From Prosthecobacter debontii (GTDB lineage: Bacteria > Verrucomicrobiota > Verrucomicrobiia > Verrucomicrobiales > Verrucomicrobiaceae), in NCBI GenBank assembly GCA_945860295.1, contig CAMAQH010000018.1, positions 1 through 64,000 of the forward strand: a stretch of 64,000 nucleotides of DNA, given 5' to 3'. Made by a program: the position numbers and the translations under genes. This document shows, piece after piece, positions 1 to 64,000 of this stretch (its first letter is position 1; the number at the start of each line of letters is the position of its first letter). Under the pieces are notes generated by a model. That model was not told the DNA's origin and ran no database searches. It saw only the letters and a program-made list of their open reading frames with translations.

Positions 1-1175
1 TGGTAGGCGTTGAGGGTCTTCTTGAGCTTCTCGGAAAAGACCTGGCTCTGCACGAGGTTACGCTTGGAGCGCACCTTGAGTTCGTCCTTGAGCAGCTTCT
101 CCAGTAGTTCGGCGGCGACGTTCTTGTGCTTGAGGCCGCGAACTTCAGCGAGGAACTTGTCGTCAAGGATACCGATATTCGGCGTCTTGAGTCCTGCTGC
201 GGCAAAAACGTCGATCACCTGGCCTGCGGTGGTGATGGCCTTGCTCACGAGTTGGCGCACGGCGGCGTCGATTTGCTCGGGCGACTTCCCGCTCTTGCTG
301 CTCTGCTTGTTCAGCGCGGCTTGCAGGGCTTGGAAAAAACTCACGTCGTCGCGGATCTCCGTCGCTTCATCACTCGCGGCGCAGAGGGCGAAGGCGCGGG
401 AAAGCTCCGTCACAACTTGCACCCAGCGCTTCTTGCCGTCCTCCTGTTCGAGGATGTGCTCCTGGCCGGCGGGGATGAGCGCGAGGCGTTCGGCGGGTTT
501 GCCGCTGGTCCACTTGTCCCAGTGGAAGCCGTGCATCAGGTCGCAGGCGATGCCGTGCTTCTCCAGCATCACGGCGATGGCTTGCGCGGTGTCGAAGGTC
601 GGGTCGCCCTGGCCGCCGCTCTCGGTGTAGGTGATGAGTGCCTTCTTGAGCTGATCGGCGAGGCCGAGGTAATCCACCACCAGCCCACCCGGCTTGTCGC
701 GGAAGACGCGGTTCACGCGGGCGATGGCCTGCATGAGGCCGTGGCCCTGCATCGGCTTGTCGGCATACATCGTGTGCAGGCAGGGCGCGTCGAAGCCGGT
801 CAGCCACATGTCGCGCTCGATGGCGACCATGGCGTCGTCCACGGTCTTGCCGATGGTGGGCTGCTTGGCGCTGGCCTGGAGGTGGGACCAGCGGGCATCG
901 GCGGGCACCCAGAAGACGTTCTCGGCTTTGTATTCGTCCGGATCTTCAGCATTGGCACCGGCGTAGTCGCCTTTGCCGGCGAGGAGTTTGGCGCGGTGCT
1001 CCTCGAAAGTGTCGGAGATGTATTTGAGGAAGATGAGGCCGAGGACGACGTGCTTGTATTCCGCCGCGTCCATGTTGTTGCGGAGCTTGTCGGCGGTGAG
1101 CCAGAGCTTGGCCTCGAAACCGATGGTGGCGGTGGAGTTGCTGGACTCGGACTTGCTGGATGCTTTTCGTGCCAT
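1..1175 (-). CDS. In-frame HsdM/HsdR chimera (type I restriction remnant), cut by the window edge
   Basis: The minus-strand frame starting with ATG at 1175 is open to base 1 (391 codons, no stop). Residues 1-122 match the N-terminal helical domain of a type I DNA methyltransferase HsdM, including [18 protein letters not shown] and [16 protein letters not shown]. From residue 123 it becomes, without a frame break, the C-terminal part of the HsdR restriction subunit: MWLTGFDAP, then the helicase motif VI region [13 protein letters not shown], then the DUF3387-type helical tail ending near LKKTLNAY. The junction lies near base 810. The methyltransferase catalytic motifs, any hsdS and the HsdR nuclease and most of its motor are absent, so it should not be an active restriction system. 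Whether the chimera is expressed is unknown. AGGAAA precedes the start. The family assignments rest on remembered conserved sequence, not on a search. Confidence 0.8.
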
Positions 1176-1400
1176 GGGGATGATTTCCTAACGAACTGCT
1201 CCTATGAAAGCGGTTCCTACGATCAATAGCAAGGAAAGGTGGTAGGTGGAGTGAAAAAGCAGAAATGAAAAATGGGAGAGCTGACATGCCTACCCGCTGG
1301 GCTACAGCGTTGCAGGGGAGGAGCTACTAGTGTTGCAGCAGGGGTGATCTTTGAGGGCGGACCTGAGGTGATCCATCGCCCTTGGGTGGTGAAGTGAGAA

Positions 1401-1439
1401 GTTTTCTGGTTTCGATACCCAACATTGAAACCAGAAAAC
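1401..1439. repeat. Perfect 13-bp inverted repeat
   Basis: GTTTTCTGGTTTC (1401-1413) and its exact reverse complement (1427-1439) are separated by 13 bases. There is no T-run directly after it, so a terminator is not obvious. It may be a transposon-end relic or a structured RNA element. Confidence 0.7.
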
Positions 1440-1510
1440 GGGAGACTTCATGCCGGGTGCCCGATAGTTGATGTCGGGTGCCCGGCACATGATGTCATTC
1501 TTATCAAACA

Positions 1511-1720
1511 TTGGTTGCAAGATGGGACTTTGTAACCTGATGATCGAGAACATCAGAGAAAGAACGGACCACATTGGTTCAAAAGTCGGAGTTTGTAACC
1601 TCTGCCTGCGGCAGCCCGACTACTTTTTTGAAAATTTTGGTTCCAATCTCGGACTTTGTAACCTGATCGACGGGCACTTTGCCTCTGAGACCGGGCACTT
1701 GGGTTCAGATTGCCAACTGT
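1511..1720. repeat. Degenerate 63-bp tandem repeat, three to four units
   Basis: TTGGTT starts at 1511, 1574 and 1638, and a weaker TTGGGTT at about 1699. The core GGA(C/G)TTTGTAACCT starts at 1525, 1588 and 1651, exactly 63 bp apart each time. The sequence between cores differs, so units have diverged or only the core is under selection. The period equals six helical turns (inference), which would place all cores on one face of the DNA. Confidence 0.75.
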
Positions 1721-1853
1721 TCCTGGGTATCGGCTGAAAAAGCCGCTCAGGCCTAGGATGCGCCATGGCATGGAACCGGATGGGGACACTTTCGTCTGGG
1801 CAAGTAAGACTGCTGTTGCTACATTTATTCTAGATATTTACCTAAATCGAGCC

Positions 1854-2570
1854 ATGAATACGCCTTTATCCTTATCTTCTAGAGCTACTTCAGCCTTGGC
1901 GGCCACTTTGGCGTCGATCTCCGCCGCGCGTATTATCCCGCCGTTTCCGAATGATGGTGCCGTAGTGACGATGCGGCTCTTTGGTCGCTCGGATCAGAAC
2001 TTGCTGACGTTTGGCCGGGCGCATTTTTCAGCGATGGAGGACAATGAACACTTCCTGGAGCCAAGCCCAAGTCAGGACAGATTTGGCGCCATGCTGGGTG
2101 CCTTTGCCGACGATTGTGCAGAGGTGCAGGCCATGAAGACAGCTCTGGCGACGGCTGTGGCGAAAAAGAATGCCAAGCGGGCCACTTTGATCCAGCAACT
2201 GAACCGGCGGGGTAGCTACGTGCAGAGCATGAGCTGGGGCAATAACGTCGTCATCACCTCCAGCGCACTGGGTGTGCAACGTGCGCGTAAAAAGGTGGGA
2301 CCACTGCCAGCGCCCCTCGGGTTGCAGGTGCTTCAGGGAATCTCCGAGGGTGAGGTCACCGTGACCTGGGACAAGGTGAAGCATGCCCTGCATTACGTGC
2401 TGGAATACGGTGTCGAGGGCGAGGAACCGAAGAGTATCCCTCTGTGTGGTCGCCGCAAGAAGACCCTGATGCTGCCGCGACTGGGCGCGACTTACTTCTT
2501 CCGCATGGCCGCCATAGGGACAAGTGGGCAGAGCAACTGGAGCACAACCGTGCGCCGGATTGCTGGCTGA
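1854..2570 (+). CDS. FN3-domain hypothetical protein
   Basis: A 238-residue protein if started at the ATG at 1854. The frame is open further upstream to 1710, but that part crosses the repeat region and looks non-coding. The C-terminal 85 residues have the pattern of a fibronectin type III domain: PAPLGLQVL, then TVTWDKVKHALHYVLEY, then TYFFRMAAIGTSGQSNWS. The N-terminal half is soluble and has no recognised family. There is no clear signal peptide. The gene stands alone between repeat elements in an accessory-looking region. Similar orphan FN3 proteins are, from memory, common in Verrucomicrobia, with unknown function. Confidence 0.65.
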   Translation: MNTPLSLSSRATSALAATLASISAARIIPPFPNDGAVVTMRLFGRSDQNLLTFGRAHFSAMEDNEHFLEPSPSQDRFGAMLGAFADDCAEVQAMKTALATAVAKKNAKRATLIQQLNRRGSYVQSMSWGNNVVITSSALGVQRARKKVGPLPAPLGLQVLQGISEGEVTVTWDKVKHALHYVLEYGVEGEEPKSIPLCGRRKKTLMLPRLGATYFFRMAAIGTSGQSNWSTTVRRIAG

Positions 2571-2623
2571 TGTGCCCCAAAACAAGGAGTGATTGCATCC
2601 TGCCGTCGCCTGGGGCTGTGGTA

Positions 2624-2703
2624 GTGACGCAGACATTCTTGTCTGCATGAGCGCTCCCAGGGAAACGGAACACCCAAAAGTTTAGGCAAGAATGTCAGCC
2701 ACA
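2624..2703. repeat. REP-like inverted repeat element
   Basis: GCAGACA-TTCT-TGTCTGC (2629-2646) forms a perfect 7-bp hairpin. About 40 bases later, 2684-2703 carries a partial inverted copy (GGCAAGAATGTCAG against CTGACATTCTTGCC). This layout of a hairpin plus an inverted partner in an intergenic gap resembles REP/BIME elements. Only one copy is present here. Confidence 0.5.
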
Positions 2704-2756
2704 CACTTTTCTGTCTCACAAAGAGACCCGCTGATCGCGTATGACTCCGCCTACCC

Positions 2757-5700
2757 ATGCGCTTGCTTTCCTGTCTCCTCCTGTTCCCGATCTTTGCTCA
2801 CGCGGCCACGCTTCAAGAAACCTGGGAGACGGGCTACACGCAGACTGACGCCACGGGGCCGCAGGTGCTGGGCTACTGGAAGTTTGATGCGGATGCCCCA
2901 CTGAAAGACGCCTCGGTCAAAGGCCACGATCTCACGCTGCAAGGCGCGGTGACGATTGCGAAGGGCAAGTTTGGCGGTGCGCTGGAGTCCTTCCCAGGCT
3001 TCCCGGTCGAGGACAAACGCCACGCGGCCATGACGGCGGCAAAGCCTGCGCTATCACCGAAGGCAGCCTTCACGCTGGAGATGTGGATTCGTCCCAAAGC
3101 TGACTGGAAGCCGGAGCAGCGCTGCTACTTGCTCGACAAGAAGTATGTCGAGCACACGGACTACGCCTGGCAGATCACGGGCGCGGACAAAGGCGGGCTG
3201 CGGCGGATGTTTGTGACGCTTGGATTCGGTGCAGAGTCGAAGATGATCCATTCGCTGCCGCTGAAGCTCGTGCTGGGCGAGTGGCAGCATGTGGCCTTCA
3301 CTTATGATGCTGCGGGTGATGGGCGCTTCTATCTCAATGGCTCCGCCGTTGGTGGCATGAAGCTCGTGGGCTACGGCGCGGTGGCGCCCGGCACGAAGGC
3401 GTTGAGCATCGGCGACCGCAGCGGCAGCAACTACGGCGGCTTTCCTGGTTTCATCGACGAAGTGCGCGTGTGCGATGGCGTGCTGTGCTTTGAGAAGGCG
3501 ATGATGCAGATCGTCAGTCCGCGCGCGGTGTGGCGGCGCATGGAGGCAAACGCCAAGCCGGTGGAAATCCTCTGCACGAACCTGCGCCGAGAAACACTGA
3601 AGGGCGCGAAGCTGCGGCTGAGCTTTGGCGGCAAGGATGAGGAGTTCATCCTGCCCGATCTGGCGCCCGGTAAGGCTCATGCAGCAAAGTTCACCGTGAG
3701 CACCGCGCTCAAGCCTGATCACTACACGCTGCGTGCCCGCTTTGAATCCAGCGGCTATGCCACGGAGCAGAGCGCGGAGTTTGAGATCGTGCCGCGCCTG
3801 GCTCCACAGATGCCGGTGATCATGTGGGGCGCGGGTGGCGATGACATCGCACAATTAAAAGACCTTGGTTTCACGCACTTCATCGGCTTCAGCGCGCCGA
3901 ATGTCGGTGATATCTGGCAGGCGAAGAAAGCCCTGCCACCTGGATCAACCGAGTACATCGCGCGCAATCGCAGCACACTGGATGAAGCTTTGAAGAACGG
4001 GCTCAACGTCGTGGCCAGTCTATCACCCGCCAGCGCGCTGATGAGTGACCCGAAGAACCTGCGCGTGGACCGCGCGGGGAAGGTTTATGAGCGGCAGGAC
4101 ATCTGCGCATCGACCCCAGATTTTGCGCCCTTTTTTCAAACCGTGGGCCAGAGCGTGGTGAAGGCCTATGGCGATCATCCTGCCTTTACCACCACCTTGA
4201 TCGACACTGAGGTGCGTGACCACAATGCGCTGTCCTTTAATCCCGTGGATGTGGATAACTACCGCAAGTTTGCCAGCGCTGAAATCCCGGCAGAAGCGGT
4301 GAACAAATGGGGTGTGGACTACACCAAGCTGAAGGACTTTCCTGCGAACCGTTTGATCCCCGATGATCATCCGATCCTGAAATACTACCGCTGGTTCTGG
4401 ACCGTGGGGGATGGCTGGAATGGCCTGCACTCGGCCATGAATAAGGGCATCAAAAGCTCTGGCAGACGCGACCTGTGGACCTTCTTTGATCCAGCCGTGC
4501 GCCAGCCCAGCATCAGCGGTGCAGGCGGCAGCGTGGATGTGCTTTCGCACTGGACCTACACCTACCCAGATCCGCAGCGCATCGGGCTCGCCACTGATCA
4601 ACTCTTTGCCATGAGCGCGGCCAGCGGAAAGAACCAGCGCGTGATGAAGATGACGCAGCTCATCTGGTATCGCTCGCAGACTGCGCCCATCGGAGCCAAA
4701 GCGCCGGGCGATCTCGTGGCCTGGCAGGATCATGACCCAGATGCCGCCTACATCACCATCGCGCCCATGCATTTGAAGGAAGCCTTTTGGACGAAGATCT
4801 CGCGGCCCATCCAGGGCATTATGTATCACGGCTGGCAATCGCTCGTCGATGTTCCAGGCAGCACCAGTGCGTATCGTTTCACGAATCCGAACACCGCGCC
4901 TGTCCTGCAACAACTCATCCGCGAAGTCATCGAGCCGCTCGGTCCCACGCTCATGAGTATCCCCGATGAGCGGGCTGATGTGGCTTTGCTGGAAAGCTTC
5001 ACCTCCCAGATGTTCGCGCGTCGTGGTGGCTACGGCAGCAACAATGGATGGTCCGCCGACCTCTGGCAGGCCATGCAGCACGCCCATGTGCAGACAGACA
5101 TTCTCTTTGAAGAGACGCTGCTTAAAGGCGGGCTCAGCGGACGCAAAGTACTGCTCATGCCCGAGTGCGATGTGCTGTCACAAGGTATCGTCACGCGCCT
5201 GCTCGAATGGCAGAAGAAGGGCGGCAAGATCATCGCCGATGAGTTCCTCTCCCCTGCGATCAAGGCCGACGTGACCGTGCCCAGCTTTAAGCGCGTGAAG
5301 AACGCAGCGAAGGATAAGGCCACCATGCTCGCCCTGGCGCAAACGTTGCCCGACAAGATGAAGAGTCTCGGCTGGATACCGAAGATCACCTGTGACAATC
5401 CCGAGATCATCGTGCGAACGCGCCGCTTTGGAGATGCACTGTATGTCTTCGTCATCAATGACCAGCGCGAGCCCGGCACCTATGTCGGTAAGCACGGACT
5501 CGTGATGGAGAACGGTCTACCTTCCAGTGGCAAACTCACGTTATTCCAAGACAGCGCGAATGTGTATGACCTCACACGCCGCTCGCTGCTTGTTCCCAAA
5601 CGCAGTGCTGAAAATGAGATGAACTGGCAAGTCGATCTCGGCCCAGGTGATGGCCGCATCTTCATGATCACGCCGAAGCCGCTGCTCAGTCTCACCCTCG

Positions 5701-5981
5701 ATGTCCCCGCGACCGCCACCTGCGGTAACCTGGTCGCGATTAAAGCCTCGCTAGCCAGCACTGAAGCCGGGCCATTCAAAGCGGTCGTGCCCGTCGAAAT
5801 CGAAATCCAGGACGCCAATGGCAAGCGCAGTGAAGGCAGTGGCCACTACGCCGCAGAGAATGGAATCCTCGAACTCAAGCTCGACCTCGCTCCGAACGAC
5901 GATCCCGGCACCTGGCAGGTCCGCGCGCGCGAACTCGCCTCTGGTATGGAGTCGGTGAAGTGGATGCGAGTAAGTCGGTAG
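2757..5981 (+). CDS. Exported LamG + GH42-like beta-galactosidase family protein
   Basis: A 1074-residue exported protein. Residues 1-16 are a signal peptide (MRLLSCLLLFPIFAHA). Residues about 40-240 look like a LamG/concanavalin carbohydrate-binding domain (YWKFDADAPLKD, TLEMWIRP, FIDEVRV). After a linker, residues about 350-720 have the feel of a TIM-barrel glycoside hydrolase (LIDTEVRDH could hold the acid/base glutamate, an inference). Residues about 735-830 (VALLESFTSQMF, GRKVLLMPECDVL) resemble the GATase-like trimerisation domain of GH42 beta-galactosidases. A beta-rich tail follows. It probably acts on galactoside-containing glycans outside the cytoplasm. The exact family is uncertain because the barrel is divergent. 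Confidence 0.65.
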   Translation: MRLLSCLLLFPIFAHAATLQETWETGYTQTDATGPQVLGYWKFDADAPLKDASVKGHDLTLQGAVTIAKGKFGGALESFPGFPVEDKRHAAMTAAKPALSPKAAFTLEMWIRPKADWKPEQRCYLLDKKYVEHTDYAWQITGADKGGLRRMFVTLGFGAESKMIHSLPLKLVLGEWQHVAFTYDAAGDGRFYLNGSAVGGMKLVGYGAVAPGTKALSIGDRSGSNYGGFPGFIDEVRVCDGVLCFEKAMMQIVSPRAVWRRMEANAKPVEILCTNLRRETLKGAKLRLSFGGKDEEFILPDLAPGKAHAAKFTVSTALKPDHYTLRARFESSGYATEQSAEFEIVPRLAPQMPVIMWGAGGDDIAQLKDLGFTHFIGFSAPNVGDIWQAKKALPPGSTEYIARNRSTLDEALKNGLNVVASLSPASALMSDPKNLRVDRAGKVYERQDICASTPDFAPFFQTVGQSVVKAYGDHPAFTTTLIDTEVRDHNALSFNPVDVDNYRKFASAEIPAEAVNKWGVDYTKLKDFPANRLIPDDHPILKYYRWFWTVGDGWNGLHSAMNKGIKSSGRRDLWTFFDPAVRQPSISGAGGSVDVLSHWTYTYPDPQRIGLATDQLFAMSAASGKNQRVMKMTQLIWYRSQTAPIGAKAPGDLVAWQDHDPDAAYITIAPMHLKEAFWTKISRPIQGIMYHGWQSLVDVPGSTSAYRFTNPNTAPVLQQLIREVIEPLGPTLMSIPDERADVALLESFTSQMFARRGGYGSNNGWSADLWQAMQHAHVQTDILFEETLLKGGLSGRKVLLMPECDVLSQGIVTRLLEWQKKGGKIIADEFLSPAIKADVTVPSFKRVKNAAKDKATMLALAQTLPDKMKSLGWIPKITCDNPEIIVRTRRFGDALYVFVINDQREPGTYVGKHGLVMENGLPSSGKLTLFQDSANVYDLTRRSLLVPKRSAENEMNWQVDLGPGDGRIFMITPKPLLSLTLDVPATATCGNLVAIKASLASTEAGPFKAVVPVEIEIQDANGKRSEGSGHYAAENGILELKLDLAPNDDPGTWQVRARELASGMESVKWMRVSR

Positions 5982-6004
5982 GACATGACGACAACGCGCG
6001 CCTT

Positions 6005-6265
6005 TTACTTTTGAAGCATTCGCCGTTCTTCTCGCAGTTGCTCGACTTCATCGAGCAGGCTGGTGAGCAGTTTTAATCCGGCGAGATTCATCTCACAGGT
6101 CTCTCGCAGATGCTCGATGCGGCGTAGCGCGCGGACGGCTTCATCATCGAGTCTGGGGCGTATGATGCCGTGCTCCTGATAGTGTAAAATAGTCTGCGTG
6201 GAGACGCCGGTGATCTCAGCGAAGATGTCCAGCGTGTAGTTTGCTTCTTGCGTGGCGGCGTTCAT
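6005..6265 (-). CDS. cbpM: CbpM/MerR-like modulator of CbpA
   Basis: An 86-residue helix-turn-helix protein started at the ATG at 6265, one base after the cbpA stop. A longer frame to 6331 overlaps cbpA and is rejected. The N-terminal part, with ITGVSTQTILHYQEHGIIRP, is a MerR-type helix-turn-helix. A leucine-rich C-terminal helix (LLTSLLDEVEQLREERRML) fits the CbpM family, which binds the J domain of CbpA and inhibits it in E. coli. The gene order cbpA-cbpM is the same as in E. coli. It could alternatively be a true MerR-type regulator. Confidence 0.75.
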   Translation of the reverse strand: MNAATQEANYTLDIFAEITGVSTQTILHYQEHGIIRPRLDDEAVRALRRIEHLRETCEMNLAGLKLLTSLLDEVEQLREERRMLQK

Positions 6266-6266
6266 T

Positions 6267-7208
6267 TCAGGCGCGTGGGTTAAAGGTGGAGGCGCTACGC
6301 AGTTGCTCCCAAAGTGCGCGTTCAGAATCACTGACGATGGTTGGAAGCACGACGTGAAGAGTCACAAAAAAATCTCCTCGCTCTCCGGTCTTACCTTTCG
6401 GCAGACCACGGCCTCTCACACGGAGCTTTTGGTTGTTCTCTGCACCTGCTGGGACGCGCACCTTGATGGAGCCATCGAGTGTAGGCACTACGACCTCCGC
6501 ACCGAGCACTGCTTCCCAGGGGGCAATGTCGATCTCGTGATACACATCTGTCTCACGAGTTGTGAAGTCGGGGTGTGAAGCGTGGCGCACGCGCAGGTAG
6601 AGGTCGCCTGCCTCGCCGCCGTTGACGCCTGGCTCGCCCTGGCCTGGCACACGGATGCGGCGGCCATCGGTGGCCCCTGGTGGAATGCGCACCTCAAACG
6701 TGTGAGTTTGCACTGCACCGGTCTGACGATTCGCCGTTTGCAGTGAAAGCGGTCGCTGTGTGCCATGCATGGCTTCTTCGAGTGTGACGAGTATGTCGCC
6801 CTCAATGTCGTGACCTTTTCGCGCGCGTCCTTGGCGCGCGGCTCCAGATGAAGCGCCTTCATCAAAGCCCTGCGGGAAGCCGTAACGGCTGCCACCGCTG
6901 AAGTATTGCTCGAAGAAGTCGCTGAAGCCGGTGCCACCGAAGTGAACATCCTGTTCATGAGCCGCGGCGGCCTCCGGTTCCTGCCAGTTCGCACCAAGCG
7001 TGTCATACTTTTTGCGCTTTTCGGGATCACCTAGAACCTCGTTGGCTTCGTTGATCTCTTTGAACTTTTCCTCAGCCGTCTTCTTGTTTTTGGCGGTGTC
7101 AGGATGATATAGCCTAGCCAACTTGCGGAAGGCTTTTTTGATGTCATCCGCGCTAGCATCACGGGCAACGCCGAGTGTGGCGTAGTATTCTTTGAACTGG
7201 GCAGGCAT
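6267..7208 (-). CDS. cbpA: Curved-DNA-binding DnaJ homologue CbpA
   Basis: A 313-residue class B DnaJ co-chaperone. The start at 7208 (MPAQFKEYYATLGV) sits at the family position; an upstream in-frame ATG at 7247 would add 13 unlikely residues. The J domain spans residues 5-70 with the HPD motif in LARLYHPDTAKNKK. A Gly/Phe-rich linker follows (FGGTGFSDFF, GGSRYGFPQGF), then two C-terminal substrate-binding beta domains. The CXXCXGXG zinc-finger repeats of true DnaJ are absent, which separates it from DnaJ. It should stimulate DnaK ATPase and bind DNA. It is followed immediately by cbpM, so the two are probably co-transcribed and CbpM limits its activity. Confidence 0.9.
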   Translation of the reverse strand: MPAQFKEYYATLGVARDASADDIKKAFRKLARLYHPDTAKNKKTAEEKFKEINEANEVLGDPEKRKKYDTLGANWQEPEAAAAHEQDVHFGGTGFSDFFEQYFSGGSRYGFPQGFDEGASSGAARQGRARKGHDIEGDILVTLEEAMHGTQRPLSLQTANRQTGAVQTHTFEVRIPPGATDGRRIRVPGQGEPGVNGGEAGDLYLRVRHASHPDFTTRETDVYHEIDIAPWEAVLGAEVVVPTLDGSIKVRVPAGAENNQKLRVRGRGLPKGKTGERGDFFVTLHVVLPTIVSDSERALWEQLRSASTFNPRA

Positions 7209-7373
7209 GGCTGGATTATAGACGGGGTGTCCGCAGTTACCATGCATTCAGTCCCGAGCGATGTCGTTGCGAATCATCGTGCTTTTCTTGAGCAGTGCGG
7301 AGACACAATGAAAGCACGATGAATAACAACACATGAGAAGGCTCGATCTAATTTCAGGGCCACGCTGACTCGT

Positions 7374-7628
7374 ATGAAAACGAAAACTAGCACGAACCCA
7401 AGGGCCAAGAAAAAAGCCGACACCTCTTCCGGCGTCACGGCAATTTTAAAGCTGTCCACTCAGCCAGTGACTGAAGCCATCCATACCAAAGAAGAACCCG
7501 GCGCGCGCGGCACTCATGGAAGTCCGGGCCGCAGTGAGATACGCAAGACTACGCATCGAGTGATGGGATCAAGGCAATCGCAGCGCCCGCTTGAGCGGTC
7601 CGATCAGCAGCGCAAAAAGCGGGGCTGA
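7374..7628 (+). CDS. Small basic hypothetical protein (doubtful)
   Basis: An 84-codon frame starting MKTKTSTNPRAKKKAD. It is lysine- and arginine-rich, hydrophilic, and has no signal peptide or recognised domain. It overlaps the out-of-frame tail of the MgtC-like gene on the other strand, but not the end that gene would have if its frameshift were repaired (7635). There is no clear ribosome-binding site. I list it because the gap is otherwise empty; it may be a chance frame. Confidence 0.25.
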   Translation: MKTKTSTNPRAKKKADTSSGVTAILKLSTQPVTEAIHTKEEPGARGTHGSPGRSEIRKTTHRVMGSRQSQRPLERSDQQRKKRG

Positions 7629-8661
7629 ATTTGATCACGGCCACAGTGCTAAAATTAGCGCGCCACCAGCCAACGCAGAGATTAAGCCGATGAGAGTGGG
7701 CTTGATGAATGCGCGTGCGCCGAGTGTGACGACAAGTCCGATTTTGTTCAGATGGCGGCTGTTCTTGGGATCGATGCTGACCCTGTTTCTCCGAGATGCG
7801 ATGCATGATGGCCGCCACAAGGCCGAACCAAAACATCATCGCTACAAGTGGTGGAAGGAGGCTATTCAGATAGCCGGGTGCGGCGATCATGATCTCGATG
7901 ATGACACGGACAAAGACGATCGCTGAGGCAATCAAAGTCATTGCGGCAAGACAGATGCCACAAGCTCCAATATCGTGACTGCGGCGGGAGAGGCTGGCTG
8001 TGGTAGCCGTGCTGGAGATCAAGCCGCCAAGGATGCCGGTGAGAGCAGCGCCCTTTGCCCCATGATAGAACTTTCCCACAAGATAGGCAGCGAGGCTGAT
8101 ACCCACGATCAGCACAACCATGAGCCAGATGGAGAAAGGATTGAGCACGCCGAGATAGCCCATTTCGCGATTTGGCAGGGCAGGTAGAATGACCAGACCT
8201 GCAAGCACGAGGCGGGCGATCTCACGCAAATCGTCTTCACCAATTCGGCGGACCATGTTGTGCAGTGGTTTCTTGCTTTGCAGCAGGACCATGACCACAC
8301 CAGCAATGATCACAGCGATGAGGCGCTGCCCAAGAATGGTGATCATGCCTGCCGTAAACATGACCAGCATGGCCATCTCAGTGGTCAGGCCTGAATCCAG
8401 CTCCTTGCTTTTTGCCTCTCCAAGCGTTCCAACAACGACCACGCCAGCAAAGGCGATCATGGCGGCGGCAATGACCCAATCACCATGCATGAGACCCAGC
8501 AGACCAGCCATTGCACCAAAGAGAGTGAGTAGCGCAAAGGTGCGGATACCGGCGATTCGGTTCTGCACCCACTCGCGCTGAAGACCGACGAGCAGACCAA
8601 GTCCTAGAGCTGTCCCGAAAGACTTCAAAAGCTCTACAGTATCTGGAAGTGAGGCGGGCAT
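7549..8661 (-). CDS. MgtC/SapB-DUF4010 membrane protein with frameshifted C-terminus
   Basis: Residues 1-150 match the MgtC/SapB family (LGLLVGLQREW, then several membrane helices), and residues 160-290 match the DUF4010 membrane region (GILGGLISSTATTASLSRRS). The family is linked to magnesium homeostasis and envelope transport. After about residue 288 the open frame turns into hydrophilic junk rich in Arg, His and Gln. The -1/+1 frame carries a sensible hydrophobic end (LIGLISALAGGALILALWP) that stops at 7635. An indel in roughly 7760-7800 explains both facts. Either the protein has a scrambled tail or the sequence has an error there. The product ends ten bases before the glycerophosphodiesterase gene region, so order and strand suggest weak linkage. 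Confidence 0.7.
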   Translation of the reverse strand: MPASLPDTVELLKSFGTALGLGLLVGLQREWVQNRIAGIRTFALLTLFGAMAGLLGLMHGDWVIAAAMIAFAGVVVVGTLGEAKSKELDSGLTTEMAMLVMFTAGMITILGQRLIAVIIAGVVMVLLQSKKPLHNMVRRIGEDDLREIARLVLAGLVILPALPNREMGYLGVLNPFSIWLMVVLIVGISLAAYLVGKFYHGAKGAALTGILGGLISSTATTASLSRRSHDIGACGICLAAMTLIASAIVFVRVIIEIMIAAPGYLNSLLPPLVAMMFWFGLVAAIMHRISEKQGQHRSQEQPPSEQNRTCRHTRRTRIHQAHSHRLNLCVGWWRANFSTVAVIKFSPAFCAADRTAQAGAAIALIPSLDA

Positions 8662-8670
8662 GGGATAGAA

Positions 8671-9681
8671 TTATTTTGTGTTCTGTTTCAACCACAGCAG
8701 GGCAACATCCGGGAAATCAGAGAAGAGTCCATCGACATGAGCTTGATGGAAAAGGAGATCCAAAAGGTCGTCCGTAGATTTGGCAAACCTGGGCAATTCA
8801 TCAATGCGCAGCGTGTAGGGATGTACTTGAAGTTTTTGCGCGTGCGCATTCTTCACGAGATTAGTGACCTCACGCTTAGCTGTGATGATCGAGCCAATAT
8901 CCGGGCCGATACCGTCGGCAATCTTGGCAAGTTCGGCGAGTCCTTCAGGCGTGCGCAGATGGTCAAAGTCAGTTTTACCTGGGCCTCTAGTTCCGCCACT
9001 CATGAGCATGATAAGTCGGCCCTCCCAGCCGAGTTCATTGCGCAGGCGAATCACTTCATCATGCTCGAAGCACTGGATGTAGCAGCGATCTTGCTTCGTC
9101 TTGTAGCCATGCTTATGCAGGATGGACAGAACGATGCGGCTGATGTCGTGACCTTCTTTGAGATGCCAAGCGGGCTGCTTAATCTCGGGATAGATACCAG
9201 CGATGCGGCCCGTGCTTTGATTGAGTCCGGCGATGAGTTCCAACTCCTCTTCAAGGGTTGGTATTTGAAATGAGGAGATGCCTTTCGGAAAGCGTTTCGG
9301 GAAGACCTGCTTGCCTGTCTTGGCATTGAAGCGCTCACAGACATGAAGCTGCTTCAACTCAACGACGGTGAAATCGAGCGCATAGTAGCGACCATCGGCG
9401 CGCTTGTGGTCAGGAAAGCGCGTGGCGACATCGCTGATGGTATCGACGTGGATGTCATGCAGCACGACAGGCACGTCATCTTTGCTCAACACAACATCTT
9501 GCTCGATGTAATCCGCGTCCATTGCATGTGCCATGGCTTTGGCTTCAAGCGTATGCTCAGGCAGATAACCCGATGCTCCGCGATGGGCGATGATGATGGG
9601 CTCGGATGACTGGGCCATGACGGTGTTTATGGTAAGCAGTTGAAAGCAAATCGTAGATGCAAAGAACGTCGTGCGCGCCAT
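8671..9681 (-). CDS. glpQ: Glycerophosphodiester phosphodiesterase, exported
   Basis: A 336-residue GDPD enzyme that hydrolyses glycerophosphodiesters to glycerol 3-phosphate and an alcohol. The start at 9681 gives a clean signal peptide (MARTTFFASTICFQLLTINTVMA); the longer frame to 9843 overlaps the divergent gene. The catalytic signature IIAHRGASGYLPEHT with the HR and the E, followed by EQDVVLSKDDVPVVLHD, is intact, and HPYTLR occurs near the end. The length fits periplasmic GlpQ. Its start lies only 9 bases from the start of a divergent gene, so its promoter must lie within that gene. Confidence 0.88.
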   Translation of the reverse strand: MARTTFFASTICFQLLTINTVMAQSSEPIIIAHRGASGYLPEHTLEAKAMAHAMDADYIEQDVVLSKDDVPVVLHDIHVDTISDVATRFPDHKRADGRYYALDFTVVELKQLHVCERFNAKTGKQVFPKRFPKGISSFQIPTLEEELELIAGLNQSTGRIAGIYPEIKQPAWHLKEGHDISRIVLSILHKHGYKTKQDRCYIQCFEHDEVIRLRNELGWEGRLIMLMSGGTRGPGKTDFDHLRTPEGLAELAKIADGIGPDIGSIITAKREVTNLVKNAHAQKLQVHPYTLRIDELPRFAKSTDDLLDLLFHQAHVDGLFSDFPDVALLWLKQNTK

Positions 9682-9690
9682 GACTCCAGC

Positions 9691-10308
9691 ATGAAGCACT
9701 ACCGCGTCCACCGCATCTCCAAATCTACACCGACCCCGGACTGGTCTCAGGCGGATGTGCTCACTGACTTTTGCTTTCCATGGGAGGAGCGTCAGGTTCC
9801 TGTCACAGAGTTCCGCGCGCTCTGGGATGAGGAGCGGCTGCACTTCCGCTTCGACTGTGTGGATGAGGATCTCGTGCTGGGTGATGGCGACACGCTGAAA
9901 GACCGTGTGCTTGGTTCAGATCGTGTGGAGATCTTTCTCACACCGGATCTCAGCCTCACTCCCTATTACTGTTTTGAAATGAGTCCGCGTGGGGAAGTGC
10001 TGGCTTATCAGGCACGCTTCCATCGGCAGATAGACTGGAATTGGACATGCCCAAATTTTCAAATCAGTGCCTGCATTGAGGCGCCGCATTATCGCGTGGC
10101 AGGCAGCTTGCCATTGGCAAACTTGCGCGTGCTCAATGTCCTGAAGCCAGACTCGCGTGAGTTTTATGCAGGCGTCTATCGTGGCGAGTTCAGACATCGG
10201 CCAGATGGCAGTGTGCAGCATGGCTGGATGCCCTGGGTGAATCCGCAGACGGAGGAGCCTGACTTCCATGTGCCGGAGTCTATTGGCGTGTTTGTACTCC
10301 AAGACTAG
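9691..10308 (+). CDS. CBM9-like carbohydrate-binding family protein
   Basis: A 205-residue protein from the ATG at 9691 (MKHYRVHRI). The pattern ALWDEERLHFRFDCVDEDL, DRVEIFLTPD, YYCFEMSPRGEVLAY and YAGVYRGEFRH is typical of stand-alone CBM9-like domains (carbohydrate-binding family 9-like, also seen in endoglucanase-associated proteins). No signal peptide is visible, so it may be cytoplasmic. It probably binds a sugar or is a divergent enzyme accessory. It is divergent from glpQ with a 9-bp gap. Confidence 0.7.
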   Translation: MKHYRVHRISKSTPTPDWSQADVLTDFCFPWEERQVPVTEFRALWDEERLHFRFDCVDEDLVLGDGDTLKDRVLGSDRVEIFLTPDLSLTPYYCFEMSPRGEVLAYQARFHRQIDWNWTCPNFQISACIEAPHYRVAGSLPLANLRVLNVLKPDSREFYAGVYRGEFRHRPDGSVQHGWMPWVNPQTEEPDFHVPESIGVFVLQD

Positions 10309-10311
10309 ACC

Positions 10312-10673
10312 TCACTCCGCTGGCAGATCCCAAGCTTTTAGCCGGTCGCTTTTTGCTGTTATTTCCTGACGCTGCTCGACGGGACGTCCGACGAACTCAT
10401 AAAGCAGGGCATCATAGGTTTTGAAGCGTGTGTTCAGTGCGTCGAAGTGCTTTTTATCAGCTATGTGTCCGCGCCCACTGGGTCAACGATGACACCAGTC
10501 CGCGAAGCATAACTGGCGATGCTGGTTTGCAGCGAAGCTCCATTGTCGTTCTCGACGAACCGGATGAAGTCTGTGGCTGTCACCAAGCCGTCCTGTGAAA
10601 CGGCTTTGAGATCCGCCTACGCCGCCGCGCCGAGCATCAGGCTCCAACTCAGGACGATGACGAGAGTCTTTAT
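10312..10673 (-). pseudogene. Broken small exported protein (TYDALLYE-type family)
   Basis: Reading on the minus strand from 10673 gives a hydrophobic leader (KTLVIVLSWSLMLGAAA), a TAG stop at codon 19 (10617-10619), then ADLKAVSQDGLVTATDF. After DPVGA a one-base deletion near 10463 shifts the frame; the next frame continues HIADKKHFDALNTRF, KTYDALLYEFVGRP and ends at TGA 10312. The start codon is also ATA instead of ATG. From memory, intact relatives carry VGAVHIADKxYYxxLN and YDALLYE and occur in Planctomycetes and Verrucomicrobia; their function is unknown. Three independent lesions make it a clear pseudogene. It lies four bases downstream of the dienelactone hydrolase stop. Confidence 0.75.
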
Positions 10674-10676
10674 GGA

Positions 10677-11450
10677 TCAGTTGGCGAAGAGTTTGCTGAA
10701 GAAGGTCTTCATCTCATCCCATGAAGCCTTATCGGCGGCTTCGTTGTAAGCCGCACCTTTGGAGTTGTCATTGCCAGCAGCTTTCTGAGTGAAGGCATGA
10801 ACGGCACCTGGATACTGGACGAGCTTGTAATCCACACCGGCGTCCTTCATTTCCTGTTCAAAGGCGGCGATGTCGGCGGCAGGCACGAAGGGATCGTCCG
10901 CACCGTGGAGAGCAAGCACCTTACCCTTGATGTTCTTGCCATCGGCTGGCGTGGGGCTGTCGAGTCCGCCATGAAAACTGACCACGCCTTTCAAGGCTGC
11001 TCCACCACGTGCCAGCTCAATGGCAGCGGTGCCGCCGAAGCAGTAGCCGATGCAGGCCACGCGAGAGGTATCCGTGCGGCTGTCTTTGACCAGCACGCTG
11101 AGCGCCGTCTTCAGGCGATCGCGGAGCAGAGCGCGATCCTTTTTGTACTTGCCCGCTTCCTGTCCAGAGGCAGGCGGCTGGGGCCGCACGCCTTTCCCAT
11201 ACACATCGGCGACGAATACGTTGTAGCCCAGTTCAGCCAGCATTCGCGCGCGCATCTTTTCATTGTCACTGACGCCGGTCCACTGATGCACGATGAGGAC
11301 GGAGGGGCGCTTTGATGTGGTGGAGTCATCATAGGCGGCCCAGCCCTCGCAGGTCACATCACCGTTGAGGTACTCGAAGGGTTTTTCAACGATGCGCGCC
11401 GCGAGCAGCGGAGCAATGGTAACGAGTATGGAGATCAAGAAAGGTTTCAT
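10677..11450 (-). CDS. Dienelactone hydrolase family protein, exported
   Basis: A 257-residue alpha/beta hydrolase with a signal peptide (MKPFLISILVTIAPLLAA). The nucleophile elbow GYCFGG carries a cysteine, as in dienelactone hydrolases; the acid is probably in HGADDPFVP and the histidine in GAVHAFTQ. LIVHQWTGVSDN supplies the oxyanion region. The family cleaves dienelactone or related esters; periplasmic members usually have unknown substrates. The length is normal. It precedes a degraded pseudogene on the same strand. Confidence 0.88.
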   Translation of the reverse strand: MKPFLISILVTIAPLLAARIVEKPFEYLNGDVTCEGWAAYDDSTTSKRPSVLIVHQWTGVSDNEKMRARMLAELGYNVFVADVYGKGVRPQPPASGQEAGKYKKDRALLRDRLKTALSVLVKDSRTDTSRVACIGYCFGGTAAIELARGGAALKGVVSFHGGLDSPTPADGKNIKGKVLALHGADDPFVPAADIAAFEQEMKDAGVDYKLVQYPGAVHAFTQKAAGNDNSKGAAYNEAADKASWDEMKTFFSKLFAN

Positions 11451-11534
11451 GGTGGTAGGATACGACGAGGCTCAGACAGTCCACGCAAGCATCTTCGTTC
11501 GAATGAATTTCAGCCGCGCTCGCGTATCCGGTGG

Positions 11535-12929
11535 ATGTCTCCAACTACGCTTTGTTTCTCCTTGCTTGCCTTCGCCCTCACAGCCAACGCGCAGACCAGT
11601 GTTTTGACGCTCGGTGCCACGGGAGATGGTCAGACGGATGATACGACGGCGATTGAAAAGGCGGTGCTTTCCCATGGCAGTCTGCTTTTCCCCAAGGGCA
11701 CTTATCGCCTGACTCGCACGGTCAATATCCCGCTGAGTGAGACGGGTTTTGCCGCGTTGTCGGGTGATGGCACAGCGCGCATTGTCATGGCAGGAGCTGG
11801 GCCCGCTTTCTTTTTCAAAGGTAGCCACGAAGGCACCGCAGCACCTAGTAGTTTCAAATCGCCGGTGTGGGAGAAGGAGCGCACACCCATGGTCAGCGGC
11901 ATCGAGATCGTGGGTGAACATGCCGAGGCGGATGGCATCGAGGCCGTGGGCACGATGCAGCTCACGCTGACTCGTGTCGTCGTGCGCAAGTGCCGCCACG
12001 CCGTACATCTCACCACGCGCAATCGCAACGTGCTCATCGCCGATTGCCACTTCTATGAGAACAGCGGTATCGGCATCTTTTTGGATCAACTGAACCTCCA
12101 CCAGATTAACGTCATCGGCTGCCACATAAGCTACAATGGCGGTGGAGGCATTGTGTCGCGCGGAGGCAATGTGCGGAACCTGCACATCGGTACCTGTGAC
12201 ATTGAGGGCAATCATTCAGAAAAAGGACCGCCGTCGGCGAATGTCGAGCTCACCTCCACTGAAGGCTCCATCGGCGAGGTGGCGATTACCGGTTGTACGC
12301 TCCAGCACACGAGCAAAGCTCCCGGCTCGGCAAATATCCGCATCAACGGCGCGGGTACTGATTCCAGCTTGGAGCGCCGTGTTGGCCGCGCGACGACTCG
12401 TGAGGGTAATGTGACCATCACCGCCAATGTCTTCAGCGACGTGCGGGTGAATATCGAAGTGCGTGAATCACGCGGCGTCACGATCACAGGCAACACGTTC
12501 TGGGAAGGTTTTGAGCATGATATGATAGCTGAGAACTGCGAGCATCTCGTCATCAGCAGTAACAACTTCGACCGCAACCCGCGCTATGCCGTGAATGGTT
12601 TTCTGAATGCGGAGAACAATGGCATTGTGCTAACTAACTGCACCGATAGCTCACTCACTGGCAACGTGATCTCCGGCGTCTGGCGTCAGCGCGCAGCGGT
12701 GGATGTCATGGGCGGCAGTCGGCTCATCATCGCTCAAAACCAAATCCTTGACTCCGACGGCGCTGGCATTCGTTTGGAGGATGTGAAGCACAGCCTGATT
12801 ACCAACAATCTCATCCGCGATGACCGTCCCAAGGACAAGCGGAGCAAGGAGCCGTCCCTGCTGATGGTGAAGAGCGCGGAGAATCAGCTCAGCGCGAATC
12901 TGCTGGGGAACGGGCAGAAGGAGGATTAG
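11535..12929 (+). CDS. Exported right-handed beta-helix (pectate lyase-like) protein
   Basis: A 464-residue protein with a signal peptide (MSPTTLCFSLLAFALTANA). The start GATGDGQTDDTTAIEKAV is the typical entry of pectate-lyase superfamily beta-helices. Repeating beta-helix rungs follow (NVLIADCHFYENSGIGIFL, GVTITGNTFW, LVISSNNFDRNP, NGIVLTNCTDSSLTGN, NNLIRDD). It may be a polysaccharide lyase or GH28-like hydrolase; I cannot place a catalytic triad. Its stop is one base from the convergent nucleoside transporter stop. Confidence 0.8.
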   Translation: MSPTTLCFSLLAFALTANAQTSVLTLGATGDGQTDDTTAIEKAVLSHGSLLFPKGTYRLTRTVNIPLSETGFAALSGDGTARIVMAGAGPAFFFKGSHEGTAAPSSFKSPVWEKERTPMVSGIEIVGEHAEADGIEAVGTMQLTLTRVVVRKCRHAVHLTTRNRNVLIADCHFYENSGIGIFLDQLNLHQINVIGCHISYNGGGGIVSRGGNVRNLHIGTCDIEGNHSEKGPPSANVELTSTEGSIGEVAITGCTLQHTSKAPGSANIRINGAGTDSSLERRVGRATTREGNVTITANVFSDVRVNIEVRESRGVTITGNTFWEGFEHDMIAENCEHLVISSNNFDRNPRYAVNGFLNAENNGIVLTNCTDSSLTGNVISGVWRQRAAVDVMGGSRLIIAQNQILDSDGAGIRLEDVKHSLITNNLIRDDRPKDKRSKEPSLLMVKSAENQLSANLLGNGQKED

Positions 12930-12930
12930 C

Positions 12931-14181
12931 TCAGCGTGCCAGCAGCCCGACGATGCATGCGGTGCAATAGCACGCGAGCAAGCCGCCGATCATGGCTTTG
13001 AAACCGAGGCGTGCGAGATCCTGGCGGCGGTTTTCTGCCAGCGCGCCGATGCCGCCGATCTGGATGGCGATACTGGCGAAATTGGCGAAGCCGCACAGGG
13101 CGTAAGTGGCGATGGTGACACTCCGTGGCTGTAGTCCCTCGGCTTTGCTTAGGCTCAGGTAGCCGATGAATTCATTAAGTGCGATGCGTTCTCCGAGAAT
13201 GCTGCCGATGGTCGGGCAGTCCTGCCACGGCACGCCCATAAGCCAGGCGAAAGGGGCATTCACCCAGCCAAGTAGCGTCTGAAGCGGTCTGGCTTCGCTG
13301 ATGCCGAAACCACGCAGGCCGAATGAGAGTGTGTAGTTTGCCAAAGCCACGATGGCGACAAAGGCGATGAGCATGGCCATGACATTGATGGCGAGTTTCA
13401 TGCCGTCACTGGCACCATGACAAATCGCATCAATGCCATTCACAGACTCGCGTTCGATCTGGCGTTGCGCGCCCTCAGCGGTGTCGCTTATCTCAGTTTC
13501 CGGCAGGAGAATCTTTGCGAGCATCAGCGAGGCCGGTGCGCTCATGACAGAAGCGGTGAGCAAATGCCCTGCGGAGATGCCAAAGGCGACATAGGCGGCC
13601 AATACGCCACCCGCGATGCTGGCCATGCCTCCGATCATCAGGGCCAGCAGTTCGCTGCGCGTCATCGTGGCAAGGTAGGGCTTGATCACGAGCGGTGCCT
13701 CCGTCTGTCCCATGAAGATATTGGCCGCTGCGGCCAGGCTTTCACTGCCGCTGGTGCCCATGAGTCGCTGCATGATCCAGGCGACACAGCGCACGATCAC
13801 TTGCAGAACGCCATAGTGATATAGAAGCGAGGACAAGGCCGATACGAGCACGATGGTGCCGGTCACGTTCACGGCAAAAAGAAAGGCGTTTTCAGGCCCC
13901 CATTTCGCTGAGAGCAGGTCGTGGTTCGCCAGCGGACCGAAGACCATGGAGACTCCTTCATTGGCAAAGCCTAGCAGCCGATTGAAAGCGGCATCCAGCC
14001 TGCTAAAAAACCAAGCTCCAGTTTCCGAACGCAGAACCAGCCAAGCGAGGATGAATTGCAGTGCCAGACCAGCAGTCACAGTGCGCCAGGGGAAGAGGCG
14101 GCGGTTTTCTGAGATCGCCCAAGCGAGTGCGATGAAAGCTACGAGGCCAAATACACCGATGAAGCTGAAATTGGAAGGCAT
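12931..14181 (-). CDS. Concentrative nucleoside transporter (NupC/CNT family)
   Basis: A 416-residue inner-membrane protein with about ten hydrophobic segments. The CNT hallmark GQTEAPLVIKPYLATMTRSE is present, as are GGMASIAGGVLAAYV and LNEFIGYLSLS, which belong to the nucleoside-binding core. It should import nucleosides with Na+ or H+. The start at 14181 (MPSNFSFIG) matches the family length; the open frame extends upstream into another gene's end. It lies 28 bases after a small membrane-protein gene on the same strand. Confidence 0.9.
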   Translation of the reverse strand: MPSNFSFIGVFGLVAFIALAWAISENRRLFPWRTVTAGLALQFILAWLVLRSETGAWFFSRLDAAFNRLLGFANEGVSMVFGPLANHDLLSAKWGPENAFLFAVNVTGTIVLVSALSSLLYHYGVLQVIVRCVAWIMQRLMGTSGSESLAAAANIFMGQTEAPLVIKPYLATMTRSELLALMIGGMASIAGGVLAAYVAFGISAGHLLTASVMSAPASLMLAKILLPETEISDTAEGAQRQIERESVNGIDAICHGASDGMKLAINVMAMLIAFVAIVALANYTLSFGLRGFGISEARPLQTLLGWVNAPFAWLMGVPWQDCPTIGSILGERIALNEFIGYLSLSKAEGLQPRSVTIATYALCGFANFASIAIQIGGIGALAENRRQDLARLGFKAMIGGLLACYCTACIVGLLAR

Positions 14182-14209
14182 GAGTTGGTAGAACCGATGC
14201 CCCAGATGA

Positions 14210-14575
14210 TCACGGCAGACTGGTGCGTCCAGCAGCTCCAGGAGCAGTGCCTTGAATTCTATTTTGCTCGTTAACGTGGAACCAATCATCAGCAGACATG
14301 CGCTTAGCATCCATCCGGCTTTGATAGGTCACTCCAGCGACGAAGCAGCCGACATCTGCGACAAGAATCCCCATGGCGATGAGGATGCCCCACTTCTTCA
14401 GGCTTTCGTCGATGACCTTGTTCTTATTGACCGAGAACTGAGTCGCTTTAGAAAAGGTGGATTGGAAAAGTCGCCGCCACAGCCGAGGCTCGCGTGAGAC
14501 GCTAAATGACCACACGAAAAGAGCCGTCAGTATGATGCAGGCGATCTGGTATTGAAGTGGAAAGCGTTCGTCCAT
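14210..14575 (-). CDS. Small two-helix membrane protein, unknown
   Basis: 121 residues with hydrophobic segments near residues 9-26 (IACIILTALFVWSFSV) and 62-84 (WGILIAMGILVADVGCFVAG), a basic loop between them and a hydrophilic tail. I recognise no family. It precedes the nucleoside transporter on the same strand by 28 bases, so an operon is possible. The ribosome-binding site is weak. Confidence 0.5.
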   Translation of the reverse strand: MDERFPLQYQIACIILTALFVWSFSVSREPRLWRRLFQSTFSKATQFSVNKNKVIDESLKKWGILIAMGILVADVGCFVAGVTYQSRMDAKRMSADDWFHVNEQNRIQGTAPGAAGRTSLP

Positions 14576-14642
14576 TATTGGCTGCGCTCATTTGAACGCC
14601 CTCTGTCATAGAACGCCTTGATGAAAATGGCAATCACGTATT

Positions 14643-16223
14643 CTATTGAGCACGCAGGAAACAATCTGCTCCGGGCGTGCCTCCCGCAATAGTGAGATGC
14701 ACTTGACCATTTGCAGCCAGATGACTGAGCATGTGCCAAGCGTCCTCAGCATCCACACCGACCAAAGCAGCTAAGGCCTCAGCAGTGACTCCGGCACCAC
14801 TGGTAGGAAGGGCGGTGAGCACGACGGACATTTGCCTGAGGAAATCTGTCGCTGCCTTTTTACCGGCCTCGACACCGGGCTGATGATAAGCATTCACATT
14901 CACCAGCGTGGCATAAAAGCCGACCGCACGCTCGAACAAGCCCACGAGCATCCCGAGGCTGAAAGCACTGACTTCACTGACGGTCAACGTCACCGACTCA
15001 CGGCCTTTGTCAGCCAGCGCTGTGCGTGTGCCGCGCAGGAAGCCCTGCAAATAATCGCCGCTCGTGTAGCCGGGTTCGACCTCAAAGCCCGCTGTGTCAC
15101 GTGACTTGCGCACCTCGATGAAGGTGGCAAAGAAATTGTTCACGCCATCACGGAGTTGCTGCACATAGGCGTGCTGATCGGTACTGCCTTTATTACCATA
15201 AACGGCGATGCCCTGGTTCACCACGATGCCATCGAGATCATGCTCCTTGCCGAGCGACTCCATGACGAGCTGTTGGAGGTATTTGCTGAAAAGTACGAGC
15301 CGGTCCTTGTAAGGCAGCACGACCATGTCTTTCGCACCCTTGCCCTTTCCTGCGCTGAACCACATGAGGGCCAGCAGCATGGCCGCGTTTTCGCGTGCCG
15401 GGCGCGTGCGCGTCTCAGCATCCATCGCGGCTGCACCAGCCAGGAAGCCGCGCACGTCAACGCCTTGCAGGGCGGCAGCGAGTGTGCCCACCGCACTCAT
15501 CACGCTGGTGCGTCCGCCGACCCAATCCCACATCGGAAAGCGCGCCAGCCAACCATTCGCAATGGCATATTTATCAAGATTACTGCCCACACCGGTCACG
15601 GCCACGGCATATTCAGTGAAGTCCAGACCCAGAGCCTTGTAAGCGGCGGCGGCTTCCAGCATTCCATTGCGTGTCTCCTTAGTGCCACCCGACTTCGAGA
15701 TCACCAGCGTAATCGTCGTCTCCAATTCCGCACCAATCTGCGCCACTACGCGATCCATGCCATCAGGGTCGGTGTTATCAAAGAAGCTAATTTCCAGCAG
15801 CGGCACAGCCGGAGCGATAGCCTGAGCTACGAGCTGCGGCCCCAACGCCGAACCACCGATGCCGACGACAAGCACACGGGTGAACTTTTGCCCATTGGCC
15901 GCCTTCACCGCACCGCTGTGGACATCCGCCGCGAACCTCAAGACGTCCTCCAGCCCCACATCGATCTCAGCGCGCAGTTCAGCTGGAGCTAGCGCCGAGT
16001 TACGCAGCCAGTAGTGCCCGACCATGCGCCCCTCGTCAGGATTGGCGATGGCACCCGACTCAAGCTCCTTCATCGCCGTGAAGGCCTTTTCAATCGAAGG
16101 AGCCATCGAGTCGAACAGGCTGTCTTCAAAGGACATGCGGCTAATGTCGATGGAGAAGCCGAGCTGCGAGTAGCGGACGAAGTACTTCTGAAAACGTGGC
16201 CAAAGGGAGGTGGTGGTGCTCAT
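14643..16223 (-). CDS. pgi: Glucose-6-phosphate isomerase
   Basis: A 526-residue phosphoglucose isomerase converting glucose 6-phosphate to fructose 6-phosphate in glycolysis. [25 protein letters not shown] and [15 protein letters not shown] are the sugar-phosphate-binding SIS signatures; the base-region glutamate lies in [11 protein letters not shown], and [10 protein letters not shown] follows. The start at 16223 ([12 protein letters not shown]) avoids a nine-residue upstream extension. The sequence is of the long bacterial type, with a C-terminal extension of about 60 residues ([19 protein letters not shown]) that looks like a small helical domain. Confidence 0.93.
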
Positions 16224-16548
16224 GGGATGTCTTCCAAGAAGCATGTTCAATGCCGAGCTGCAACCCGTGAGTGTAGGCTCCTCACTTCATGAGCATGAAA
16301 AGGCTGCATGGACTGGATGAGTAGCCGGGCAGCTTTTTTCTCTGGCATCAGGACGATCTGTTTCGTATTGCCTCGTCACTAAATCACACCGGAGAGTGGC
16401 GTTAGGGTAGGGATCGTTGCCTCACATTCGGTGACACCTGGCGTAAGGTTAAACTACCCCTTACACTGCACGACGTTTTGGCGCTGTCGATCCCGGAGTG
16501 CAGGTCGAGCGGAGCGACGTTGGAACGATTTCATGACCCTGATAAAAC
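16224..16548. other. Intergenic region upstream of pgi
   Basis: About 325 bases with no gene. A weak hairpin with an imperfect stem (GGCTGC at 16302 and GCAGC at 16329) is followed by six Ts on the plus strand. The part just before the PIN fragment may be decayed toxin-antitoxin sequence, but I could not read an antitoxin in it. Confidence 0.4.
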
Positions 16549-16770
16549 TTGGGAGCTGGAGTGAATGGCAACCTAATCCGCCAGCAGCCTGATTTTCGAT
16601 TTCAAGTCATCAAGGCTGATCTGGACGACAATAAGTTCATCGACTGTGCAATCACCGCAAATGCCCAACGGATCATCACCCATGATCGGCATTTTAACGT
16701 GCTGGCTGCCACGACCTATCGTGCGCGCCCGATCCTACCGGACGAGTTCATAGAGATGATGAACCTATAG
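16549..16770 (+). pseudogene. Truncated PIN-domain toxin remnant
   Basis: A 73-codon frame beginning at a TTG. Its core VIKADLDDNKFIDCAITAN and RIITHDRHFNVL is the C-terminal half of PIN-family toxin ribonucleases (the DDNKF and H-D parts of the acidic site). The N-terminal half with the first catalytic aspartate is missing, and no antitoxin is visible upstream. It is most likely a decayed toxin-antitoxin locus. Its stop is next to the convergent FtsX gene stop. Confidence 0.6.
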
Positions 16771-16773
16771 CCA

Positions 16774-19700
16774 TCACTCTCGCCGGATCGAATCCAGCAG
16801 CCGCCCGCGCACTGCCGATGACACCGCGATCCAGCAGACGACGACGCCAAAGACCAGCACGCCAGCCAGCAAGGTGCCGAGGAAGCCCACGGGTAAATCA
16901 CCACCGCCCTGCGTGACACTCGGCCACACAGCGATCAGCGCACAGCCGACGCCGAGCAGCAGGCCGCTGACCAGCAGCGCCACATGCTCACCCAGCACGA
17001 GCTTTCTCAAAGCACCCGGTAGGAATCCCAGCGCCTGCATCAAACCCAGCTCACCACGCCGCTCCAAGACATGACGCGCTACCAGCACGCCGAGTCCCGC
17101 TGTGCCAAGCAAAACGCCCAGCCCACCGAGGATGGTGAAGATGCCGATGTAAGTGTTCTGCACGCTGAGGAAAGTTTCCAAGCGCTGATTCGCTGGCTCC
17201 AGAGCCAGGCCGCGCTGCTCAAGTTGGCGGGTGAGATGTGCGCTGACCTCTTCCGCTTTGTGAGCAGGCGTGTCGATGAGGAAGAAGCGATAGCCAGCAG
17301 CATCAGGGTAGGCTTTCAAAAAAGCTGACTCACTCGTCACCATCTTGCCTTGCAGCACCGATCCTGCGAGCAAGCCCGTCAACTTGACTTTGAAGGGCTG
17401 GCCCGACGAATCTTGGTAGTCCACCGCATCGCCCACGCCTTTGCCGAGTCCCCACATGGCCGTGGCTTGATCTGCGAGAGCCACATTCGCTCCATGCTCT
17501 GGATCTAGCGGGCGTAAGACCTCCGTGGCACCCTCAGGCTTGAATGTTTTATCAAAGACATAGGGCATCAACGACTCCCATCCTTTACCACCAGCCAAAC
17601 GGAAGCGCTCGGCGAGCAGCACCGGATTCACACCCACCAACACGGGCTTCTGCGCGCGGTTCAGATTCAGGCAGCTCGCGTCATCCCCTTCTTTGACGCG
17701 AAAAGGCACGACCTTCACACCCGCCATCAGCTTCTCATCCAGACCAAAGGCTTCGATACCGGCCTTGCTGTTAAGGTCCTCATAAATAGGCAGCGAGGAT
17801 TCACCAATCAGCGCAAAGCCGCCGGTGCCTGAAGTGTGCTGCGTGACATCACCCGCACTCATGCGAAAGGCATTCACGGCCGTGACCATGAAGATGCCGC
17901 CCGCCATCATGCCGATCACCGCCAGATTGCGTGATGGGCGGCGCGAAACATTGCGCATACCGATCTGCCAGAGCGACTGTGCTAGCTCTCGGCCATCACG
18001 CCGCATCCAACGACCGGCCAGCATTAGGCCTGCGATCATAAGCATCATGCCGCTGCCAAAGAACATGCCAGCTACCGCTTCCGGTGCCTTCGCCGACATC
18101 GCGGCAAAGACGAGGCCGATAGCGACGAGTAGCAACAACACTGGCAGCCAGCCACGCTTTGGTTTGGCTTTGCTTGCGCTAGACTCATCCGTGCTCCAAG
18201 CGCCCAGCAAATCACGCGGCTGCGCGCGGAACATTTTCCTGCCCGCCCACCACAGTGTTAGCAGCACCACGATCACCGAGCCGAGCCCAGCGCCGATCAT
18301 GGTTCCAGCGCTCGCCTCATACACTAATGGCAATCCCTGTGACGCGCCCGACCACGCACCGCTAAGGCCGCGCAGGGCCAGTTTGGTATAAACACTGCCG
18401 CCAAATAAACCCAGTACACTGCCCGCCACAGCGATCACTCCAGCCTCACCGAGTAAAGCACGCCGAACCATCTTTGTTGACCAGCCCAGTGCTAAAAGCA
18501 AGCCCACCTGGGAAGCGCGGCGCTCCAGCGTGAACAAGAACAACAGCGCGGCAAACACCAACGCCGCCGTGATCAAGAACAAGCTCAAACCGATGAACAA
18601 TCCGCCGAAATCCACGCTGCCTTTCGCCGCCGCGTCAGCATCCTTTTTGAAATGGCGTGGCACGAGTCCGATGTCTGAAAGCCGCAGCGTGCTGAGTAGA
18701 TCCTTCCTAAGCACTGACTCATCCTGGCCGCTGTCGGCAAAGCGAATCGCGGTGAGTTGGCCGAAGCGGTTCGACCACAGCTTCTGCCCGGCAGCGAGGC
18801 TGATGAAGCCCTTTGGTGTGCCTTTGTAGTCGTCCCAATACTTCTCGTCCTTGTCGCGGATCGCCTTCATGTCCATCGGGATGCCCGGCTCCCAGTCGCG
18901 GCAATTATCCACGTCGGACACGCCTGGAAAATCCGGCGTCCACGCACGCGTCACCTCGGGGTCCGTCATCGGTAAAATGCCGTTCACGCTGAAGCTGGCT
19001 GTCTGCTGTTTTAGTTCACGGCCCAGACCGACCACGAAGTAAATGATCTCCAGCTTGTCACCGATCTTCAGCCCATGATCCTCCGCCAACCATTGGCTGA
19101 TGGTTATGCCGTCGTTGTTGCCTGCCATTCGATCCGTGGCTGTGATCATCGAGTATGGCGTGCCGCCCTTGGCGGATTTCAGCCCATTCACCAGATAGGT
19201 CAGCACGCCATAGCTGCCCTCACGCGCTAGCAGTTTCGTGGCGAGACTTTGGTCAAGAAACACGCGCCCTGTGCTTATCTCCCATTCCTTTTTGGCACCG
19301 GCGATGCGCGTGAGCTTGAGTCCGAAGTCTTCGAGCGTCTTTGTCTTCTCCCATTCGTCATTCGTCATTCGAGCTCCGGCATTTAGCGCAGCGTTCACCT
19401 TCCCATCCATCTCAAGCTGCGTCTGCAAATCCGCCAGATTCACAAACACCGAGTCCGGAGTGATCTGTGAGGCGATGAGTTGAAACGCGCCAAAGTCCTG
19501 GACACTAACAATCGCGCCGATTTTCCTCCGCAATGAGATGTCTTGATTTGTGCTGCCAGACAGCGGCGCATCGCGCGAGATCGCGCTCGGCCGCTCCATG
19601 CGCACCAATACGGTGTCTCCTACTTTAACGTTCAGCTTACGTGCCAGCGGTTCATTCAACGCAATGTCCGTCTTCTCCAGCGTGAGCGCTTTACCATTCG

Positions 19701-20040
19701 CGCTAAGTTTCCAGAAGCCCGACTCCACGCCCAGCACCTGCGCGCCATTCACTCGCACCTTGCCATTTGCCGTGCTGGCCGAGCCTGTAGCCAGGATCAC
19801 CGGCACACTCTGCACCTGCTGCGCCAGTTTTTCCGTGAACCATCGGTCCCCGCCCAACACGCCCAACACGACTTTGCCAAGTCGCAGTTCAGCCACTCGC
19901 CGCAAACTCGCCCGGACCGAATCACCCACAAGAAGGGAGCCGCTAAGAATCGCTGAGGCCAAAAAAGCCCCGAGTAGTAACCCGAGATGTCCACGCCAGT
20001 AGTGGCGCGCGGAAGAGATGATGAAGTGAGACAAAGTCAT
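16774..20040 (-). CDS. Large FtsX-like ABC transporter permease
   Basis: A 1088-residue inner-membrane protein. A first transmembrane helix at residues 19-40 is followed by a long periplasmic domain (about 45-520), then a cluster of helices (520-720) and a second half with periplasmic domain and three C-terminal helices (GIFTILGGLGVLLGTAGLGVLVARH). This two-times FtsX layout matches the MacB/LolE-like permeases of the YbbP/HcpT type. It should move lipids or lipoproteins, or work in cell-wall control with an ATPase. No ATP-binding partner gene is next to it. The start at 20040 (MTLSHFIISSARHYWRGHLG) gives the usual cytoplasmic N-terminus. Confidence 0.82.
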   Translation of the reverse strand: MTLSHFIISSARHYWRGHLGLLLGAFLASAILSGSLLVGDSVRASLRRVAELRLGKVVLGVLGGDRWFTEKLAQQVQSVPVILATGSASTANGKVRVNGAQVLGVESGFWKLSANGKALTLEKTDIALNEPLARKLNVKVGDTVLVRMERPSAISRDAPLSGSTNQDISLRRKIGAIVSVQDFGAFQLIASQITPDSVFVNLADLQTQLEMDGKVNAALNAGARMTNDEWEKTKTLEDFGLKLTRIAGAKKEWEISTGRVFLDQSLATKLLAREGSYGVLTYLVNGLKSAKGGTPYSMITATDRMAGNNDGITISQWLAEDHGLKIGDKLEIIYFVVGLGRELKQQTASFSVNGILPMTDPEVTRAWTPDFPGVSDVDNCRDWEPGIPMDMKAIRDKDEKYWDDYKGTPKGFISLAAGQKLWSNRFGQLTAIRFADSGQDESVLRKDLLSTLRLSDIGLVPRHFKKDADAAAKGSVDFGGLFIGLSLFLITAALVFAALLFLFTLERRASQVGLLLALGWSTKMVRRALLGEAGVIAVAGSVLGLFGGSVYTKLALRGLSGAWSGASQGLPLVYEASAGTMIGAGLGSVIVVLLTLWWAGRKMFRAQPRDLLGAWSTDESSASKAKPKRGWLPVLLLLVAIGLVFAAMSAKAPEAVAGMFFGSGMMLMIAGLMLAGRWMRRDGRELAQSLWQIGMRNVSRRPSRNLAVIGMMAGGIFMVTAVNAFRMSAGDVTQHTSGTGGFALIGESSLPIYEDLNSKAGIEAFGLDEKLMAGVKVVPFRVKEGDDASCLNLNRAQKPVLVGVNPVLLAERFRLAGGKGWESLMPYVFDKTFKPEGATEVLRPLDPEHGANVALADQATAMWGLGKGVGDAVDYQDSSGQPFKVKLTGLLAGSVLQGKMVTSESAFLKAYPDAAGYRFFLIDTPAHKAEEVSAHLTRQLEQRGLALEPANQRLETFLSVQNTYIGIFTILGGLGVLLGTAGLGVLVARHVLERRGELGLMQALGFLPGALRKLVLGEHVALLVSGLLLGVGCALIAVWPSVTQGGGDLPVGFLGTLLAGVLVFGVVVCWIAVSSAVRGRLLDSIRRE

Positions 20041-20331
20041 GAGCGGAATGCGCCTATCATGCGCGGCCTGCAACGCGCAGGCAATGGACAACACAAGTCT
20101 GGCAGACTGAAAGTGGTCCGCGCAATCCCTCTGCGGGTCCAGCAAACACAGCATCAATCAGCGCCTTAAGCCAATTCAGCTGGCGGCGCATCTGCGCTAC
20201 ATTAATCTCGGTGTCGGCCTGGGGTCTCCGTGCCTTGAGTCTGAGATATGGGTGAGTCTTAAAGCGACCAGCCGCAGATGAAGGTCTGGAGACCCTAGGC
20301 CAATGGTAGCTCGGGTGAGCTATCCCCATTC

Positions 20332-22026
20332 TCACTCACTTGCAGCCGTCACGGTCATGACTTCATCAAGTGTGGTGATGCCTTCGCTAGCTTTGCGAAA
20401 GCCGTAGAAGCGCATGGGGATCATGCCGTCTCTGAGGGCTTGGGATTTGAGTTCCATGACGGTGGAGCGCATGTTGATCTTCTCCTGGAGGGCCTCGGTC
20501 ATGAGGCAGATTTCCATGATGGCGAGGCGGCCAGTGAAGCCGGTGTTGCGGCAGGAGCGGCAGCCGACTGGGCGAAAGAGTTTGTCCTTCCACTCCAGGG
20601 GGAAGCCGCAGCCTTTGAGGTAGCTTTCCTCATGGTGGGCTGGCTCTTTGCAATGCGGGCACAAGGTGCGGACGAGGCGCTGGGCCTGGAAGGCGCGCAC
20701 GGATGAGGAGACCATGAAGGGCTCGATGCCCATGTCGAGCAATCGGGAGATGCCGCCGACAGCGTCGTTCGTGTGCAGGGTGGAGAAAACTAAGTGCCCG
20801 GTGAGCGCGCCACGGATGGCGATTTCGACGGTTTCTTGGTCGCGCATTTCTCCGACCATGATGACATTCGGATCGCCGCGCAGAATGCTGCGCAGTCCAG
20901 CGGCGAAGGTGAGGTCGATCTCGGGCTTCACGGCGATCTGAATGATACCGTCGAGCTTGTTTTCTACCGGATCTTCGATGGTGACGATTCGGCGTTCCTT
21001 GGTATTTAACTCCTTCAGCAGGGTGTAAAGCGTGGTGCTCTTGCCTGAGCCGGTCGGGCCGGTGATGAGGATGATGCCGTTTGGCGCGGTAAGTAGTTTG
21101 CGGAACTTGGCCTCGGTGTCGGGATCGAGGCCGATGGCTCCCATGTCGAACTTTTTCCGCGTGAGCAAACGCAGCGCGACAGACTCACCATTGACGCTGG
21201 GGATGGTGGCGACACGCACGTCGATTGGCTCGCCATCGAGTTCGAGATTGATGCGCCCATCCTGCGGCAGTCGGCGCTCGGCGATGTCGAGATGCGCCAT
21301 GATTTTCAAACGCGAGATGAGTGAGTTTTGCAGCACGCGCATGTTCGGCGGCACAGGCACTTCGATGAGCTTGCCATCGACTCGATAACGTATGCGAAGA
21401 TCGCGCTCCAGCGGCTCAACATGGATGTCGGTGGCGCGTTCCTTGAGGCCTTCGCGGAAGATTTGATTCACGAAATTCAGCACGGTGGCTTCTTCATCGG
21501 CCTCGTCGAGCACGTTGACTTCCTGTTTCAAATCATCGTCCTGATCGGCGCCTTCGCGGCCTTCGAGCAGCTCTTCGAAATTCTCTGCGCCGACGCCATA
21601 ACCCTGATGCAGGGCTTCGAGAATGCGGTGACGACTGGCGACCTGCCAATGCACACGTTTGCGAAGTTCCTGTCCCACGGCCTGACGTGCGCTGAGATCA
21701 AAGGGATTGTAGGTGAGCACAGTGGCCTCCATTGCGCTGACGTGAGTCGGATAGATGCGGTGGCGCAGCGCAAGCTTGGCTGGGAAGCGATTGTGTAGGC
21801 CGTCTTGAGCTTCGCCTTCATCTTTGGCAAAAGGCATCTTCAGCACTGTGGCGAGCTGGGTGAAGAAGTTTTCTTCATCGACCACATTGGCGTCTAGCAG
21901 TGCCTCGATCAGTGGCTGGCGTTTATCTCCGGCTTCTTCCAGCGCGTGGCGGAGTCTCGATTGATCACGGCAACCGGCTTGTTTGGCGGCTTGGGAAAGG
22001 ACATCTGAAAGCGAGTGGAAAGACAT
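20332..22026 (-). CDS. Type II secretion/type IV pilus assembly ATPase (GspE/PilB)
   Basis: A 564-residue secretion ATPase. The N-terminal region (1-150) resembles the GspE/PilB N domain, then RATDIHVEPLERDLRIRYRVDG begins the N2 domain. The Walker A GPTGSGKSTTLYTL is near residue 325, the Asp box and Walker B follow (TIEDPVE, MVGEMRDQETVEIA), and the His box is in STLHTNDA. A CPHC...CRSC zinc-binding pair is present near residues 460-495. It powers pseudopilus or pilus assembly. No other gsp or pil gene lies in the window, so the rest of the machine is elsewhere. Confidence 0.9.
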   Translation of the reverse strand: MSFHSLSDVLSQAAKQAGCRDQSRLRHALEEAGDKRQPLIEALLDANVVDEENFFTQLATVLKMPFAKDEGEAQDGLHNRFPAKLALRHRIYPTHVSAMEATVLTYNPFDLSARQAVGQELRKRVHWQVASRHRILEALHQGYGVGAENFEELLEGREGADQDDDLKQEVNVLDEADEEATVLNFVNQIFREGLKERATDIHVEPLERDLRIRYRVDGKLIEVPVPPNMRVLQNSLISRLKIMAHLDIAERRLPQDGRINLELDGEPIDVRVATIPSVNGESVALRLLTRKKFDMGAIGLDPDTEAKFRKLLTAPNGIILITGPTGSGKSTTLYTLLKELNTKERRIVTIEDPVENKLDGIIQIAVKPEIDLTFAAGLRSILRGDPNVIMVGEMRDQETVEIAIRGALTGHLVFSTLHTNDAVGGISRLLDMGIEPFMVSSSVRAFQAQRLVRTLCPHCKEPAHHEESYLKGCGFPLEWKDKLFRPVGCRSCRNTGFTGRLAIMEICLMTEALQEKINMRSTVMELKSQALRDGMIPMRFYGFRKASEGITTLDEVMTVTAASE

Positions 22027-22076
22027 GTGAGAGGGCGTTGTAAAACGCAGGATTACCAGACAAGTTGCGACTAAAC

Positions 22077-22622
22077 TCAGGCGCGGAAAAGATGGGTCAG
22101 TAGCCAGACATAGAGTGCGAATAGTCCAAGCAGTATGCTGATGAGGGCGGCGACGATCAATCCGAGCACGCCGAAGAGCCGCCAGGTGCTGCGTTTGACG
22201 AGGTCATGCTGCCCGGCCTGCCAGTCCTGAAGGAGCCGTAGATTGCGGGAGTTGGATTTAAAAAAAGCGCTGGCCACGGGGCCGAGTGCGGGGGCGAAAT
22301 CGAAGAGCGTGTTCATCAGTATGTTCCCCGCCATGCGCAGGAGGACGGGCACGCTGACACGACTGCGCACGGCTTCGATTAGGATGATGAGTCCACCGCC
22401 CGAGGCGATGGTACTGCCGAAGCCTGGAATGAGTGAGAGCAGAGGATCGAGTCCGATTTTAAAATCGGTGCCGGGGATGCGCAGCCAGTTGTCCAGCCAC
22501 TTGGCGAGAAACTGCGCCATATCAGATTCTACAGGCTTGCCTTTGGCATCTTTGTGGAAGGTCCGCATTTTGGGCGGGAGGATATCGTCGATGATGATGT
22601 GATCGGCAGGATCAGGTTGCAT
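22077..22622 (-). CDS. DUF4112 membrane protein
   Basis: A 181-residue protein. The central part (LLSLIPGFGSTIASGGGLIILIEAVRS, NILMNTLFDFAPALGPVASAFFKSN) is typical of the DUF4112 family, and a C-terminal transmembrane helix pair (GVLGLIVAALISILLGLFALYVWL) follows. The function is unknown. It is 50 bases upstream of gspE on the same strand; a functional link is not shown. Confidence 0.75.
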   Translation of the reverse strand: MQPDPADHIIIDDILPPKMRTFHKDAKGKPVESDMAQFLAKWLDNWLRIPGTDFKIGLDPLLSLIPGFGSTIASGGGLIILIEAVRSRVSVPVLLRMAGNILMNTLFDFAPALGPVASAFFKSNSRNLRLLQDWQAGQHDLVKRSTWRLFGVLGLIVAALISILLGLFALYVWLLTHLFRA

Positions 22623-22784
22623 GTGAAGAGTTTAGATTATCATGTTGCTCTCGCAACTTGTGGTGCGAGAACCAAGTGCTCGACTTTGGTGGGAATGGGT
22701 GAGAGTTGAGAGTTGAGCGTCTAGAAATTAGCGCATTGTTTTTGTCAGCGGATCAGGATTCTTAACCCACTACTTTTTACTTCT

Positions 22785-25700
22785 GTGTCCGACATCGAAT
22801 TCAGCCTCAAGCATCTCATGATCAGCGCCTCGGCGGGATCTGGGAAGACGTATCAATTGGCTCGGCGTTATGCTCACCTACTCACGCTCGGTGCGGAGCC
22901 GGAATGCATTGCTGCGATGACGTTCACGCGCAAGGCGGCGGGGGAGTTCTTCAATCGTATCCTGCGCCGACTGGCGGAACTGGCCGAGAATCCTGAAAGT
23001 GCGTTGGGTTTCTTTAGAGATGTCGAACCGCCTGTGCCGGCGGGCACCGACTATGCGCTGCTGCTTCGGCGCGTGACTCGGCGTCTGCATCGTTTGCGGC
23101 TGGGCACGCTGGACAGTTTTTTTGCTGGTATGACGCGCTGTTTTCCGCTGGAACTCGGATTGCCTGCGGGTGCGCGCGTGATGCAGGAAGATGAGGCTAA
23201 GCAGGCGCTCGATGAAGCGCTGGAAGCACTCTTGGATCATCTTTACTCAAGTGAAGATCGGGCGGCGCTGCATCTGCTGACGGAAGCCTACAAGCAGGCA
23301 ACTTTTGGCGCAGGTGAGAAGACGGTTGACGCGACCATGCAGAAGTGGGCGGTGGATGGTGTGATGCGCTGGGAGGACTCAGGGAAGGGGATGTCGAATG
23401 ACGAAAGCCTCAGAGGCTGGGGTGAAATTCGCGCCATCTGGCCAGACGGATTACCTGCGGTCAAAGCCATCGCCGACGTGGTGGCGGAGGTGCGTCAGTT
23501 TTTCATACCGCCGCATGCGCCTGGGCAAACACTGCTGGAAGAAACGCTCCAAGCGGTGCTCGAAACAACGCCCGGAATGACGCTGCCAAAGCGTGTGAAG
23601 GAGTTGTTGGAAAAGCTGGCCGAGCAATGGCCTGAAATTCAAAATGATCGCGGTGAGCTGATGTGGATGCGCAAGAAACTGCCGCTCGATGGCGCGCCAG
23701 CGCGTGCACTGCGCGGACTCGCTGAAGCACTGATGCTGCGTGAGTTTCTGGTGCGTGCTGAGCGCACGCGCGGACTCGCTGCAGTGACGGCGATGCTGGC
23801 GGATCAGTATGCTCAGCGGGTGCGTGCTCGTGGCCGGCTTTCCTTTGCCGATGTGCAGCGACTGCTCGCCAATGCGGTGCGTGAGGACTCGCCCTGGCTC
23901 GGTGGCAGCGGTGATCTCTGGTATCGCATGGATGGGCGGCATGATCATTGGTTGCTCGACGAGTTTCAGGATACCAGCCGCACGCAGTGGCAGGTGATTG
24001 GAGATTTGGTGGATGAAGTAATCCAGGATACTGAGGGCCAACGCAGCTTCTTTGCCGTGGGTGATCCGAAGCAGTCGATCTATCTCTGGCGTCAGGCAGA
24101 GCCGGATTTGTTTGATGACGTATTGCGTGCTTACCCAGAGGCTGGGCCGCGTGGTCTGCATCAGCAGCCGCTGAGTGTGTCATATCGCAGCGCGCCTGCG
24201 GTTTTAGATGCGGTGAATGGTGTGTTTGGAAGCCGGGCAGTCATCGAGTTGCTGCTCCCAGAAGGCAGTCTAAAGGGCTTCTCTTTTCAAGAGCATCTGG
24301 CCAGCCAAAAGGCGCTGGTGGGTCATGCGGCTTTGCTTTCACCGCTCAAGTCCGGGGGCGATGATCAGGAGGGCGCGGTCCATGTGGCTGCGAAGTTGCT
24401 GCGTGAGATGGAACCGCTGAAGCGTGGGCTTTCCTGTGCGGTTTTAGTGCGCCAAAACAATGATGCCACGGAGATGACTGAGCGGCTACGCCATCTCACA
24501 AGCATGGAGGTGGTGTGTGAATCCCGGCAGCGCCCCTGCACGGACAATGCGGTGACTTTGGCGTTGCTATCCGTGCTGCAACTCGCGGTGCATCCCTCGG
24601 ATATGCAGGCTTTAGAGCATTTGAAGATGACGCCTCTATGGCCTGAGTTGACGGCTGATGAAAAGTCGTGGCGGTATCGCATCGCGAATGTGCAGCGTCT
24701 CGTGCAGGAGCAGGGATTCACCGCTTTCATGCAGGAGTGGGTTCCTATCATTCACGCAGCTTTGCCTGAACTGGATGAATTTCACAAACGCCGACTCACG
24801 CAGATGACCGACATCGCGATGGAGTTTGATTTGACGGGTAGTCGTGATCTGGATGTCTTCATTCGCAATGCGCGTGAGTATCCTCTGCGTGTGCGTGGCT
24901 CACAGAATGCGATCCAAGTCATGACCGTTCATGCGGCGAAAGGGCTGGAGTTTGATGTCGTAATCCTGCCTGATCTGGATGGGGACTCGATGGATAAACT
25001 GCGTCGAGATGATCTCATGATCAGTCGAGATCGTGAGGGTGTGCGCTGGGTTCTGCAAACACCGCTGCGAGTCTATGCCGAACTCGATGCCACGCTCGGT
25101 ACTGAGCTGAAAGAAGCGAAACGGCGCGGTGCTTTCGAGTCGCTTTGTCGTCTCTATGTGGCCATGACTCGCGCCAAGCGTGGCTTGTATTTGATCGCTG
25201 AGCCTGCCGCACAAAAACCATCTGCTATTAAAGAGTCTGTCCTGCTACGATCCACGCTCGGCGCTTCGCCAGTGGCGGGGGACTCGTGGAACATTGAGTG
25301 GGAAACCGGTGATGCGGGCTGGTATCTGGCCGAGCATCGTCAGGCGGAAATACTCCCGCCAGTCATCGCAGTCTCAGCGCCGCTAGGTCCATTGTTGCAG
25401 GAAACACAGCCCATGCCGCGTCGCCGAACTCCCTCGGGTGAGGAGAGTTTTAAGGTCAAAGGCAGTGTGCTCTTCAGTGCAGGCCGCGAGCCTGGCCGCC
25501 GACTCGGCACCCGTGTGCATGAACTTTTTGCCGAAGTCGCTTGGGCTGAGCCTTTGGACACTTTGACGCAGCGCTGGCTAATTAAAGGTCTGCTCACGCA
25601 AGATGATCTCAGCGCCGACTCCAAGACGCCGGAGAGCTTGGCTTTTCGCATGGTGTGCTCCGTGCTTGGATCAAATGTTTTTCAGCAGCCTGGGCCACAG

Positions 25701-25997
25701 ACGCAGCTCTGGCGTGAGCGGCCATTCGATCTCGTGATGGATGGTGAATGGGTGTCTGGCATTTTTGATCGTGTGCAGTTGGAGCGTGACTCAAGCGGTC
25801 ACTACCTCAGTGCCTGGATCATTGATTTTAAAACCGATGACGTAGACTCAGATGAAGCTCTGGAGGCGAAACTAGCGGGCTATGCGCCACAGATTGCTTT
25901 ATATCGCACGGCGATCATGAAGCTGACCGGATTGGCTGCTAATAAGATTCATTGCTCGCTGCTCTTTACCCGTCTGCAGCGGCTGATCGTGATATGA
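22785..25997 (+). CDS. AddA/RecB-like UvrD helicase-nuclease
   Basis: A 1070-residue superfamily 1 helicase. Walker A SASAGSGKTYQLARRY (residues about 13-28), motif Ia AAMTFTRKAAGEF, motif II LDEFQDTS, motif III VGDPKQSIYLWRQAEPDLF, motif V VMTVHAAKGLEFDVVILPD and motif VI LYVAMTRAKRGLYLI are all present. The C-terminal RecB-like nuclease has GTRVHELFAE and DFKTDD near residue 1015 with YAPQIALY after it. This is the AddA or RecB type of double-strand-break repair enzyme that processes DNA ends. No AddB/RexB or RecC partner is in the window. It lies upstream of rplM. Confidence 0.85.
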   Translation: MSDIEFSLKHLMISASAGSGKTYQLARRYAHLLTLGAEPECIAAMTFTRKAAGEFFNRILRRLAELAENPESALGFFRDVEPPVPAGTDYALLLRRVTRRLHRLRLGTLDSFFAGMTRCFPLELGLPAGARVMQEDEAKQALDEALEALLDHLYSSEDRAALHLLTEAYKQATFGAGEKTVDATMQKWAVDGVMRWEDSGKGMSNDESLRGWGEIRAIWPDGLPAVKAIADVVAEVRQFFIPPHAPGQTLLEETLQAVLETTPGMTLPKRVKELLEKLAEQWPEIQNDRGELMWMRKKLPLDGAPARALRGLAEALMLREFLVRAERTRGLAAVTAMLADQYAQRVRARGRLSFADVQRLLANAVREDSPWLGGSGDLWYRMDGRHDHWLLDEFQDTSRTQWQVIGDLVDEVIQDTEGQRSFFAVGDPKQSIYLWRQAEPDLFDDVLRAYPEAGPRGLHQQPLSVSYRSAPAVLDAVNGVFGSRAVIELLLPEGSLKGFSFQEHLASQKALVGHAALLSPLKSGGDDQEGAVHVAAKLLREMEPLKRGLSCAVLVRQNNDATEMTERLRHLTSMEVVCESRQRPCTDNAVTLALLSVLQLAVHPSDMQALEHLKMTPLWPELTADEKSWRYRIANVQRLVQEQGFTAFMQEWVPIIHAALPELDEFHKRRLTQMTDIAMEFDLTGSRDLDVFIRNAREYPLRVRGSQNAIQVMTVHAAKGLEFDVVILPDLDGDSMDKLRRDDLMISRDREGVRWVLQTPLRVYAELDATLGTELKEAKRRGAFESLCRLYVAMTRAKRGLYLIAEPAAQKPSAIKESVLLRSTLGASPVAGDSWNIEWETGDAGWYLAEHRQAEILPPVIAVSAPLGPLLQETQPMPRRRTPSGEESFKVKGSVLFSAGREPGRRLGTRVHELFAEVAWAEPLDTLTQRWLIKGLLTQDDLSADSKTPESLAFRMVCSVLGSNVFQQPGPQTQLWRERPFDLVMDGEWVSGIFDRVQLERDSSGHYLSAWIIDFKTDDVDSDEALEAKLAGYAPQIALYRTAIMKLTGLAANKIHCSLLFTRLQRLIVI

Positions 25998-26075
25998 GCT
26001 GGGTCTATCTTAGTCTCAGTCGCCGCAGCAATTCAAATTAACCTCAAAAGAGCTGTGAATAACTCTAGTTTCCGT

Positions 26076-26103
26076 TTGACACCTTGCCTGAGACTTCTAT
26101 TCT
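26076..26103 (+). promoter_or_regulatory. Sigma70-type promoter of rplM-rpsI
   Basis: TTGACA (26076-26081), 16-base spacer, TATTCT (26098-26103), about 60 bases before the rplM start. The -35 box is a consensus match and the -10 box a 4/6 match. Confidence 0.7.
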
Positions 26104-26124
26104 CGCGACCCTTCTTTTCCCGCG

Positions 26125-26143
26125 CTCGATGACGTTCATCGAG
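26125..26143 (+). promoter_or_regulatory. rplM leader hairpin
   Basis: CTCGATGA (26125-26132) and TCATCGAG (26136-26143) form a perfect 8-bp stem with loop CGT, in the short leader 21 bases before the rplM start. L13 is known to repress its own operon by binding leader RNA in some bacteria, so this could be the L13 target; that is an inference. There is no T-run, so it is not a terminator. Confidence 0.5.
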
Positions 26144-26163
26144 TGTTACTCACAAAGAACCTT

Positions 26164-26598
26164 ATGAAGACATTCTCTGCCAAAGCCCAAGACATGAACC
26201 GCCAGTGGTGGATCATTGATGCCAAGGATCAGGTACTCGGCCAAGTCGCCGTGGCTGCTGCTAATCTTATCCGTGGTAAGACTCGGCCAACATTTACCCC
26301 TCATGTTGATACCGGCGATTTCGTTGTGGTGATCAATGCTGAGCAAGTGCTGCTGACTGGTAAGAAAGAACAGCAGAAAGTTTACACCAGCAAGCGAGGT
26401 GGCTACATCGGTAACCAGAAAGTGGAGACCGCTGAAAAAGTTCGTCAACGCCGTCCTGAGTTGCTCGTACATCGCGCTGTGAAAGGCATGGTCCCACACA
26501 ATCGCCTAGGTGATGCGATCGTTACCAAGCTGAAAGTTTATGTGGGTGCAGACCATCCGCATGTAGCTCAGAATCCACAACCTTTCGTTGTCGCTTAA
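26164..26598 (+). CDS. rplM: 50S ribosomal protein L13
   Basis: 144 residues from ATG at 26164. WWIIDAKDQVLGQVAVAAANLIRGK, then the conserved YTSKRGG and the AVKGMVPHNRLG signature mark L13, which helps initiate large-subunit assembly. A shorter upstream extension in the open frame begins at 26143 within the leader hairpin and is unlikely. It is followed 26 bases later by rpsI in the usual operon order. Confidence 0.96.
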   Translation: MKTFSAKAQDMNRQWWIIDAKDQVLGQVAVAAANLIRGKTRPTFTPHVDTGDFVVVINAEQVLLTGKKEQQKVYTSKRGGYIGNQKVETAEKVRQRRPELLVHRAVKGMVPHNRLGDAIVTKLKVYVGADHPHVAQNPQPFVVA

Positions 26599-26624
26599 TT
26601 CCAAGTTTTACCTGATCTAAGTTC

Positions 26625-27027
<403 letters not shown>

Positions 27028-27051
27028 TGGCTGGTTCAAATTGGTTTTTTC

Positions 27052-27085
27052 AAAAAAGCCCCGTCTTCGCAGGCGGGGCTTTTTT
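27052..27085 (+). terminator. Rho-independent terminator of rplM-rpsI
   Basis: AAAAAAGCCCCG (27052-27063) and CGGGGCTTTTTT (27074-27085) form a perfect 12-bp stem with a 10-base loop and a six-T tail, 28 bases after the rpsI stop. The symmetric A/T flanks could allow action from either strand. Confidence 0.93.
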
Positions 27086-27132
27086 GATGCCAAGCTAGAC
27101 CACTTCACCGCAGCTTCTTATTCTATCCATTC

Positions 27133-28416
27133 ATGCGTTTCTTCTTCATCTCCACTTCTCTTCTGCTCGCTGGCTTATCGGTGCTTTCAGCCGCGCCCAA
27201 TGCCGATCCATTTCCGAAGCCGCCCTCGATCAAAGGACTGCAAGTGCAGATGGTGGATGATGCCTTGGCGTTGGGCATTCATCACGCGGGCATCAACATT
27301 AACATCACGTCACTTTTGGATATTCAAAAGAAACCGGGTAGTCCAACGCGGACGGTGGATGGGCAGGTGTTTAGCTTCAATGAAAGCTACCTAAAGTCCC
27401 TGGATCGGCAGATCAAGCCACTCTCTGATCGCGGCGTGTTGGTCTATGCCATCGTGCTTTCTTATCCGTCCAAAAAAACAGATGTTGATGCGATTGCCAT
27501 TCATCCTGATGCGCGCGCTGATTACAAATACAGCATCGGGGCATTCAACACTAAGATGCCCACCGGACGCGCATGGCTTCGTGCCGTATCTGAAGAAATG
27601 GCCGAGCGCTGGAGTGGTGCGCATCCTGAGAATGGACGGGTTTGGGGCTGGATCGTCGGTAACGAAGTGAACTCGCACTGGCTCTGGTACAATCTTGGTC
27701 GCAAGCCCATGGCTGAGGCAGTGAATGAATATGAGAAGGCGTTTCGTATCATGCATGACTCAGTGCGCCGAGCTTCTGCGAATGCGCGGCTCTACATTCC
27801 TTTTGACCATCACTGGTCGATCTCGATGAATGGCATCAGCGCTGAAGAAGCTACCCCAGGACGGGATTTTTTAGACGCCTTTGCCAAAAAAGTGCGTGAG
27901 CTGGGGGATCTCGATTGGCATGTTGCCTGGCATCCCTATCCCGAAGATTTGGGCAATCCTCGCGCATGGGCGGACAAGGCCGTAAGCAGTAGTGAAGCGA
28001 CGCCCAAAGTGACCTTTAAGAACTTGGAAGTCCTCAGTCATCATCTCAAACAACCCGAACTTCTGTGGCAGGGGCAGCCACGGCGAATCATTCTTTCTGA
28101 GCAGGGTTTTCACACGCTGCTGAAGCCTGAGGGTGAATCTCTCCAAGCCGCCGCCTATGCCTATGCCTGGGAGAAATGCCAGCGCTTGCCATTGGTGGAT
28201 GCCTTCATTTATCACCGTCATGTGGATCATGCCCAGGAGGGTGGACTGCGCCTTGGACTATGGAGGAATGCACCGAATACGATCTCAGAGCCGCATAGCA
28301 AAAAGCAGATTTGGGATATCTTCTTGAAAGCTGGGACTCCAGCCTGGAAGGAAGCTGCGGCTGCTTTACTGCCAGTCACGGGATTGAAGTCGTGGGACGA
28401 ACTAGTAGCGGATTGA
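27133..28416 (+). CDS. DUF5722 exported glycoside hydrolase-like protein
   Basis: A 427-residue exported protein with a signal peptide (MRFFFISTSLLLAGLSVLSA). GIHHAGININITSLL near the start, GWIVGNEVNSHWLWYNLG in the middle and LSEQGFHT near the end match the DUF5722 family. The two glutamates in GNEVNSHW and LSEQG look like the acid/base and nucleophile of a clan GH-A barrel, an inference from position. The family probably acts on polysaccharides but its substrate is unknown. The gene lies alone after the ribosomal terminator. Confidence 0.75.
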   Translation: MRFFFISTSLLLAGLSVLSAAPNADPFPKPPSIKGLQVQMVDDALALGIHHAGININITSLLDIQKKPGSPTRTVDGQVFSFNESYLKSLDRQIKPLSDRGVLVYAIVLSYPSKKTDVDAIAIHPDARADYKYSIGAFNTKMPTGRAWLRAVSEEMAERWSGAHPENGRVWGWIVGNEVNSHWLWYNLGRKPMAEAVNEYEKAFRIMHDSVRRASANARLYIPFDHHWSISMNGISAEEATPGRDFLDAFAKKVRELGDLDWHVAWHPYPEDLGNPRAWADKAVSSSEATPKVTFKNLEVLSHHLKQPELLWQGQPRRIILSEQGFHTLLKPEGESLQAAAYAYAWEKCQRLPLVDAFIYHRHVDHAQEGGLRLGLWRNAPNTISEPHSKKQIWDIFLKAGTPAWKEAAAALLPVTGLKSWDELVAD

Positions 28417-28436
28417 AGTGGCCCTCTTTAACGAAA

Positions 28437-28465
28437 AGCGGGCAGGGAATTGATCTCGGCCCGCT
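28437..28465. terminator. Possible bidirectional terminator between convergent genes
   Basis: AGCGGGC (28437-28443) and GCCCGCT (28459-28465) form a 7-bp stem with a 15-base loop in the gap between the convergent DUF5722 and propeller genes. There is no T-run, only A-rich and T-poor flanks, so this is tentative. Confidence 0.4.
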
Positions 28466-28490
28466 AAAGCAAAAGGTGGTATGATACGGT

Positions 28491-30110
28491 TTATGGATTC
28501 ACTGGCTTGGCACCTTCTCTGAAGCAGTAGAGATGCGTGTGGGTAGTGATGTAGATGCAGCCATTCGCGGCGACGACGCTGCTGAGGAGAGGGGAGGGGA
28601 ACTCGATGGTTTTGATTTCCTTCAGTTCCTTACCTTCAGCGAGGATGAAGAGCTCACCTTCTTCGTTGCCGATCCAGACTTTACCATCAGCGACGAGCGG
28701 GCTGGACCAGATGTGGCCTTTGGTGTCGAACTTCCAATATTCTTTACCGGTCTTGGCATCGAGGCAGAAGACGCGGCCTGTGTAGTCGGCGGTATAGACA
28801 AGGCCGTCTTTCACGGCAGGCGTTGAGATGGAGCGCTCGATGCCTTTGAAGGTCCAGAGGGCTTTGCCGGAGAGATCGCCGGTCTGTTTTGGGTCGATGC
28901 AGCTCAACATGCCGACGCCTTCGCCGTGCTCGGGGTCCTGTCCGATGTTCACATAAACGAGGCCATCATGGAAGACGGTGGTGCCGATGATTTCGCTTGG
29001 GCCGTCGTATTCGACGTACTTGATGGGTTCACCAGCTGGGCTCTTGCGATACTCAGGTGGGTTGGCGTCGTAACGCCAGAATTCTTTGAGGATGTCAAAG
29101 TCATCTTTCTTTTCAGTCTCGGGGGCCATGGAATAGACCCAGCCGTCGCCTGCGCCAAAGATGATCTGCTGTTTGCCATCGATCAGGCCGAGTGTCGGGC
29201 TGGACCATGAGCAGTGGAGGACTCGCTCGGAAGCGACGTGATCCATTTCACCGAGGAGGGTGCCGTCGTTGGCGTTCAGCATGATGAAGCTAGGAGCCTG
29301 GGGCGAAGGAATGTTAGAGTGCGTCCAGTCCACGCCGTTGCAGGTGGGGGCGAAGAGTTTGTCACCAATGATGAGCGGATAACCAGCGGTGGCGTTGTGC
29401 TGGAAAACACCGAGCTCTTTGTACATATCATACACCCACAGGATGTCGGCATCGGTTTTCCCAGGTTCGACAGGGACGGGTTTGCCGTCTTTGTCCGGGG
29501 CAGCCATGAAGGCGGCCTCATCCTGCATACCTTGGTTGCCATTGGACATGCCGTTGACGTCCATGCAAATGATCTGGCAGCGGTTGCCTGGAACATAGGC
29601 TTTGTCGCCGACGATGGTGGGGCTGGCGCAGACTCCGAGGTATTCCCAGTCGTTCACTTTGCCGGAACCCATCTTCGGGGAAACCATCTGCCATTTGAAC
29701 TGGCCGGTGTATTCATCGAAGACCATGACAATACCGCGGTCGCCGATGTGCTTGTTGTTGCGGGGGGATTCGTTGTTTGTGCCGACATAGACCTGACCGC
29801 TGGCGATCATGGGTGTGCCATAGGTCTGGGAGCCAAGTTTGGCCACCCAGAGGCAGTTTTTGGTGGTGGACAGGTCGATGTCTTCTGCGCCAGGGCCTGC
29901 ATTCGCTCCTTCAGCGTTCGGACGGAGACGACCAGCGATCTTCGGCGCGGCTTTGGGGCCGTACTTTTTGCCGGGATCGATTTCCATGGGCAGCCCCTTT
30001 TCAGAAGAGACCATGTTTCGGCTTTGGCCTCCACCCCATTCGGGTAGATCGGCTGCGTGGATGGAAGCGGCACTGAGCAACGCTAGGAGGAAGGTGTTTG
30101 TTGGCTTCAT
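28491..30110 (-). CDS. Exported PQQ-binding-like beta-propeller protein
   Basis: A 539-residue protein with a signal peptide (MKPTNTFLLALLSAASIHA). Propeller blades with the W-motif pattern recur, for example VFDEYTGQFKWQMVS, DADILWVYDMYKELGVFQ and CLDAKTGKEYWKFDTKG. It resembles the PQQ-like domain family of Planctomycetes and Verrucomicrobia, which may or may not hold pyrroloquinoline quinone. The catalytic aspartate and disulfide of true PQQ alcohol dehydrogenases were not seen. It is 21 bases downstream of a second propeller gene on the same strand, so the two are likely co-transcribed. Confidence 0.8.
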   Translation of the reverse strand: MKPTNTFLLALLSAASIHAADLPEWGGGQSRNMVSSEKGLPMEIDPGKKYGPKAAPKIAGRLRPNAEGANAGPGAEDIDLSTTKNCLWVAKLGSQTYGTPMIASGQVYVGTNNESPRNNKHIGDRGIVMVFDEYTGQFKWQMVSPKMGSGKVNDWEYLGVCASPTIVGDKAYVPGNRCQIICMDVNGMSNGNQGMQDEAAFMAAPDKDGKPVPVEPGKTDADILWVYDMYKELGVFQHNATAGYPLIIGDKLFAPTCNGVDWTHSNIPSPQAPSFIMLNANDGTLLGEMDHVASERVLHCSWSSPTLGLIDGKQQIIFGAGDGWVYSMAPETEKKDDFDILKEFWRYDANPPEYRKSPAGEPIKYVEYDGPSEIIGTTVFHDGLVYVNIGQDPEHGEGVGMLSCIDPKQTGDLSGKALWTFKGIERSISTPAVKDGLVYTADYTGRVFCLDAKTGKEYWKFDTKGHIWSSPLVADGKVWIGNEEGELFILAEGKELKEIKTIEFPSPLLSSVVAANGCIYITTHTHLYCFREGAKPVNP

Positions 30111-30131
30111 TGGAAAAGGCTGGTGTTTAAA

Positions 30132-32432
30132 TTATTTATTCTCGGTGATGCTGAGGTTGTCGAGGAAGACGCGCTTCTGGTTCATAGGCGTGAAGCCGAA
30201 GATGCCGGGGCTACCCTGTGTGTGGGCTTTGGCGACTTTGGCTTCGATGGTCCAAACTTCGGGCTCGGGCTGGTCTTTGGGCCAGACTTTGCCCTTCACT
30301 ACGCCACTACCATCTGCTGCGACATCGACGCGTGTTTTCAGCGTGTACCAGGTGTTAGCGCTCACTTTAAAGATGGCAGCCTGCGAGAGGCGCTCGAGAT
30401 TTGAGCTGATCTCCAGTTTGCCTGCATTGCCACGCATGCAGATGAGGTAGCGCTGATTGATCAGGCCGAGATCTGCTTTTGATCGGGCATTGCCATCTGT
30501 CATGACGTCGGCCTGCATGGTGTAGTTTGAAAGCGTGGACGGAGCGACGAAGACGATGCCGCGCTGGAAGAGGAGGCGGTCGAAACTCTTGCCGAAGACC
30601 TTGTTGCCATTCTTTTCCATGACCTGGAATTTGAAGCGCGCTCCGATCCATGGGAGAGGTGGATATGCGAACTTGTACGCTGGATTCGCCGGGTCGGCGG
30701 GAAATTCTTCGGTGAGGTTGTAGCCTTCGAAGTCTTCGGTGATGGGCAGTCCTTTGAGACCTCGGCCGCGGATCGTGCCGGTCAAACCATCGGCTGAGGT
30801 GGCCTTCCAGGCACCAGCGCTGATTTTTGAATCAGCGGCGACGACGAGTTCACCCGCCTTGTTGAAACTGGCGTCCATAGTGGCCTTCACCTTAGCGGTT
30901 GGTGGGATGAAGCTTTCCCACTTCACGCCTGCGACTTTGTCACTGACGACCATGCCATTGGCATCGACGCTGCGAATGCGAAAGGCCTGTTTGTTACCGC
31001 GCATGATGACGGTTTCAGCCGGAATGATCTGAAGAGCCACAGCTTTACCAGCGGCTGGGATTTTAGCCGCGGGTGCGGCATCGATTTTGATGCCGCTGTT
31101 CGGAATCGGGAAGGCGTAGAACTTCTCGGTAGTGGTCACATAGAGTGTGCCATCACATACGACTGGGGCACCGAGGCATTGGGCGGAGTTGCCACCATCA
31201 AGTTTGATCTCCTGGACGATTTCAGCATCTGTCGCACTGGGCTTCACGACGACGAGCTTGCCTTCCATCATCGGGCAATAGAGCAGTCCATCGACATACA
31301 AAGGAGAGGAGTGCAAGTTGGCGTTGCTGAGCTTCTTCTTCCAGAGGTCTCTACCGGTGTTGGCGTCGATGGCGCAGAGTTCACCTCCGTCTGTGAGCTG
31401 ATAAATCGTATCGCCGACAAGGACGGGCGAACTGCTCGTGGCACCAATAGGATTGCGCCAAGTTTCAGAACTCGCTTCCAGGATGGTTGTCTCGGTGCCA
31501 GGAGCTGCTGAGGTGAGCTTTTCTGGCAGCTTGATGGCACTCATGCGACCCTTCTCGGAGGTGTCGATGTTTTCATCACCGTGGATGGCGATCACATTTC
31601 CTTTATGCAGCACGACACTGGGGTTCATACCGTTTTTGCAAAGGGGCATTCTCCAGTAAGGCTTGCCGCTGCGGGCGTTCACGCACACCAAATTGCCACA
31701 ACCGGTGGTGAAATAGAGCACGCGTTTGCCATCGCGTGTCTCCACGACTGGGGTGGAGAAGGAGCTATCAACTGGAGGACTCACGCCAGGCAGGCTCCAC
31801 CAGACGAGTTCGCCACTCTTTTTATCAAAGCCATAGACTCGGTCAGCCGCAGGTCCATCGGCACCCCAGTTCGAGAAGATGAAGTGAATGATCACGAGAT
31901 CGCCCTCGATGATAGGGCTGCCGACGCGTGAGTTCGGGAAAGTCATGCGTCCTAGATCTTCCATGAGCGGCATCTCGAAGACCTTCTTTCCATCAAGCTC
32001 GTAGCAAACAAAACGGCCCGCATTGCTGACGAGGTAGATACGCTTCGTCTCAGGGTCCACGGTGGGTGCGCCAATGGAGTATCGGTTATAAATGGAATCA
32101 CTCAGATAGTCGGCGATCTCCACTTCCCAGAGTTTCTTACCGGTCTCTGCATCCAGCACCGTGAGGAGTTCGATCAGATCTGTGGTTTCACCGCGGTAGC
32201 CCCATAAAACCACTTTGCCATCCACGATCACTGGCGTGCCTCGGCTACGCGCATCATAAGTCCAAGCTGGTGTTTCAGCCAGCTTACCGGCTCCTGTGTA
32301 ATGTTCGAGACTAACGCCATTTTGAAGTGGTCCACGCCAGTTGGTCCAATCGTTGGCTGATAAAGGGCTGCTGACTGCTAGAAGAGCGAGCGCAATACCG
32401 GTGGCATAACGCAGAGGTTGTTGGAATTCCAT
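30132..32432 (-). CDS. Exported PQQ-like propeller with C-terminal beta-sandwich
   Basis: A 766-residue protein with a signal peptide (residues 1-26, ending SSPLSA). WTNWRGPLQNGVSLEHYTG is the usual entry of PQQ-like propellers, and blades with VLDAETGKKLWEVEI, DANTGRDLWKKKLS follow to about residue 440. The C-terminal part (about 570-766) with EDFEGYNLTEEFPADP and KVFGKSFDRLL looks like a LamG/DUF1080-type sandwich that often binds sugars. It might be a sugar oxidase or a binding protein. It is the first gene of a two-gene unit; the second propeller follows. Confidence 0.78.
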   Translation of the reverse strand: MEFQQPLRYATGIALALLAVSSPLSANDWTNWRGPLQNGVSLEHYTGAGKLAETPAWTYDARSRGTPVIVDGKVVLWGYRGETTDLIELLTVLDAETGKKLWEVEIADYLSDSIYNRYSIGAPTVDPETKRIYLVSNAGRFVCYELDGKKVFEMPLMEDLGRMTFPNSRVGSPIIEGDLVIIHFIFSNWGADGPAADRVYGFDKKSGELVWWSLPGVSPPVDSSFSTPVVETRDGKRVLYFTTGCGNLVCVNARSGKPYWRMPLCKNGMNPSVVLHKGNVIAIHGDENIDTSEKGRMSAIKLPEKLTSAAPGTETTILEASSETWRNPIGATSSSPVLVGDTIYQLTDGGELCAIDANTGRDLWKKKLSNANLHSSPLYVDGLLYCPMMEGKLVVVKPSATDAEIVQEIKLDGGNSAQCLGAPVVCDGTLYVTTTEKFYAFPIPNSGIKIDAAPAAKIPAAGKAVALQIIPAETVIMRGNKQAFRIRSVDANGMVVSDKVAGVKWESFIPPTAKVKATMDASFNKAGELVVAADSKISAGAWKATSADGLTGTIRGRGLKGLPITEDFEGYNLTEEFPADPANPAYKFAYPPLPWIGARFKFQVMEKNGNKVFGKSFDRLLFQRGIVFVAPSTLSNYTMQADVMTDGNARSKADLGLINQRYLICMRGNAGKLEISSNLERLSQAAIFKVSANTWYTLKTRVDVAADGSGVVKGKVWPKDQPEPEVWTIEAKVAKAHTQGSPGIFGFTPMNQKRVFLDNLSITENK

Positions 32433-32717
32433 GAGGTGAACTTTGGGTCGAGGGGTGGGCCTCTAACATTCACGCTGCAGTCGCTTGCTCAATAGCTTTG
32501 TCAGAGCATCGTCGCACACACTGCCGCATGAGCGGATTGAGGCACCGTTTGAAACGATGTGGCCGCCGTCCATCTTTCGACTCAGAATGTCTCAGAACTA
32601 AGGCTAGTATGTGCTTAGTTGTTGAGCTTATTCACATGAACAGTTGGTTCTCCACAATGCTGTCAAGGCGGTTTCTTCTAAAATTATCAGAGTTTTTCGG
32701 GTGAAAGTGGGTTTCAT

Positions 32718-32739
32718 AAATGAGAATAACCTCTCATTT
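32718..32739. promoter_or_regulatory. 8-bp dyad upstream of the sRNA promoter
   Basis: AAATGAGA (32718-32725) and TCTCATTT (32732-32739) flank a six-base centre. It lies 21 bases upstream of the TTGACG box, a common place for a regulator site. Binding is inferred, not shown. Confidence 0.4.
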
Positions 32740-32760
32740 TGCAAAATTAACCCCCCGGTG

Positions 32761-32789
32761 TTGACGAGTGCCTCAAAACTTTTTAATCT
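32761..32789 (+). promoter_or_regulatory. Sigma70-like promoter of candidate sRNA
   Basis: TTGACG (32761-32766), 17-base spacer, TAATCT (32784-32789). The -35 box matches 5/6, the -10 box 4/6. It points into a 145-base stretch that ends in a terminator and holds no gene. Confidence 0.5.
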
Positions 32790-32795
32790 CCGACT

Positions 32796-32938
32796 GTCCA
32801 AGCGAGTTCATTCTCGGGCGGGCCACGTTGTTGCAGCCTCTCGGCTTAAACTTTCGTGCCATCGGTCCTCACTGTTGTTGGTTGCTGGATCGCCAAACAA
32901 GACCCTCTGGCTTCGCATGCCAGAGGGTCTCTTGTTTT
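32796..32938 (+). ncRNA. Candidate small RNA, about 143 nt
   Basis: The span runs from the predicted start after the TAATCT box to the T-run of a strong terminator. It has no sensible protein and can form small stems such as CGAG-loop-CTCG. I do not recognise 6S RNA, SRP RNA, RNase P or tmRNA in it. A 98-codon frame crosses it, but starts upstream of the promoter and does not look like a protein. The call rests only on promoter plus terminator plus absence of a gene. Confidence 0.45.
32900..32938. terminator. Strong intrinsic terminator, possibly bidirectional
   Basis: AGACCCTCTGGC (32900-32911) pairs perfectly with GCCAGAGGGTCT (32919-32930) around loop TTCGCAT. The plus strand continues CTTGTTTT; the minus strand continues with TTGTTTGG, so it could end both the sRNA and apaG. 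Confidence 0.85.
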
Positions 32939-32977
32939 AGTGCACCACTGGCAGAGTTGATTTCGATGATACCGAGA

Positions 32978-33364
32978 TTAAGCGAGCATCGGAGGATGCA
33001 TCTCGAAGCGTGGGATTCGCACACACACGGGACGACCCTGTTGAGTCGTTCCGAAAAACGATCCTGTCGCAGTGCTCTCTGCTTTGATGACGTGATACGA
33101 GTTGTAGCTGAAGGTCTGGCCGGGTTCGAGACGCGGGAACTGTCCCACCACGCCATCACCTTCCACGACAAGTGTGTCACCATCGGTATCACGCACGATC
33201 CACTTACGACCAAAGATGTTCACGGTCTCTGCAGAGCCATTGTGAATGGAGACATGATACACGAATGGATGTGGCCTGTCAGGTGGTGCCGGGCGCGTTG
33301 GATCATACGACACGTCATCAACGAGTGCGCTTAGGCCGGGTAAATGTTCGAAGCTGACACTCAT
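32978..33364 (-). CDS. apaG: ApaG (DUF525) domain protein
   Basis: A 128-residue protein. FVYHVSIHNGSAETVNIFGRKW, VVEGDGVVGQFPRLEPGQ and FSYNSYHVIKAESTATGSFFG are the conserved ApaG signatures. The fold is an FN3-like beta sandwich. In E. coli apaG sits with ksgA and apaH and is linked to Co2+/Mg2+ efflux; here it stands alone, and the exact role is unknown. Confidence 0.9.
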   Translation of the reverse strand: MSVSFEHLPGLSALVDDVSYDPTRPAPPDRPHPFVYHVSIHNGSAETVNIFGRKWIVRDTDGDTLVVEGDGVVGQFPRLEPGQTFSYNSYHVIKAESTATGSFFGTTQQGRPVCVRIPRFEMHPPMLA

Positions 33365-33468
33365 GTGGGAATGATAATTCAGTCAGTCGTTAGAACAAGA
33401 TAGTTCAATCGCGCTTTTTCTGACATGAAGTTGAATGACATTTGAAGAACCACGGAGCCACTGAGAGG

Positions 33469-33559
33469 TGGCGGACAGAGAGGGATTCGAACCCTCGGTA
33501 CCGGATTAGGGTACACACGCTTTCCAGGCGAGCCCGATCGACCACTCTGGCATCTGTCC
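33469..33559 (-). tRNA. tRNA-Ser (GGA)
   Basis: On the minus strand, 5' GGACAGA pairs with TCTGTCC of the 3' end, followed by discriminator G and an encoded CCA. The T loop GGTTCGAATCC is normal, and a long variable arm (class II) sits between the anticodon stem and T stem. The anticodon loop CTGGAAA (33521-33527) gives anticodon GGA at 33523-33525. The total of 91 nt is typical for serine tRNA. Confidence 0.97.
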
Positions 33560-33686
33560 ATTTATCGCAACCCGAAAGCGGCGAGAGTGGACTTTGCCGT
33601 TTATGCACTTTATCGCAAGTTGATTTTAAGGAGAGTTGCGGTGCTTGGCTTTCGTTGATGTCCGCGCCTTCAACTTTACCACTCTC

Positions 33687-34379
33687 ATGCGCTCCCGACT
33701 CGGCCTCACCATCCTCTGCCTTTCGTCATTCAGCAGCCTCCTTCATGCCCAAAAGACGGAGGCTCCAAAGAAGCGTGTTGCCAGTCTAGCGCTCGCTCCC
33801 ATTGTTGATAAGGCCGGCCTGCCGCGCGTGCTTATCATTGGTGATTCCATCTCCATTGGCTACACGCTTTCGGTCAGACAAAAACTCGACGGCAAAGCCA
33901 ACGTCCATCGCATCCCGCAAAACGGCGGGCCGACGAAGAATGGCATTGCCAACATCGAAAAGTGGCTCGGCACCGGCAAGTGGGACGTCATCCATTTCAA
34001 CTGGGGCATCCATGATTTGAAATTCATGCCTGACGGTAAGCGTCAGGTCGAAGCCGCTGATTATGAGGCCAATCTACGCACGCTCGTCATACGCATGAAG
34101 AAGACTGGTGCCAAACTCATCTGGGCCACCACCACTCCAATCCCACAGGGCGATCTCGTGCCGACGCGCAAGTTTGGTGAAGTGTCTGAATACAATCAAG
34201 TCGCGACCAAGGTCATGACCGAAAACGATGTCGCTATCAATGATCTCAACGCCTGGATCACGCCCAAGCTCGCCGAGATGCAGAAGCCGAAGGACGTACA
34301 TTATCTCGACATCGGTTCCGATTATCTGGCGCAAAAGGTAGCGCAGGGTATTCTGCAGGCTTTGGCTTCCGCTAAGTAA
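33687..34379 (+). CDS. Exported SGNH/GDSL hydrolase
   Basis: 230 residues from ATG at 33687, with a signal peptide (MRSRLGLTILCLSSFSSLLHA). Block I is VLIIGDSISIGYT with the catalytic serine; the Gly and Asn blocks follow (QNGGPTKNG, HFNWGIHDLK), and HYLDIG may supply the histidine. SGNH enzymes of this type are esterases that remove acyl groups from sugars or lipids; the substrate is unknown. The gene lies between tRNA-Ser and the DUF4175-like gene. Confidence 0.83.
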   Translation: MRSRLGLTILCLSSFSSLLHAQKTEAPKKRVASLALAPIVDKAGLPRVLIIGDSISIGYTLSVRQKLDGKANVHRIPQNGGPTKNGIANIEKWLGTGKWDVIHFNWGIHDLKFMPDGKRQVEAADYEANLRTLVIRMKKTGAKLIWATTTPIPQGDLVPTRKFGEVSEYNQVATKVMTENDVAINDLNAWITPKLAEMQKPKDVHYLDIGSDYLAQKVAQGILQALASAK

Positions 34380-34466
34380 CCACCATACGCCAGCCAGCTG
34401 AATTCTCTTCGTGGCTCAGAAGAACCGCGTATTGCGGCACGTTGACTGCGGGCCACTCTGCTCTCA

Positions 34467-37400
34467 ATGAACATCGCCCTCCGCCCAGCAACACTGGAAG
34501 TTCTCAATGCCTTCCGCCAACGCCGTCAAAAGTTACTCAAATGGCGTGCGGCACTCGCTCTTGGCACGGTGGCTCTATTGGTGCTTCTCGTCATCGCTTT
34601 GCTGGATCGCGCTTGGTTCATGCCTGAGTCGATTCGCCCTTGGTTTTCTTTGGCCGCGTATGCAGGTGCCGCTTTTGCTGGTTGGAAAGTGGCGTGGCGT
34701 TTCATTTCCGAGGCGCGTGAGACATCCGGCGCAGCACGACTTCTGGAAATCGTAGTGCCTGCTATGCGGGAGCGCATGCTGTCAGCCGTTGAATTAGCTG
34801 AAGGCCACGGTTCCGAGTCTGAAGAATTTCGTGCTCGTCTTCAAGACGATGTCGCCGCTGAGGTTCAAAAAATATCACTCTGCTCCGTGCTTCCGCTGCG
34901 CTCTTTGAAATCATGGATCATGGGCTTCGGCCTCATGCTGGCGCTGATCATCGCACTTAGCTTCGTTTCGATGCTACATCTGCCGGGTTTTTTCGCTCGT
35001 GCCGCGATCCCTTTTGCTAACTTGGCTCGCCCCTCAAGCGTGGAGATCGTCATCGCCGCGCCGACGCCAGCGGACACGCTCGTGCCATTTGCCTCTGAGA
35101 TGGAAGTGATCGCCGACATCATCGGACCCAAACCTGATCGCGTACAGATCGAGACTCAAGCAGGCGACGCGAAATCACGTCTAACTGATATGCGTCTCTC
35201 GACTGGTAGTCGATACCAGAGCGTCGTCGCCATTGGCCAGATTGATCTGCGCTATCGCATCGTCGCCGCTGATGCCATCAGTTCGTGGTTTACACTAAGT
35301 GCTCGTGCACGGCCACGAGTGATCAAGTTTGTCAAAACCGTCGTCCCTCCTGCCTACAGCGGTTTGCCTGAAATCAAAGTTACCGATGATCAGGGTGACA
35401 TCGAAGCGCTTGAGGGCAGCATTGTTAAGCTCACACTAAAGCTCAACCAACCCATCTCCAAAGCCAGTCTGCTGATCAATCCCGACCACGCCGATCATCC
35501 TGAAGCCCTGCCGGCGCAGATCGCCACAGATGACGGTGTGAGCGCGGCACTTGAAGTGAAAGCAGACGTCGAATCTTGGCAGATGGCCCTTACTGCTAAG
35601 GAGACTGGCTTCACTAACGATGAATCATCGCCTTGGTCAGTCATTTCTACTCCTGATCTTCCGCCAGTCGTGCAGATCATTGAACCCATCGACCAGATCG
35701 AACTCCTCGCTGATGAAGCCGTGCGTCTCAGTGGTCTTGCTGGTGATGATGTGGGCCTCGAAAGAGTGCTGCTCGCGCACTCCATCAATGCCGCAAAGTG
35801 GAGCGAAAAAGAAGTCTCTGGCAAAACCGTTAAGGAAGCTCAGATCCAGACGCTGCTCGGACTCGCCCCGATGCAGGTCAAAGCCGGCGACACCGTGATG
35901 ATCAAACTTATCGCCATCGATCTCAAAGGCCAGCGAACCGAAACACAGCCGTTGCGTGTCATCATTCTCGAGCAAACCGTCAGCCCAGAACAGCGTCAGT
36001 GGGCCGCGCAGACAAGGCGCTTTGCCCAGCAGGCAGAGACTCTCGCTGAGGACGCGAAAGAGCTGCGCAAGAATATCGAGCAAGTCAGCAAGATCGAGAA
36101 GGCGAAGTCCAAAAATCCAGAAGCCGAACGCGATGCCAAGGACGCGCTAGCCCTTGCTCAGGGCGGACTCGAAAAGGTCACGGCCAAAGCAGATGATCTC
36201 TGGAAGGCGCTGCAAGAAACCGCCCGTACCGCGCCGACACATCTCGATGTCTTGGAGACCCAGCTTCTCGGCGAGCGCCTCGCGCACATGCGGAGTGATG
36301 CTTTGAGGGAGATGCAGAAAGTCATCACTGGTGATCTGGAAAAAACCGAGCCGCTCACGCGTGATGCTAGTGAAGCTCAAGCCGATGCGGACACCATCGC
36401 CAGCGCCGCGCGTGCTTTTGCCGCTGAGGACAATGCACGTCTCGTCGCCCAGCAGGCCCAGCAGTTATCACGTCAGGAGGCACTGCTCACGGATCAATCT
36501 TTATCTGCGAATCGCGATGCGACACAGCGTCCCAAATGGCAGGAGCAACAGCGCGCATCAATGGCGTCGAGTGAGATTTTGCGTCAGCAGATGGAGACTC
36601 TAAAGTCTCTCATCGATGGCGGTCAGCAGAACACGCTCAAAGAACATCAGAAGCAGATCGGTGAGGCACGGGCGGACCTTGAAGCCAGCCTCGACAAGCC
36701 TGATCAGGCTAAGAGTCCCGAGCATCTCTATGGTGCTTCCGACAACCTCCGTCAGCGCCTTGCCCGCGCTGCTGATGCGGCTCGTGGCATCGCTGAAAGT
36801 GCCGCGGCAAAATCAAATCAACTGCGCGAGTTAATCGCTCGGCAGGAGAATCCCGCCGTCGTTGCTTTGCAGGAAGCTAAGGCCGCTTTGAATCAAGCTA
36901 CTGCTGAGGCTAAAGATCCGAAGAAGCGCGAGCGTGAAGATCGTGATGGATTGAAGGCACCCGAGAAAGCCGTCAAAGAACTCGCGAGCGCCGCCAAGCA
37001 GCTCGAAGAGCAGGCAGCGCTACGTGAACAGAACACGATGAGTAACGATCAAGCCGCCCTTGATACCAATCGCGCTAGCCGCGCTGCCGATAAACTAGCG
37101 CGTGAAGTCGCCGAGACAAAAACGCCTGAAACCGCTGCGCAGGTTCAAGCCAAAGCCGAGCAACTCAGCAACGCTGTCCGCGCGCTCGAGGTTGACGCCC
37201 TCGCCCAAACGGCGATGAAGGCCATCGAAGAAGCCGCTTTTGACAGCGATCCCACCAAGTCTGCCACACCGACTCGTCCAGCCGAGCAGGCACGCGCTGC
37301 GGCTGAAGCCTTGAAGCAATTACCGGAAGCTCTGCGCCGCATGAGCAAGCCGGATCAGCAGATGGCAACTATTGCTCAACAAGCAACTGATCAGACGCGC

Positions 37401-39038
37401 AATGCGGCTGAGCAATTGCAGAACCTAGCCCGTCAAGCAGCGACACAACCTGCGAATCAGCCGCTTAATCAAGAACCCGCTAAGCAGGCGACTGAGCAGG
37501 CTCGGCAAAAGGTCAATGAACTCGCCCAGCAAATCGCGGCGCAGGGTGAGGCGGCTCGTGTGTCACTCGCTGAACTCACCCCTCAGGTCAGTGACATGAT
37601 GAAAGCGGTCGCGCAGGATTTGAAGAAAACTCTGGAACAAACCAAGTCCGCTGCAAAGGAAGCCGAAGCTGCCAAACCCGTCGCCGAAGTTGCTGAAAAA
37701 GCCGCCACTTTGCAGACCGAAGCTGCTGAGAACGCCGAGAAGATGAGTTCACTGCAAGCTGCGCTTCGTCAGGAAGCCAACGCCGCTGATCTGCAAAAAG
37801 ATCAGCAGCGCCAGATGGCGCGAACCGCAGATGGAGCACTCGCCCAGATGCAGCAAAAGGCACCGCAGATTGCCCAAAATTTGCAACAGGCCCAGCAGGC
37901 CCAGCAGAGCCAGCCACAGGCAAAAAATTTGAATCAAGCCGCGCAGGCACAGCAGCAAACGGCGCAGGCGCTTGATCAGCTCGCACAGAATATGGCGAAG
38001 GCTGAGCAAGGGCAGGAACTAAGCGAGCAGGAAATCGCTGCCGCCGAAAAAATGGAGCAGGAAATTGGTGCTAAAGAGCCGCTGGATGAGGCTTACGACC
38101 GCGCCCAGAAGCTCGCCCAAATGGCGCAGGATGCCACGCAAGATCCAGGCAAAGTACTCGCAGAGTTGGAGAAGGAATTGCCCAAAAATCCTTCTATGCA
38201 AAAGGCGCTCGCCGAAATATCCAAACAGACTGCGCAGAGCAGCGAACAGGCCGTCACCGCTGAGGCCCAGCAGCCGAGCAATATTGGATTGGCTGCTGAT
38301 AAAGCTGCGAACGATCTCGCCCGCGTCTCACGCCATCAGCAGCGCCTCGGTCAGGAAGAAGCCGCGCAACAAACGGCTGAGGCCAGCAACCAACTTCAAC
38401 AGCAAGCGCAGTCTGCTAAAGGCCAACCTGGGCAACCGCAAAAACCTGTCGGCAATGAAGCTCAAGCTGCCGCTGCACAGGCCGCGAAATCTGCCGAAGC
38501 CACCGCTGCTGCCACACCGCCTGCGATGCTGGCGAATCCATTCGCGCAGGTGCAGTCAGCTTTACTTGCGCAAGCTCTTGATCAGCTTGATGCCACTTTG
38601 CATCCTCAGCAGGGCAGTCAGCAGCCACAACAAGGCCAACAGGACCAGCAGCAACAACAGCAGGGAAAGCAAGGGCAGCAGTCCGCTCAACAGAGTTTGT
38701 CTCAGGCTCAGCAGAGTCAGCAGCAGCAGATGGCCGATCAGCGCAATCAGGGGCAGACCCCAGGGTCTCAGCAACCCGGCCAGCAGATGGCGCAGAATCA
38801 AAAGCCTGGCCAGAATCAGTCGCAGGCACCGAGTCAAAATGAAGGAGGTAATCTCCAAGCCACACTCAAAGACGGTGTGCTCGGCGCTGAGATGATCCTC
38901 GTGAATGGTGACTGGGGACACCTGCCAAGTAAAATGGCCGAAGACCTCAGCGAAGCGACACGCAGTGAGGCCGCTGCTGAATACCGCGCTGCCATCGAGA
39001 GCTACTACAAAGCCATCGCTACTAAGGCGCGGAAGTAG
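34467..39038 (+). CDS. Giant DUF4175-like membrane protein with coiled coil and Gln-rich tail
   Basis: A 1523-residue inner-membrane protein. Hydrophobic helices sit near residues 28-48, 55-75 and 148-170. A beta-rich Ig-like region spans about 190-510, including PPAYSGLPEIKV. From about 520 to 1330 it is almost entirely Ala/Gln/Glu/Lys coiled coil. Residues about 1380-1465 are an extreme Gln-rich low-complexity tract. The last 45 residues (MAEDLSEATRSEAAAEYR) form a conserved-looking end. The layout resembles DUF4175 proteins, which in Planctomycetes and Verrucomicrobia often lie near MoxR/BatA genes, as here. It may span the periplasm and interact with the Bat proteins (inference). Confidence 0.65.
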   Translation: MNIALRPATLEVLNAFRQRRQKLLKWRAALALGTVALLVLLVIALLDRAWFMPESIRPWFSLAAYAGAAFAGWKVAWRFISEARETSGAARLLEIVVPAMRERMLSAVELAEGHGSESEEFRARLQDDVAAEVQKISLCSVLPLRSLKSWIMGFGLMLALIIALSFVSMLHLPGFFARAAIPFANLARPSSVEIVIAAPTPADTLVPFASEMEVIADIIGPKPDRVQIETQAGDAKSRLTDMRLSTGSRYQSVVAIGQIDLRYRIVAADAISSWFTLSARARPRVIKFVKTVVPPAYSGLPEIKVTDDQGDIEALEGSIVKLTLKLNQPISKASLLINPDHADHPEALPAQIATDDGVSAALEVKADVESWQMALTAKETGFTNDESSPWSVISTPDLPPVVQIIEPIDQIELLADEAVRLSGLAGDDVGLERVLLAHSINAAKWSEKEVSGKTVKEAQIQTLLGLAPMQVKAGDTVMIKLIAIDLKGQRTETQPLRVIILEQTVSPEQRQWAAQTRRFAQQAETLAEDAKELRKNIEQVSKIEKAKSKNPEAERDAKDALALAQGGLEKVTAKADDLWKALQETARTAPTHLDVLETQLLGERLAHMRSDALREMQKVITGDLEKTEPLTRDASEAQADADTIASAARAFAAEDNARLVAQQAQQLSRQEALLTDQSLSANRDATQRPKWQEQQRASMASSEILRQQMETLKSLIDGGQQNTLKEHQKQIGEARADLEASLDKPDQAKSPEHLYGASDNLRQRLARAADAARGIAESAAAKSNQLRELIARQENPAVVALQEAKAALNQATAEAKDPKKREREDRDGLKAPEKAVKELASAAKQLEEQAALREQNTMSNDQAALDTNRASRAADKLAREVAETKTPETAAQVQAKAEQLSNAVRALEVDALAQTAMKAIEEAAFDSDPTKSATPTRPAEQARAAAEALKQLPEALRRMSKPDQQMATIAQQATDQTRNAAEQLQNLARQAATQPANQPLNQEPAKQATEQARQKVNELAQQIAAQGEAARVSLAELTPQVSDMMKAVAQDLKKTLEQTKSAAKEAEAAKPVAEVAEKAATLQTEAAENAEKMSSLQAALRQEANAADLQKDQQRQMARTADGALAQMQQKAPQIAQNLQQAQQAQQSQPQAKNLNQAAQAQQQTAQALDQLAQNMAKAEQGQELSEQEIAAAEKMEQEIGAKEPLDEAYDRAQKLAQMAQDATQDPGKVLAELEKELPKNPSMQKALAEISKQTAQSSEQAVTAEAQQPSNIGLAADKAANDLARVSRHQQRLGQEEAAQQTAEASNQLQQQAQSAKGQPGQPQKPVGNEAQAAAAQAAKSAEATAAATPPAMLANPFAQVQSALLAQALDQLDATLHPQQGSQQPQQGQQDQQQQQQGKQGQQSAQQSLSQAQQSQQQQMADQRNQGQTPGSQQPGQQMAQNQKPGQNQSQAPSQNEGGNLQATLKDGVLGAEMILVNGDWGHLPSKMAEDLSEATRSEAAAEYRAAIESYYKAIATKARK

Positions 39039-39105
39039 AAAACTCATTCAGGCGTGTGTTCCTGTTCATTAACAAGCTTTGCCTTCAGCCGCGTACTCTT
39101 TCATC

Positions 39106-40521
39106 ATGCAACCGCTCGATCCTACAGCTCATGCCCTCAGCGTTAATCGTCGCACCTTTTTCTCTCAGTCGGCTTATGGACTGGGTGGGATGGCTTTGGC
39201 TTCGCTGATGCAGGAGGCTCAGGGCGGCATCGCTGGAGCCATGCTCAAACCGCATTTTCCAGTGAAGGCAAAGCGCGTTATTTTTCTTTGCATGGCAGGT
39301 GGGCCATCGCATCTGGAGATCTTTGATTGGAAGCCGAAATTGAAGGAGTTGGATGGTAAAGCATTCCCTGAATCCTTCACCAAGGGGCAGCAACTCGCTC
39401 AGCTACAAGGCGCGGAATTGAAGGCGCGTGGAGCCTTTTGTGAGTTCAAGAAATGGGGGCAAAGTGGCCAGGAGATTTCGGAGTTGTTCCCACATCTCGG
39501 CAGCGTGGCTGATGACCTGTGCATCATTCGCTCCATGAAGACGGAGCAAATCAATCATGACACGGCGCACGCTTTCATGAACACGGGTAGCATCATCAAG
39601 GGGCGCCCCAGCATGGGGTCATGGCTGCTCTATGGTCTCGGCTGTGAGACGAGTGATTTGCCGGGCTTTGTCGTGCTGACTTCAGCGGGTAAAACAGGTC
39701 AGCAGCCAGTATCTGCGCGTCAGTGGTCAGCGGGCGTGCTGCCGAGTAAGTATCAAGGCATCCAGTTTCAATCTAAGGGGCAGCCGGTGCATTATTTGGG
39801 TAGTCCAGATGGGGTATGCCAAAGCATGCAGCGACAGGTCGTGGATGAGGTCAAGCGACTAAACGGAATCTTGGCAGAGGAGAAACTTGACCCCGAGATT
39901 CAGACTCGCATCTTACAATATGAGATGGCTTTTAAAATGCAGTCAAGCGTTCCGGATTTGATCGATATGAAGAGTGAGCCGCAGCACATCTTCGACATGT
40001 ATGGTGTGAAGCAACCGGGTGACGGCAGTTTTGCCTCAAACTGCCTGCTCGCACGCCGCATGGCGGAGCGGGGCACGCGCATGATTCAGCTTTATCACCG
40101 CGCGTGGGATCATCACAGTGGCATTGTCGATGGCATGAAAGCCGCTGCTGCTGATGTGGACCGCGCTACCGCAGCACTCATCAATGACCTCAAACAACGC
40201 GGCATGTTGGACGACACGTTGATTCTTTGGGGCGGCGAGTTTGGCCGCACGCCGATGGGGCAAGGAACGGGTCGTGATCACCACATCCTAGCCTTCAACG
40301 TTTTCATGTCAGGCGGCGGCGTAAAGCCAGGCTTCAGCTATGGCGCGACGGATGAACTCGGCTACCGCTCGGTGGAAGACATCGTACACGTTCATGATCT
40401 CCATGCCACGATGCTGCATCTGCTCGGTATCGACCACAAACGTCTCACGGTGAAATTCCAGGGACTCGATATCCGGCTCACCGGCATCGCCGGTAATCTG
40501 GTGAAGAAGGTGCTGGCGTAA
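39106..40521 (+). CDS. DUF1501 exported protein (Tat-type signal)
   Basis: 471 residues from ATG at 39106. The N-terminus NRRTFFSQSAYGLGGMALASL is a twin-arginine signal. FLCMAGGPSHLEIFDWKPKL, INHDTAHAFMNTG, WDHHSG and GGEFGRTPMGQ are DUF1501 hallmarks; the family belongs to the alkaline-phosphatase-like superfamily. In PVC bacteria it usually sits next to a DUF1549/DUF1553 cytochrome gene; here none is adjacent. A metal-dependent hydrolase role on sulfated or phosphorylated sugars is plausible but unproven. The tatD gene follows 15 bases later. Confidence 0.88.
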   Translation: MQPLDPTAHALSVNRRTFFSQSAYGLGGMALASLMQEAQGGIAGAMLKPHFPVKAKRVIFLCMAGGPSHLEIFDWKPKLKELDGKAFPESFTKGQQLAQLQGAELKARGAFCEFKKWGQSGQEISELFPHLGSVADDLCIIRSMKTEQINHDTAHAFMNTGSIIKGRPSMGSWLLYGLGCETSDLPGFVVLTSAGKTGQQPVSARQWSAGVLPSKYQGIQFQSKGQPVHYLGSPDGVCQSMQRQVVDEVKRLNGILAEEKLDPEIQTRILQYEMAFKMQSSVPDLIDMKSEPQHIFDMYGVKQPGDGSFASNCLLARRMAERGTRMIQLYHRAWDHHSGIVDGMKAAAADVDRATAALINDLKQRGMLDDTLILWGGEFGRTPMGQGTGRDHHILAFNVFMSGGGVKPGFSYGATDELGYRSVEDIVHVHDLHATMLHLLGIDHKRLTVKFQGLDIRLTGIAGNLVKKVLA

Positions 40522-40535
40522 CATTCAGATGACGC

Positions 40536-41327
40536 ATGTTTTTCGATACCCACACTCATCTTGGCAGCCACAAATTTGATTCTGATCTTCAAGACGTTCT
40601 GGCGCGTGCCAGTGCTGCTGACGTCAAGCGGATGATGGTGCCAGCCACAGATCTGATCAATGCGCGCAAGTGTCTAGCCATTGCTGAGCGGGAAACTCAG
40701 GTTCGCGTCGCAGTTGGCGTTCATCCCTGTGATGTGGACACGGTTTCTGGTGAGTCTTGGATTGATGAAATGCGTGTGCTGGCAGTGCATACGAAGGTGG
40801 CCGCCATCGGAGAAATCGGACTCGATTACTTTCATCCGCCGCCGGAAGGTTTTGATCTCAGTGGATGGAAATCGCATCAAGCGAAGTGCTTGCGCCTACA
40901 GCTCGATTTGGCCTGTGAGTTGGGTTTGAATGTCGTGCTACATAATCGCGACAGTTGGGACGATCTGGTCTCCATCGTCATGCCTTATAGTGGGCATTTG
41001 CGCGGTGTCTTCCACTGTTACACAGGCACGCTTGAGCAGGCCCGGCCATTGCTTGAAGCGGGACATCTGATTTCCTTCACTGGTATCGTGACTTTTAAAA
41101 AGCCAGGTTCAGTAGGCGAGACGGCGCGTGAGGTGCCTGATGGCCAATACATGATCGAGACTGATGCGCCCTATCTCGCGCCGATGCCGCATCGTGGTCA
41201 GCGCTGTGAGCCTGCCCATGTGGCCGACACGGCACGCGATATTGCACTGATGCGCAGGCAGAGTGTTGAAGAGGTCGCGCGAGTGACCACTGAGACGGCC
41301 TTAAAGTTCTTCAAAGGTTTCGAGTAA
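40536..41327 (+). CDS. tatD: TatD family metal-dependent DNase
   Basis: A 263-residue amidohydrolase-fold nuclease. Metal-site signatures are DTHTHLGSHKF, GEIGLDYFH, HNRDSWDD, FHCYTGT and IETDAPYLAP. TatD-type enzymes are 3'-5' exonucleases acting on single-stranded DNA or RNA, in the cytoplasm. It follows DUF1501 by 15 bases, so they may share a transcript, which need not mean a shared function. Confidence 0.9.
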   Translation: MFFDTHTHLGSHKFDSDLQDVLARASAADVKRMMVPATDLINARKCLAIAERETQVRVAVGVHPCDVDTVSGESWIDEMRVLAVHTKVAAIGEIGLDYFHPPPEGFDLSGWKSHQAKCLRLQLDLACELGLNVVLHNRDSWDDLVSIVMPYSGHLRGVFHCYTGTLEQARPLLEAGHLISFTGIVTFKKPGSVGETAREVPDGQYMIETDAPYLAPMPHRGQRCEPAHVADTARDIALMRRQSVEEVARVTTETALKFFKGFE

Positions 41328-41376
41328 AAATATTCTGAATAGCCGCAAGCCTGTGCTAGTCAGAGTGCGCACCACT

Positions 41377-42027
41377 ATGAAAAACATGCTTCGCGCTTTG
41401 GTTTGTGCCGCTATCATCGGTTTATCTCTTTCCTCATGTGTCGTTGACTCTTATGGCTACCCCCGTCGTGGCTATAGCGGCGGCGGTTACAGCGGAGGCT
41501 ACTACGATGACGTAGACTATGATAATGGCTACTACGGGTCGAATTACGGCGGTGGCTACGGCGCACCCCTGTATACGCCAGCATTTACCAGCTTGTCGTT
41601 CTTTGGCGGCAGTGGATGGGGCAATCAATGCGCCCGCCCGAGCTACGGTAACTCGCACTATCATATAAACAGCGCTCAGCATTACGGGCGCAGCTCATAT
41701 CAGCAGCCTGTTTCATCCACGCAGCGCTATGCCTCACAAGTGACACGTCCATCGACATTCCGTGGCAACAGTGTCTTTGGCACTCCGCCGCCAACACCGA
41801 CTTTTTCAGCGCCGCGCACCTTGTCTCGTCCGTCCTACAGTGTGCCTGCACCTCGCCCCGTACCTTCGGCTTCGAGTCGCAGCCATGAGGCTTCCTCAGT
41901 TCCGGCACCGAGTGGACGCTCGGAGCGCAGTAGTCCCATCGTGCAGGCAGCCAGTTCATTCTCGACCCCTTCGGACTCGGGCCGCTTTGGTGCTGGTTTG
42001 CCCTCCGATCAGCGTCGTCAACGCTGA
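41377..42027 (+). CDS. Tyr/Gly-rich lipoprotein, unknown function
   Basis: 216 residues from ATG at 41377. A lipoprotein signal with lipobox LSSC ends near residue 22. The next 40 residues are rich in Gly and Tyr (GYSGGGYSGGYYDD), and the rest is Pro/Ser-rich and probably disordered. I recognise no domain. It lies just before the moxR operon on the same strand. Confidence 0.7.
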   Translation: MKNMLRALVCAAIIGLSLSSCVVDSYGYPRRGYSGGGYSGGYYDDVDYDNGYYGSNYGGGYGAPLYTPAFTSLSFFGGSGWGNQCARPSYGNSHYHINSAQHYGRSSYQQPVSSTQRYASQVTRPSTFRGNSVFGTPPPTPTFSAPRTLSRPSYSVPAPRPVPSASSRSHEASSVPAPSGRSERSSPIVQAASSFSTPSDSGRFGAGLPSDQRRQR

Positions 42028-42140
42028 GCCTGGAAAGATGTTTTTTGCATTTCTTTTGTAGCAGGAAGTCTTGGGCGGCGTTTTGATCATGTGGGTCCAG
42101 TCTTGACTCTCACGCTAGCCCCATTGATCTTTCGTGCCGC

Positions 42141-43145
42141 ATGTCTGAACCCGTCGTCTCCTCCCCCGCCGTCCCTCATCAGGAAACCATCGCCAAATCC
42201 GCATCTTGGGTGCTGCCGCTTCGTGCAGAAATCGCCCGAGTCCTCATCGGCCAGACCGAACTCGTTGATCGCTTGTTGGTCGCTTTGCTGACCAACGGGC
42301 ACGTGCTGCTAGAAGGTGTTCCTGGATTAGCCAAAACACTCGCTGTGCGCACTCTTTCCAGTGCCCTTCATGCCGAGTTCAAGCGCATCCAATTCACGCC
42401 CGATTTGTTGCCTGCTGATGTCGTGGGCACCATGGTGTATCACCCGAAGGAGGGGACTTTTACTCCGCGACTCGGACCCGTCTTTGCCAATCTAGTTCTG
42501 GCTGATGAAATCAACCGCGCTCCAGCTAAGGTTCAGAGCGCTTTGCTCGAAGCCATGCAGGAGCGCCAGGTTACCATCGGTGACAAGAGCTACAAACTGC
42601 CTGATCCTTTCATGGTGCTGGCCACGCAAAATCCGATCGATCAAGAAGGCACCTACACGCTGCCTGAAGCCCAGCTTGACCGGTTTTTATTCAAAGTGCG
42701 CGTCATCTATCCGACTCCGTCTGAGGAGCGCCAAGTGCTCGACGCGATGGCCACCAGCGCGCCAAAACTAGACGTGAATCAGATCACTCAGGCTGCGGAC
42801 ATCGTTGCTAGCCGAGGTATCGTGAACAGCATCTACATTGATGAAAAGATCCGTGATTACATTGTGGCCATCATTCATGCCACGCGTAATCCAGAGGTCG
42901 TGGCACCGCATTTGAAGTTGCTCATTCGCTGTGGCGCATCTCCGCGTGGCACGATAAATCTCGCGCTCGCTTCCAAGGCCCTAGCCTTCCTCGCCGGACG
43001 TAACTTTGTGACCCCACAGGACATTAAAGATCTCGCCCCCGACATCCTCCGTCATCGTATTCTTCTGAGCTATGAAGCTGAAGCCGAAGGTGTGACCAGT
43101 GAAGACGTGATCAAGCAACTGCTCGACAAACTACCGGTGCCATAA
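42141..43145 (+). CDS. MoxR family AAA ATPase
   Basis: A 334-residue AAA+ ATPase. Walker A is VPGLAKT near residue 60, Walker B is LADEINRAPAK near residue 120, and the typical sensor-1 region ATQNPIDQEGTYTLPEAQLDRF follows. MoxR proteins act as chaperones with VWA-domain partners to assemble or activate envelope or metal enzymes. The partners DUF58 and three VWA/Bat genes follow directly, so it is the first gene of this operon. Confidence 0.92.
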   Translation: MSEPVVSSPAVPHQETIAKSASWVLPLRAEIARVLIGQTELVDRLLVALLTNGHVLLEGVPGLAKTLAVRTLSSALHAEFKRIQFTPDLLPADVVGTMVYHPKEGTFTPRLGPVFANLVLADEINRAPAKVQSALLEAMQERQVTIGDKSYKLPDPFMVLATQNPIDQEGTYTLPEAQLDRFLFKVRVIYPTPSEERQVLDAMATSAPKLDVNQITQAADIVASRGIVNSIYIDEKIRDYIVAIIHATRNPEVVAPHLKLLIRCGASPRGTINLALASKALAFLAGRNFVTPQDIKDLAPDILRHRILLSYEAEAEGVTSEDVIKQLLDKLPVP

Positions 43146-43227
43146 ACTGTTCTTGGTTCGTTGCTTGCGGCTTTCTATCTGACAGCCCGCTGCGCACATT
43201 TGAAACCATGCTCCGATCGCCATTTGC

Positions 43228-44142
43228 ATGCCTGCATCAACTCCCAACGACGACGAACGTCTCAAGCGCATCCTTAAGCGTGTGAGGCGCATCGAGCTGA
43301 TCACTCGTGGCATGGTGAAGGAGACGCTGGGCGGTGCATATCATTCGCGTTTTAAAGGGCAGGGGATCGAGTTTGATGATTTCCGCGAGTATCAGCCTGG
43401 GGATGATGTTCGATTTCTGGACTGGAATGTGACGGCTCGCATGGACGAGCCTTTTGTCCGCAAGTACATCGAAGAGCGTGAGCTGACAGTGATGCTTGTT
43501 GTCGATGTCAGCGGCTCCGGCGACTATGGAAGTCACGAAGATAGCAAGCGTGAGCGTGCCGCAGAGGTCGCCGCGGTGTTTGCCTTTAGCGCCGTGCAGA
43601 ATCAGGACAAAGTCGGACTCATTCTCGTCTCTGATAAGGTGGAGCACTACCTGCCTGCGCGAAAGGGCGGTAGCCATGCGCTGCGCTGTTTGCGTGATAT
43701 TTTGAACATGCAGCCGAAGAGTCGGCGCACAGATCTGGCTCCAGCTTTGGACCTTGCTCTAGAGCGTGTCGCTCATCGTGCATTGGTCGTGGTCGTGTCA
43801 GATTTCTTCACTACGAATGATGCCTGGGAGAAGAGTTTGCGCTCTCTGGCTGCCAAGCATGATGTCGTGACAGCACAAATCACCGATCCGCGTGAGTGGG
43901 AACTGCCCAATGCGGGTCGTGTCTGTCTCGAAGATCCGGAAACAGGTGAGCAGCATATCGTTAATACATCACATCCTGCCGTGCGGCGTCAGTATGCGGA
44001 AAGGATCAGTGAACGGCAGGATTCTCTCAATCGCATGTTGAGAAAAAATGCCGTGGAGCGGCTCGATGTGCGCACGGACGATGACTACGTGCCTGCCTTG
44101 AAAGCCTATTTTCGCACACGTAAAAGGAGGAAGCGCTCATGA
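43228..44142 (+). CDS. DUF58 protein (VWA-like), MoxR partner
   Basis: 304 residues. ITRGMVKETLGGAYHSRFKG, FDDFREYQPGDDVRFLDWNVTAR and VDVSGSGDYGS are conserved in the DUF58 family, the last being the metal-binding MIDAS-like motif of a VWA fold. The length is normal. It ends in a 4-bp ATGA overlap with the next gene, which shows translational coupling. Confidence 0.9.
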   Translation: MPASTPNDDERLKRILKRVRRIELITRGMVKETLGGAYHSRFKGQGIEFDDFREYQPGDDVRFLDWNVTARMDEPFVRKYIEERELTVMLVVDVSGSGDYGSHEDSKRERAAEVAAVFAFSAVQNQDKVGLILVSDKVEHYLPARKGGSHALRCLRDILNMQPKSRRTDLAPALDLALERVAHRALVVVVSDFFTTNDAWEKSLRSLAAKHDVVTAQITDPREWELPNAGRVCLEDPETGEQHIVNTSHPAVRRQYAERISERQDSLNRMLRKNAVERLDVRTDDDYVPALKAYFRTRKRRKRS

Positions 44143-44678
44143 GCCTGTTCGCTTTTTTCATCGCACAAGCCCAGCAGCCAGAGGCACCGCCCCTGCAGCC
44201 TTTGCCGCACCCTGGGCTGCCTGATCCGACATTGATTACAACCGGTCCTAGTTGGTGGGTTTATGCTGCCGCTGCCATTTTAGTTATCTCTCTGCTGGCT
44301 CTTATCTTGTGGATGCTTTTCCGCCCTGCGAAAGTCAGTCCGCCACTGTTGAAGAAACCGTGGCAGACAGCGATGACTCGTCTGCGAGACATCCTCGCGC
44401 AAGCTGCCCTGAAGTCGCCTTCCGACACAGCTGCCGCAGTATCAGAAACGCTGCGCGTTTATTTCCTAGAGAGCTACAAAATCCCAGCGCCCTTTCGCAC
44501 TTCTCAGGAGTTGTTTCAGCGTGGTGGCATCCCGGCCACTTCCCTGCGCCTGACTCGCTATGCGGCATTGGCAGACATTTGGGATCAGCTCGCTTTTGCG
44601 CCTGTGCCTGCAAACTCAAGTGAAGCCTCGGCTCTCGTGCAAAAGGCCATTGAATCCTTAGAGGAAGACCGCCTATGA
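44139..44678 (+). CDS. DUF4381 small membrane protein
   Basis: 179 residues. A short N-terminal periplasmic segment, then a transmembrane helix near residues 44-64 (WWVYAAAAILVISLLALILWMLF), then a cytoplasmic helical domain. This is the DUF4381 pattern, always found between DUF58 and BatA genes in such operons. It overlaps both neighbours by 4 bp (ATGA). Confidence 0.82.
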   Translation: MSLFAFFIAQAQQPEAPPLQPLPHPGLPDPTLITTGPSWWVYAAAAILVISLLALILWMLFRPAKVSPPLLKKPWQTAMTRLRDILAQAALKSPSDTAAAVSETLRVYFLESYKIPAPFRTSQELFQRGGIPATSLRLTRYAALADIWDQLAFAPVPANSSEASALVQKAIESLEEDRL

Positions 44679-45700
44679 GCATTCCATTTCTTCGCGACAC
44701 GATCTTTGCTCATCCTACTTGGCTGCTCCTGCTGCTCGCGCTGCCTCTCATGGCTTGGTGGCGCGGCAGATTTGGTAAGGCTCCCACGATTGCTTTTTCG
44801 ACCACATTCCTGCTGCGTGATCTCGGCACTCCGGCCAAGTCTGCTCGCGGTGGTTTCACCATGGGTCTCGTGTTGCTCAGCCTTGCTGCCGCCATCTTTG
44901 CTCTGGCTCGCCCGCAGAAAGTCATTTCGCATGACGAAGACAACACAGAGGGCATCGCCATCTGTCTCTGCGTGGATGTTTCTCTCTCCATGTTGATCGA
45001 GGACTTCTACATCGGCGGCAATCCCGTGAATCGTATCACAGCGGCCAAGCGAGTCATGCGTGACTTCATTCGCGGCCGCACCAATGACCGCATCGGTATT
45101 GTCGCTTTTGCCGGAGCGCCCTATCAGCCTTGCCCACTCACGCTTCAGCGCGAGTGGCTTGAGGCAAATCTTGATCGAGTCCAAACGGGCGTCATGGAGG
45201 ACGGAACAGCCATCGGCTCAGGTCTGGCGGCCGCCTCCCGTCGGCTGGATAAAGAAACAGTCCCGAGCAAAGTCATCATTCTGCTGACGGATGGTGCCAG
45301 CAACAGCGGTAAGCTCAGCCCCCAAGACTCAGCCAAGCTCGCGGCCACGCTTGGACAAAAAATTTATACCATTGCCATCGGCACTCCTGGAGTTCACATG
45401 ATCCCGCTGCCAAACGGACGAGTCATCACCAGTGGCCGGCAGGAGTTCGATGAAGGCACGCTCCAAGAAGTCGCCCGCATCGGCAATGGCAGCTTCTACA
45501 TGGCTCAGGATCTGAGTGCTTTGCAGGAGATTTTCGACACCATCAACAAGCTCGAAAAGAAGGAGATCAAGCACCGCAATATCACCGAGACAGAGGAGCT
45601 TTTCTTCTACCCACTTGGAGCGGCAGCAACTCTACTTGGACTGGCCTTGTTGCTGCGGTTCACACTGCTCAATGCCTCCCCGATGGCTGTTGCCACCTGA
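44675..45700 (+). CDS. batA: BatA-type VWA domain membrane protein
   Basis: 341 residues. Two N-terminal helices (FAHPTWLLLLLALPLMAWW and GLVLLSLAAAIFALARP) are the BatA N-terminal domain. The VWA domain carries the MIDAS motifs DVSLS (about residue 105), EDGTAIGSG and LLTDGASNSG. A C-terminal helix follows (PLGAAATLLGLALLLRF). Bat proteins are linked to aerotolerance in Bacteroides and to envelope stress. The start overlaps the DUF4381 stop by 4 bp. Confidence 0.9.
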   Translation: MSIPFLRDTIFAHPTWLLLLLALPLMAWWRGRFGKAPTIAFSTTFLLRDLGTPAKSARGGFTMGLVLLSLAAAIFALARPQKVISHDEDNTEGIAICLCVDVSLSMLIEDFYIGGNPVNRITAAKRVMRDFIRGRTNDRIGIVAFAGAPYQPCPLTLQREWLEANLDRVQTGVMEDGTAIGSGLAAASRRLDKETVPSKVIILLTDGASNSGKLSPQDSAKLAATLGQKIYTIAIGTPGVHMIPLPNGRVITSGRQEFDEGTLQEVARIGNGSFYMAQDLSALQEIFDTINKLEKKEIKHRNITETEELFFYPLGAAATLLGLALLLRFTLLNASPMAVAT

Positions 45701-45712
45701 CCTCTTGCCACC

Positions 45713-47668
45713 ATGACTTTCCTCGCTCCGAAGCTCTTCTACTATCTCTTCGCGCTACCGCTCTTGGCGGTGCTGAAGCTTTGGGCGGACTGGCGCGCAC
45801 GCAAAACTCAGGCTTTGTTTACCGCACCTCGGCTACGTGACACACTCATTACGGGCGCCTCCACCTCACGCTCATGGGCCATCTTCACGCTGCAACTACT
45901 CGCGCTCGCCTGCTTCATCATGGCGCTAGCTAGGCCGCGCTGGGGCGAGGATAAAATCGTCCAACAGGAGTCCGGGCGTAATGTCATCATCGCCATCGAC
46001 ACCTCCCGCTCCATGTTGGCGAACGACATCGTCCCTGACCGCATCACGCGCGCCAGGCTTGCTGCCCAGGACGTGCTGGCCTCACTCAAAAATGATCGTG
46101 TCGGTTTGATCGCGTATGCAGGAAACGCTTACCTCCAAGCGCCGCTTACCACGGATCATGATGCGGTGATTGAGGCCATTCAGTCGCTCGACTTCACCGC
46201 AGTCCCGCGTGGCGGAAGTGAGATCGGACGCGCTCTGAAATTGGCCATGGAGACCTTTGAAAAAAGTCCTGCCAAGAATCACGGCCTGATCCTTTTTAGC
46301 GATGGCGGTGAGCCGGACATCCAGATCACCGAGTACTCGAAACAGGCCGCTCAGAAGAACGTGCTCGTGCTCACGGTCGGCGTCGGCACTGAGGCCGGAG
46401 CGCTCATCCCCGATCCTGATCCAGAGCGTGCAGGTGAGTTCATTCGTGATCAGCAGGGTAATGTGGTGAAGACGCGGTTGGAGCCAAAAGTGCTCCAAGA
46501 GATCGCCACTGCCACACACGGTCGTTACATGAAGCTCGGCTCACAGCCGCTCGCCGTTTCAGTGGTCAAGGATCTGCTTTCAGCCCTTCAGGCACAAACA
46601 AACGCGGCCAAGGAACTTGTGAAACCGATTGAGCGTTTTTATTGGCCTGTGTCTATGGGTATGCTGCTACTCGTTTGCGCTTGGCTCATTCATCCCACTT
46701 CCCGCATGAAAACCTACACACCCGCAATGGCTCTCCTGGCTTGGAGTTTTCTGACTCCCGGTGCTCAGGCCGATGACACTTTTTTGGGCTCGATCTTTGG
46801 CTCAATGCAGCCTGACCCCCAGCAAGCGCATCAAGCCTATAAAGACGGCGAGTTTGATCAGGCGGAAAAGCTCTATGAGGAGCAGATGAAGCAAAGTTCA
46901 TCTGTCCAGCAACAGCAGCAGCTTGCATTCGGCTACGGCAGCTCGGCTCATCAACGTAAAGACTATGACCGTGCCATCGATGGCTTTAGCCAGGCACTTG
47001 AGTCTGAGGATCAGGGAGTGCAAAACCATGCGCATCGCGGCATCGCCCATAGCCTCTATGACCAGGGTGATCGCGTCTTTTCAAAGCAGCCTAAGTTTTC
47101 ACTCAAAGCCTGGCGTGATAGTGTAAAGCACTTTGATGCCGCGCTGAAAATTGAGCCGGAAAATAAGGAGGTGAAGGAGAACCGCGACTTCGTGAAGAAG
47201 CGTCTCGATGAACTCCAGAAGAAAATGGACGAGCAAGAAGGCAAAGATGGCAAGAAGGGCGACAAAGGTAAAAAAGGCGACAAGGGCAAGAAGGGAGAAA
47301 AAGGCGACAAAGGCGAAGGTGAGGACGGCGACCAAGAAGGCGACGGAGATGGCGAAGACGAAGAAAAATCACGCAAAGAAAGCCTTGGTAAAAAAGAGGA
47401 TAAAGAAGGTGAAGAAGGCAAAGGCGGCGACAAAGACAAGGATCAAGAAGGCAAGCTCCAAGCCGGTAAAGATGGTGATCAAGAGAGCCAAGAAGCCCGC
47501 GAACGCCGTGAGCAACTCGAAGCCGAGAATGCCGAAAATCAAGAAAATGACGCCACCGGATTCAGTCGCAATGAAGCCCGCTCCTTCCTCCGCACTTATG
47601 CCGATGATCAAAAGAAAGCCATGCTCGTGCGTCCTCGAGATGCGCCGGTGAATGGCAAGGATTGGTAA
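45713..47668 (+). CDS. BatB-BatC fusion: VWA plus TPR with collagen-like charged tail
   Basis: 651 residues. Residues 1-330 are BatB: two N-terminal helices, a VWA domain with DTSRS, a serine in the second motif position (RGGSEIG) and FSDGGEPD, and a helix near 310-330 (WPVSMGMLLLVCAWL). Residue 332 begins MKTYTPAMALLAWSF, which reads exactly like a signal peptide ending GAQA, followed by TPR repeats of BatC. The last 150 residues are charged and repetitive, with GKKGDKGKKGDKGKKGEKGD collagen-like triplets. The internal signal-like stretch is best explained as a fossil start of a once separate batC. Confidence 0.85.
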   Translation: MTFLAPKLFYYLFALPLLAVLKLWADWRARKTQALFTAPRLRDTLITGASTSRSWAIFTLQLLALACFIMALARPRWGEDKIVQQESGRNVIIAIDTSRSMLANDIVPDRITRARLAAQDVLASLKNDRVGLIAYAGNAYLQAPLTTDHDAVIEAIQSLDFTAVPRGGSEIGRALKLAMETFEKSPAKNHGLILFSDGGEPDIQITEYSKQAAQKNVLVLTVGVGTEAGALIPDPDPERAGEFIRDQQGNVVKTRLEPKVLQEIATATHGRYMKLGSQPLAVSVVKDLLSALQAQTNAAKELVKPIERFYWPVSMGMLLLVCAWLIHPTSRMKTYTPAMALLAWSFLTPGAQADDTFLGSIFGSMQPDPQQAHQAYKDGEFDQAEKLYEEQMKQSSSVQQQQQLAFGYGSSAHQRKDYDRAIDGFSQALESEDQGVQNHAHRGIAHSLYDQGDRVFSKQPKFSLKAWRDSVKHFDAALKIEPENKEVKENRDFVKKRLDELQKKMDEQEGKDGKKGDKGKKGDKGKKGEKGDKGEGEDGDQEGDGDGEDEEKSRKESLGKKEDKEGEEGKGGDKDKDQEGKLQAGKDGDQESQEARERREQLEAENAENQENDATGFSRNEARSFLRTYADDQKKAMLVRPRDAPVNGKDW

Positions 47669-47690
47669 CCCATTAGCAACCCACGACCGC

Positions 47691-50228
47691 ATGAATTTTT
47701 TAGTTTTCAGTCTTCTGTTTTTAGTTACTAGCATCGCGCAAGCCGCCACCGTTCGTGCTTACATTCAGCCGGAGAAAGCGCGCCCAAATCAGACGATCAA
47801 CTATGTGATCACCGTGCAGGACGGCCAGGTACAGAGCTTACCGAACCTGCGTTTTCCACTTCAAATTGGGCAGACGAGCGCTGTGTCCACCTCTCAGCAG
47901 CTCAGCATTGTTAATGGTAAGCAGAGTGTGTCACTACAGCTTTCTTGGGGCATCAGCGCTAGTGAGCCGGGTGAGTTTGTGATCCCGACGCAGACCATCA
48001 TTGTAGATGGCCAACCAGTCACCACCAATGAAGTCAAACTGACAGTCGAGCAGGGCGGAGCCGCCTTCCCAAATGCCAATGGTGGCCAAGCAGCCGAGGA
48101 TAAAAATGTCCCCATCCTCCAGATCGAACTGGGCAAGAAAGAGATCTACCAGGGAGAGGTCGTGCCGGTGAATTGCAGTCTCTATGTGCCACGCCAGACA
48201 CAGCTGCGTCGGCTCGGACTCATCGAGATCGCAAAGAGTGATTTCGCCATCTCGCGTTTCCCTCAGACCAATGAGCAAACAAGCACAGTGATCGATGGCC
48301 TTGGTTATTACGTGCTTACTTTCCGTAGCACTCTATCCTCACTCCGCACCGGCGATTTGAAAGTCGGCCCCGCCACACTTGAACTCCTTGTCGAGGTGCC
48401 GATGGAAGGTCAGCAGCAGCGTCAGATGTTCCCTCCCGGATTTCCTCAGGGCTTCTTTGGTGGTGCGTCCGAGCCACGCAAATTGGTGGTCAAAAGCCAA
48501 CAGGTGACTCTGAAGGTCCTACCGCTGCCAGCCGAGGGTAAGCCCGCAAACTTCAGCGGAGCCGTGGGTGAATTCCAGATGACCGCCAATGCCACTCCGA
48601 CTGATCTTACTGTGGGTGATCCCATCTCTGTCGAGCTAGCGGTCACGGGTGCTGGTAATTTTGATGCACTCACCACGCCGTCTCTCGTCTCCAGCGGTGG
48701 ATGGAAAATGTATCCTGCAAAGCGCTACAACATTGAGGGTCAGTTGGACCAAAATCAAACGCCTACTCTGGAGCGCAAGGTTGGTTATTCTCAGGTCATG
48801 GTGCCAGAGGCTGTGCATCCCACCGTGCCGCCGTTTGAGTTGAATTACTTCAGCCCAGCCGAGAGAAAATACGTCACTCTGCGCAGTCAGCCCATTCCTC
48901 TAAACATGCGGCCTGCGCCAGTCACAGCCGCGACTGAATCTGCTGCTGGTGGAACCACCGTGTTGGCAGATTTGCCACCGCCCGTCGTCGATCCACAGGC
49001 AGACATCACCGACATCTTGGTGAATCCTTCAGCCACATCACGCTGGATCACCCCCACAGGTATGGTGCTGCTGACGAGCAAAGCTTTCTGGACTGCACAG
49101 GCCGTGCCAGTTGGACTGTTCGCACTCGCCGGTTTACTGGCCTTCACTCGCCATCGCCGTGAGGAGCGGAATGCAGGCAGGGCAGGTGAGCTACGCGCCG
49201 CTTGGAGTGGAGTCGGAGATTCGAGCACAGACGATCATGAATTCCTGCGTCGCGCCGCCCAATTCATCCAGACCACGCAGACTGATGCGTCGATCAAAGA
49301 CTCTTCCGTCAGAGCTATCCTCGACCGCTACACTCACACCAATTTCACTGCCACACCTGCTGCTCCTCTCAGCAACTCTGAACGCCGTGCCATGCAGCAA
49401 ACGCTGTCCGATCTGCTTCGGAATGCTTTGACTAAAGTAAGCGTCATCGCTCTCGCTTTGTTCTGCCTTGCCAGCGCCGAAGCTGCTGACACAAAACCTG
49501 CTACCACTCCGGATGAAATCTATCGCGATGCCATCAGCGAATTGGAAAAGGGCAACTTCACTAAGGCTCAATACCTCGCTGAATCACTGACGAAAAAGCA
49601 CCCACCCCAGCTCAGCGCTGAAGTCTTTGAAGTCATCGGTCATGCTCGCTATCGCCAGAAAGATCTTGGCCGCGCTGCCCTCTGGTATCAGCGCGCGCAG
49701 CTTGTGGATGGCCGCACGCCTGAGCTTCGGCAAAATCTCCGTCATCTCTTTGAGCGTTCGCGTTACCTGACCTTCGGAAATGACTCATTCTTCACCGCGG
49801 CCAGCACTTGGCTCACGCTCAATGAATGGCTTATTCTCGCTGCGACTGGACTTTGGATGATCTTTCTCGCCCTCGCTTGGCGTCTCTTCACCGGCCAGCG
49901 CAGTGCTGCTTGGCCTATTATTGTTGCTGCAGTCGGTGTGCTCATTCTCTTGCCTGCCGGCGCCTTTGCAGCACTACGCCCAGATAGTGCGGATCGTGTC
50001 GATGGTATCAGCATCGTCACCCAGTCCGACGTGAGTTCCTACACCGCCGCCACCGTCACCAGCGGCAGCGTCATTACTTTGCCTCCTGGAAGTCAAATTC
50101 GCACCCTCGAAAAACGCGGCACTTGGCTCTATGTGGAAATCCCCAGCCAGCCCGAGAACCTACGCGGCTGGGTCGAAGCCGGAGCTGTCACCCCGCTTTG
50201 GATCTGGGACACGAAGCTTGTGCCATGA
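47691..50228 (+). CDS. BatD-BatE fusion: oxygen-tolerance protein plus TPR and SH3
   Basis: 845 residues from ATG at 47691. A signal peptide (MNFLVFSLLFLVTSIAQA) leads into tandem Ig-like BatD domains (YIQPEKARPNQTINY) to about residue 430, then a helix near residue 465 (VGLFALAGLLAFT). Near residue 580 a second signal-like stretch (LTKVSVIALALFCLASAEA) is followed by a TPR (EIYRDAISELEKGNFTKAQYL), two helices and a C-terminal SH3-like domain (LPPGSQIRTLEKRGTWLYVE), which is BatE. The internal signal suggests that two genes merged. It is the last gene of the moxR operon. Confidence 0.85.
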   Translation: MNFLVFSLLFLVTSIAQAATVRAYIQPEKARPNQTINYVITVQDGQVQSLPNLRFPLQIGQTSAVSTSQQLSIVNGKQSVSLQLSWGISASEPGEFVIPTQTIIVDGQPVTTNEVKLTVEQGGAAFPNANGGQAAEDKNVPILQIELGKKEIYQGEVVPVNCSLYVPRQTQLRRLGLIEIAKSDFAISRFPQTNEQTSTVIDGLGYYVLTFRSTLSSLRTGDLKVGPATLELLVEVPMEGQQQRQMFPPGFPQGFFGGASEPRKLVVKSQQVTLKVLPLPAEGKPANFSGAVGEFQMTANATPTDLTVGDPISVELAVTGAGNFDALTTPSLVSSGGWKMYPAKRYNIEGQLDQNQTPTLERKVGYSQVMVPEAVHPTVPPFELNYFSPAERKYVTLRSQPIPLNMRPAPVTAATESAAGGTTVLADLPPPVVDPQADITDILVNPSATSRWITPTGMVLLTSKAFWTAQAVPVGLFALAGLLAFTRHRREERNAGRAGELRAAWSGVGDSSTDDHEFLRRAAQFIQTTQTDASIKDSSVRAILDRYTHTNFTATPAAPLSNSERRAMQQTLSDLLRNALTKVSVIALALFCLASAEAADTKPATTPDEIYRDAISELEKGNFTKAQYLAESLTKKHPPQLSAEVFEVIGHARYRQKDLGRAALWYQRAQLVDGRTPELRQNLRHLFERSRYLTFGNDSFFTAASTWLTLNEWLILAATGLWMIFLALAWRLFTGQRSAAWPIIVAAVGVLILLPAGAFAALRPDSADRVDGISIVTQSDVSSYTAATVTSGSVITLPPGSQIRTLEKRGTWLYVEIPSQPENLRGWVEAGAVTPLWIWDTKLVP

Positions 50229-50288
50229 CGCAAGGAACCCGGACGCCCCGGCCGTGCATGATTCAGGGGTGAAGGCACCGCTGACCGG

Positions 50289-51320
50289 CTATTTATAAGC
50301 CGAAACCGGCTTTGGCATGACGCCGAGTTCCTTGTAATTGAAGCCGCTTTCGAGCGGTTGGTAGCTGCCGACGATGTCCATGCTGCTTGCAGCATTGATG
50401 GCGTATTCCATACCCATGCTCCAATGGGCGGCGTTGATGATGAGGCGGCGAAGGCCCGCGTTTTCGAGATCGTGGGCGCTGCCCATGGTGGAATGAAATA
50501 CACGCGCTCTTTTGCCGCCGCTGGTCTGCCACGTTTTGAACCACGCGACCGGCAGCGGCTCAAGTTGGGTGTTTGGCAGATCGTTGTGCTTGCGCCCCAT
50601 GAGTGGCTGGCCCCAGACGAGAGCGGTGCAGTCGGAGGGTAGGCTGGCGCCCTCTTTGTAGGTGCGATAGACATCCGAGTTTCCCCAGATGTCGGTGACG
50701 CCGGTGAGGATGGGGTGGCTCATCTGCTCTTCGACGATGATGCCACGCGTGGAGTCGGCGTGCCATCGGCCATGATGCCCCATGAAGGCTCCGCCAAGCA
50801 CATCCGTGCCCCAGTTGACTTGTTTGCCGTTGATCTTGTAAGGCAACTGGCTGTGGAAAGCGTGGTTCCCTGTTCGCAACGACATGAAAGGTTTGCCTGA
50901 GTCGATATATTTTACGATGAGTTCGAGCTCGTTCATCGGTAGCGTGAGCAATCGCGTGAAAAAAATTACGAGGTCGGCGGAGGCGAGGTGCTCGAGCCCT
51001 GGAATGTGATGCTGCTTGAACTCGCTCTCTTTACCCTTCTCGGGATAAACCGGCATCGTGGGATCCACCTCGCCCTTTTCATTCACGCCGAAGAGCACGG
51101 TGCAATCGAAGCCATGACGCGTGCTCAGGATCTTCGCTACCATTGGCATCGACTGTTCACTGCGGTATTCTTGGTCGGCCGTGATGAGCACGATGTGCTT
51201 GCCTTTGCCTGGGCCTTCGGCACCGGAATACGTTAGCCATTGCGGGCTATCAGGAACGGGATGCGCCATAACTGGCAGCGCGATAACAAAGCAAAGGATG
51301 AGGATGAGGTTCTTGAGCAT
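50289..51320 (-). CDS. ThuA-like exported protein
   Basis: 343 residues with a signal peptide (MLKNLILILCFVIALPVMA). HIVLITADQEYRSEQSMPM and the later GRWHADSTRGIIVEEQMSHPI, NAAHWSMGM fit the ThuA (trehalose utilisation) family, a class I glutamine-amidotransferase-like fold. In PVC bacteria ThuA-like proteins are often near or fused to c-type cytochromes. It is the last gene of the sulfatase-cytochrome operon, six bases after the propeller gene. Confidence 0.87.
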   Translation of the reverse strand: MLKNLILILCFVIALPVMAHPVPDSPQWLTYSGAEGPGKGKHIVLITADQEYRSEQSMPMVAKILSTRHGFDCTVLFGVNEKGEVDPTMPVYPEKGKESEFKQHHIPGLEHLASADLVIFFTRLLTLPMNELELIVKYIDSGKPFMSLRTGNHAFHSQLPYKINGKQVNWGTDVLGGAFMGHHGRWHADSTRGIIVEEQMSHPILTGVTDIWGNSDVYRTYKEGASLPSDCTALVWGQPLMGRKHNDLPNTQLEPLPVAWFKTWQTSGGKRARVFHSTMGSAHDLENAGLRRLIINAAHWSMGMEYAINAASSMDIVGSYQPLESGFNYKELGVMPKPVSAYK

Positions 51321-51326
51321 GGCAGA

Positions 51327-52808
51327 TTAGTTCAAAGGGATTTCATTCACCGTGTAATAGGCCTTGGTGTGCAGAAGCGGCTCGCCGGTGTTGGATTTCA
51401 TCTTGCCGAGATCAAAGTCGTGGATGTGGCCTTTCTCGAACTTCTTCAGCAGAACCATCACGGAGAGTCCATCTGAGGCGGGGACAGCCTTCGTCACATG
51501 CGACGTCGTTTGATCCACCTCGGGGCTGCCGTAACCGGCGTGGTAGATGTGCGTGTAAGTCGTAATGGTATAGCTTTCCGTGTTCCCAGCGATTTGTGGA
51601 TCGACAGGTTTGGTGAAGGTGATGAGGAAGCCGTTCTTCTTGATGTTGATCTCTTTGATCTCAAATGGCGTCACACCATTCCAGTCGATGCGCTGGATGG
51701 CAAAGGGCTCTGTGCCGCGCACCGGCCACTGCGTATTGGTCGTGAATCCACCAACGATGAGCTGCCCCTTCGGCGAAAACTCCACATTCATGATGCCCGA
51801 CGCGAGTCCTTCTCGGAATGGATAACATGCGCCCTGCCACACACCGTTGATCTCCTCTGTCGTGGCTCGTATGACGATGCTGAGCGTGTAGTCGCCAAGA
51901 AAAATCTGGTTCTCGAACAGGCCGAACTTGCCGCCGGTTTGGTTAAGCCGAAAGCCGGAAATGGAGCGACCCATTTTCATATATGGAAAGCGCACCGCTG
52001 GTGGCACGAACTCCTTCACGCGTTTCCTTTCGATGTGAATACGCGAGTCGCTGTTCGGCTTCACGGGCTCCTTCATGCCAGGCACGAAGGGATACCAATT
52101 GTAACTTGCCGGATGCCCGAGAAATCCGCCGGGCTTCAGATGCTTCAGCGAGCAACAGCCATTCCACGGCCCCTGACTTTCGATGGCAAACATCGCGCCC
52201 TGCGCGTTCGCACCCACGCCACCGGGGCTACGCAATCCACTGCACACCGGGATCATTTCCCCATCCGGCGTGACTTTCACCGCCCAGCCGCGAAACAGGC
52301 TGTGCGATTCATAGGAACCACTCAGACCCAGCGCCACCCAGATATTTCCCTCGGGATCATGCTTCGAGGCAAAAGCAAACTCATGCCCTTCCGCATACCC
52401 CCAGTTGTTCGCCAGCGTCTCAAAGCGATCCGCGACACCATCGCCATCCAGATCCGAAATGCGCGAGACCTCACCAAACGAGGTCGTCGTCATCGCGCCA
52501 TCCTTCCAGGCGAGCGAAAAAATCTCATCCTGACCACTAGCGAACAAGTGATAGTCCGGCTGCGGCGGCGAATCGAAGACACCCTTGATGAAGTAAATAT
52601 CGCCACGCCGCGTGCCCACCGCTAGCCGTCCATCCGGCAGGACCTCTAAGCCACCAGGCCGCATTGGCACCGTCGCCGGGATCGGCACATTCACGATGGG
52701 ATAATACTTCGCCTCCTCCGCAGCCGTGCCCCACATTTCACCAAGCTCCTCGGCTTGAAGAACGGACGTTAAGGCCGCAAGGACGCTGATGGTTCGGTGC
52801 CCTACCAT
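51327..52808 (-). CDS. Exported PVC-type beta-propeller (DUF7133-like) protein
   Basis: 493 residues with a signal peptide (residues 1-18). PGGLEVLPDGRLAVGTRRGDIYFI, SRISDLDGDGVADRF and GVGANAQGAMFAIESQG are typical of the six-bladed glucose/sorbosone dehydrogenase-like propellers abundant in Planctomycetes and Verrucomicrobia. No haem motif is seen in this protein. A C-terminal Ig-like part (EIKEINIKKNGFLITFTKPVD) follows. The start codon overlaps the cytochrome gene stop by 7 bp, so electrons could pass from this protein to that cytochrome (inference). Confidence 0.8.
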   Translation of the reverse strand: MVGHRTISVLAALTSVLQAEELGEMWGTAAEEAKYYPIVNVPIPATVPMRPGGLEVLPDGRLAVGTRRGDIYFIKGVFDSPPQPDYHLFASGQDEIFSLAWKDGAMTTTSFGEVSRISDLDGDGVADRFETLANNWGYAEGHEFAFASKHDPEGNIWVALGLSGSYESHSLFRGWAVKVTPDGEMIPVCSGLRSPGGVGANAQGAMFAIESQGPWNGCCSLKHLKPGGFLGHPASYNWYPFVPGMKEPVKPNSDSRIHIERKRVKEFVPPAVRFPYMKMGRSISGFRLNQTGGKFGLFENQIFLGDYTLSIVIRATTEEINGVWQGACYPFREGLASGIMNVEFSPKGQLIVGGFTTNTQWPVRGTEPFAIQRIDWNGVTPFEIKEINIKKNGFLITFTKPVDPQIAGNTESYTITTYTHIYHAGYGSPEVDQTTSHVTKAVPASDGLSVMVLLKKFEKGHIHDFDLGKMKSNTGEPLLHTKAYYTVNEIPLN

Positions 52809-55462
52809 TGGTATTCGAGGGTGAGGGTGGAGCGACCTTTGGGCAGCGTGAGGGGGATAAGGACTTCGCCCTCGCGGGTGATGGCTTTGTGGTCGCTGGT
52901 GAGGCGGAGTTGTAGCGGGTTGATCTTGAAGCTGCGCTCCGAAACCGTGCTGATTTTATCGCCGCAGGCAGCGCGGAAATAGAAGGGTTGTGATGCCACT
53001 GGTGCATCAAACTGGAAGCTGCGTTTGAAGTATGCTTTGCCGTCCTTGGCGCGCACATCCTCGAAGAACTCCTCCACGGAGATGTTGCCGTATTGATAGC
53101 GGAACGTCGGCCTGCGCTGGGCGTTGAGCTGATAGCCGCGATACTGGTAGCCGTGGTCTTGCGGAAAGGTGTGGTTGGTCTTACCTTTCGATGGCCATGC
53201 GTCATCCAAGGACTTCAAAGTATGAAACGGGATGCCCGCCGGGAAGGCGATGCGATCTGTGCCTTTGGCGCGGAAGGATCCGAGATCGACATTGGCGAAG
53301 TCGCCTTTCCAAAGCATGCGCAGAGCCATCTCTTCAGAATCAAACGCGAGATTGAGTCGCGCAGGATAACCGACACCGATCCCGCGATAACCTGCCGTGC
53401 CACGCCCTCGACACATCTCCGTGACATCGGCCACACGTAGTTCATTCGACGTGCGGGCGAGTCCCAGTGGATTCTTCGCTTGTGTGCCGTCTTCAAGATA
53501 AGTCCACAAAGCCTCGATCTGCTGCGCGGTGTCGCCGCCGAGGATGTTGGGTCGAATGGATTGCCCGCCGGGCCAGTAGCTAGGCATGACCACCGTCGGA
53601 TGAAAGCGCTGCGGCTGTCGCAGATAGAGATGGAACCAGCTCTTCTGTAGTCTCTCGGTCGTATGCACAATATCGAGCGCACCCGCGGCTGACTTCTGCC
53701 CGTTCCAATCATGACAGGCGATGCAACTGAAGCCTGTGACACCGATCATTTCATAACCCGCGTTCTTCGACTCTTGGATGTTTGCGATCTTGGGGAACGT
53801 GACGTTTTCGAGGTGATCCACTCTGCCAAACAGCTCCACCAAATGGCCTATATTTGCCTCGCCGAACTGTGGCATCGCCGCATCGAGGTAGTGGCGCTGA
53901 CGTTGGCCATGCAAGAGCACCGCTGAGATCCAAGATGGTGTGAGCTTGGCCCCCACATCCGTCAACGGCGGCGGCAGACGCCCCTGATCGCCTAGCGCCG
54001 GAGCGGTGCCAATAAAGATGGCATTTCGATCAGTCGCGATGTCACCGAGGCCGCTGCGCTCATGACATGCGATGCAGTTGAATGTGGCGAACGTCTTGTG
54101 CAGCCGCTCTTTGTCCGTGAGCTGTTTCGTTTCTATTTGTGGCAGTGCTTTCGCGATCAAGGTGCGTTGTTCTGCACTCAGATCAAAACGCGCCCAAGAG
54201 CCGGCCACATCGCTGAGGCAACCGCGACCAGCATCGAGCTGCGCCAAGGCGATGGAAGGCGCGGACTGCACGGACTGCACGCCAACATCGTCATGGCACT
54301 TTGCACAGCCAAGTTTCGCGAAATGCTCGCGCCCACGCGTTGCGAGATAGGCATTCACCTTGAGCGGCGCAAACGCTGGAATCAGCTTATTGGAGATTGA
54401 CAGCATCGAAGATGGAATCGCTCCTCGCGCGAACTGCGGACCTTCCATTTCAAACGTGAGCCCTGGCTCACGGCCCGTGTGAAAATAGACCAACTCGATC
54501 TTCTGCCATCCAGCCACGAATTCCGCTGAGCCCTGCAACTTCTTCACGCCTCGCCGATCCTTTGGCTCTTCGTTGACGATTTCTTTGCCATCAAGAGAGA
54601 GAGCACCACCGTTCATCGTGAGATAAAACGTGTAGCGCCCGGCAGTAGCGATATTCAGCCAGCCTTCGAACTTGATCGCCGTGTGCTGACGCAACTTGCC
54701 GAAGGCGGCCAAAGAAAAATCCTTCGTGTAATCCGCACGTTCCGGCTCCACTTCTGCACTGGCGATTCCTTGCCAAATCTGACCGCGATACATCGTGTAG
54801 CTTAGATGGCCAGGCACTCGCGTTTCACGCAGCAGATAGTGCGCGATGCAGTCGAGATCGCGATCCTGCAATCGCATGTCTGGCATTCGTCCCGATGGAC
54901 GACTTGCATGAGGCTGGCGCAAAAAGTCGACCAAACTCTTGAGGCTGTATTTTTTTTCCAGCGCACCGAGCGGCACGGAAGTCTGCTTCAGCGTCTCAGC
55001 GCCCTTTGCATCGCGCGGCGAGTGACAGGCCGCGCAGCCGCGAGAATGAAACAGCTTTTCACCCAAATTTGCCGCCACCGCATCCGGCGGCTTCAAGGCG
55101 AAGTCGTTCTTCTTCAACGAGAGCAAGAAGTGAGTGATCTCCGTGGCAATTGGCCCTTTGTTCGCCTTTGGCAGCACATCCGGCATCGTTGTGCCCGGCT
55201 TTGTGCCATGTGGATCACGAATGAAGGTCTCAATGTAAGTTGAATTCACCCGCGAGCCAATCTCCGCCAGTCTCGGTGCCTTTTTTGACTGCGCTGCAAA
55301 CGATGCCGTGCTCGCATGACAGGCTACGCAGTTCATTTCTTCGATCAAGACCTGCCCCTTGAGCTCCGCATCAAGCTGACTGGTTGCCATGCCAGGAAGG
55401 CTCACTTCCGCTGAAGCCATCGAGCTGGCGCACAGCGCCACTATGAGTAATTTGGATTTCAT
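52802..55462 (-). CDS. Five-haem c-type cytochrome with PA14-like domain
   Basis: 886 residues with a signal peptide (MKSKLLIVALCASSMASA). Five CXXCH motifs occur: CVACH, CAACH, CAKCH, CIACH and CIACH. Between the second and third lies a PA14-like region (FEGWLNIATAGRYTFYLTMNGG, SLDGKEIVNEEP), a glycan-binding fold. The C-terminal part has no recognised domain. It should carry electrons in the periplasm or at the outer membrane. Sulfatase precedes it by 18 bases and the propeller overlaps its end by 7 bp. Confidence 0.85.
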   Translation of the reverse strand: MKSKLLIVALCASSMASAEVSLPGMATSQLDAELKGQVLIEEMNCVACHASTASFAAQSKKAPRLAEIGSRVNSTYIETFIRDPHGTKPGTTMPDVLPKANKGPIATEITHFLLSLKKNDFALKPPDAVAANLGEKLFHSRGCAACHSPRDAKGAETLKQTSVPLGALEKKYSLKSLVDFLRQPHASRPSGRMPDMRLQDRDLDCIAHYLLRETRVPGHLSYTMYRGQIWQGIASAEVEPERADYTKDFSLAAFGKLRQHTAIKFEGWLNIATAGRYTFYLTMNGGALSLDGKEIVNEEPKDRRGVKKLQGSAEFVAGWQKIELVYFHTGREPGLTFEMEGPQFARGAIPSSMLSISNKLIPAFAPLKVNAYLATRGREHFAKLGCAKCHDDVGVQSVQSAPSIALAQLDAGRGCLSDVAGSWARFDLSAEQRTLIAKALPQIETKQLTDKERLHKTFATFNCIACHERSGLGDIATDRNAIFIGTAPALGDQGRLPPPLTDVGAKLTPSWISAVLLHGQRQRHYLDAAMPQFGEANIGHLVELFGRVDHLENVTFPKIANIQESKNAGYEMIGVTGFSCIACHDWNGQKSAAGALDIVHTTERLQKSWFHLYLRQPQRFHPTVVMPSYWPGGQSIRPNILGGDTAQQIEALWTYLEDGTQAKNPLGLARTSNELRVADVTEMCRGRGTAGYRGIGVGYPARLNLAFDSEEMALRMLWKGDFANVDLGSFRAKGTDRIAFPAGIPFHTLKSLDDAWPSKGKTNHTFPQDHGYQYRGYQLNAQRRPTFRYQYGNISVEEFFEDVRAKDGKAYFKRSFQFDAPVASQPFYFRAACGDKISTVSERSFKINPLQLRLTSDHKAITREGEVLIPLTLPKGRSTLTLEYQW

Positions 55463-55480
55463 GAAATGGAGTCAAGCGCA

Positions 55481-56992
55481 TCAAAGGGTGGGCGCTGCAC
55501 TGCGACCTGAATCGATGCTTGTATCAAGCAATGCTTTTAATTCGGCGACGATTTCTGGATGCTTGAAATAGAGATTTGTTGTCTCGCTAGGATCGGCGTT
55601 GAGGTTGTAGAGTTGGCCGTGCGCATCCGGAGCGGTTTCGGGCAGGGCGTAAGGTTTGAGTTCACCTTTGTCGTAATTGTTTCCGCCGGAGTCTCGGTGG
55701 TCGATGTATTTCCAGTGACCACGACGAATCGAAAGTGTGCGCCGCCCACCAAAGGCCTGAGTTAGCAGATAAGGGCGGATCGGAGTCGCCGCCTTGCCTT
55801 CGAGCACGGGAAGCATGTTAAAACTGTCCTCAGCCGCATCAGGTGGCAGCACTGCGCTCGTGATCGAGGCCACAGTGGCCATCACATCCGTGAGGCAGAT
55901 CATTTGTTCACTAACAGCGCCGCCACTCACCCGGCCTGGCCAGCGGACAATGAGCGGCACACGATGACCACCTTCCCACGAGTCGCGCTTCACGCCGCGC
56001 CAAGGTCTGGCTCCGTCATGATCATGATCAGCGCGCATGTGGACGACGCTGGCGGTCTCTGGGCCATTGTCGCTGGAGAGAAGAATGAGCGTGTTGTCCG
56101 CGATGCCGAGGCGTTCGAGGTCTTTCATCAACTCGCCTACGATGTGATCGAACTCGTGGATGAAGTCGCCATGCGGACCAGCTTGTGTTTTGTCTTTAAA
56201 CTCAGGCGCGGCGAAGGATGGCAAATGCACGGCGTGAGTGGCGTGGTAGAGAAAGAAGGGTTGGTCTGGCGAAGTGCGCTGGTGTTGCTCGATGAATTGG
56301 CGGCTCTTCTTGAGGAAGGTCATGTCCAACTCCTCGATCTGGAAGTCCGGCGCGATGAAGCCTGGACGGCAATCATTCGCATATGGGTGCTTGGGTAGCT
56401 TTGATTTGTTGATGAGGCGCGTTGGTGGAACCGGGATGTGGTCGCCATCAATGAAGGCGTAGAGCCAGTCGGTCCCAGGACAGCATGCCGTGCCGAAGAA
56501 GCGGTCAAAACCATGATCGAGAGGCCCTCCCTCGATCCGGCGTGAGTAATCAATGCGCTGCACGTCCTCCAATTTGCCGCTGTGAATCGCGTCGCCTGCC
56601 TTGTCACGAAAGGTCAGTCCCACATGCCATTTGCCAAAGGCGGCAGTGGCGTAGCCTTGCTTCTTCAGCATCGCGGGAAGCGTGAGGCGACTCGGTGCGA
56701 TCAAAGACGGTCCGCCCGATCCTTGAAATACGGTGCCGCCATTCGGTACGCGAAAGGCCATCTGGCCCGTCATGAGGCTGTAGCGCGAGGGCGTGCAGAC
56801 GGTGGCGGGACTATGCGCATCGGTGAACCTCATGCCTTCACTCGCCAGTTTGTCGAGATTTGGCGTGGGCACTTTTGAGTCGGCATTGTAGCAGCGCACA
56901 TCGCCGTAGCCTAGATCGTCGGCGAGGATGAGAAGGATGTTGGGTGGTGCTGCATTGAGCGTGATGGCAGCCAAGAGGAAGATCCATTTCAT
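55481..56992 (-). CDS. Exported sulfatase
   Basis: 503 residues from ATG at 56992, with a signal peptide (MKWIFLLAAITLNA). NILLILADDLGYGDVRCYN supplies the Asp-Asp calcium ligands, and CTPSRYSLMTG is the C-x-P-x-R motif in which the cysteine is converted to formylglycine. GKWHVGL and SSDNGPE follow. The enzyme hydrolyses sulfate esters, probably on carbohydrates. A longer upstream open frame to 57244 has no signal and is rejected. It is the first gene of a four-gene operon. Confidence 0.92.
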   Translation of the reverse strand: MKWIFLLAAITLNAAPPNILLILADDLGYGDVRCYNADSKVPTPNLDKLASEGMRFTDAHSPATVCTPSRYSLMTGQMAFRVPNGGTVFQGSGGPSLIAPSRLTLPAMLKKQGYATAAFGKWHVGLTFRDKAGDAIHSGKLEDVQRIDYSRRIEGGPLDHGFDRFFGTACCPGTDWLYAFIDGDHIPVPPTRLINKSKLPKHPYANDCRPGFIAPDFQIEELDMTFLKKSRQFIEQHQRTSPDQPFFLYHATHAVHLPSFAAPEFKDKTQAGPHGDFIHEFDHIVGELMKDLERLGIADNTLILLSSDNGPETASVVHMRADHDHDGARPWRGVKRDSWEGGHRVPLIVRWPGRVSGGAVSEQMICLTDVMATVASITSAVLPPDAAEDSFNMLPVLEGKAATPIRPYLLTQAFGGRRTLSIRRGHWKYIDHRDSGGNNYDKGELKPYALPETAPDAHGQLYNLNADPSETTNLYFKHPEIVAELKALLDTSIDSGRSAAPTL

Positions 56993-56995
56993 ATG

Positions 56996-57060
56996 GCAAA
57001 AAGATAGGCGGCAAAAAGATGGGGAGCAATTTCGACTTATTTTGCCGCTCCTATTTTTGC
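56996..57060 (-). promoter_or_regulatory. Large inverted repeat beside the sulfatase start
   Basis: Arm 56996-57016 and arm 57040-57060 are 21 bases each: GCAAAAA, five unmatched bases, GCGGCAAAA, then the reverse complements TTTTGCCGC, five bases, TTTTTGC. Sixteen paired positions and a symmetric internal loop flank a 23-base centre. It starts 3 bases from the sulfatase start codon, so as RNA it could cover the ribosome-binding region, or as DNA be an operator. The 331-bp gap to DUF3050 holds no gene besides this repeat. Confidence 0.55.
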
Positions 57061-57323
57061 TAAAATTAAGAACTCCAACCGTTCCCGGTGAATAGCAGCT
57101 ACGGTGCTGACCCGTCGCCTTCAACGCGGCAGACACGCTCCTAGCTTTCACACCTTCGTAAGTCCTTCCTCGGTCCCTGAGCACGTTTGCGGTGACTCTG
57201 GATGCTGGATTCTGGCGGCGTTGGAGCGGGCGCTTCTGCGCCATGCCTTCACCGGAGAACTGGAATGATTACCTTTCGCGAATCCGTGGGGTTGAGGAAA
57301 AACGTATAAGTCCACACTGATTT

Positions 57324-58145
57324 ATGATCTCGAACAAAACTGAAATAGATGGTTTTCAAGTGAGTCTGACTGCGGCCATCTCCGCTGAACGCCGGGCGTT
57401 GCTGAAACATCGGCTTTACGGACGATTGCGAACGCTGGAGCACCTGGCAGTGTTCATGGAGCACCATGTATTTGCTGTGTGGGATTTCATGTCGCTGCTG
57501 AAGGCGCTACAGGTGCGCCTGACGTGTGCGAGCGTGCCCTGGCTGCCGCAGGGCAAAGCGCAGGTGCGCCGTCTGGTAAATGAGATTGTTCTGGGTGAGG
57601 AGAGTGATGCCTTGCCGGAAGGCGGGGTGGCGAGCCACTTCGAGCTTTATCTTCATGCCATGGACCAAGCCGGGGCGGACACGGCGCAGGTGGAGAATTT
57701 CATCCGTCTGCTTCAGTCCGGGCAGACAGTGGACGCAGGGCTGAAGCAGGTCGGTGTGCCGGCGGCGGTTGCGGCATTCGTGCGGCAAACGTTTGAGGTG
57801 ATCGATCGGGGGCGGGCGCATGAAATCGCCGCAGCCTTCACCTACGGACGGGAGGATTTAATTCCGGAGATGTTTACGCAACTGGTGCATGGGCTTGAGA
57901 GTCAATTCCCCGGCAAGTTGGCGACGCTGCGTTACTACCTGGATCGGCACATCGAATTGGATGGTGACGAGCACGGCGAAATGGGCCGCCAAATGGTGAG
58001 TCTGCTGTGCGATGGAGACCCGCGCCGCGAGCAGGAGGCCACGCAGGCCGCGGTGGCAGCGCTGCAATCTCGAATACTGCTCTGGGACGCGATTGCCCTG
58101 GCGGTGGAACAACTAGATGAAGAGGAGCTGATTCAGCCCTTGTGA
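57324..58145 (+). CDS. DUF3050 (haem-oxygenase-like fold) protein
   Basis: 273 residues. LRTLEHLAVFMEHHVFAVWDFMSLLKALQ near the N-terminus, then HFELYLHAM and YYLDRHIELDGDEHGEM, match DUF3050. The spacing of E, H, D and H residues resembles the haem-oxygenase-like diiron oxidases, so a metal site is likely (inference). The start at 57324 fits the family. It is divergent from the sulfatase operon and is not adjacent to any biosynthetic cluster. Confidence 0.82.
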   Translation: MISNKTEIDGFQVSLTAAISAERRALLKHRLYGRLRTLEHLAVFMEHHVFAVWDFMSLLKALQVRLTCASVPWLPQGKAQVRRLVNEIVLGEESDALPEGGVASHFELYLHAMDQAGADTAQVENFIRLLQSGQTVDAGLKQVGVPAAVAAFVRQTFEVIDRGRAHEIAAAFTYGREDLIPEMFTQLVHGLESQFPGKLATLRYYLDRHIELDGDEHGEMGRQMVSLLCDGDPRREQEATQAAVAALQSRILLWDAIALAVEQLDEEELIQPL

Positions 58146-58453
58146 GCAGGTGCGCCACCCAGCGAAATGAGTGAGAGAGGAGCGCGGACTTGAGGTGATT
58201 TATATTGCAAGATACCAGTTTTTTTAGAACTCATGCATTGCCTGATACGAGGACGGTGAAGGAGCTGATGGTTGAGTGGGTTGGTTCTCCAAGCACTGTT
58301 CTTTGAAGGCGGAATACTTTGATGATCACATGAGAAGGGCAGGTTGTTGTGGTTACACCCGGCGGTGTTAGGGCCGGCCGCTCTCACTGGAATCAATGTG
58401 AATCCGCTGAATCTTTCTGCCGCCTTCTGCCAATTGGATCACTGCTGCGGCAG
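58146..58453. other. Intergenic region downstream of DUF3050
   Basis: 308 bases between the convergent DUF3050 and Trm112-like genes. I see no gene, strong hairpin or promoter in it. Confidence 0.5.
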
Positions 58454-58648
58454 TCACGCCTCTGGCAATAGAATCGGGATGCCGTTATCAATCGTAAATA
58501 GGCGTGTGCCATCTTCACGAGACAGGGCTTTTGCATCTGCCGGGTAGCTATGCCGAATCAAGTCCTCGGTGGTGGCCCAGCGGAGAGATTGATGCGTGTC
58601 TGGGCAGCGCATGGTTGGCAGGAAATCGTTGATCCAGTTGAGGTTCAT
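58454..58648 (-). CDS. Trm112-like small protein
   Basis: 64 residues from ATG at 58648. MRCPDTHQSLRWA near the start and LFTIDNGIPILLPEA at the end match the YcaR/Trm112 family, although only one cysteine of the usual zinc ribbon is seen. The role in bacteria is unclear. It starts five bases after the proA stop, so it is probably co-transcribed. Confidence 0.75.
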   Translation of the reverse strand: MNLNWINDFLPTMRCPDTHQSLRWATTEDLIRHSYPADAKALSREDGTRLFTIDNGIPILLPEA

Positions 58649-58653
58649 AGCGC

Positions 58654-59919
58654 TTAGCGAATCTGGCCGGAGCCATCGACGAGATATTTGTAGCTGCACA
58701 ACTCAGCGAGCCCCATTGGACCGCGCGCGTGGAGTTTGTCGGTGCTGATGCCGATTTCGGCTCCGAAGCCGAACTCACCGCCGTCGTTGAAGCGGGTGCT
58801 GGCATTGTGCATGACGACGGCGCTGTCCACCTCATGCTGGAAGCGCTCGGCGGCGGCGCGGTTATGAGTGATGATGCTGTCGGTGTGATGCGAGCCGTAG
58901 TGATTGATGTGCGTGATGGCTTCATCGAGCCCTGACACGGTTTTTATTGAGAGGATCAAATCCAGCCACTCGGTGCTCCAGTCCTGCTCAGTGGCAGGAA
59001 TGGAAGTGACGCCGAGCTGGTGTTGGGCCTCTGAGTCGGCATGAATCTGCACGCTGGCGGCGGCCAAGCGGCGGCCGATCAGCGGATAAAAGCTGGCGGC
59101 GATGTCGCGATGCACGAGGATCGTTTCGAGCGCATTGCAGACGCCGGGCTTCTGCGTTTTGGAATTGACGATGATCTGCGCGGCCATTTCTTGATCGGCA
59201 TCTGCGGCGACATAGATGTGGCAGACGCCGTCGTAGTGCTTGATCACGGGCATTCGAGCTGTGGCGACGACTTTTTCAATCAGGCCTTTGCCTCCGCGTG
59301 GGATGATGAGATCGAGGTATTGATCCATCCGTGCCATGTGCTCCACACTGGCGCGGTCGGTGAAAGGAATGAGCTGTACGCTATCGGCTGGCAGGCCAGC
59401 GCGCGCGCCACCGGCTTGCAGTGCGGCGGCTAGGGCGACGTTGGAGTTGATGGCCTCACTGCCGCCGCGCAGAAGTGTGGCGTTGCCGGTCTTGAAGCAA
59501 AGGCTTGCGGCATCGGTGGTCACGTTTGGCCGGGATTCAAAGATGATGCCGATGACGCCGATAGGGACGCGCTTCTTGGTGATGTGCAGCCCATTAGGGC
59601 GACTCCAGTCGGAAAGCACTTCGCCCACGGGATCTGGCAGTGATGCGACTTCACGCACGGCATCAGCCACCGCTTTGAGCCGCTTTGGATCGAGCGTGAG
59701 GCGGTCGATCATGGCTTTGGATAAACCATTCTCGGTGGCACGGGCTAGATCCTTGGCATTGGCTTTGAGAATGGTCGCTTCACGGGCTTCGATCTCATCG
59801 GCCATGGCGAGCAGGATGGTGTTTTTCTGCGCTGTCGTGAGCTTCACGAGTTCACGCGATGCCGCCCTGGCTTTGCGGCCCATTTCGAGGATGGCGGATT
59901 GGATTTCTGGATCGGTCAT
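58654..59919 (-). CDS. proA: Gamma-glutamyl phosphate reductase
   Basis: 421 residues. The second step of proline synthesis, reducing gamma-glutamyl phosphate to glutamate semialdehyde with NADPH. PIGVIGIIFESRPNVTTDAASLCFKTGNA, GKGLIEKV and the active-site cysteine in QKPGVCNALET are present, and FGFGAEIGISTDKLHARGPMG near the end is the standard aldehyde-dehydrogenase-fold close. The proB kinase is not in the window. A Trm112-like gene follows. Confidence 0.96.
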   Translation of the reverse strand: MTDPEIQSAILEMGRKARAASRELVKLTTAQKNTILLAMADEIEAREATILKANAKDLARATENGLSKAMIDRLTLDPKRLKAVADAVREVASLPDPVGEVLSDWSRPNGLHITKKRVPIGVIGIIFESRPNVTTDAASLCFKTGNATLLRGGSEAINSNVALAAALQAGGARAGLPADSVQLIPFTDRASVEHMARMDQYLDLIIPRGGKGLIEKVVATARMPVIKHYDGVCHIYVAADADQEMAAQIIVNSKTQKPGVCNALETILVHRDIAASFYPLIGRRLAAASVQIHADSEAQHQLGVTSIPATEQDWSTEWLDLILSIKTVSGLDEAITHINHYGSHHTDSIITHNRAAAERFQHEVDSAVVMHNASTRFNDGGEFGFGAEIGISTDKLHARGPMGLAELCSYKYLVDGSGQIR

Positions 59920-59931
59920 GGATGAGCTACG

Positions 59932-60711
59932 TCATGCCGCCCGATTCCGCCTCTGCAAACGGAAACTCACCGCTGCAAGAATGAAGGTGCAGGCGATCAT
60001 GAGCGTGCTCAGCGCGTTGATCATCGGCAGGGCGCGACTGGTTTTCATCATGCTGGCCACACGTAGCGGCAGGGTGGTGGTGCCGGGACCGGAGACAAAG
60101 AAGGTGATGACATAGTCGTCGATGGAGAGCGTGAAAGCCAGCAGTCCACCGGCCAGGATGCCGGGTAGCAGCAGCGGCAGTAGCACGCGGCGTGTGGCTT
60201 GCCAGCGTGAGGCGCCGAGATCGCGTGCGGCATCGAGTAAAGTGAAGTCAAAGTCTTGCAACCGAGCCAGAACAACCATGGTCACGTAGCTCAGGCAAAA
60301 GGTTGTGTGGGCGATCCACAGCGTCAGCATTCCTGTCTCGACACCGAGCGCGACAAACATGGCGAGCAGGGACATGCCCATCAAAATATCTGGAAGTGCC
60401 AGGGGTAGTGTGATCAGCGTATGATGCGCTGTTTGCAGCCACGAACGACAGCGATGCAGCGCCAATGCGGCCAGCGTGCCGAGGATCATGGAGGCCAGTG
60501 TCGCACTCGTGGCGATCTTTAGCGTGACGAGCATCGACTCCCAGACTTCATTGGCCTGCCACAGCTTTTCGTACCACTTGAGGGTGAAGCCTTCCCATTC
60601 GCCTCCAAAGCGTGAGGCATTGAAGGAATTCACCACCAGCAAGACCAGCGGCGCGTGAAGGGAAATCAGCACGAGCACGGTGATGATGAGTGGGAGAGGG
60701 AAGCGCTTCAT
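59932..60711 (-). CDS. potC: Spermidine/putrescine-type ABC permease PotC
   Basis: 259 residues from ATG at 60711 with about six hydrophobic segments. The EAA-loop region DAARDLGASRWQATRRVLLPLLLPGILAGG contacts the ATPase. DDYVITFFVSGPGTTTLPLRV is the PotC signature. The start overlaps the PotB stop by 4 bp (ATGA). It is the second permease of the pair. Confidence 0.9.
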   Translation of the reverse strand: MKRFPLPLIITVLVLISLHAPLVLLVVNSFNASRFGGEWEGFTLKWYEKLWQANEVWESMLVTLKIATSATLASMILGTLAALALHRCRSWLQTAHHTLITLPLALPDILMGMSLLAMFVALGVETGMLTLWIAHTTFCLSYVTMVVLARLQDFDFTLLDAARDLGASRWQATRRVLLPLLLPGILAGGLLAFTLSIDDYVITFFVSGPGTTTLPLRVASMMKTSRALPMINALSTLMIACTFILAAVSFRLQRRNRAA

Positions 60712-61544
60712 ACCTTTCTTTCTCTCCATGCCATGATTAAAACCGGCACCATTACGCAGAGCAGCAAGGCCCCAGCCAAAGCGCAGGCGAGTGGTAGATT
60801 CCGATCCGTGAAAGCGCGCTGGACGATTTTGTTGCCGATCATTTCATCACCTGTGCCGCCGATGAATTGCGGGATCACATATTGGCCGAGTGAGGAGACG
60901 AAAACGATGATTGCTGCCGAGATGATGCCTTGTCGCACACCGGGCAAGAACACGCGGCGGAAAGCTCGCCAACCACTCGCGCCGAGATCATGCGCGGCAT
61001 GGATCAAGGTGAAATCAAATTTCTCTACAGATGCATACAGCGGCAGGATGGCAAAGGGTAGCTGCGTGTAAATCATCACTACGAGCACGGCTCCGGCGTT
61101 GTTTAGCAGCAGCACGTCATCGCCCACAAGATGTAGCCAGACGAGCAGTTGTTTCACTGGGCCTTCGGGGTGCAGAAGCGATCTCCATGCAAAGATGCGG
61201 ATCAGGAAGTTGGTGAGAAAAGGCAGCACCACGAGCAGCAGCATGGCATTTCGCCAGCGTGGCGTCAGGCGTGCCAGGCACCAGCACATCGGTAAAGCGA
61301 GGGCGAGGCAAAGAAGGGTCGTCACGGTGCTGATCCACAGCGTGCGCCAAACCACTGGCAGATAAAGCGGGTCAGCCAATGAATTGACCGTATCCCAAGT
61401 CCAGCCAGCCGCCACGCCGCCGCGCAGATCACTCTGATGAAAGGCCAGCGTCAGCGTCAGCAGGCAGGGCAGCGCAAAGAATACAATTAGCCAGCCCATA
61501 GAGGGCGCGCTTAGCAAGAGTTCCTGGCGATTCGGTTTCGACAT
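60708..61544 (-). CDS. potB: Spermidine/putrescine-type ABC permease PotB
   Basis: 278 residues, six membrane helices. LPFLTNFLIRIFAWRSLLHPEGPV and the EAA loop AHDLGASGWRAFRRVFLPGVRQG, with SSLGQYVIPQFIGGTGDEMIGNKI, mark PotB. It should form an inner-membrane channel with PotC for polyamine or related import. No potA ATPase or potD binding protein lies next to it downstream or upstream in the window; they are elsewhere. Confidence 0.9.
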   Translation of the reverse strand: MSKPNRQELLLSAPSMGWLIVFFALPCLLTLTLAFHQSDLRGGVAAGWTWDTVNSLADPLYLPVVWRTLWISTVTTLLCLALALPMCWCLARLTPRWRNAMLLLVVLPFLTNFLIRIFAWRSLLHPEGPVKQLLVWLHLVGDDVLLLNNAGAVLVVMIYTQLPFAILPLYASVEKFDFTLIHAAHDLGASGWRAFRRVFLPGVRQGIISAAIIVFVSSLGQYVIPQFIGGTGDEMIGNKIVQRAFTDRNLPLACALAGALLLCVMVPVLIMAWRERKV

Positions 61545-61585
61545 CTGCCTGATAAAAGATCACAGAGGTCAATGGAGCAAGCACG

Positions 61586-62059
61586 CTAAAGAGCGGCGAG
61601 CAACTGAGCGAAATGGCCGTCGGGCTTTACTCTGGGGAAGACGGCTTTGATACGGCCATCGGGACCAATGAGAAAGGTGGTGCGCTCGATGCCCATGTAG
61701 GTTTTGCCGTAGAGGCTCTTTTCCACCCAGACACCGTAGTCTGTAATGACCTTGCGTTCGACATCACTAATGATGGCAAAAGGTAGCGCGTGCTTCGTGA
61801 TGAACTTTTCGTGACTCTTGATGGAGTCCATGCTGACACCGAAAACGCGGGCTTTTTGGGAGATCTCTGCCCAGCCATCGCGCAGCGCACAGGCTTGTTT
61901 TGTGCAGCCGGGAGTGTCGTCTTTAGGGTAGAAATACAGCACCACATTTTGCCCCTTTAGATCAGTCAGATTGACGGTGCTGGGTGACGGATAATCACCA
62001 CCTATGACGGCGGCGTTGAAGTCGGGGGCTTTTCTGCCGGGCTGGGGCTGTGGGTTCAT
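61586..62059 (-). CDS. bcp: Thioredoxin-dependent peroxiredoxin Bcp
   Basis: 157 residues from ATG at 62059. The motif YFYPKDDTPGCTKQACALRD holds the peroxidatic cysteine and a second cysteine five residues later, as in atypical two-cysteine Bcp enzymes that reduce hydroperoxides. GVWVEKSLYGKTYMGIERTTFLI fits the family. Alternative starts lie at 62083 and 62089; 62059 gives the usual length. Confidence 0.92.
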   Translation of the reverse strand: MNPQPQPGRKAPDFNAAVIGGDYPSPSTVNLTDLKGQNVVLYFYPKDDTPGCTKQACALRDGWAEISQKARVFGVSMDSIKSHEKFITKHALPFAIISDVERKVITDYGVWVEKSLYGKTYMGIERTTFLIGPDGRIKAVFPRVKPDGHFAQLLAAL

Positions 62060-62601
62060 GGTAAGTGCAACAGTAAGTCGCATGTTCACCGAGAGATCAA
62101 CGACTGCGTCTATTGAGGAAGTAGCCGTTGTAAATTCCCATCAGGCCGTGATCACACAGTCACTTGGCCATTTTTGAGTTCTGAGCTGAGATTGGAAAAT
62201 GAGGGCCTCACGCACAGCATCACTGGCTCGATTAAGCAGTGCTTAAAAGACATCTCCCGTCTGTTTCATGATCCGCCCCGATCCTCAGTGCTTCAGTGCT
62301 GTCATAAAAATCGTGTCATGTCACTGAAGCATCTTTGCATAGCGCTTCCTGCCCGCGGCTGCTGGAGGGCTCCTGAACTCACGATGTCTGTTAACATTAC
62401 GACCTGAAAAACCTGCCTGAAATCGCCCCAAGAATCTGATGCTCTATTGAGCATGAGTCCACTGCTTGGTTTGCTTTCGGCTAAATTCATCAGGTGGTAA
62501 GGACGTGGCCAATGCCGCAGGCCTTGCCGAAAGGCAACACGGGTCCAAAACGCATGCAGCCGTGTGTTGACCTTCTGCATTGGCTCGCCGTATGCAGAGC
62601 T
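62060..62601. other. 542-bp intergenic region upstream of ygfZ
   Basis: A gap between divergent bcp and ygfZ with no convincing gene. It holds the 10-bp inverted repeat at 62289-62331 and a small palindrome ATGCTC-TATT-GAGCAT near 62440-62455. Confidence 0.5.
62289..62331. repeat. Perfect 10-bp inverted repeat
   Basis: TGCTTCAGTG (62289-62298) and CACTGAAGCA (62322-62331) are exact reverse complements separated by 23 bases. It lies between divergent promoter regions and could be a regulator site for bcp or ygfZ, or a hairpin; it has no T-run. Confidence 0.6.
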
Positions 62602-63477
62602 ATGGAATCTAAACTTTACCAAAACGCCCTCTCTCACGGCGGCAGTGCGGATCTGTCTTCTCGCGCTAAATGGCGTCTCAGTGGCGCGGACCGTATTCGC
62701 TACCTTAATGGGCAAGTCACCAATGATGTGCGTCGGGTGAAGTCCGACTCGGCGCTTTACGCCTGCGTGACCAATTTAAAAGGCAGGATCGAGAGCGATG
62801 TCTTCATCCATGCTGTGGGTGACACTTTGATCCTCGATGCACCGGAAGCACTTCGCGAAAGTCTTGGCATCCGACTTGAACGCTACATCATCGCAGATGA
62901 TGCCGAACTTGAGGACATCACCGATGAATGGCGGCTGTGGCACTTCTGGGGTGAAAACGCCGAGACAGGAATTCGTTCCGAGCGCTTCGGTGTTCCGGGC
63001 TATGATGTCTGGTCTCCGTCATCTGAAGCCAGCACCCAGCACCTATCGCTGTCCGCTGAGGACGTGGAGGCCTTCCGCATTCTTCAGAGAATCCCAGCTT
63101 ATCCGAGTGAGCTAAACGCGGATACCTTTCCGCAAGAAGCAGGTCTGGAGTCACAAGCGATGAGCTTTATCAAAGGCTGCTACATCGGACAAGAGATACT
63201 CTCTCGCATCAAGACCACGGGCAAGATGCCGCGTGAACTCATCGCATGGGAAGCGGCAGGTGTAGGGCTGGTGATCGAACCCGGAGTCGCACTGCATCTG
63301 GGTGAAAAGAACATCGGTATGATCACCAGTGTGACCCAGCATCCACTCACTGGCATCTTTGTCGGACTTGGTTTTATTAGGCAGGGCTCGGCCGCGGTGG
63401 ATTCCGTGTTGATTGTCGCTGGTGGAGTGTCTAGTATCGATTCCGTTATCAAAATATCTGCCCTGCTGAATCAATGA
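62602..63477 (+). CDS. ygfZ: YgfZ/GcvT family folate-binding protein
   Basis: 291 residues from ATG at 62602. YLNGQVTNDVRRVKSDSALYACVTNLKGRI at the front and the signature KGCYIGQEILSRIKTTG match YgfZ, a tetrahydrofolate-dependent helper in Fe-S cluster repair. The cysteine of KGCYxGQE is present. The longer upstream frame to 62494 is not supported. It overlaps the next gene by 4 bp. Confidence 0.9.
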   Translation: MESKLYQNALSHGGSADLSSRAKWRLSGADRIRYLNGQVTNDVRRVKSDSALYACVTNLKGRIESDVFIHAVGDTLILDAPEALRESLGIRLERYIIADDAELEDITDEWRLWHFWGENAETGIRSERFGVPGYDVWSPSSEASTQHLSLSAEDVEAFRILQRIPAYPSELNADTFPQEAGLESQAMSFIKGCYIGQEILSRIKTTGKMPRELIAWEAAGVGLVIEPGVALHLGEKNIGMITSVTQHPLTGIFVGLGFIRQGSAAVDSVLIVAGGVSSIDSVIKISALLNQ

Positions 63478-63821
63478 CTTTTTCGCGAATTCTTCCTGCC
63501 CTCGCCTGTGCAGCGATCCTGCTCAATTTAGCTTCCTGCCAATTCGGAGGTAGCCGTATTGAGGCAGTGAATCCTACCGTCGCTGAGATGGATGCCTTTG
63601 ATGTAAAATGGGGCATGACTCCGCGCAAATCCCGAGGCGGTCCACGCCGCAACTATCAGTTCGTCGAACCTACCGGTTCGGGTGCAGCTACGGATTCAGA
63701 GGCAGCTCCAGCCGCCGCCGCTCCTGCTCGTGAAACAGTTCGTGGCACTCCACCGCCCGTAAGTCTAAATCCAGAACCGCCAGCGAGCGCCCCTGTCGTG
63801 GTTCCTGGTTCTCTGCGCTGA
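63474..63821 (+). CDS. Small putative lipoprotein
   Basis: 115 residues with a lipoprotein signal (MTFSRILPALACAAILLNLASC; lipobox LASC). The rest is Pro/Ala-rich and low in complexity, with GGPRRNYQFVEP in the middle. No family is recognised. It overlaps ygfZ by the ATGA sequence, so it is translationally coupled, although a shared function is not shown. Confidence 0.75.
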   Translation: MTFSRILPALACAAILLNLASCQFGGSRIEAVNPTVAEMDAFDVKWGMTPRKSRGGPRRNYQFVEPTGSGAATDSEAAPAAAAPARETVRGTPPPVSLNPEPPASAPVVVPGSLR

Positions 63822-63869
63822 TCGTCTCATTTGTCTTTCGTTGGCTATAAACCTCGGTCTCTCTCGGTT

Positions 63870-64000
63870 GTGAAGCTCTGCACCTCTCTCCTATCCACTG
63901 CTTTATCGAGCTTGCTCGCGCTCGGCACTCTTCAGGCAAAAGAACTCTCGCCCACAGTTCCGCCGCCCGCTTTGCCCTCCGCAGCGCTTCCACCCATTGA
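63870..64000 (+). CDS. Start of an exported protein, cut by the window edge
   Basis: A GTG at 63870 opens a frame (43 codons) to the window end. It begins with a signal peptide (MKLCTSLLSTALSSLLALGT, ending LQA) followed by a Pro-rich stretch. Family unknown because only the leader is visible. Confidence 0.55.
   Translation, partial: MKLCTSLLSTALSSLLALGTLQAKELSPTVPPPALPSAALPPI

Follow-up and report, generated by a model that had tools for sequence, protein, structure and literature searches.

A recurring cytochrome-propeller gene pair with ThuA as partner and a sulfatase as occasional neighbour: a possible carbohydrate-oxidation module of Verrucomicrobiota and Planctomycetota

In Verrucomicrobiota and Planctomycetota, genes for a five-haem c-type cytochrome and a propeller protein recur together as a module, with a ThuA-domain protein as a real partner and an S1-type sulfatase as a facultative, occasional neighbour. 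We computed the gene order, the conservation of the pair, the frequent linkage to ThuA, the fold class, the haem motifs and the domain fusions. The reading that we put forward, with a probability of about 0.45, is that of a periplasmic module for carbohydrate oxidation, in which the propeller would oxidise the sugar, the cytochrome would accept the electrons, ThuA would act next and the sulfatase would be an optional addition.

The gene set and its recurrence

The four genes, delimited by reading open reading frames, lie on the minus strand at positions 50289-56992 of the window, the 64,000-nucleotide stretch of Prosthecobacter debontii DNA that was analysed. They encode, in order along that strand, a sulfatase of S1 type (503 aa, 55481..56992, counted from the ATG at 56992 in a frame that stays open to 57244), the five-haem c-type cytochrome (886 aa, 52802..55462), the propeller protein (493 aa, 51327..52808) and the ThuA-domain protein (343 aa, 50289..51320). 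The intergenic distances are 18, -7 and 6 bases, just as the earlier note had given them, and the negative value is a 7-base stop/start overlap, ATGGTAG, at the junction of the cytochrome and propeller genes (52802..52808, minus strand), through which the translation of the two may be coupled. A hydrophobic N-terminal stretch, which the earlier note had read as a signal peptide, is present in all four products (best 9-residue hydropathy 2.4-3.8), and the four may be secreted. The genes are an operon-like set that is isolated from its neighbours on both sides, with a convergent BatD-like gene (+) ending at 50228 downstream and a divergent DUF3050 gene (+) starting at 57324 upstream. The four genes may be co-transcribed; promoter-like matches (2 found versus 3.3 expected) and terminator-like matches (7 versus 7.4) around them were at the level of shuffled sequence.

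The cytochrome gene stands upstream of the propeller gene in 74 of 80 loci, and the two are at most 200 bases apart in 69 of the 80. This is more than a chance arrangement, as other families of the order and records labelled Planctomycetota show the gene pairs too. Exactly five CxxCH motifs were counted in 67 of the 74 cytochromes of paired loci, and the remaining seven comprise six that are cut by a contig end and one (L096) that is untranslatable in one frame. In 45 of the 74 loci the cytochrome match has the string ATGGT at its end (a raw count). Two observations within the same genus count against the module reading: one genome (locus L080, G125) has the cytochrome and propeller genes about 11 kb apart, and a close cytochrome is found in only 3 of 39 genomes of the genus, among the matches listed. 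The genome analysed here also carries a propeller paralog (39%, locus L079) that adjoins a protein in which 3keto-disac_hyd, cupredoxin and PA14 domains are combined and whose end resembles the end of the five-haem cytochrome (29%). One cluster (cluster 4) resembles antisense frames of the propeller, going by no more than where its representative lies.

The ThuA protein matches PF06283 at 38.4 bits (cut-off 33.4), and its gene lies directly downstream of the propeller gene in 30 of 50 closer loci. Of the 45 closer loci with 1300 bases or more on that side, 17 lack ThuA directly downstream, as do 28 of 29 more distant loci, which counts against the module reading. Three other loci (L070, L071 and L072) hold ThuA-propeller fusions, which score over the DUF7133 cut-off (29.5-30.4 bits), and a single chain at L076 unites ThuA, 3keto-disac_hyd, LamG, cytochrome, DUF6797 and a propeller-like end (24%). 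ThuA is a real partner of the cytochrome-propeller module. The genome itself has 20 ThuA matches, 19 of them over the cut-off, and a profile search of PDB sequences with the ThuA alignment gave no match.

The cytochrome and the propeller protein

The cytochrome matches PF00034 (Cytochrom_C) at 93.3 bits, and its CxxCH motifs, exactly five, are at residues 45, 143, 386, 463 and 580; Met-Pro motifs at 93, 193, 530 and 626, kept in 40 of 40 cytochrome rows, are candidate distal haem ligands. Its layout (model pLDDT 86) consists of cytochrome c domains, a PA14-fold insert at about 215-363 and a C-terminal beta domain at about 678-886, which is DUF6797-like by a match below the Pfam cut-off. The PA14 assignment rests on the fold search because the PA14 profile (PF07691) scores 16.5 bits, below its cut-off of 24; on the predicted model the fold of the insert is confirmed, with 6qe7 at Z 17.6 (residues 217-357) and 6xa5 at Z 15.5 (209-362). 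Glycan-binding PA14 domains carry Asp-Asp-Gly, the Asp-Asp being the calcium motif. This Asp-Asp is absent from the PA14 domain of the cytochrome, where Asn-Gly-Gly stands at that place (in the 24 ungapped rows the N and the second G are invariant and the first G occurs in 23); the other 16 of the 40 aligned rows are gapped at this point. The earlier note had described a glycan-binding PA14-like domain linking the redox protein to its substrate; the fold has been borne out, the usual motif is missing, and the link to the substrate is unsupported as stated because of the Asn-Gly-Gly and the gaps. The VIA-align structural list for the cytochrome was filled by PA14, and nothing can be read from the absence of a family from it. 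For the C-terminal part, the YidC periplasmic domain and GH38 chains come up at Z about 12, which we record as a lead only, and the cytochrome frame at L043 has an N-terminal extension of 649 aa in which no Pfam match was found.

The propeller protein (model pLDDT 89) is a distant relative of the DUF7133 and PVC-type dehydrogenase propellers, DUF7133 being its sole Pfam match, at 21.5 bits below the cut-off of 27, and TIGR02604 scoring 16.3 bits against a cut-off of 122.2. The nearest folds are PQQ sugar dehydrogenases [3a9g, Z 29.3, rmsd 2.8, 300 aligned; 2g8s, Z 27.4]; six sugar dehydrogenase entries lie at Z 27.4-29.3, and sGDH, lactonases and others at 24.5 and below. Sequence similarity to the GSDH enzymes is negligible (hhalign probability 2.9-3.5%), and searching PDB sequences with a profile of the aligned propellers returned only designed Pizza propellers and PknD-like chains over short stretches. 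The propeller resembles the soluble PQQ sugar dehydrogenases (sGDH, Asd/YliI; PF07995) in its fold (Z 23-29), and candidates for their catalytic His and Arg, the roles of which are described in the available part of PMC6881810, stand at or next to the corresponding places. His142, Glu143 and Arg193 are kept in 43 of 43 propeller rows, Arg193 being aligned with the sGDH/Asd Arg and His142 being one place off the YliI His, where Glu143 stands. Unlike these enzymes, it has an extra C-terminal part (residues about 380-493), gives no match to PF07995 at E 0.01 and, in a comparison made by sequence alignment and not by superposed coordinates, has no Lys or Arg at the PQQ contacts Lys377, Arg406 and Arg408 of sGDH (the roles of Lys377 and Arg408 are given in the available part of PMC6881789). 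At position 308, aligned with Lys377, all 43 rows have Thr, Ser or Gly, and one of the 43 has Lys at the next residue, 309; the Arg406 and Arg408 places hold Gly and Met/Leu/Gln, with no Arg at 338 or 340 in any of the 43; the YliI motifs LKDK and RIRDV align with YTLS and GIMNV; and the Asn229 place is Ser in 42 of 43 rows. Neither PqqC nor, over the cut-off, PqqE was found in 33 genomes, in a search without a control over the cut-off. On this alignment, classical PQQ-type oxidation by the propeller appears doubtful.

The missing PQQ contacts, the lack of hits to PqqC and PqqE, and the good alignment of lactonase propellers to the model (Z 23-24) all favour another reading, somewhat unlikely in our judgement, in which the propeller acts on oxidised or native glycosides as a hydrolase, eliminase or lactonase, oxidation takes place elsewhere and the cytochrome is a separate carrier or sensor. 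Further weight comes from Lac161_ORF7, a Verrucomicrobia protein with a TIGR02604 propeller, HEAT and cytochrome c, which was purified and hydrolysed lactose with a Km of 1.8 mM according to the available part of PMC5342196; its action on lactose counts for a carbohydrate-related module, and the activity reported there, that of a hydrolase and not a dehydrogenase, counts against sugar oxidation. However, the best structural matches of the propeller are sugar dehydrogenases, and its tight, often overlapping linkage to a five-haem cytochrome in two phyla is hard to explain without electron transfer. The proposal that the propeller and the haem protein are a sugar-oxidising pair finds support in the conserved pair, the dehydrogenase-like fold and the fusions with sugar domains. 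PVC-type heme-binding CxxCH proteins (TIGR02604/DUF7133, Piru_Ver_Nterm), of which Lac161_ORF7 is an example, likewise have a propeller coupled to a c-type haem; they belong to the same bacterial groups, and the propeller-HEAT-cytochrome examples in the present genome often have ThuA domains. The present proteins differ from them in that propeller and haem are encoded by separate genes, in the five haems, PA14 insert and DUF6797-like end of the cytochrome, and in a propeller that falls below both the TIGR02604 and the DUF7133 cut-offs.

The sulfatase as a neighbour of the module

The sulfatase matches PF00884 at 171.6 bits and has the S1 profile together with the C-x-P-x-R formylglycine motif (CTPSR at residue 66, with GKWH at 120 and SSDNG at 306). 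Its best-scoring solved chains (7oze, 7p26 and 6s20) do not fix the substrate, and its genome holds 13 matches to the FGE-sulfatase domain family and 100 first-look sulfatase candidates. For each of 189 genomes of the order, 8 candidates were scored in a search for relatives of at least 60% identity, whose places were compared with those of cytochrome matches (4 candidates scored per genome), proximity being tallied by eye. Such a close relative is present in 58 of the 189 genomes, and in seven of these (G000, G145, G181, G102, G133, G066 and G056) it lies within 10 kb of the cytochrome on the same contig, among the matches listed. A close cytochrome is present, again among the matches listed, in 34 genomes of the order; 17 of these have a sulfatase of at least 60% identity, which lies near the cytochrome in three. 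We therefore reject the sulfatase as a fixed member of the set, which is how the earlier note had treated it, and regard it as facultative; scattering of the genes in relatives, named in that note as evidence against the set, was found for the sulfatase only, and the co-occurrence search otherwise returned a recurring cytochrome-propeller pair with frequent ThuA. Distant propeller-like matches (25-26%) near the sulfatase in 3 of 20 sulfatase neighbourhoods (L168, L171 and L177) count against this rejection, and at L171 the match is in the same open frame as the sulfatase. One BLAST cluster recurs in 12 of the 20 neighbourhoods, and its single tested member is a serine dehydratase of alpha type.

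These proportions, along with the 20 ThuA matches and 100 sulfatase candidates of the genome, speak for a local packing of very numerous PVC gene families without a joint pathway that includes the sulfatase, a reading that we consider improbable. Sulfatases of any kind near the pair (35 genes in 80 loci) reach 3.9 per 100 kb of flank, about 1.8 times the 2.1 first-look candidates per 100 kb in G000, a rough background taken from one genome by a different search; 23 of the 80 loci have a sulfatase versus about 15 expected, and strong enrichment near the pair is rejected. Against mere packing, the order sulfatase-cytochrome-propeller recurs with the same 7-base overlap in another family (L015, whose contig is cut within the sulfatase at its start and within the propeller at its end), and L143 groups cytochrome, propeller, one other gene, sulfatase (74%) and ThuA. 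In L053 and L171, giant proteins combine this sulfatase and DUF6797-type or propeller-like parts within a single frame, and less close sulfatases (49-52%) adjoin the cytochrome in G043, G068 and G155. Two further candidates were set aside: the propeller-sulfatase frame of L061/L127 looks like a deletion joint, as some 50 residues at the C-terminus of the propeller and the beginning of the sulfatase profile are missing, and L044 (G028) has just a 40-residue sulfatase piece before the cytochrome, which is weak and was not used.

The proposed pathway

For the carbohydrate-oxidation module we infer the redox chemistry, the substrate, the cofactor, the direction of electron flow and the ThuA step. 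The central pocket of the propeller would bind the substrate, a sugar or glycoside, for oxidation, and the presumably co-translated five-haem cytochrome would be the dedicated acceptor of its electrons, passing them on to the respiratory chain. The oxidised product, by analogy with the ThuAB and 3-keto-disaccharide hydrolase systems most likely a keto sugar and perhaps a 3-keto one, would then be acted on by ThuA, the 3-keto step being based on distant fusions and the ThuAB precedent. The S1 sulfatase would be an addition in this operon and, since it stands there, the substrate probably carries a sulfate ester. The earlier note's proposal of a periplasmic route of desulfation, oxidation and ThuA processing is supported in part: the sugar-oxidising pair and ThuA are retained, the sulfatase as a fixed member is not.

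Like the ThuAB and 3-keto-disaccharide hydrolase (PF06439) pathways, the locus places a ThuA-family protein beside a presumed oxidising enzyme, and PF06439 is itself joined in the distant single-chain fusion; unlike them, the four genes include neither a ThuB-kind NAD dehydrogenase nor PF06439. In freshwater Verrucomicrobia, planctomycete-specific cytochromes (PSCyt) beside sulfatases were proposed to act on carbohydrates (PMC5615132, in its available part), and both the pairing and the carbohydrate proposal are already in print there; unlike in those neighbourhoods, the present cytochrome gives no match to PSCyt/PSD profiles at E 0.01. The gene set itself is not described, as far as the available parts of open-licence PubMed Central papers show.

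A classical PQQ-dependent aldose dehydrogenase that takes up external PQQ and has the cytochrome as acceptor would suit the fold, the kept Arg and the His that stands at the catalytic place or one residue off it, but is quite improbable given the Ser at the Asn229 place, the contact places devoid of Lys and Arg and the lack of any PQQ synthesis gene over the cut-off in the search described above. We would also attach little likelihood to the propeller being a PQQ-free sugar oxidoreductase that passes electrons directly to the five-haem cytochrome, or shares an active site with it, and supplies 3-keto sugars for ThuA. If true, the periplasmic glycoside oxidases would gain a new class, widespread in Planctomycetota and Verrucomicrobiota. 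Such bacteria have tens to hundreds of sulfatase candidates by first-look counts and many ThuA and haem-propeller proteins without a known job, and the cytochrome-propeller-ThuA unit is tractable for a direct test of oxidative glycan breakdown in PVC bacteria.

Layout and conservation of the cluster

The genome (4.68 Mb in 75 contigs) carries the cluster on contig 18, whose bases 1-64000 make up the window, on the minus strand at 56992-50289, and the gaps of 18, -7 and 6 bases on one strand, as an earlier note had claimed, are borne out. The note also gave all four products signal peptides; each does begin with a hydrophobic stretch (4/4), which suggests that the four are secreted. The cluster is bounded by a convergent BatD-like gene on one side, at the end of a gene run resembling a Bat operon (43228-50228, plus strand; the BatD match was tested, the rest judged by eye), and on the other by a DUF3050 gene (57324-58145, plus strand; 333 bits) that diverges from the sulfatase and also has a match of haem-oxygenase type. 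Farther away, 34467-39038 (plus strand) encodes a Gln- and Ala-rich protein of 1523 aa over a strong AT skew (36-38 kb), and no tandem repeats were found at 35-41 kb of the window.

When four candidates were scored per genome, some cytochrome match appeared in 167 of the 189 genomes of the order, many of them partial; among the matches listed, 34 genomes have a close copy, counting fragments and taking about 49% identity as the lower limit. The distribution is patchy: within the genus, close copies are confined to 3 of the 39 genomes listed, namely G125, G145 and the genome studied here (G000). Scanning named genomes with the propeller alignment gave at least 581 relatives, and the lineages given in the records of the best 80 are Verrucomicrobiota or Planctomycetota, a few saying "bacterium" only. 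A cytochrome lies upstream of the propeller in 74 of these best 80 of at least 581. Among the six other loci, L129 and L155 have next to no sequence before the propeller gene; the upstream DNA amounts to 1.3 kb in L109, 2.4 kb in L111, and 10 kb in both L112 and L080, with no cytochrome there. In G125:C4, probably the same contig as L080, roughly 11 kb separates cytochrome and propeller.

Where propeller identity is at least 65% (50 loci), the cytochrome is within 200 bases in 42, with overlapping genes in 16, and ThuA is directly downstream in 30 (28 of the 45 whose downstream sequence reaches 1300 bases or more). Below 65% (30 loci), the cytochrome is that close in 27, and ThuA (50% or more) occurs anywhere in 7 and directly downstream in 1. 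ThuA is instead upstream in L136, L139, L150 and L159. Counted by locus, the largest BLAST clusters are cytochrome (72), propeller (67) and ThuA (29); general sulfatases (19) rank after them, and no family besides those three approaches this linkage in the 80 loci. At one locus (L069, 12688-14589, plus strand), the second gene past the propeller joins glucuronyl-esterase and FGE-sulfatase domains in one protein.

The sulfatase as an optional partner

The sulfatase matches PF00884 at 171.6 bits and has CTPSR, GKWH and SSDNG motifs; FGE-sulfatase domains give 13 hits in the genome. The earlier note treated it as a set part of a four-gene operon, a view that does not hold: relatives at 60% or more occur in 58 of the 189 genomes of the order, and 7 of the 58 (tallied by eye) have one within 10 kb of a listed cytochrome match on the same contig. 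Such a sulfatase is near the propeller at only one of the 80 named loci (L143: cytochrome, propeller, another gene, sulfatase at 74%, ThuA). Sulfatases at 49-52% identity adjoin the cytochrome in G043, G068 and G155, and in another family (L015 of G181) the sulfatase-cytochrome-propeller order recurs with the same 7-base overlap, on a contig that begins within the sulfatase and stops within the propeller; there, sulfatase and cytochrome are 17 bases apart if the cytochrome begins at its earliest start codon and about 44 if it begins where the window's start aligns. Because linkage is sparse and this sulfatase has other usual neighbours within the genus, it is an optional addition to the module.

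Directly after the sulfatase relative in L162, L164, L165, L166, L168, L175 and L177, all of the genus, stands a serine-dehydratase-like cluster gene, and a PSCyt3/PSD4/PA14 cytochrome cluster gene comes next in L165, L166, L168, L175, L176 and L177 (a single member tested per cluster, L162 and L165 respectively).

Folds, active site and fusions

Pfam and NCBIfam gave only sub-threshold matches to the propeller (DUF7133, TIGR02604, a ScyD/ScyE family). Its model (pLDDT 89) has PQQ sugar dehydrogenases as top structural matches among the 50 entries listed (3a9g, Z 29.3, rmsd 2.8, 300 aligned; 2g8s, Z 27.4; sGDH 1qbi, Z 24.5), and Z falls to 21.9-24.2 for the lactonases and further propellers there. 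When its sequence is set against YliI of E. coli and two GSDH proteins from genomes, Arg193-Ser194 falls on the quinone-flanking Arg-Asn of sGDH and His142-Glu143 falls at its catalytic His, in a register ambiguous by one residue; His142, Glu143 and Arg193 are kept in 43/43 rows. The places aligned with the sGDH PQQ contacts Lys377, Arg406 and Arg408 hold, in all 43 rows, Thr/Ser/Gly at 308, Gly at 338 and Met/Leu/Gln at 340, and residue 309 is Lys in 1 of 43. Arg406 of sGDH is presumably the equivalent of the Arg termed conserved there by PMC6881789. The roles of Lys377 and Arg408 in sGDH are covered in a portion of that paper, and those of His144, Arg228 and Asn229 in a portion of PMC6881810. 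Pairwise profile comparison with the GSDH proteins was insignificant overall (probability 2.9-3.5%), so the active-site register depends on short motifs. PqqC was found in 0/33 genomes and PqqE above cut-off in 0/33, with no control genome above cut-off for either and absence not proven.

The cytochrome has the five CxxCH motifs expected of the claimed five-haem protein, and Met-Pro at residues 93, 193, 530 and 626, present in 40/40 aligned rows, may supply the distal ligands of four of its haems. In its model (mean pLDDT 86), residues ~215-363 form a PA14 fold (best Z 17.6 in a fold search), which sugar-bound PA14 domains match at Z ~15. The PA14 part of the claimed glycan-binding domain stands, but the Asp-Asp carried by this loop in glycan-binding members is replaced by Asn-Gly-Gly (Asn in 24/24 ungapped rows; a gap in 16/40). 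DUF6797 matches the C-terminal part weakly (19.9 bits, cut-off 24.9) and is clear in single-chain relatives.

Several loci join these parts. ThuA and propeller share a single open frame in L070, L071 and L072. One chain of 1586 aa (L076) combines ThuA, 3-keto-disaccharide hydrolase, LamG, cytochrome and DUF6797, ending in a propeller-like segment (24% identity) without a DUF7133 match; another of 1877 aa, from the genus (L053), combines a sulfatase 80% identical to that of the window, LamG and cytochrome (both below cut-off), DUF6797 and a propeller-like end (26%). The studied genome joins ThuA to DUF7133 in four proteins, three with cytochrome c and one with cupredoxin (the ThuA of L183 and cytochrome of L180 below cut-off). 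In the same genome, at L079 (8388-10712, minus strand), a 39% propeller paralog adjoins a 3-keto-disaccharide hydrolase/cupredoxin/PA14 protein whose end resembles that of the cytochrome; this pair may represent a copper-based form of the module. A shortened propeller and a shortened sulfatase in one open frame (L127, 4332-6806; L061, 5041-7944) are probably a deletion joint.

Proposed function

Substrate would bind the propeller and electrons would pass from it to the cytochrome haems, a transfer to which the pairing, the gene overlap and the five haems point; the fold and the fusion partners suggest a sugar. In the wider family, a portion of PMC5342196 describes purified Lac161_ORF7 (Verrucomicrobia; TIGR02604, HEAT, cytochrome c) with a lactose Km of 1.8 mM and terms it a novel beta-galactosidase. 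Portions of two other papers hold that 3-keto-disaccharide hydrolases are thought to act following C3 oxidation (PMC9007349) and that a thuAB-type operon is tied to 3-keto sugars (PMC4765114, citing a 2013 paper). We therefore tentatively prefer oxidation with a keto-sugar step (probability about 0.45), the main rival being that the propeller hydrolyses its substrate.

Our search of open-licence PubMed Central papers found none on the cytochrome-propeller-ThuA-sulfatase gene set. For sulfatases adjoining PVC cytochromes, a portion of PMC5615132 suggests action on carbohydrates by a mechanism other than that of glycosidases. Taken together, these indicate that the cluster is a split, conserved and specific form of an already known, still unexplained kind.
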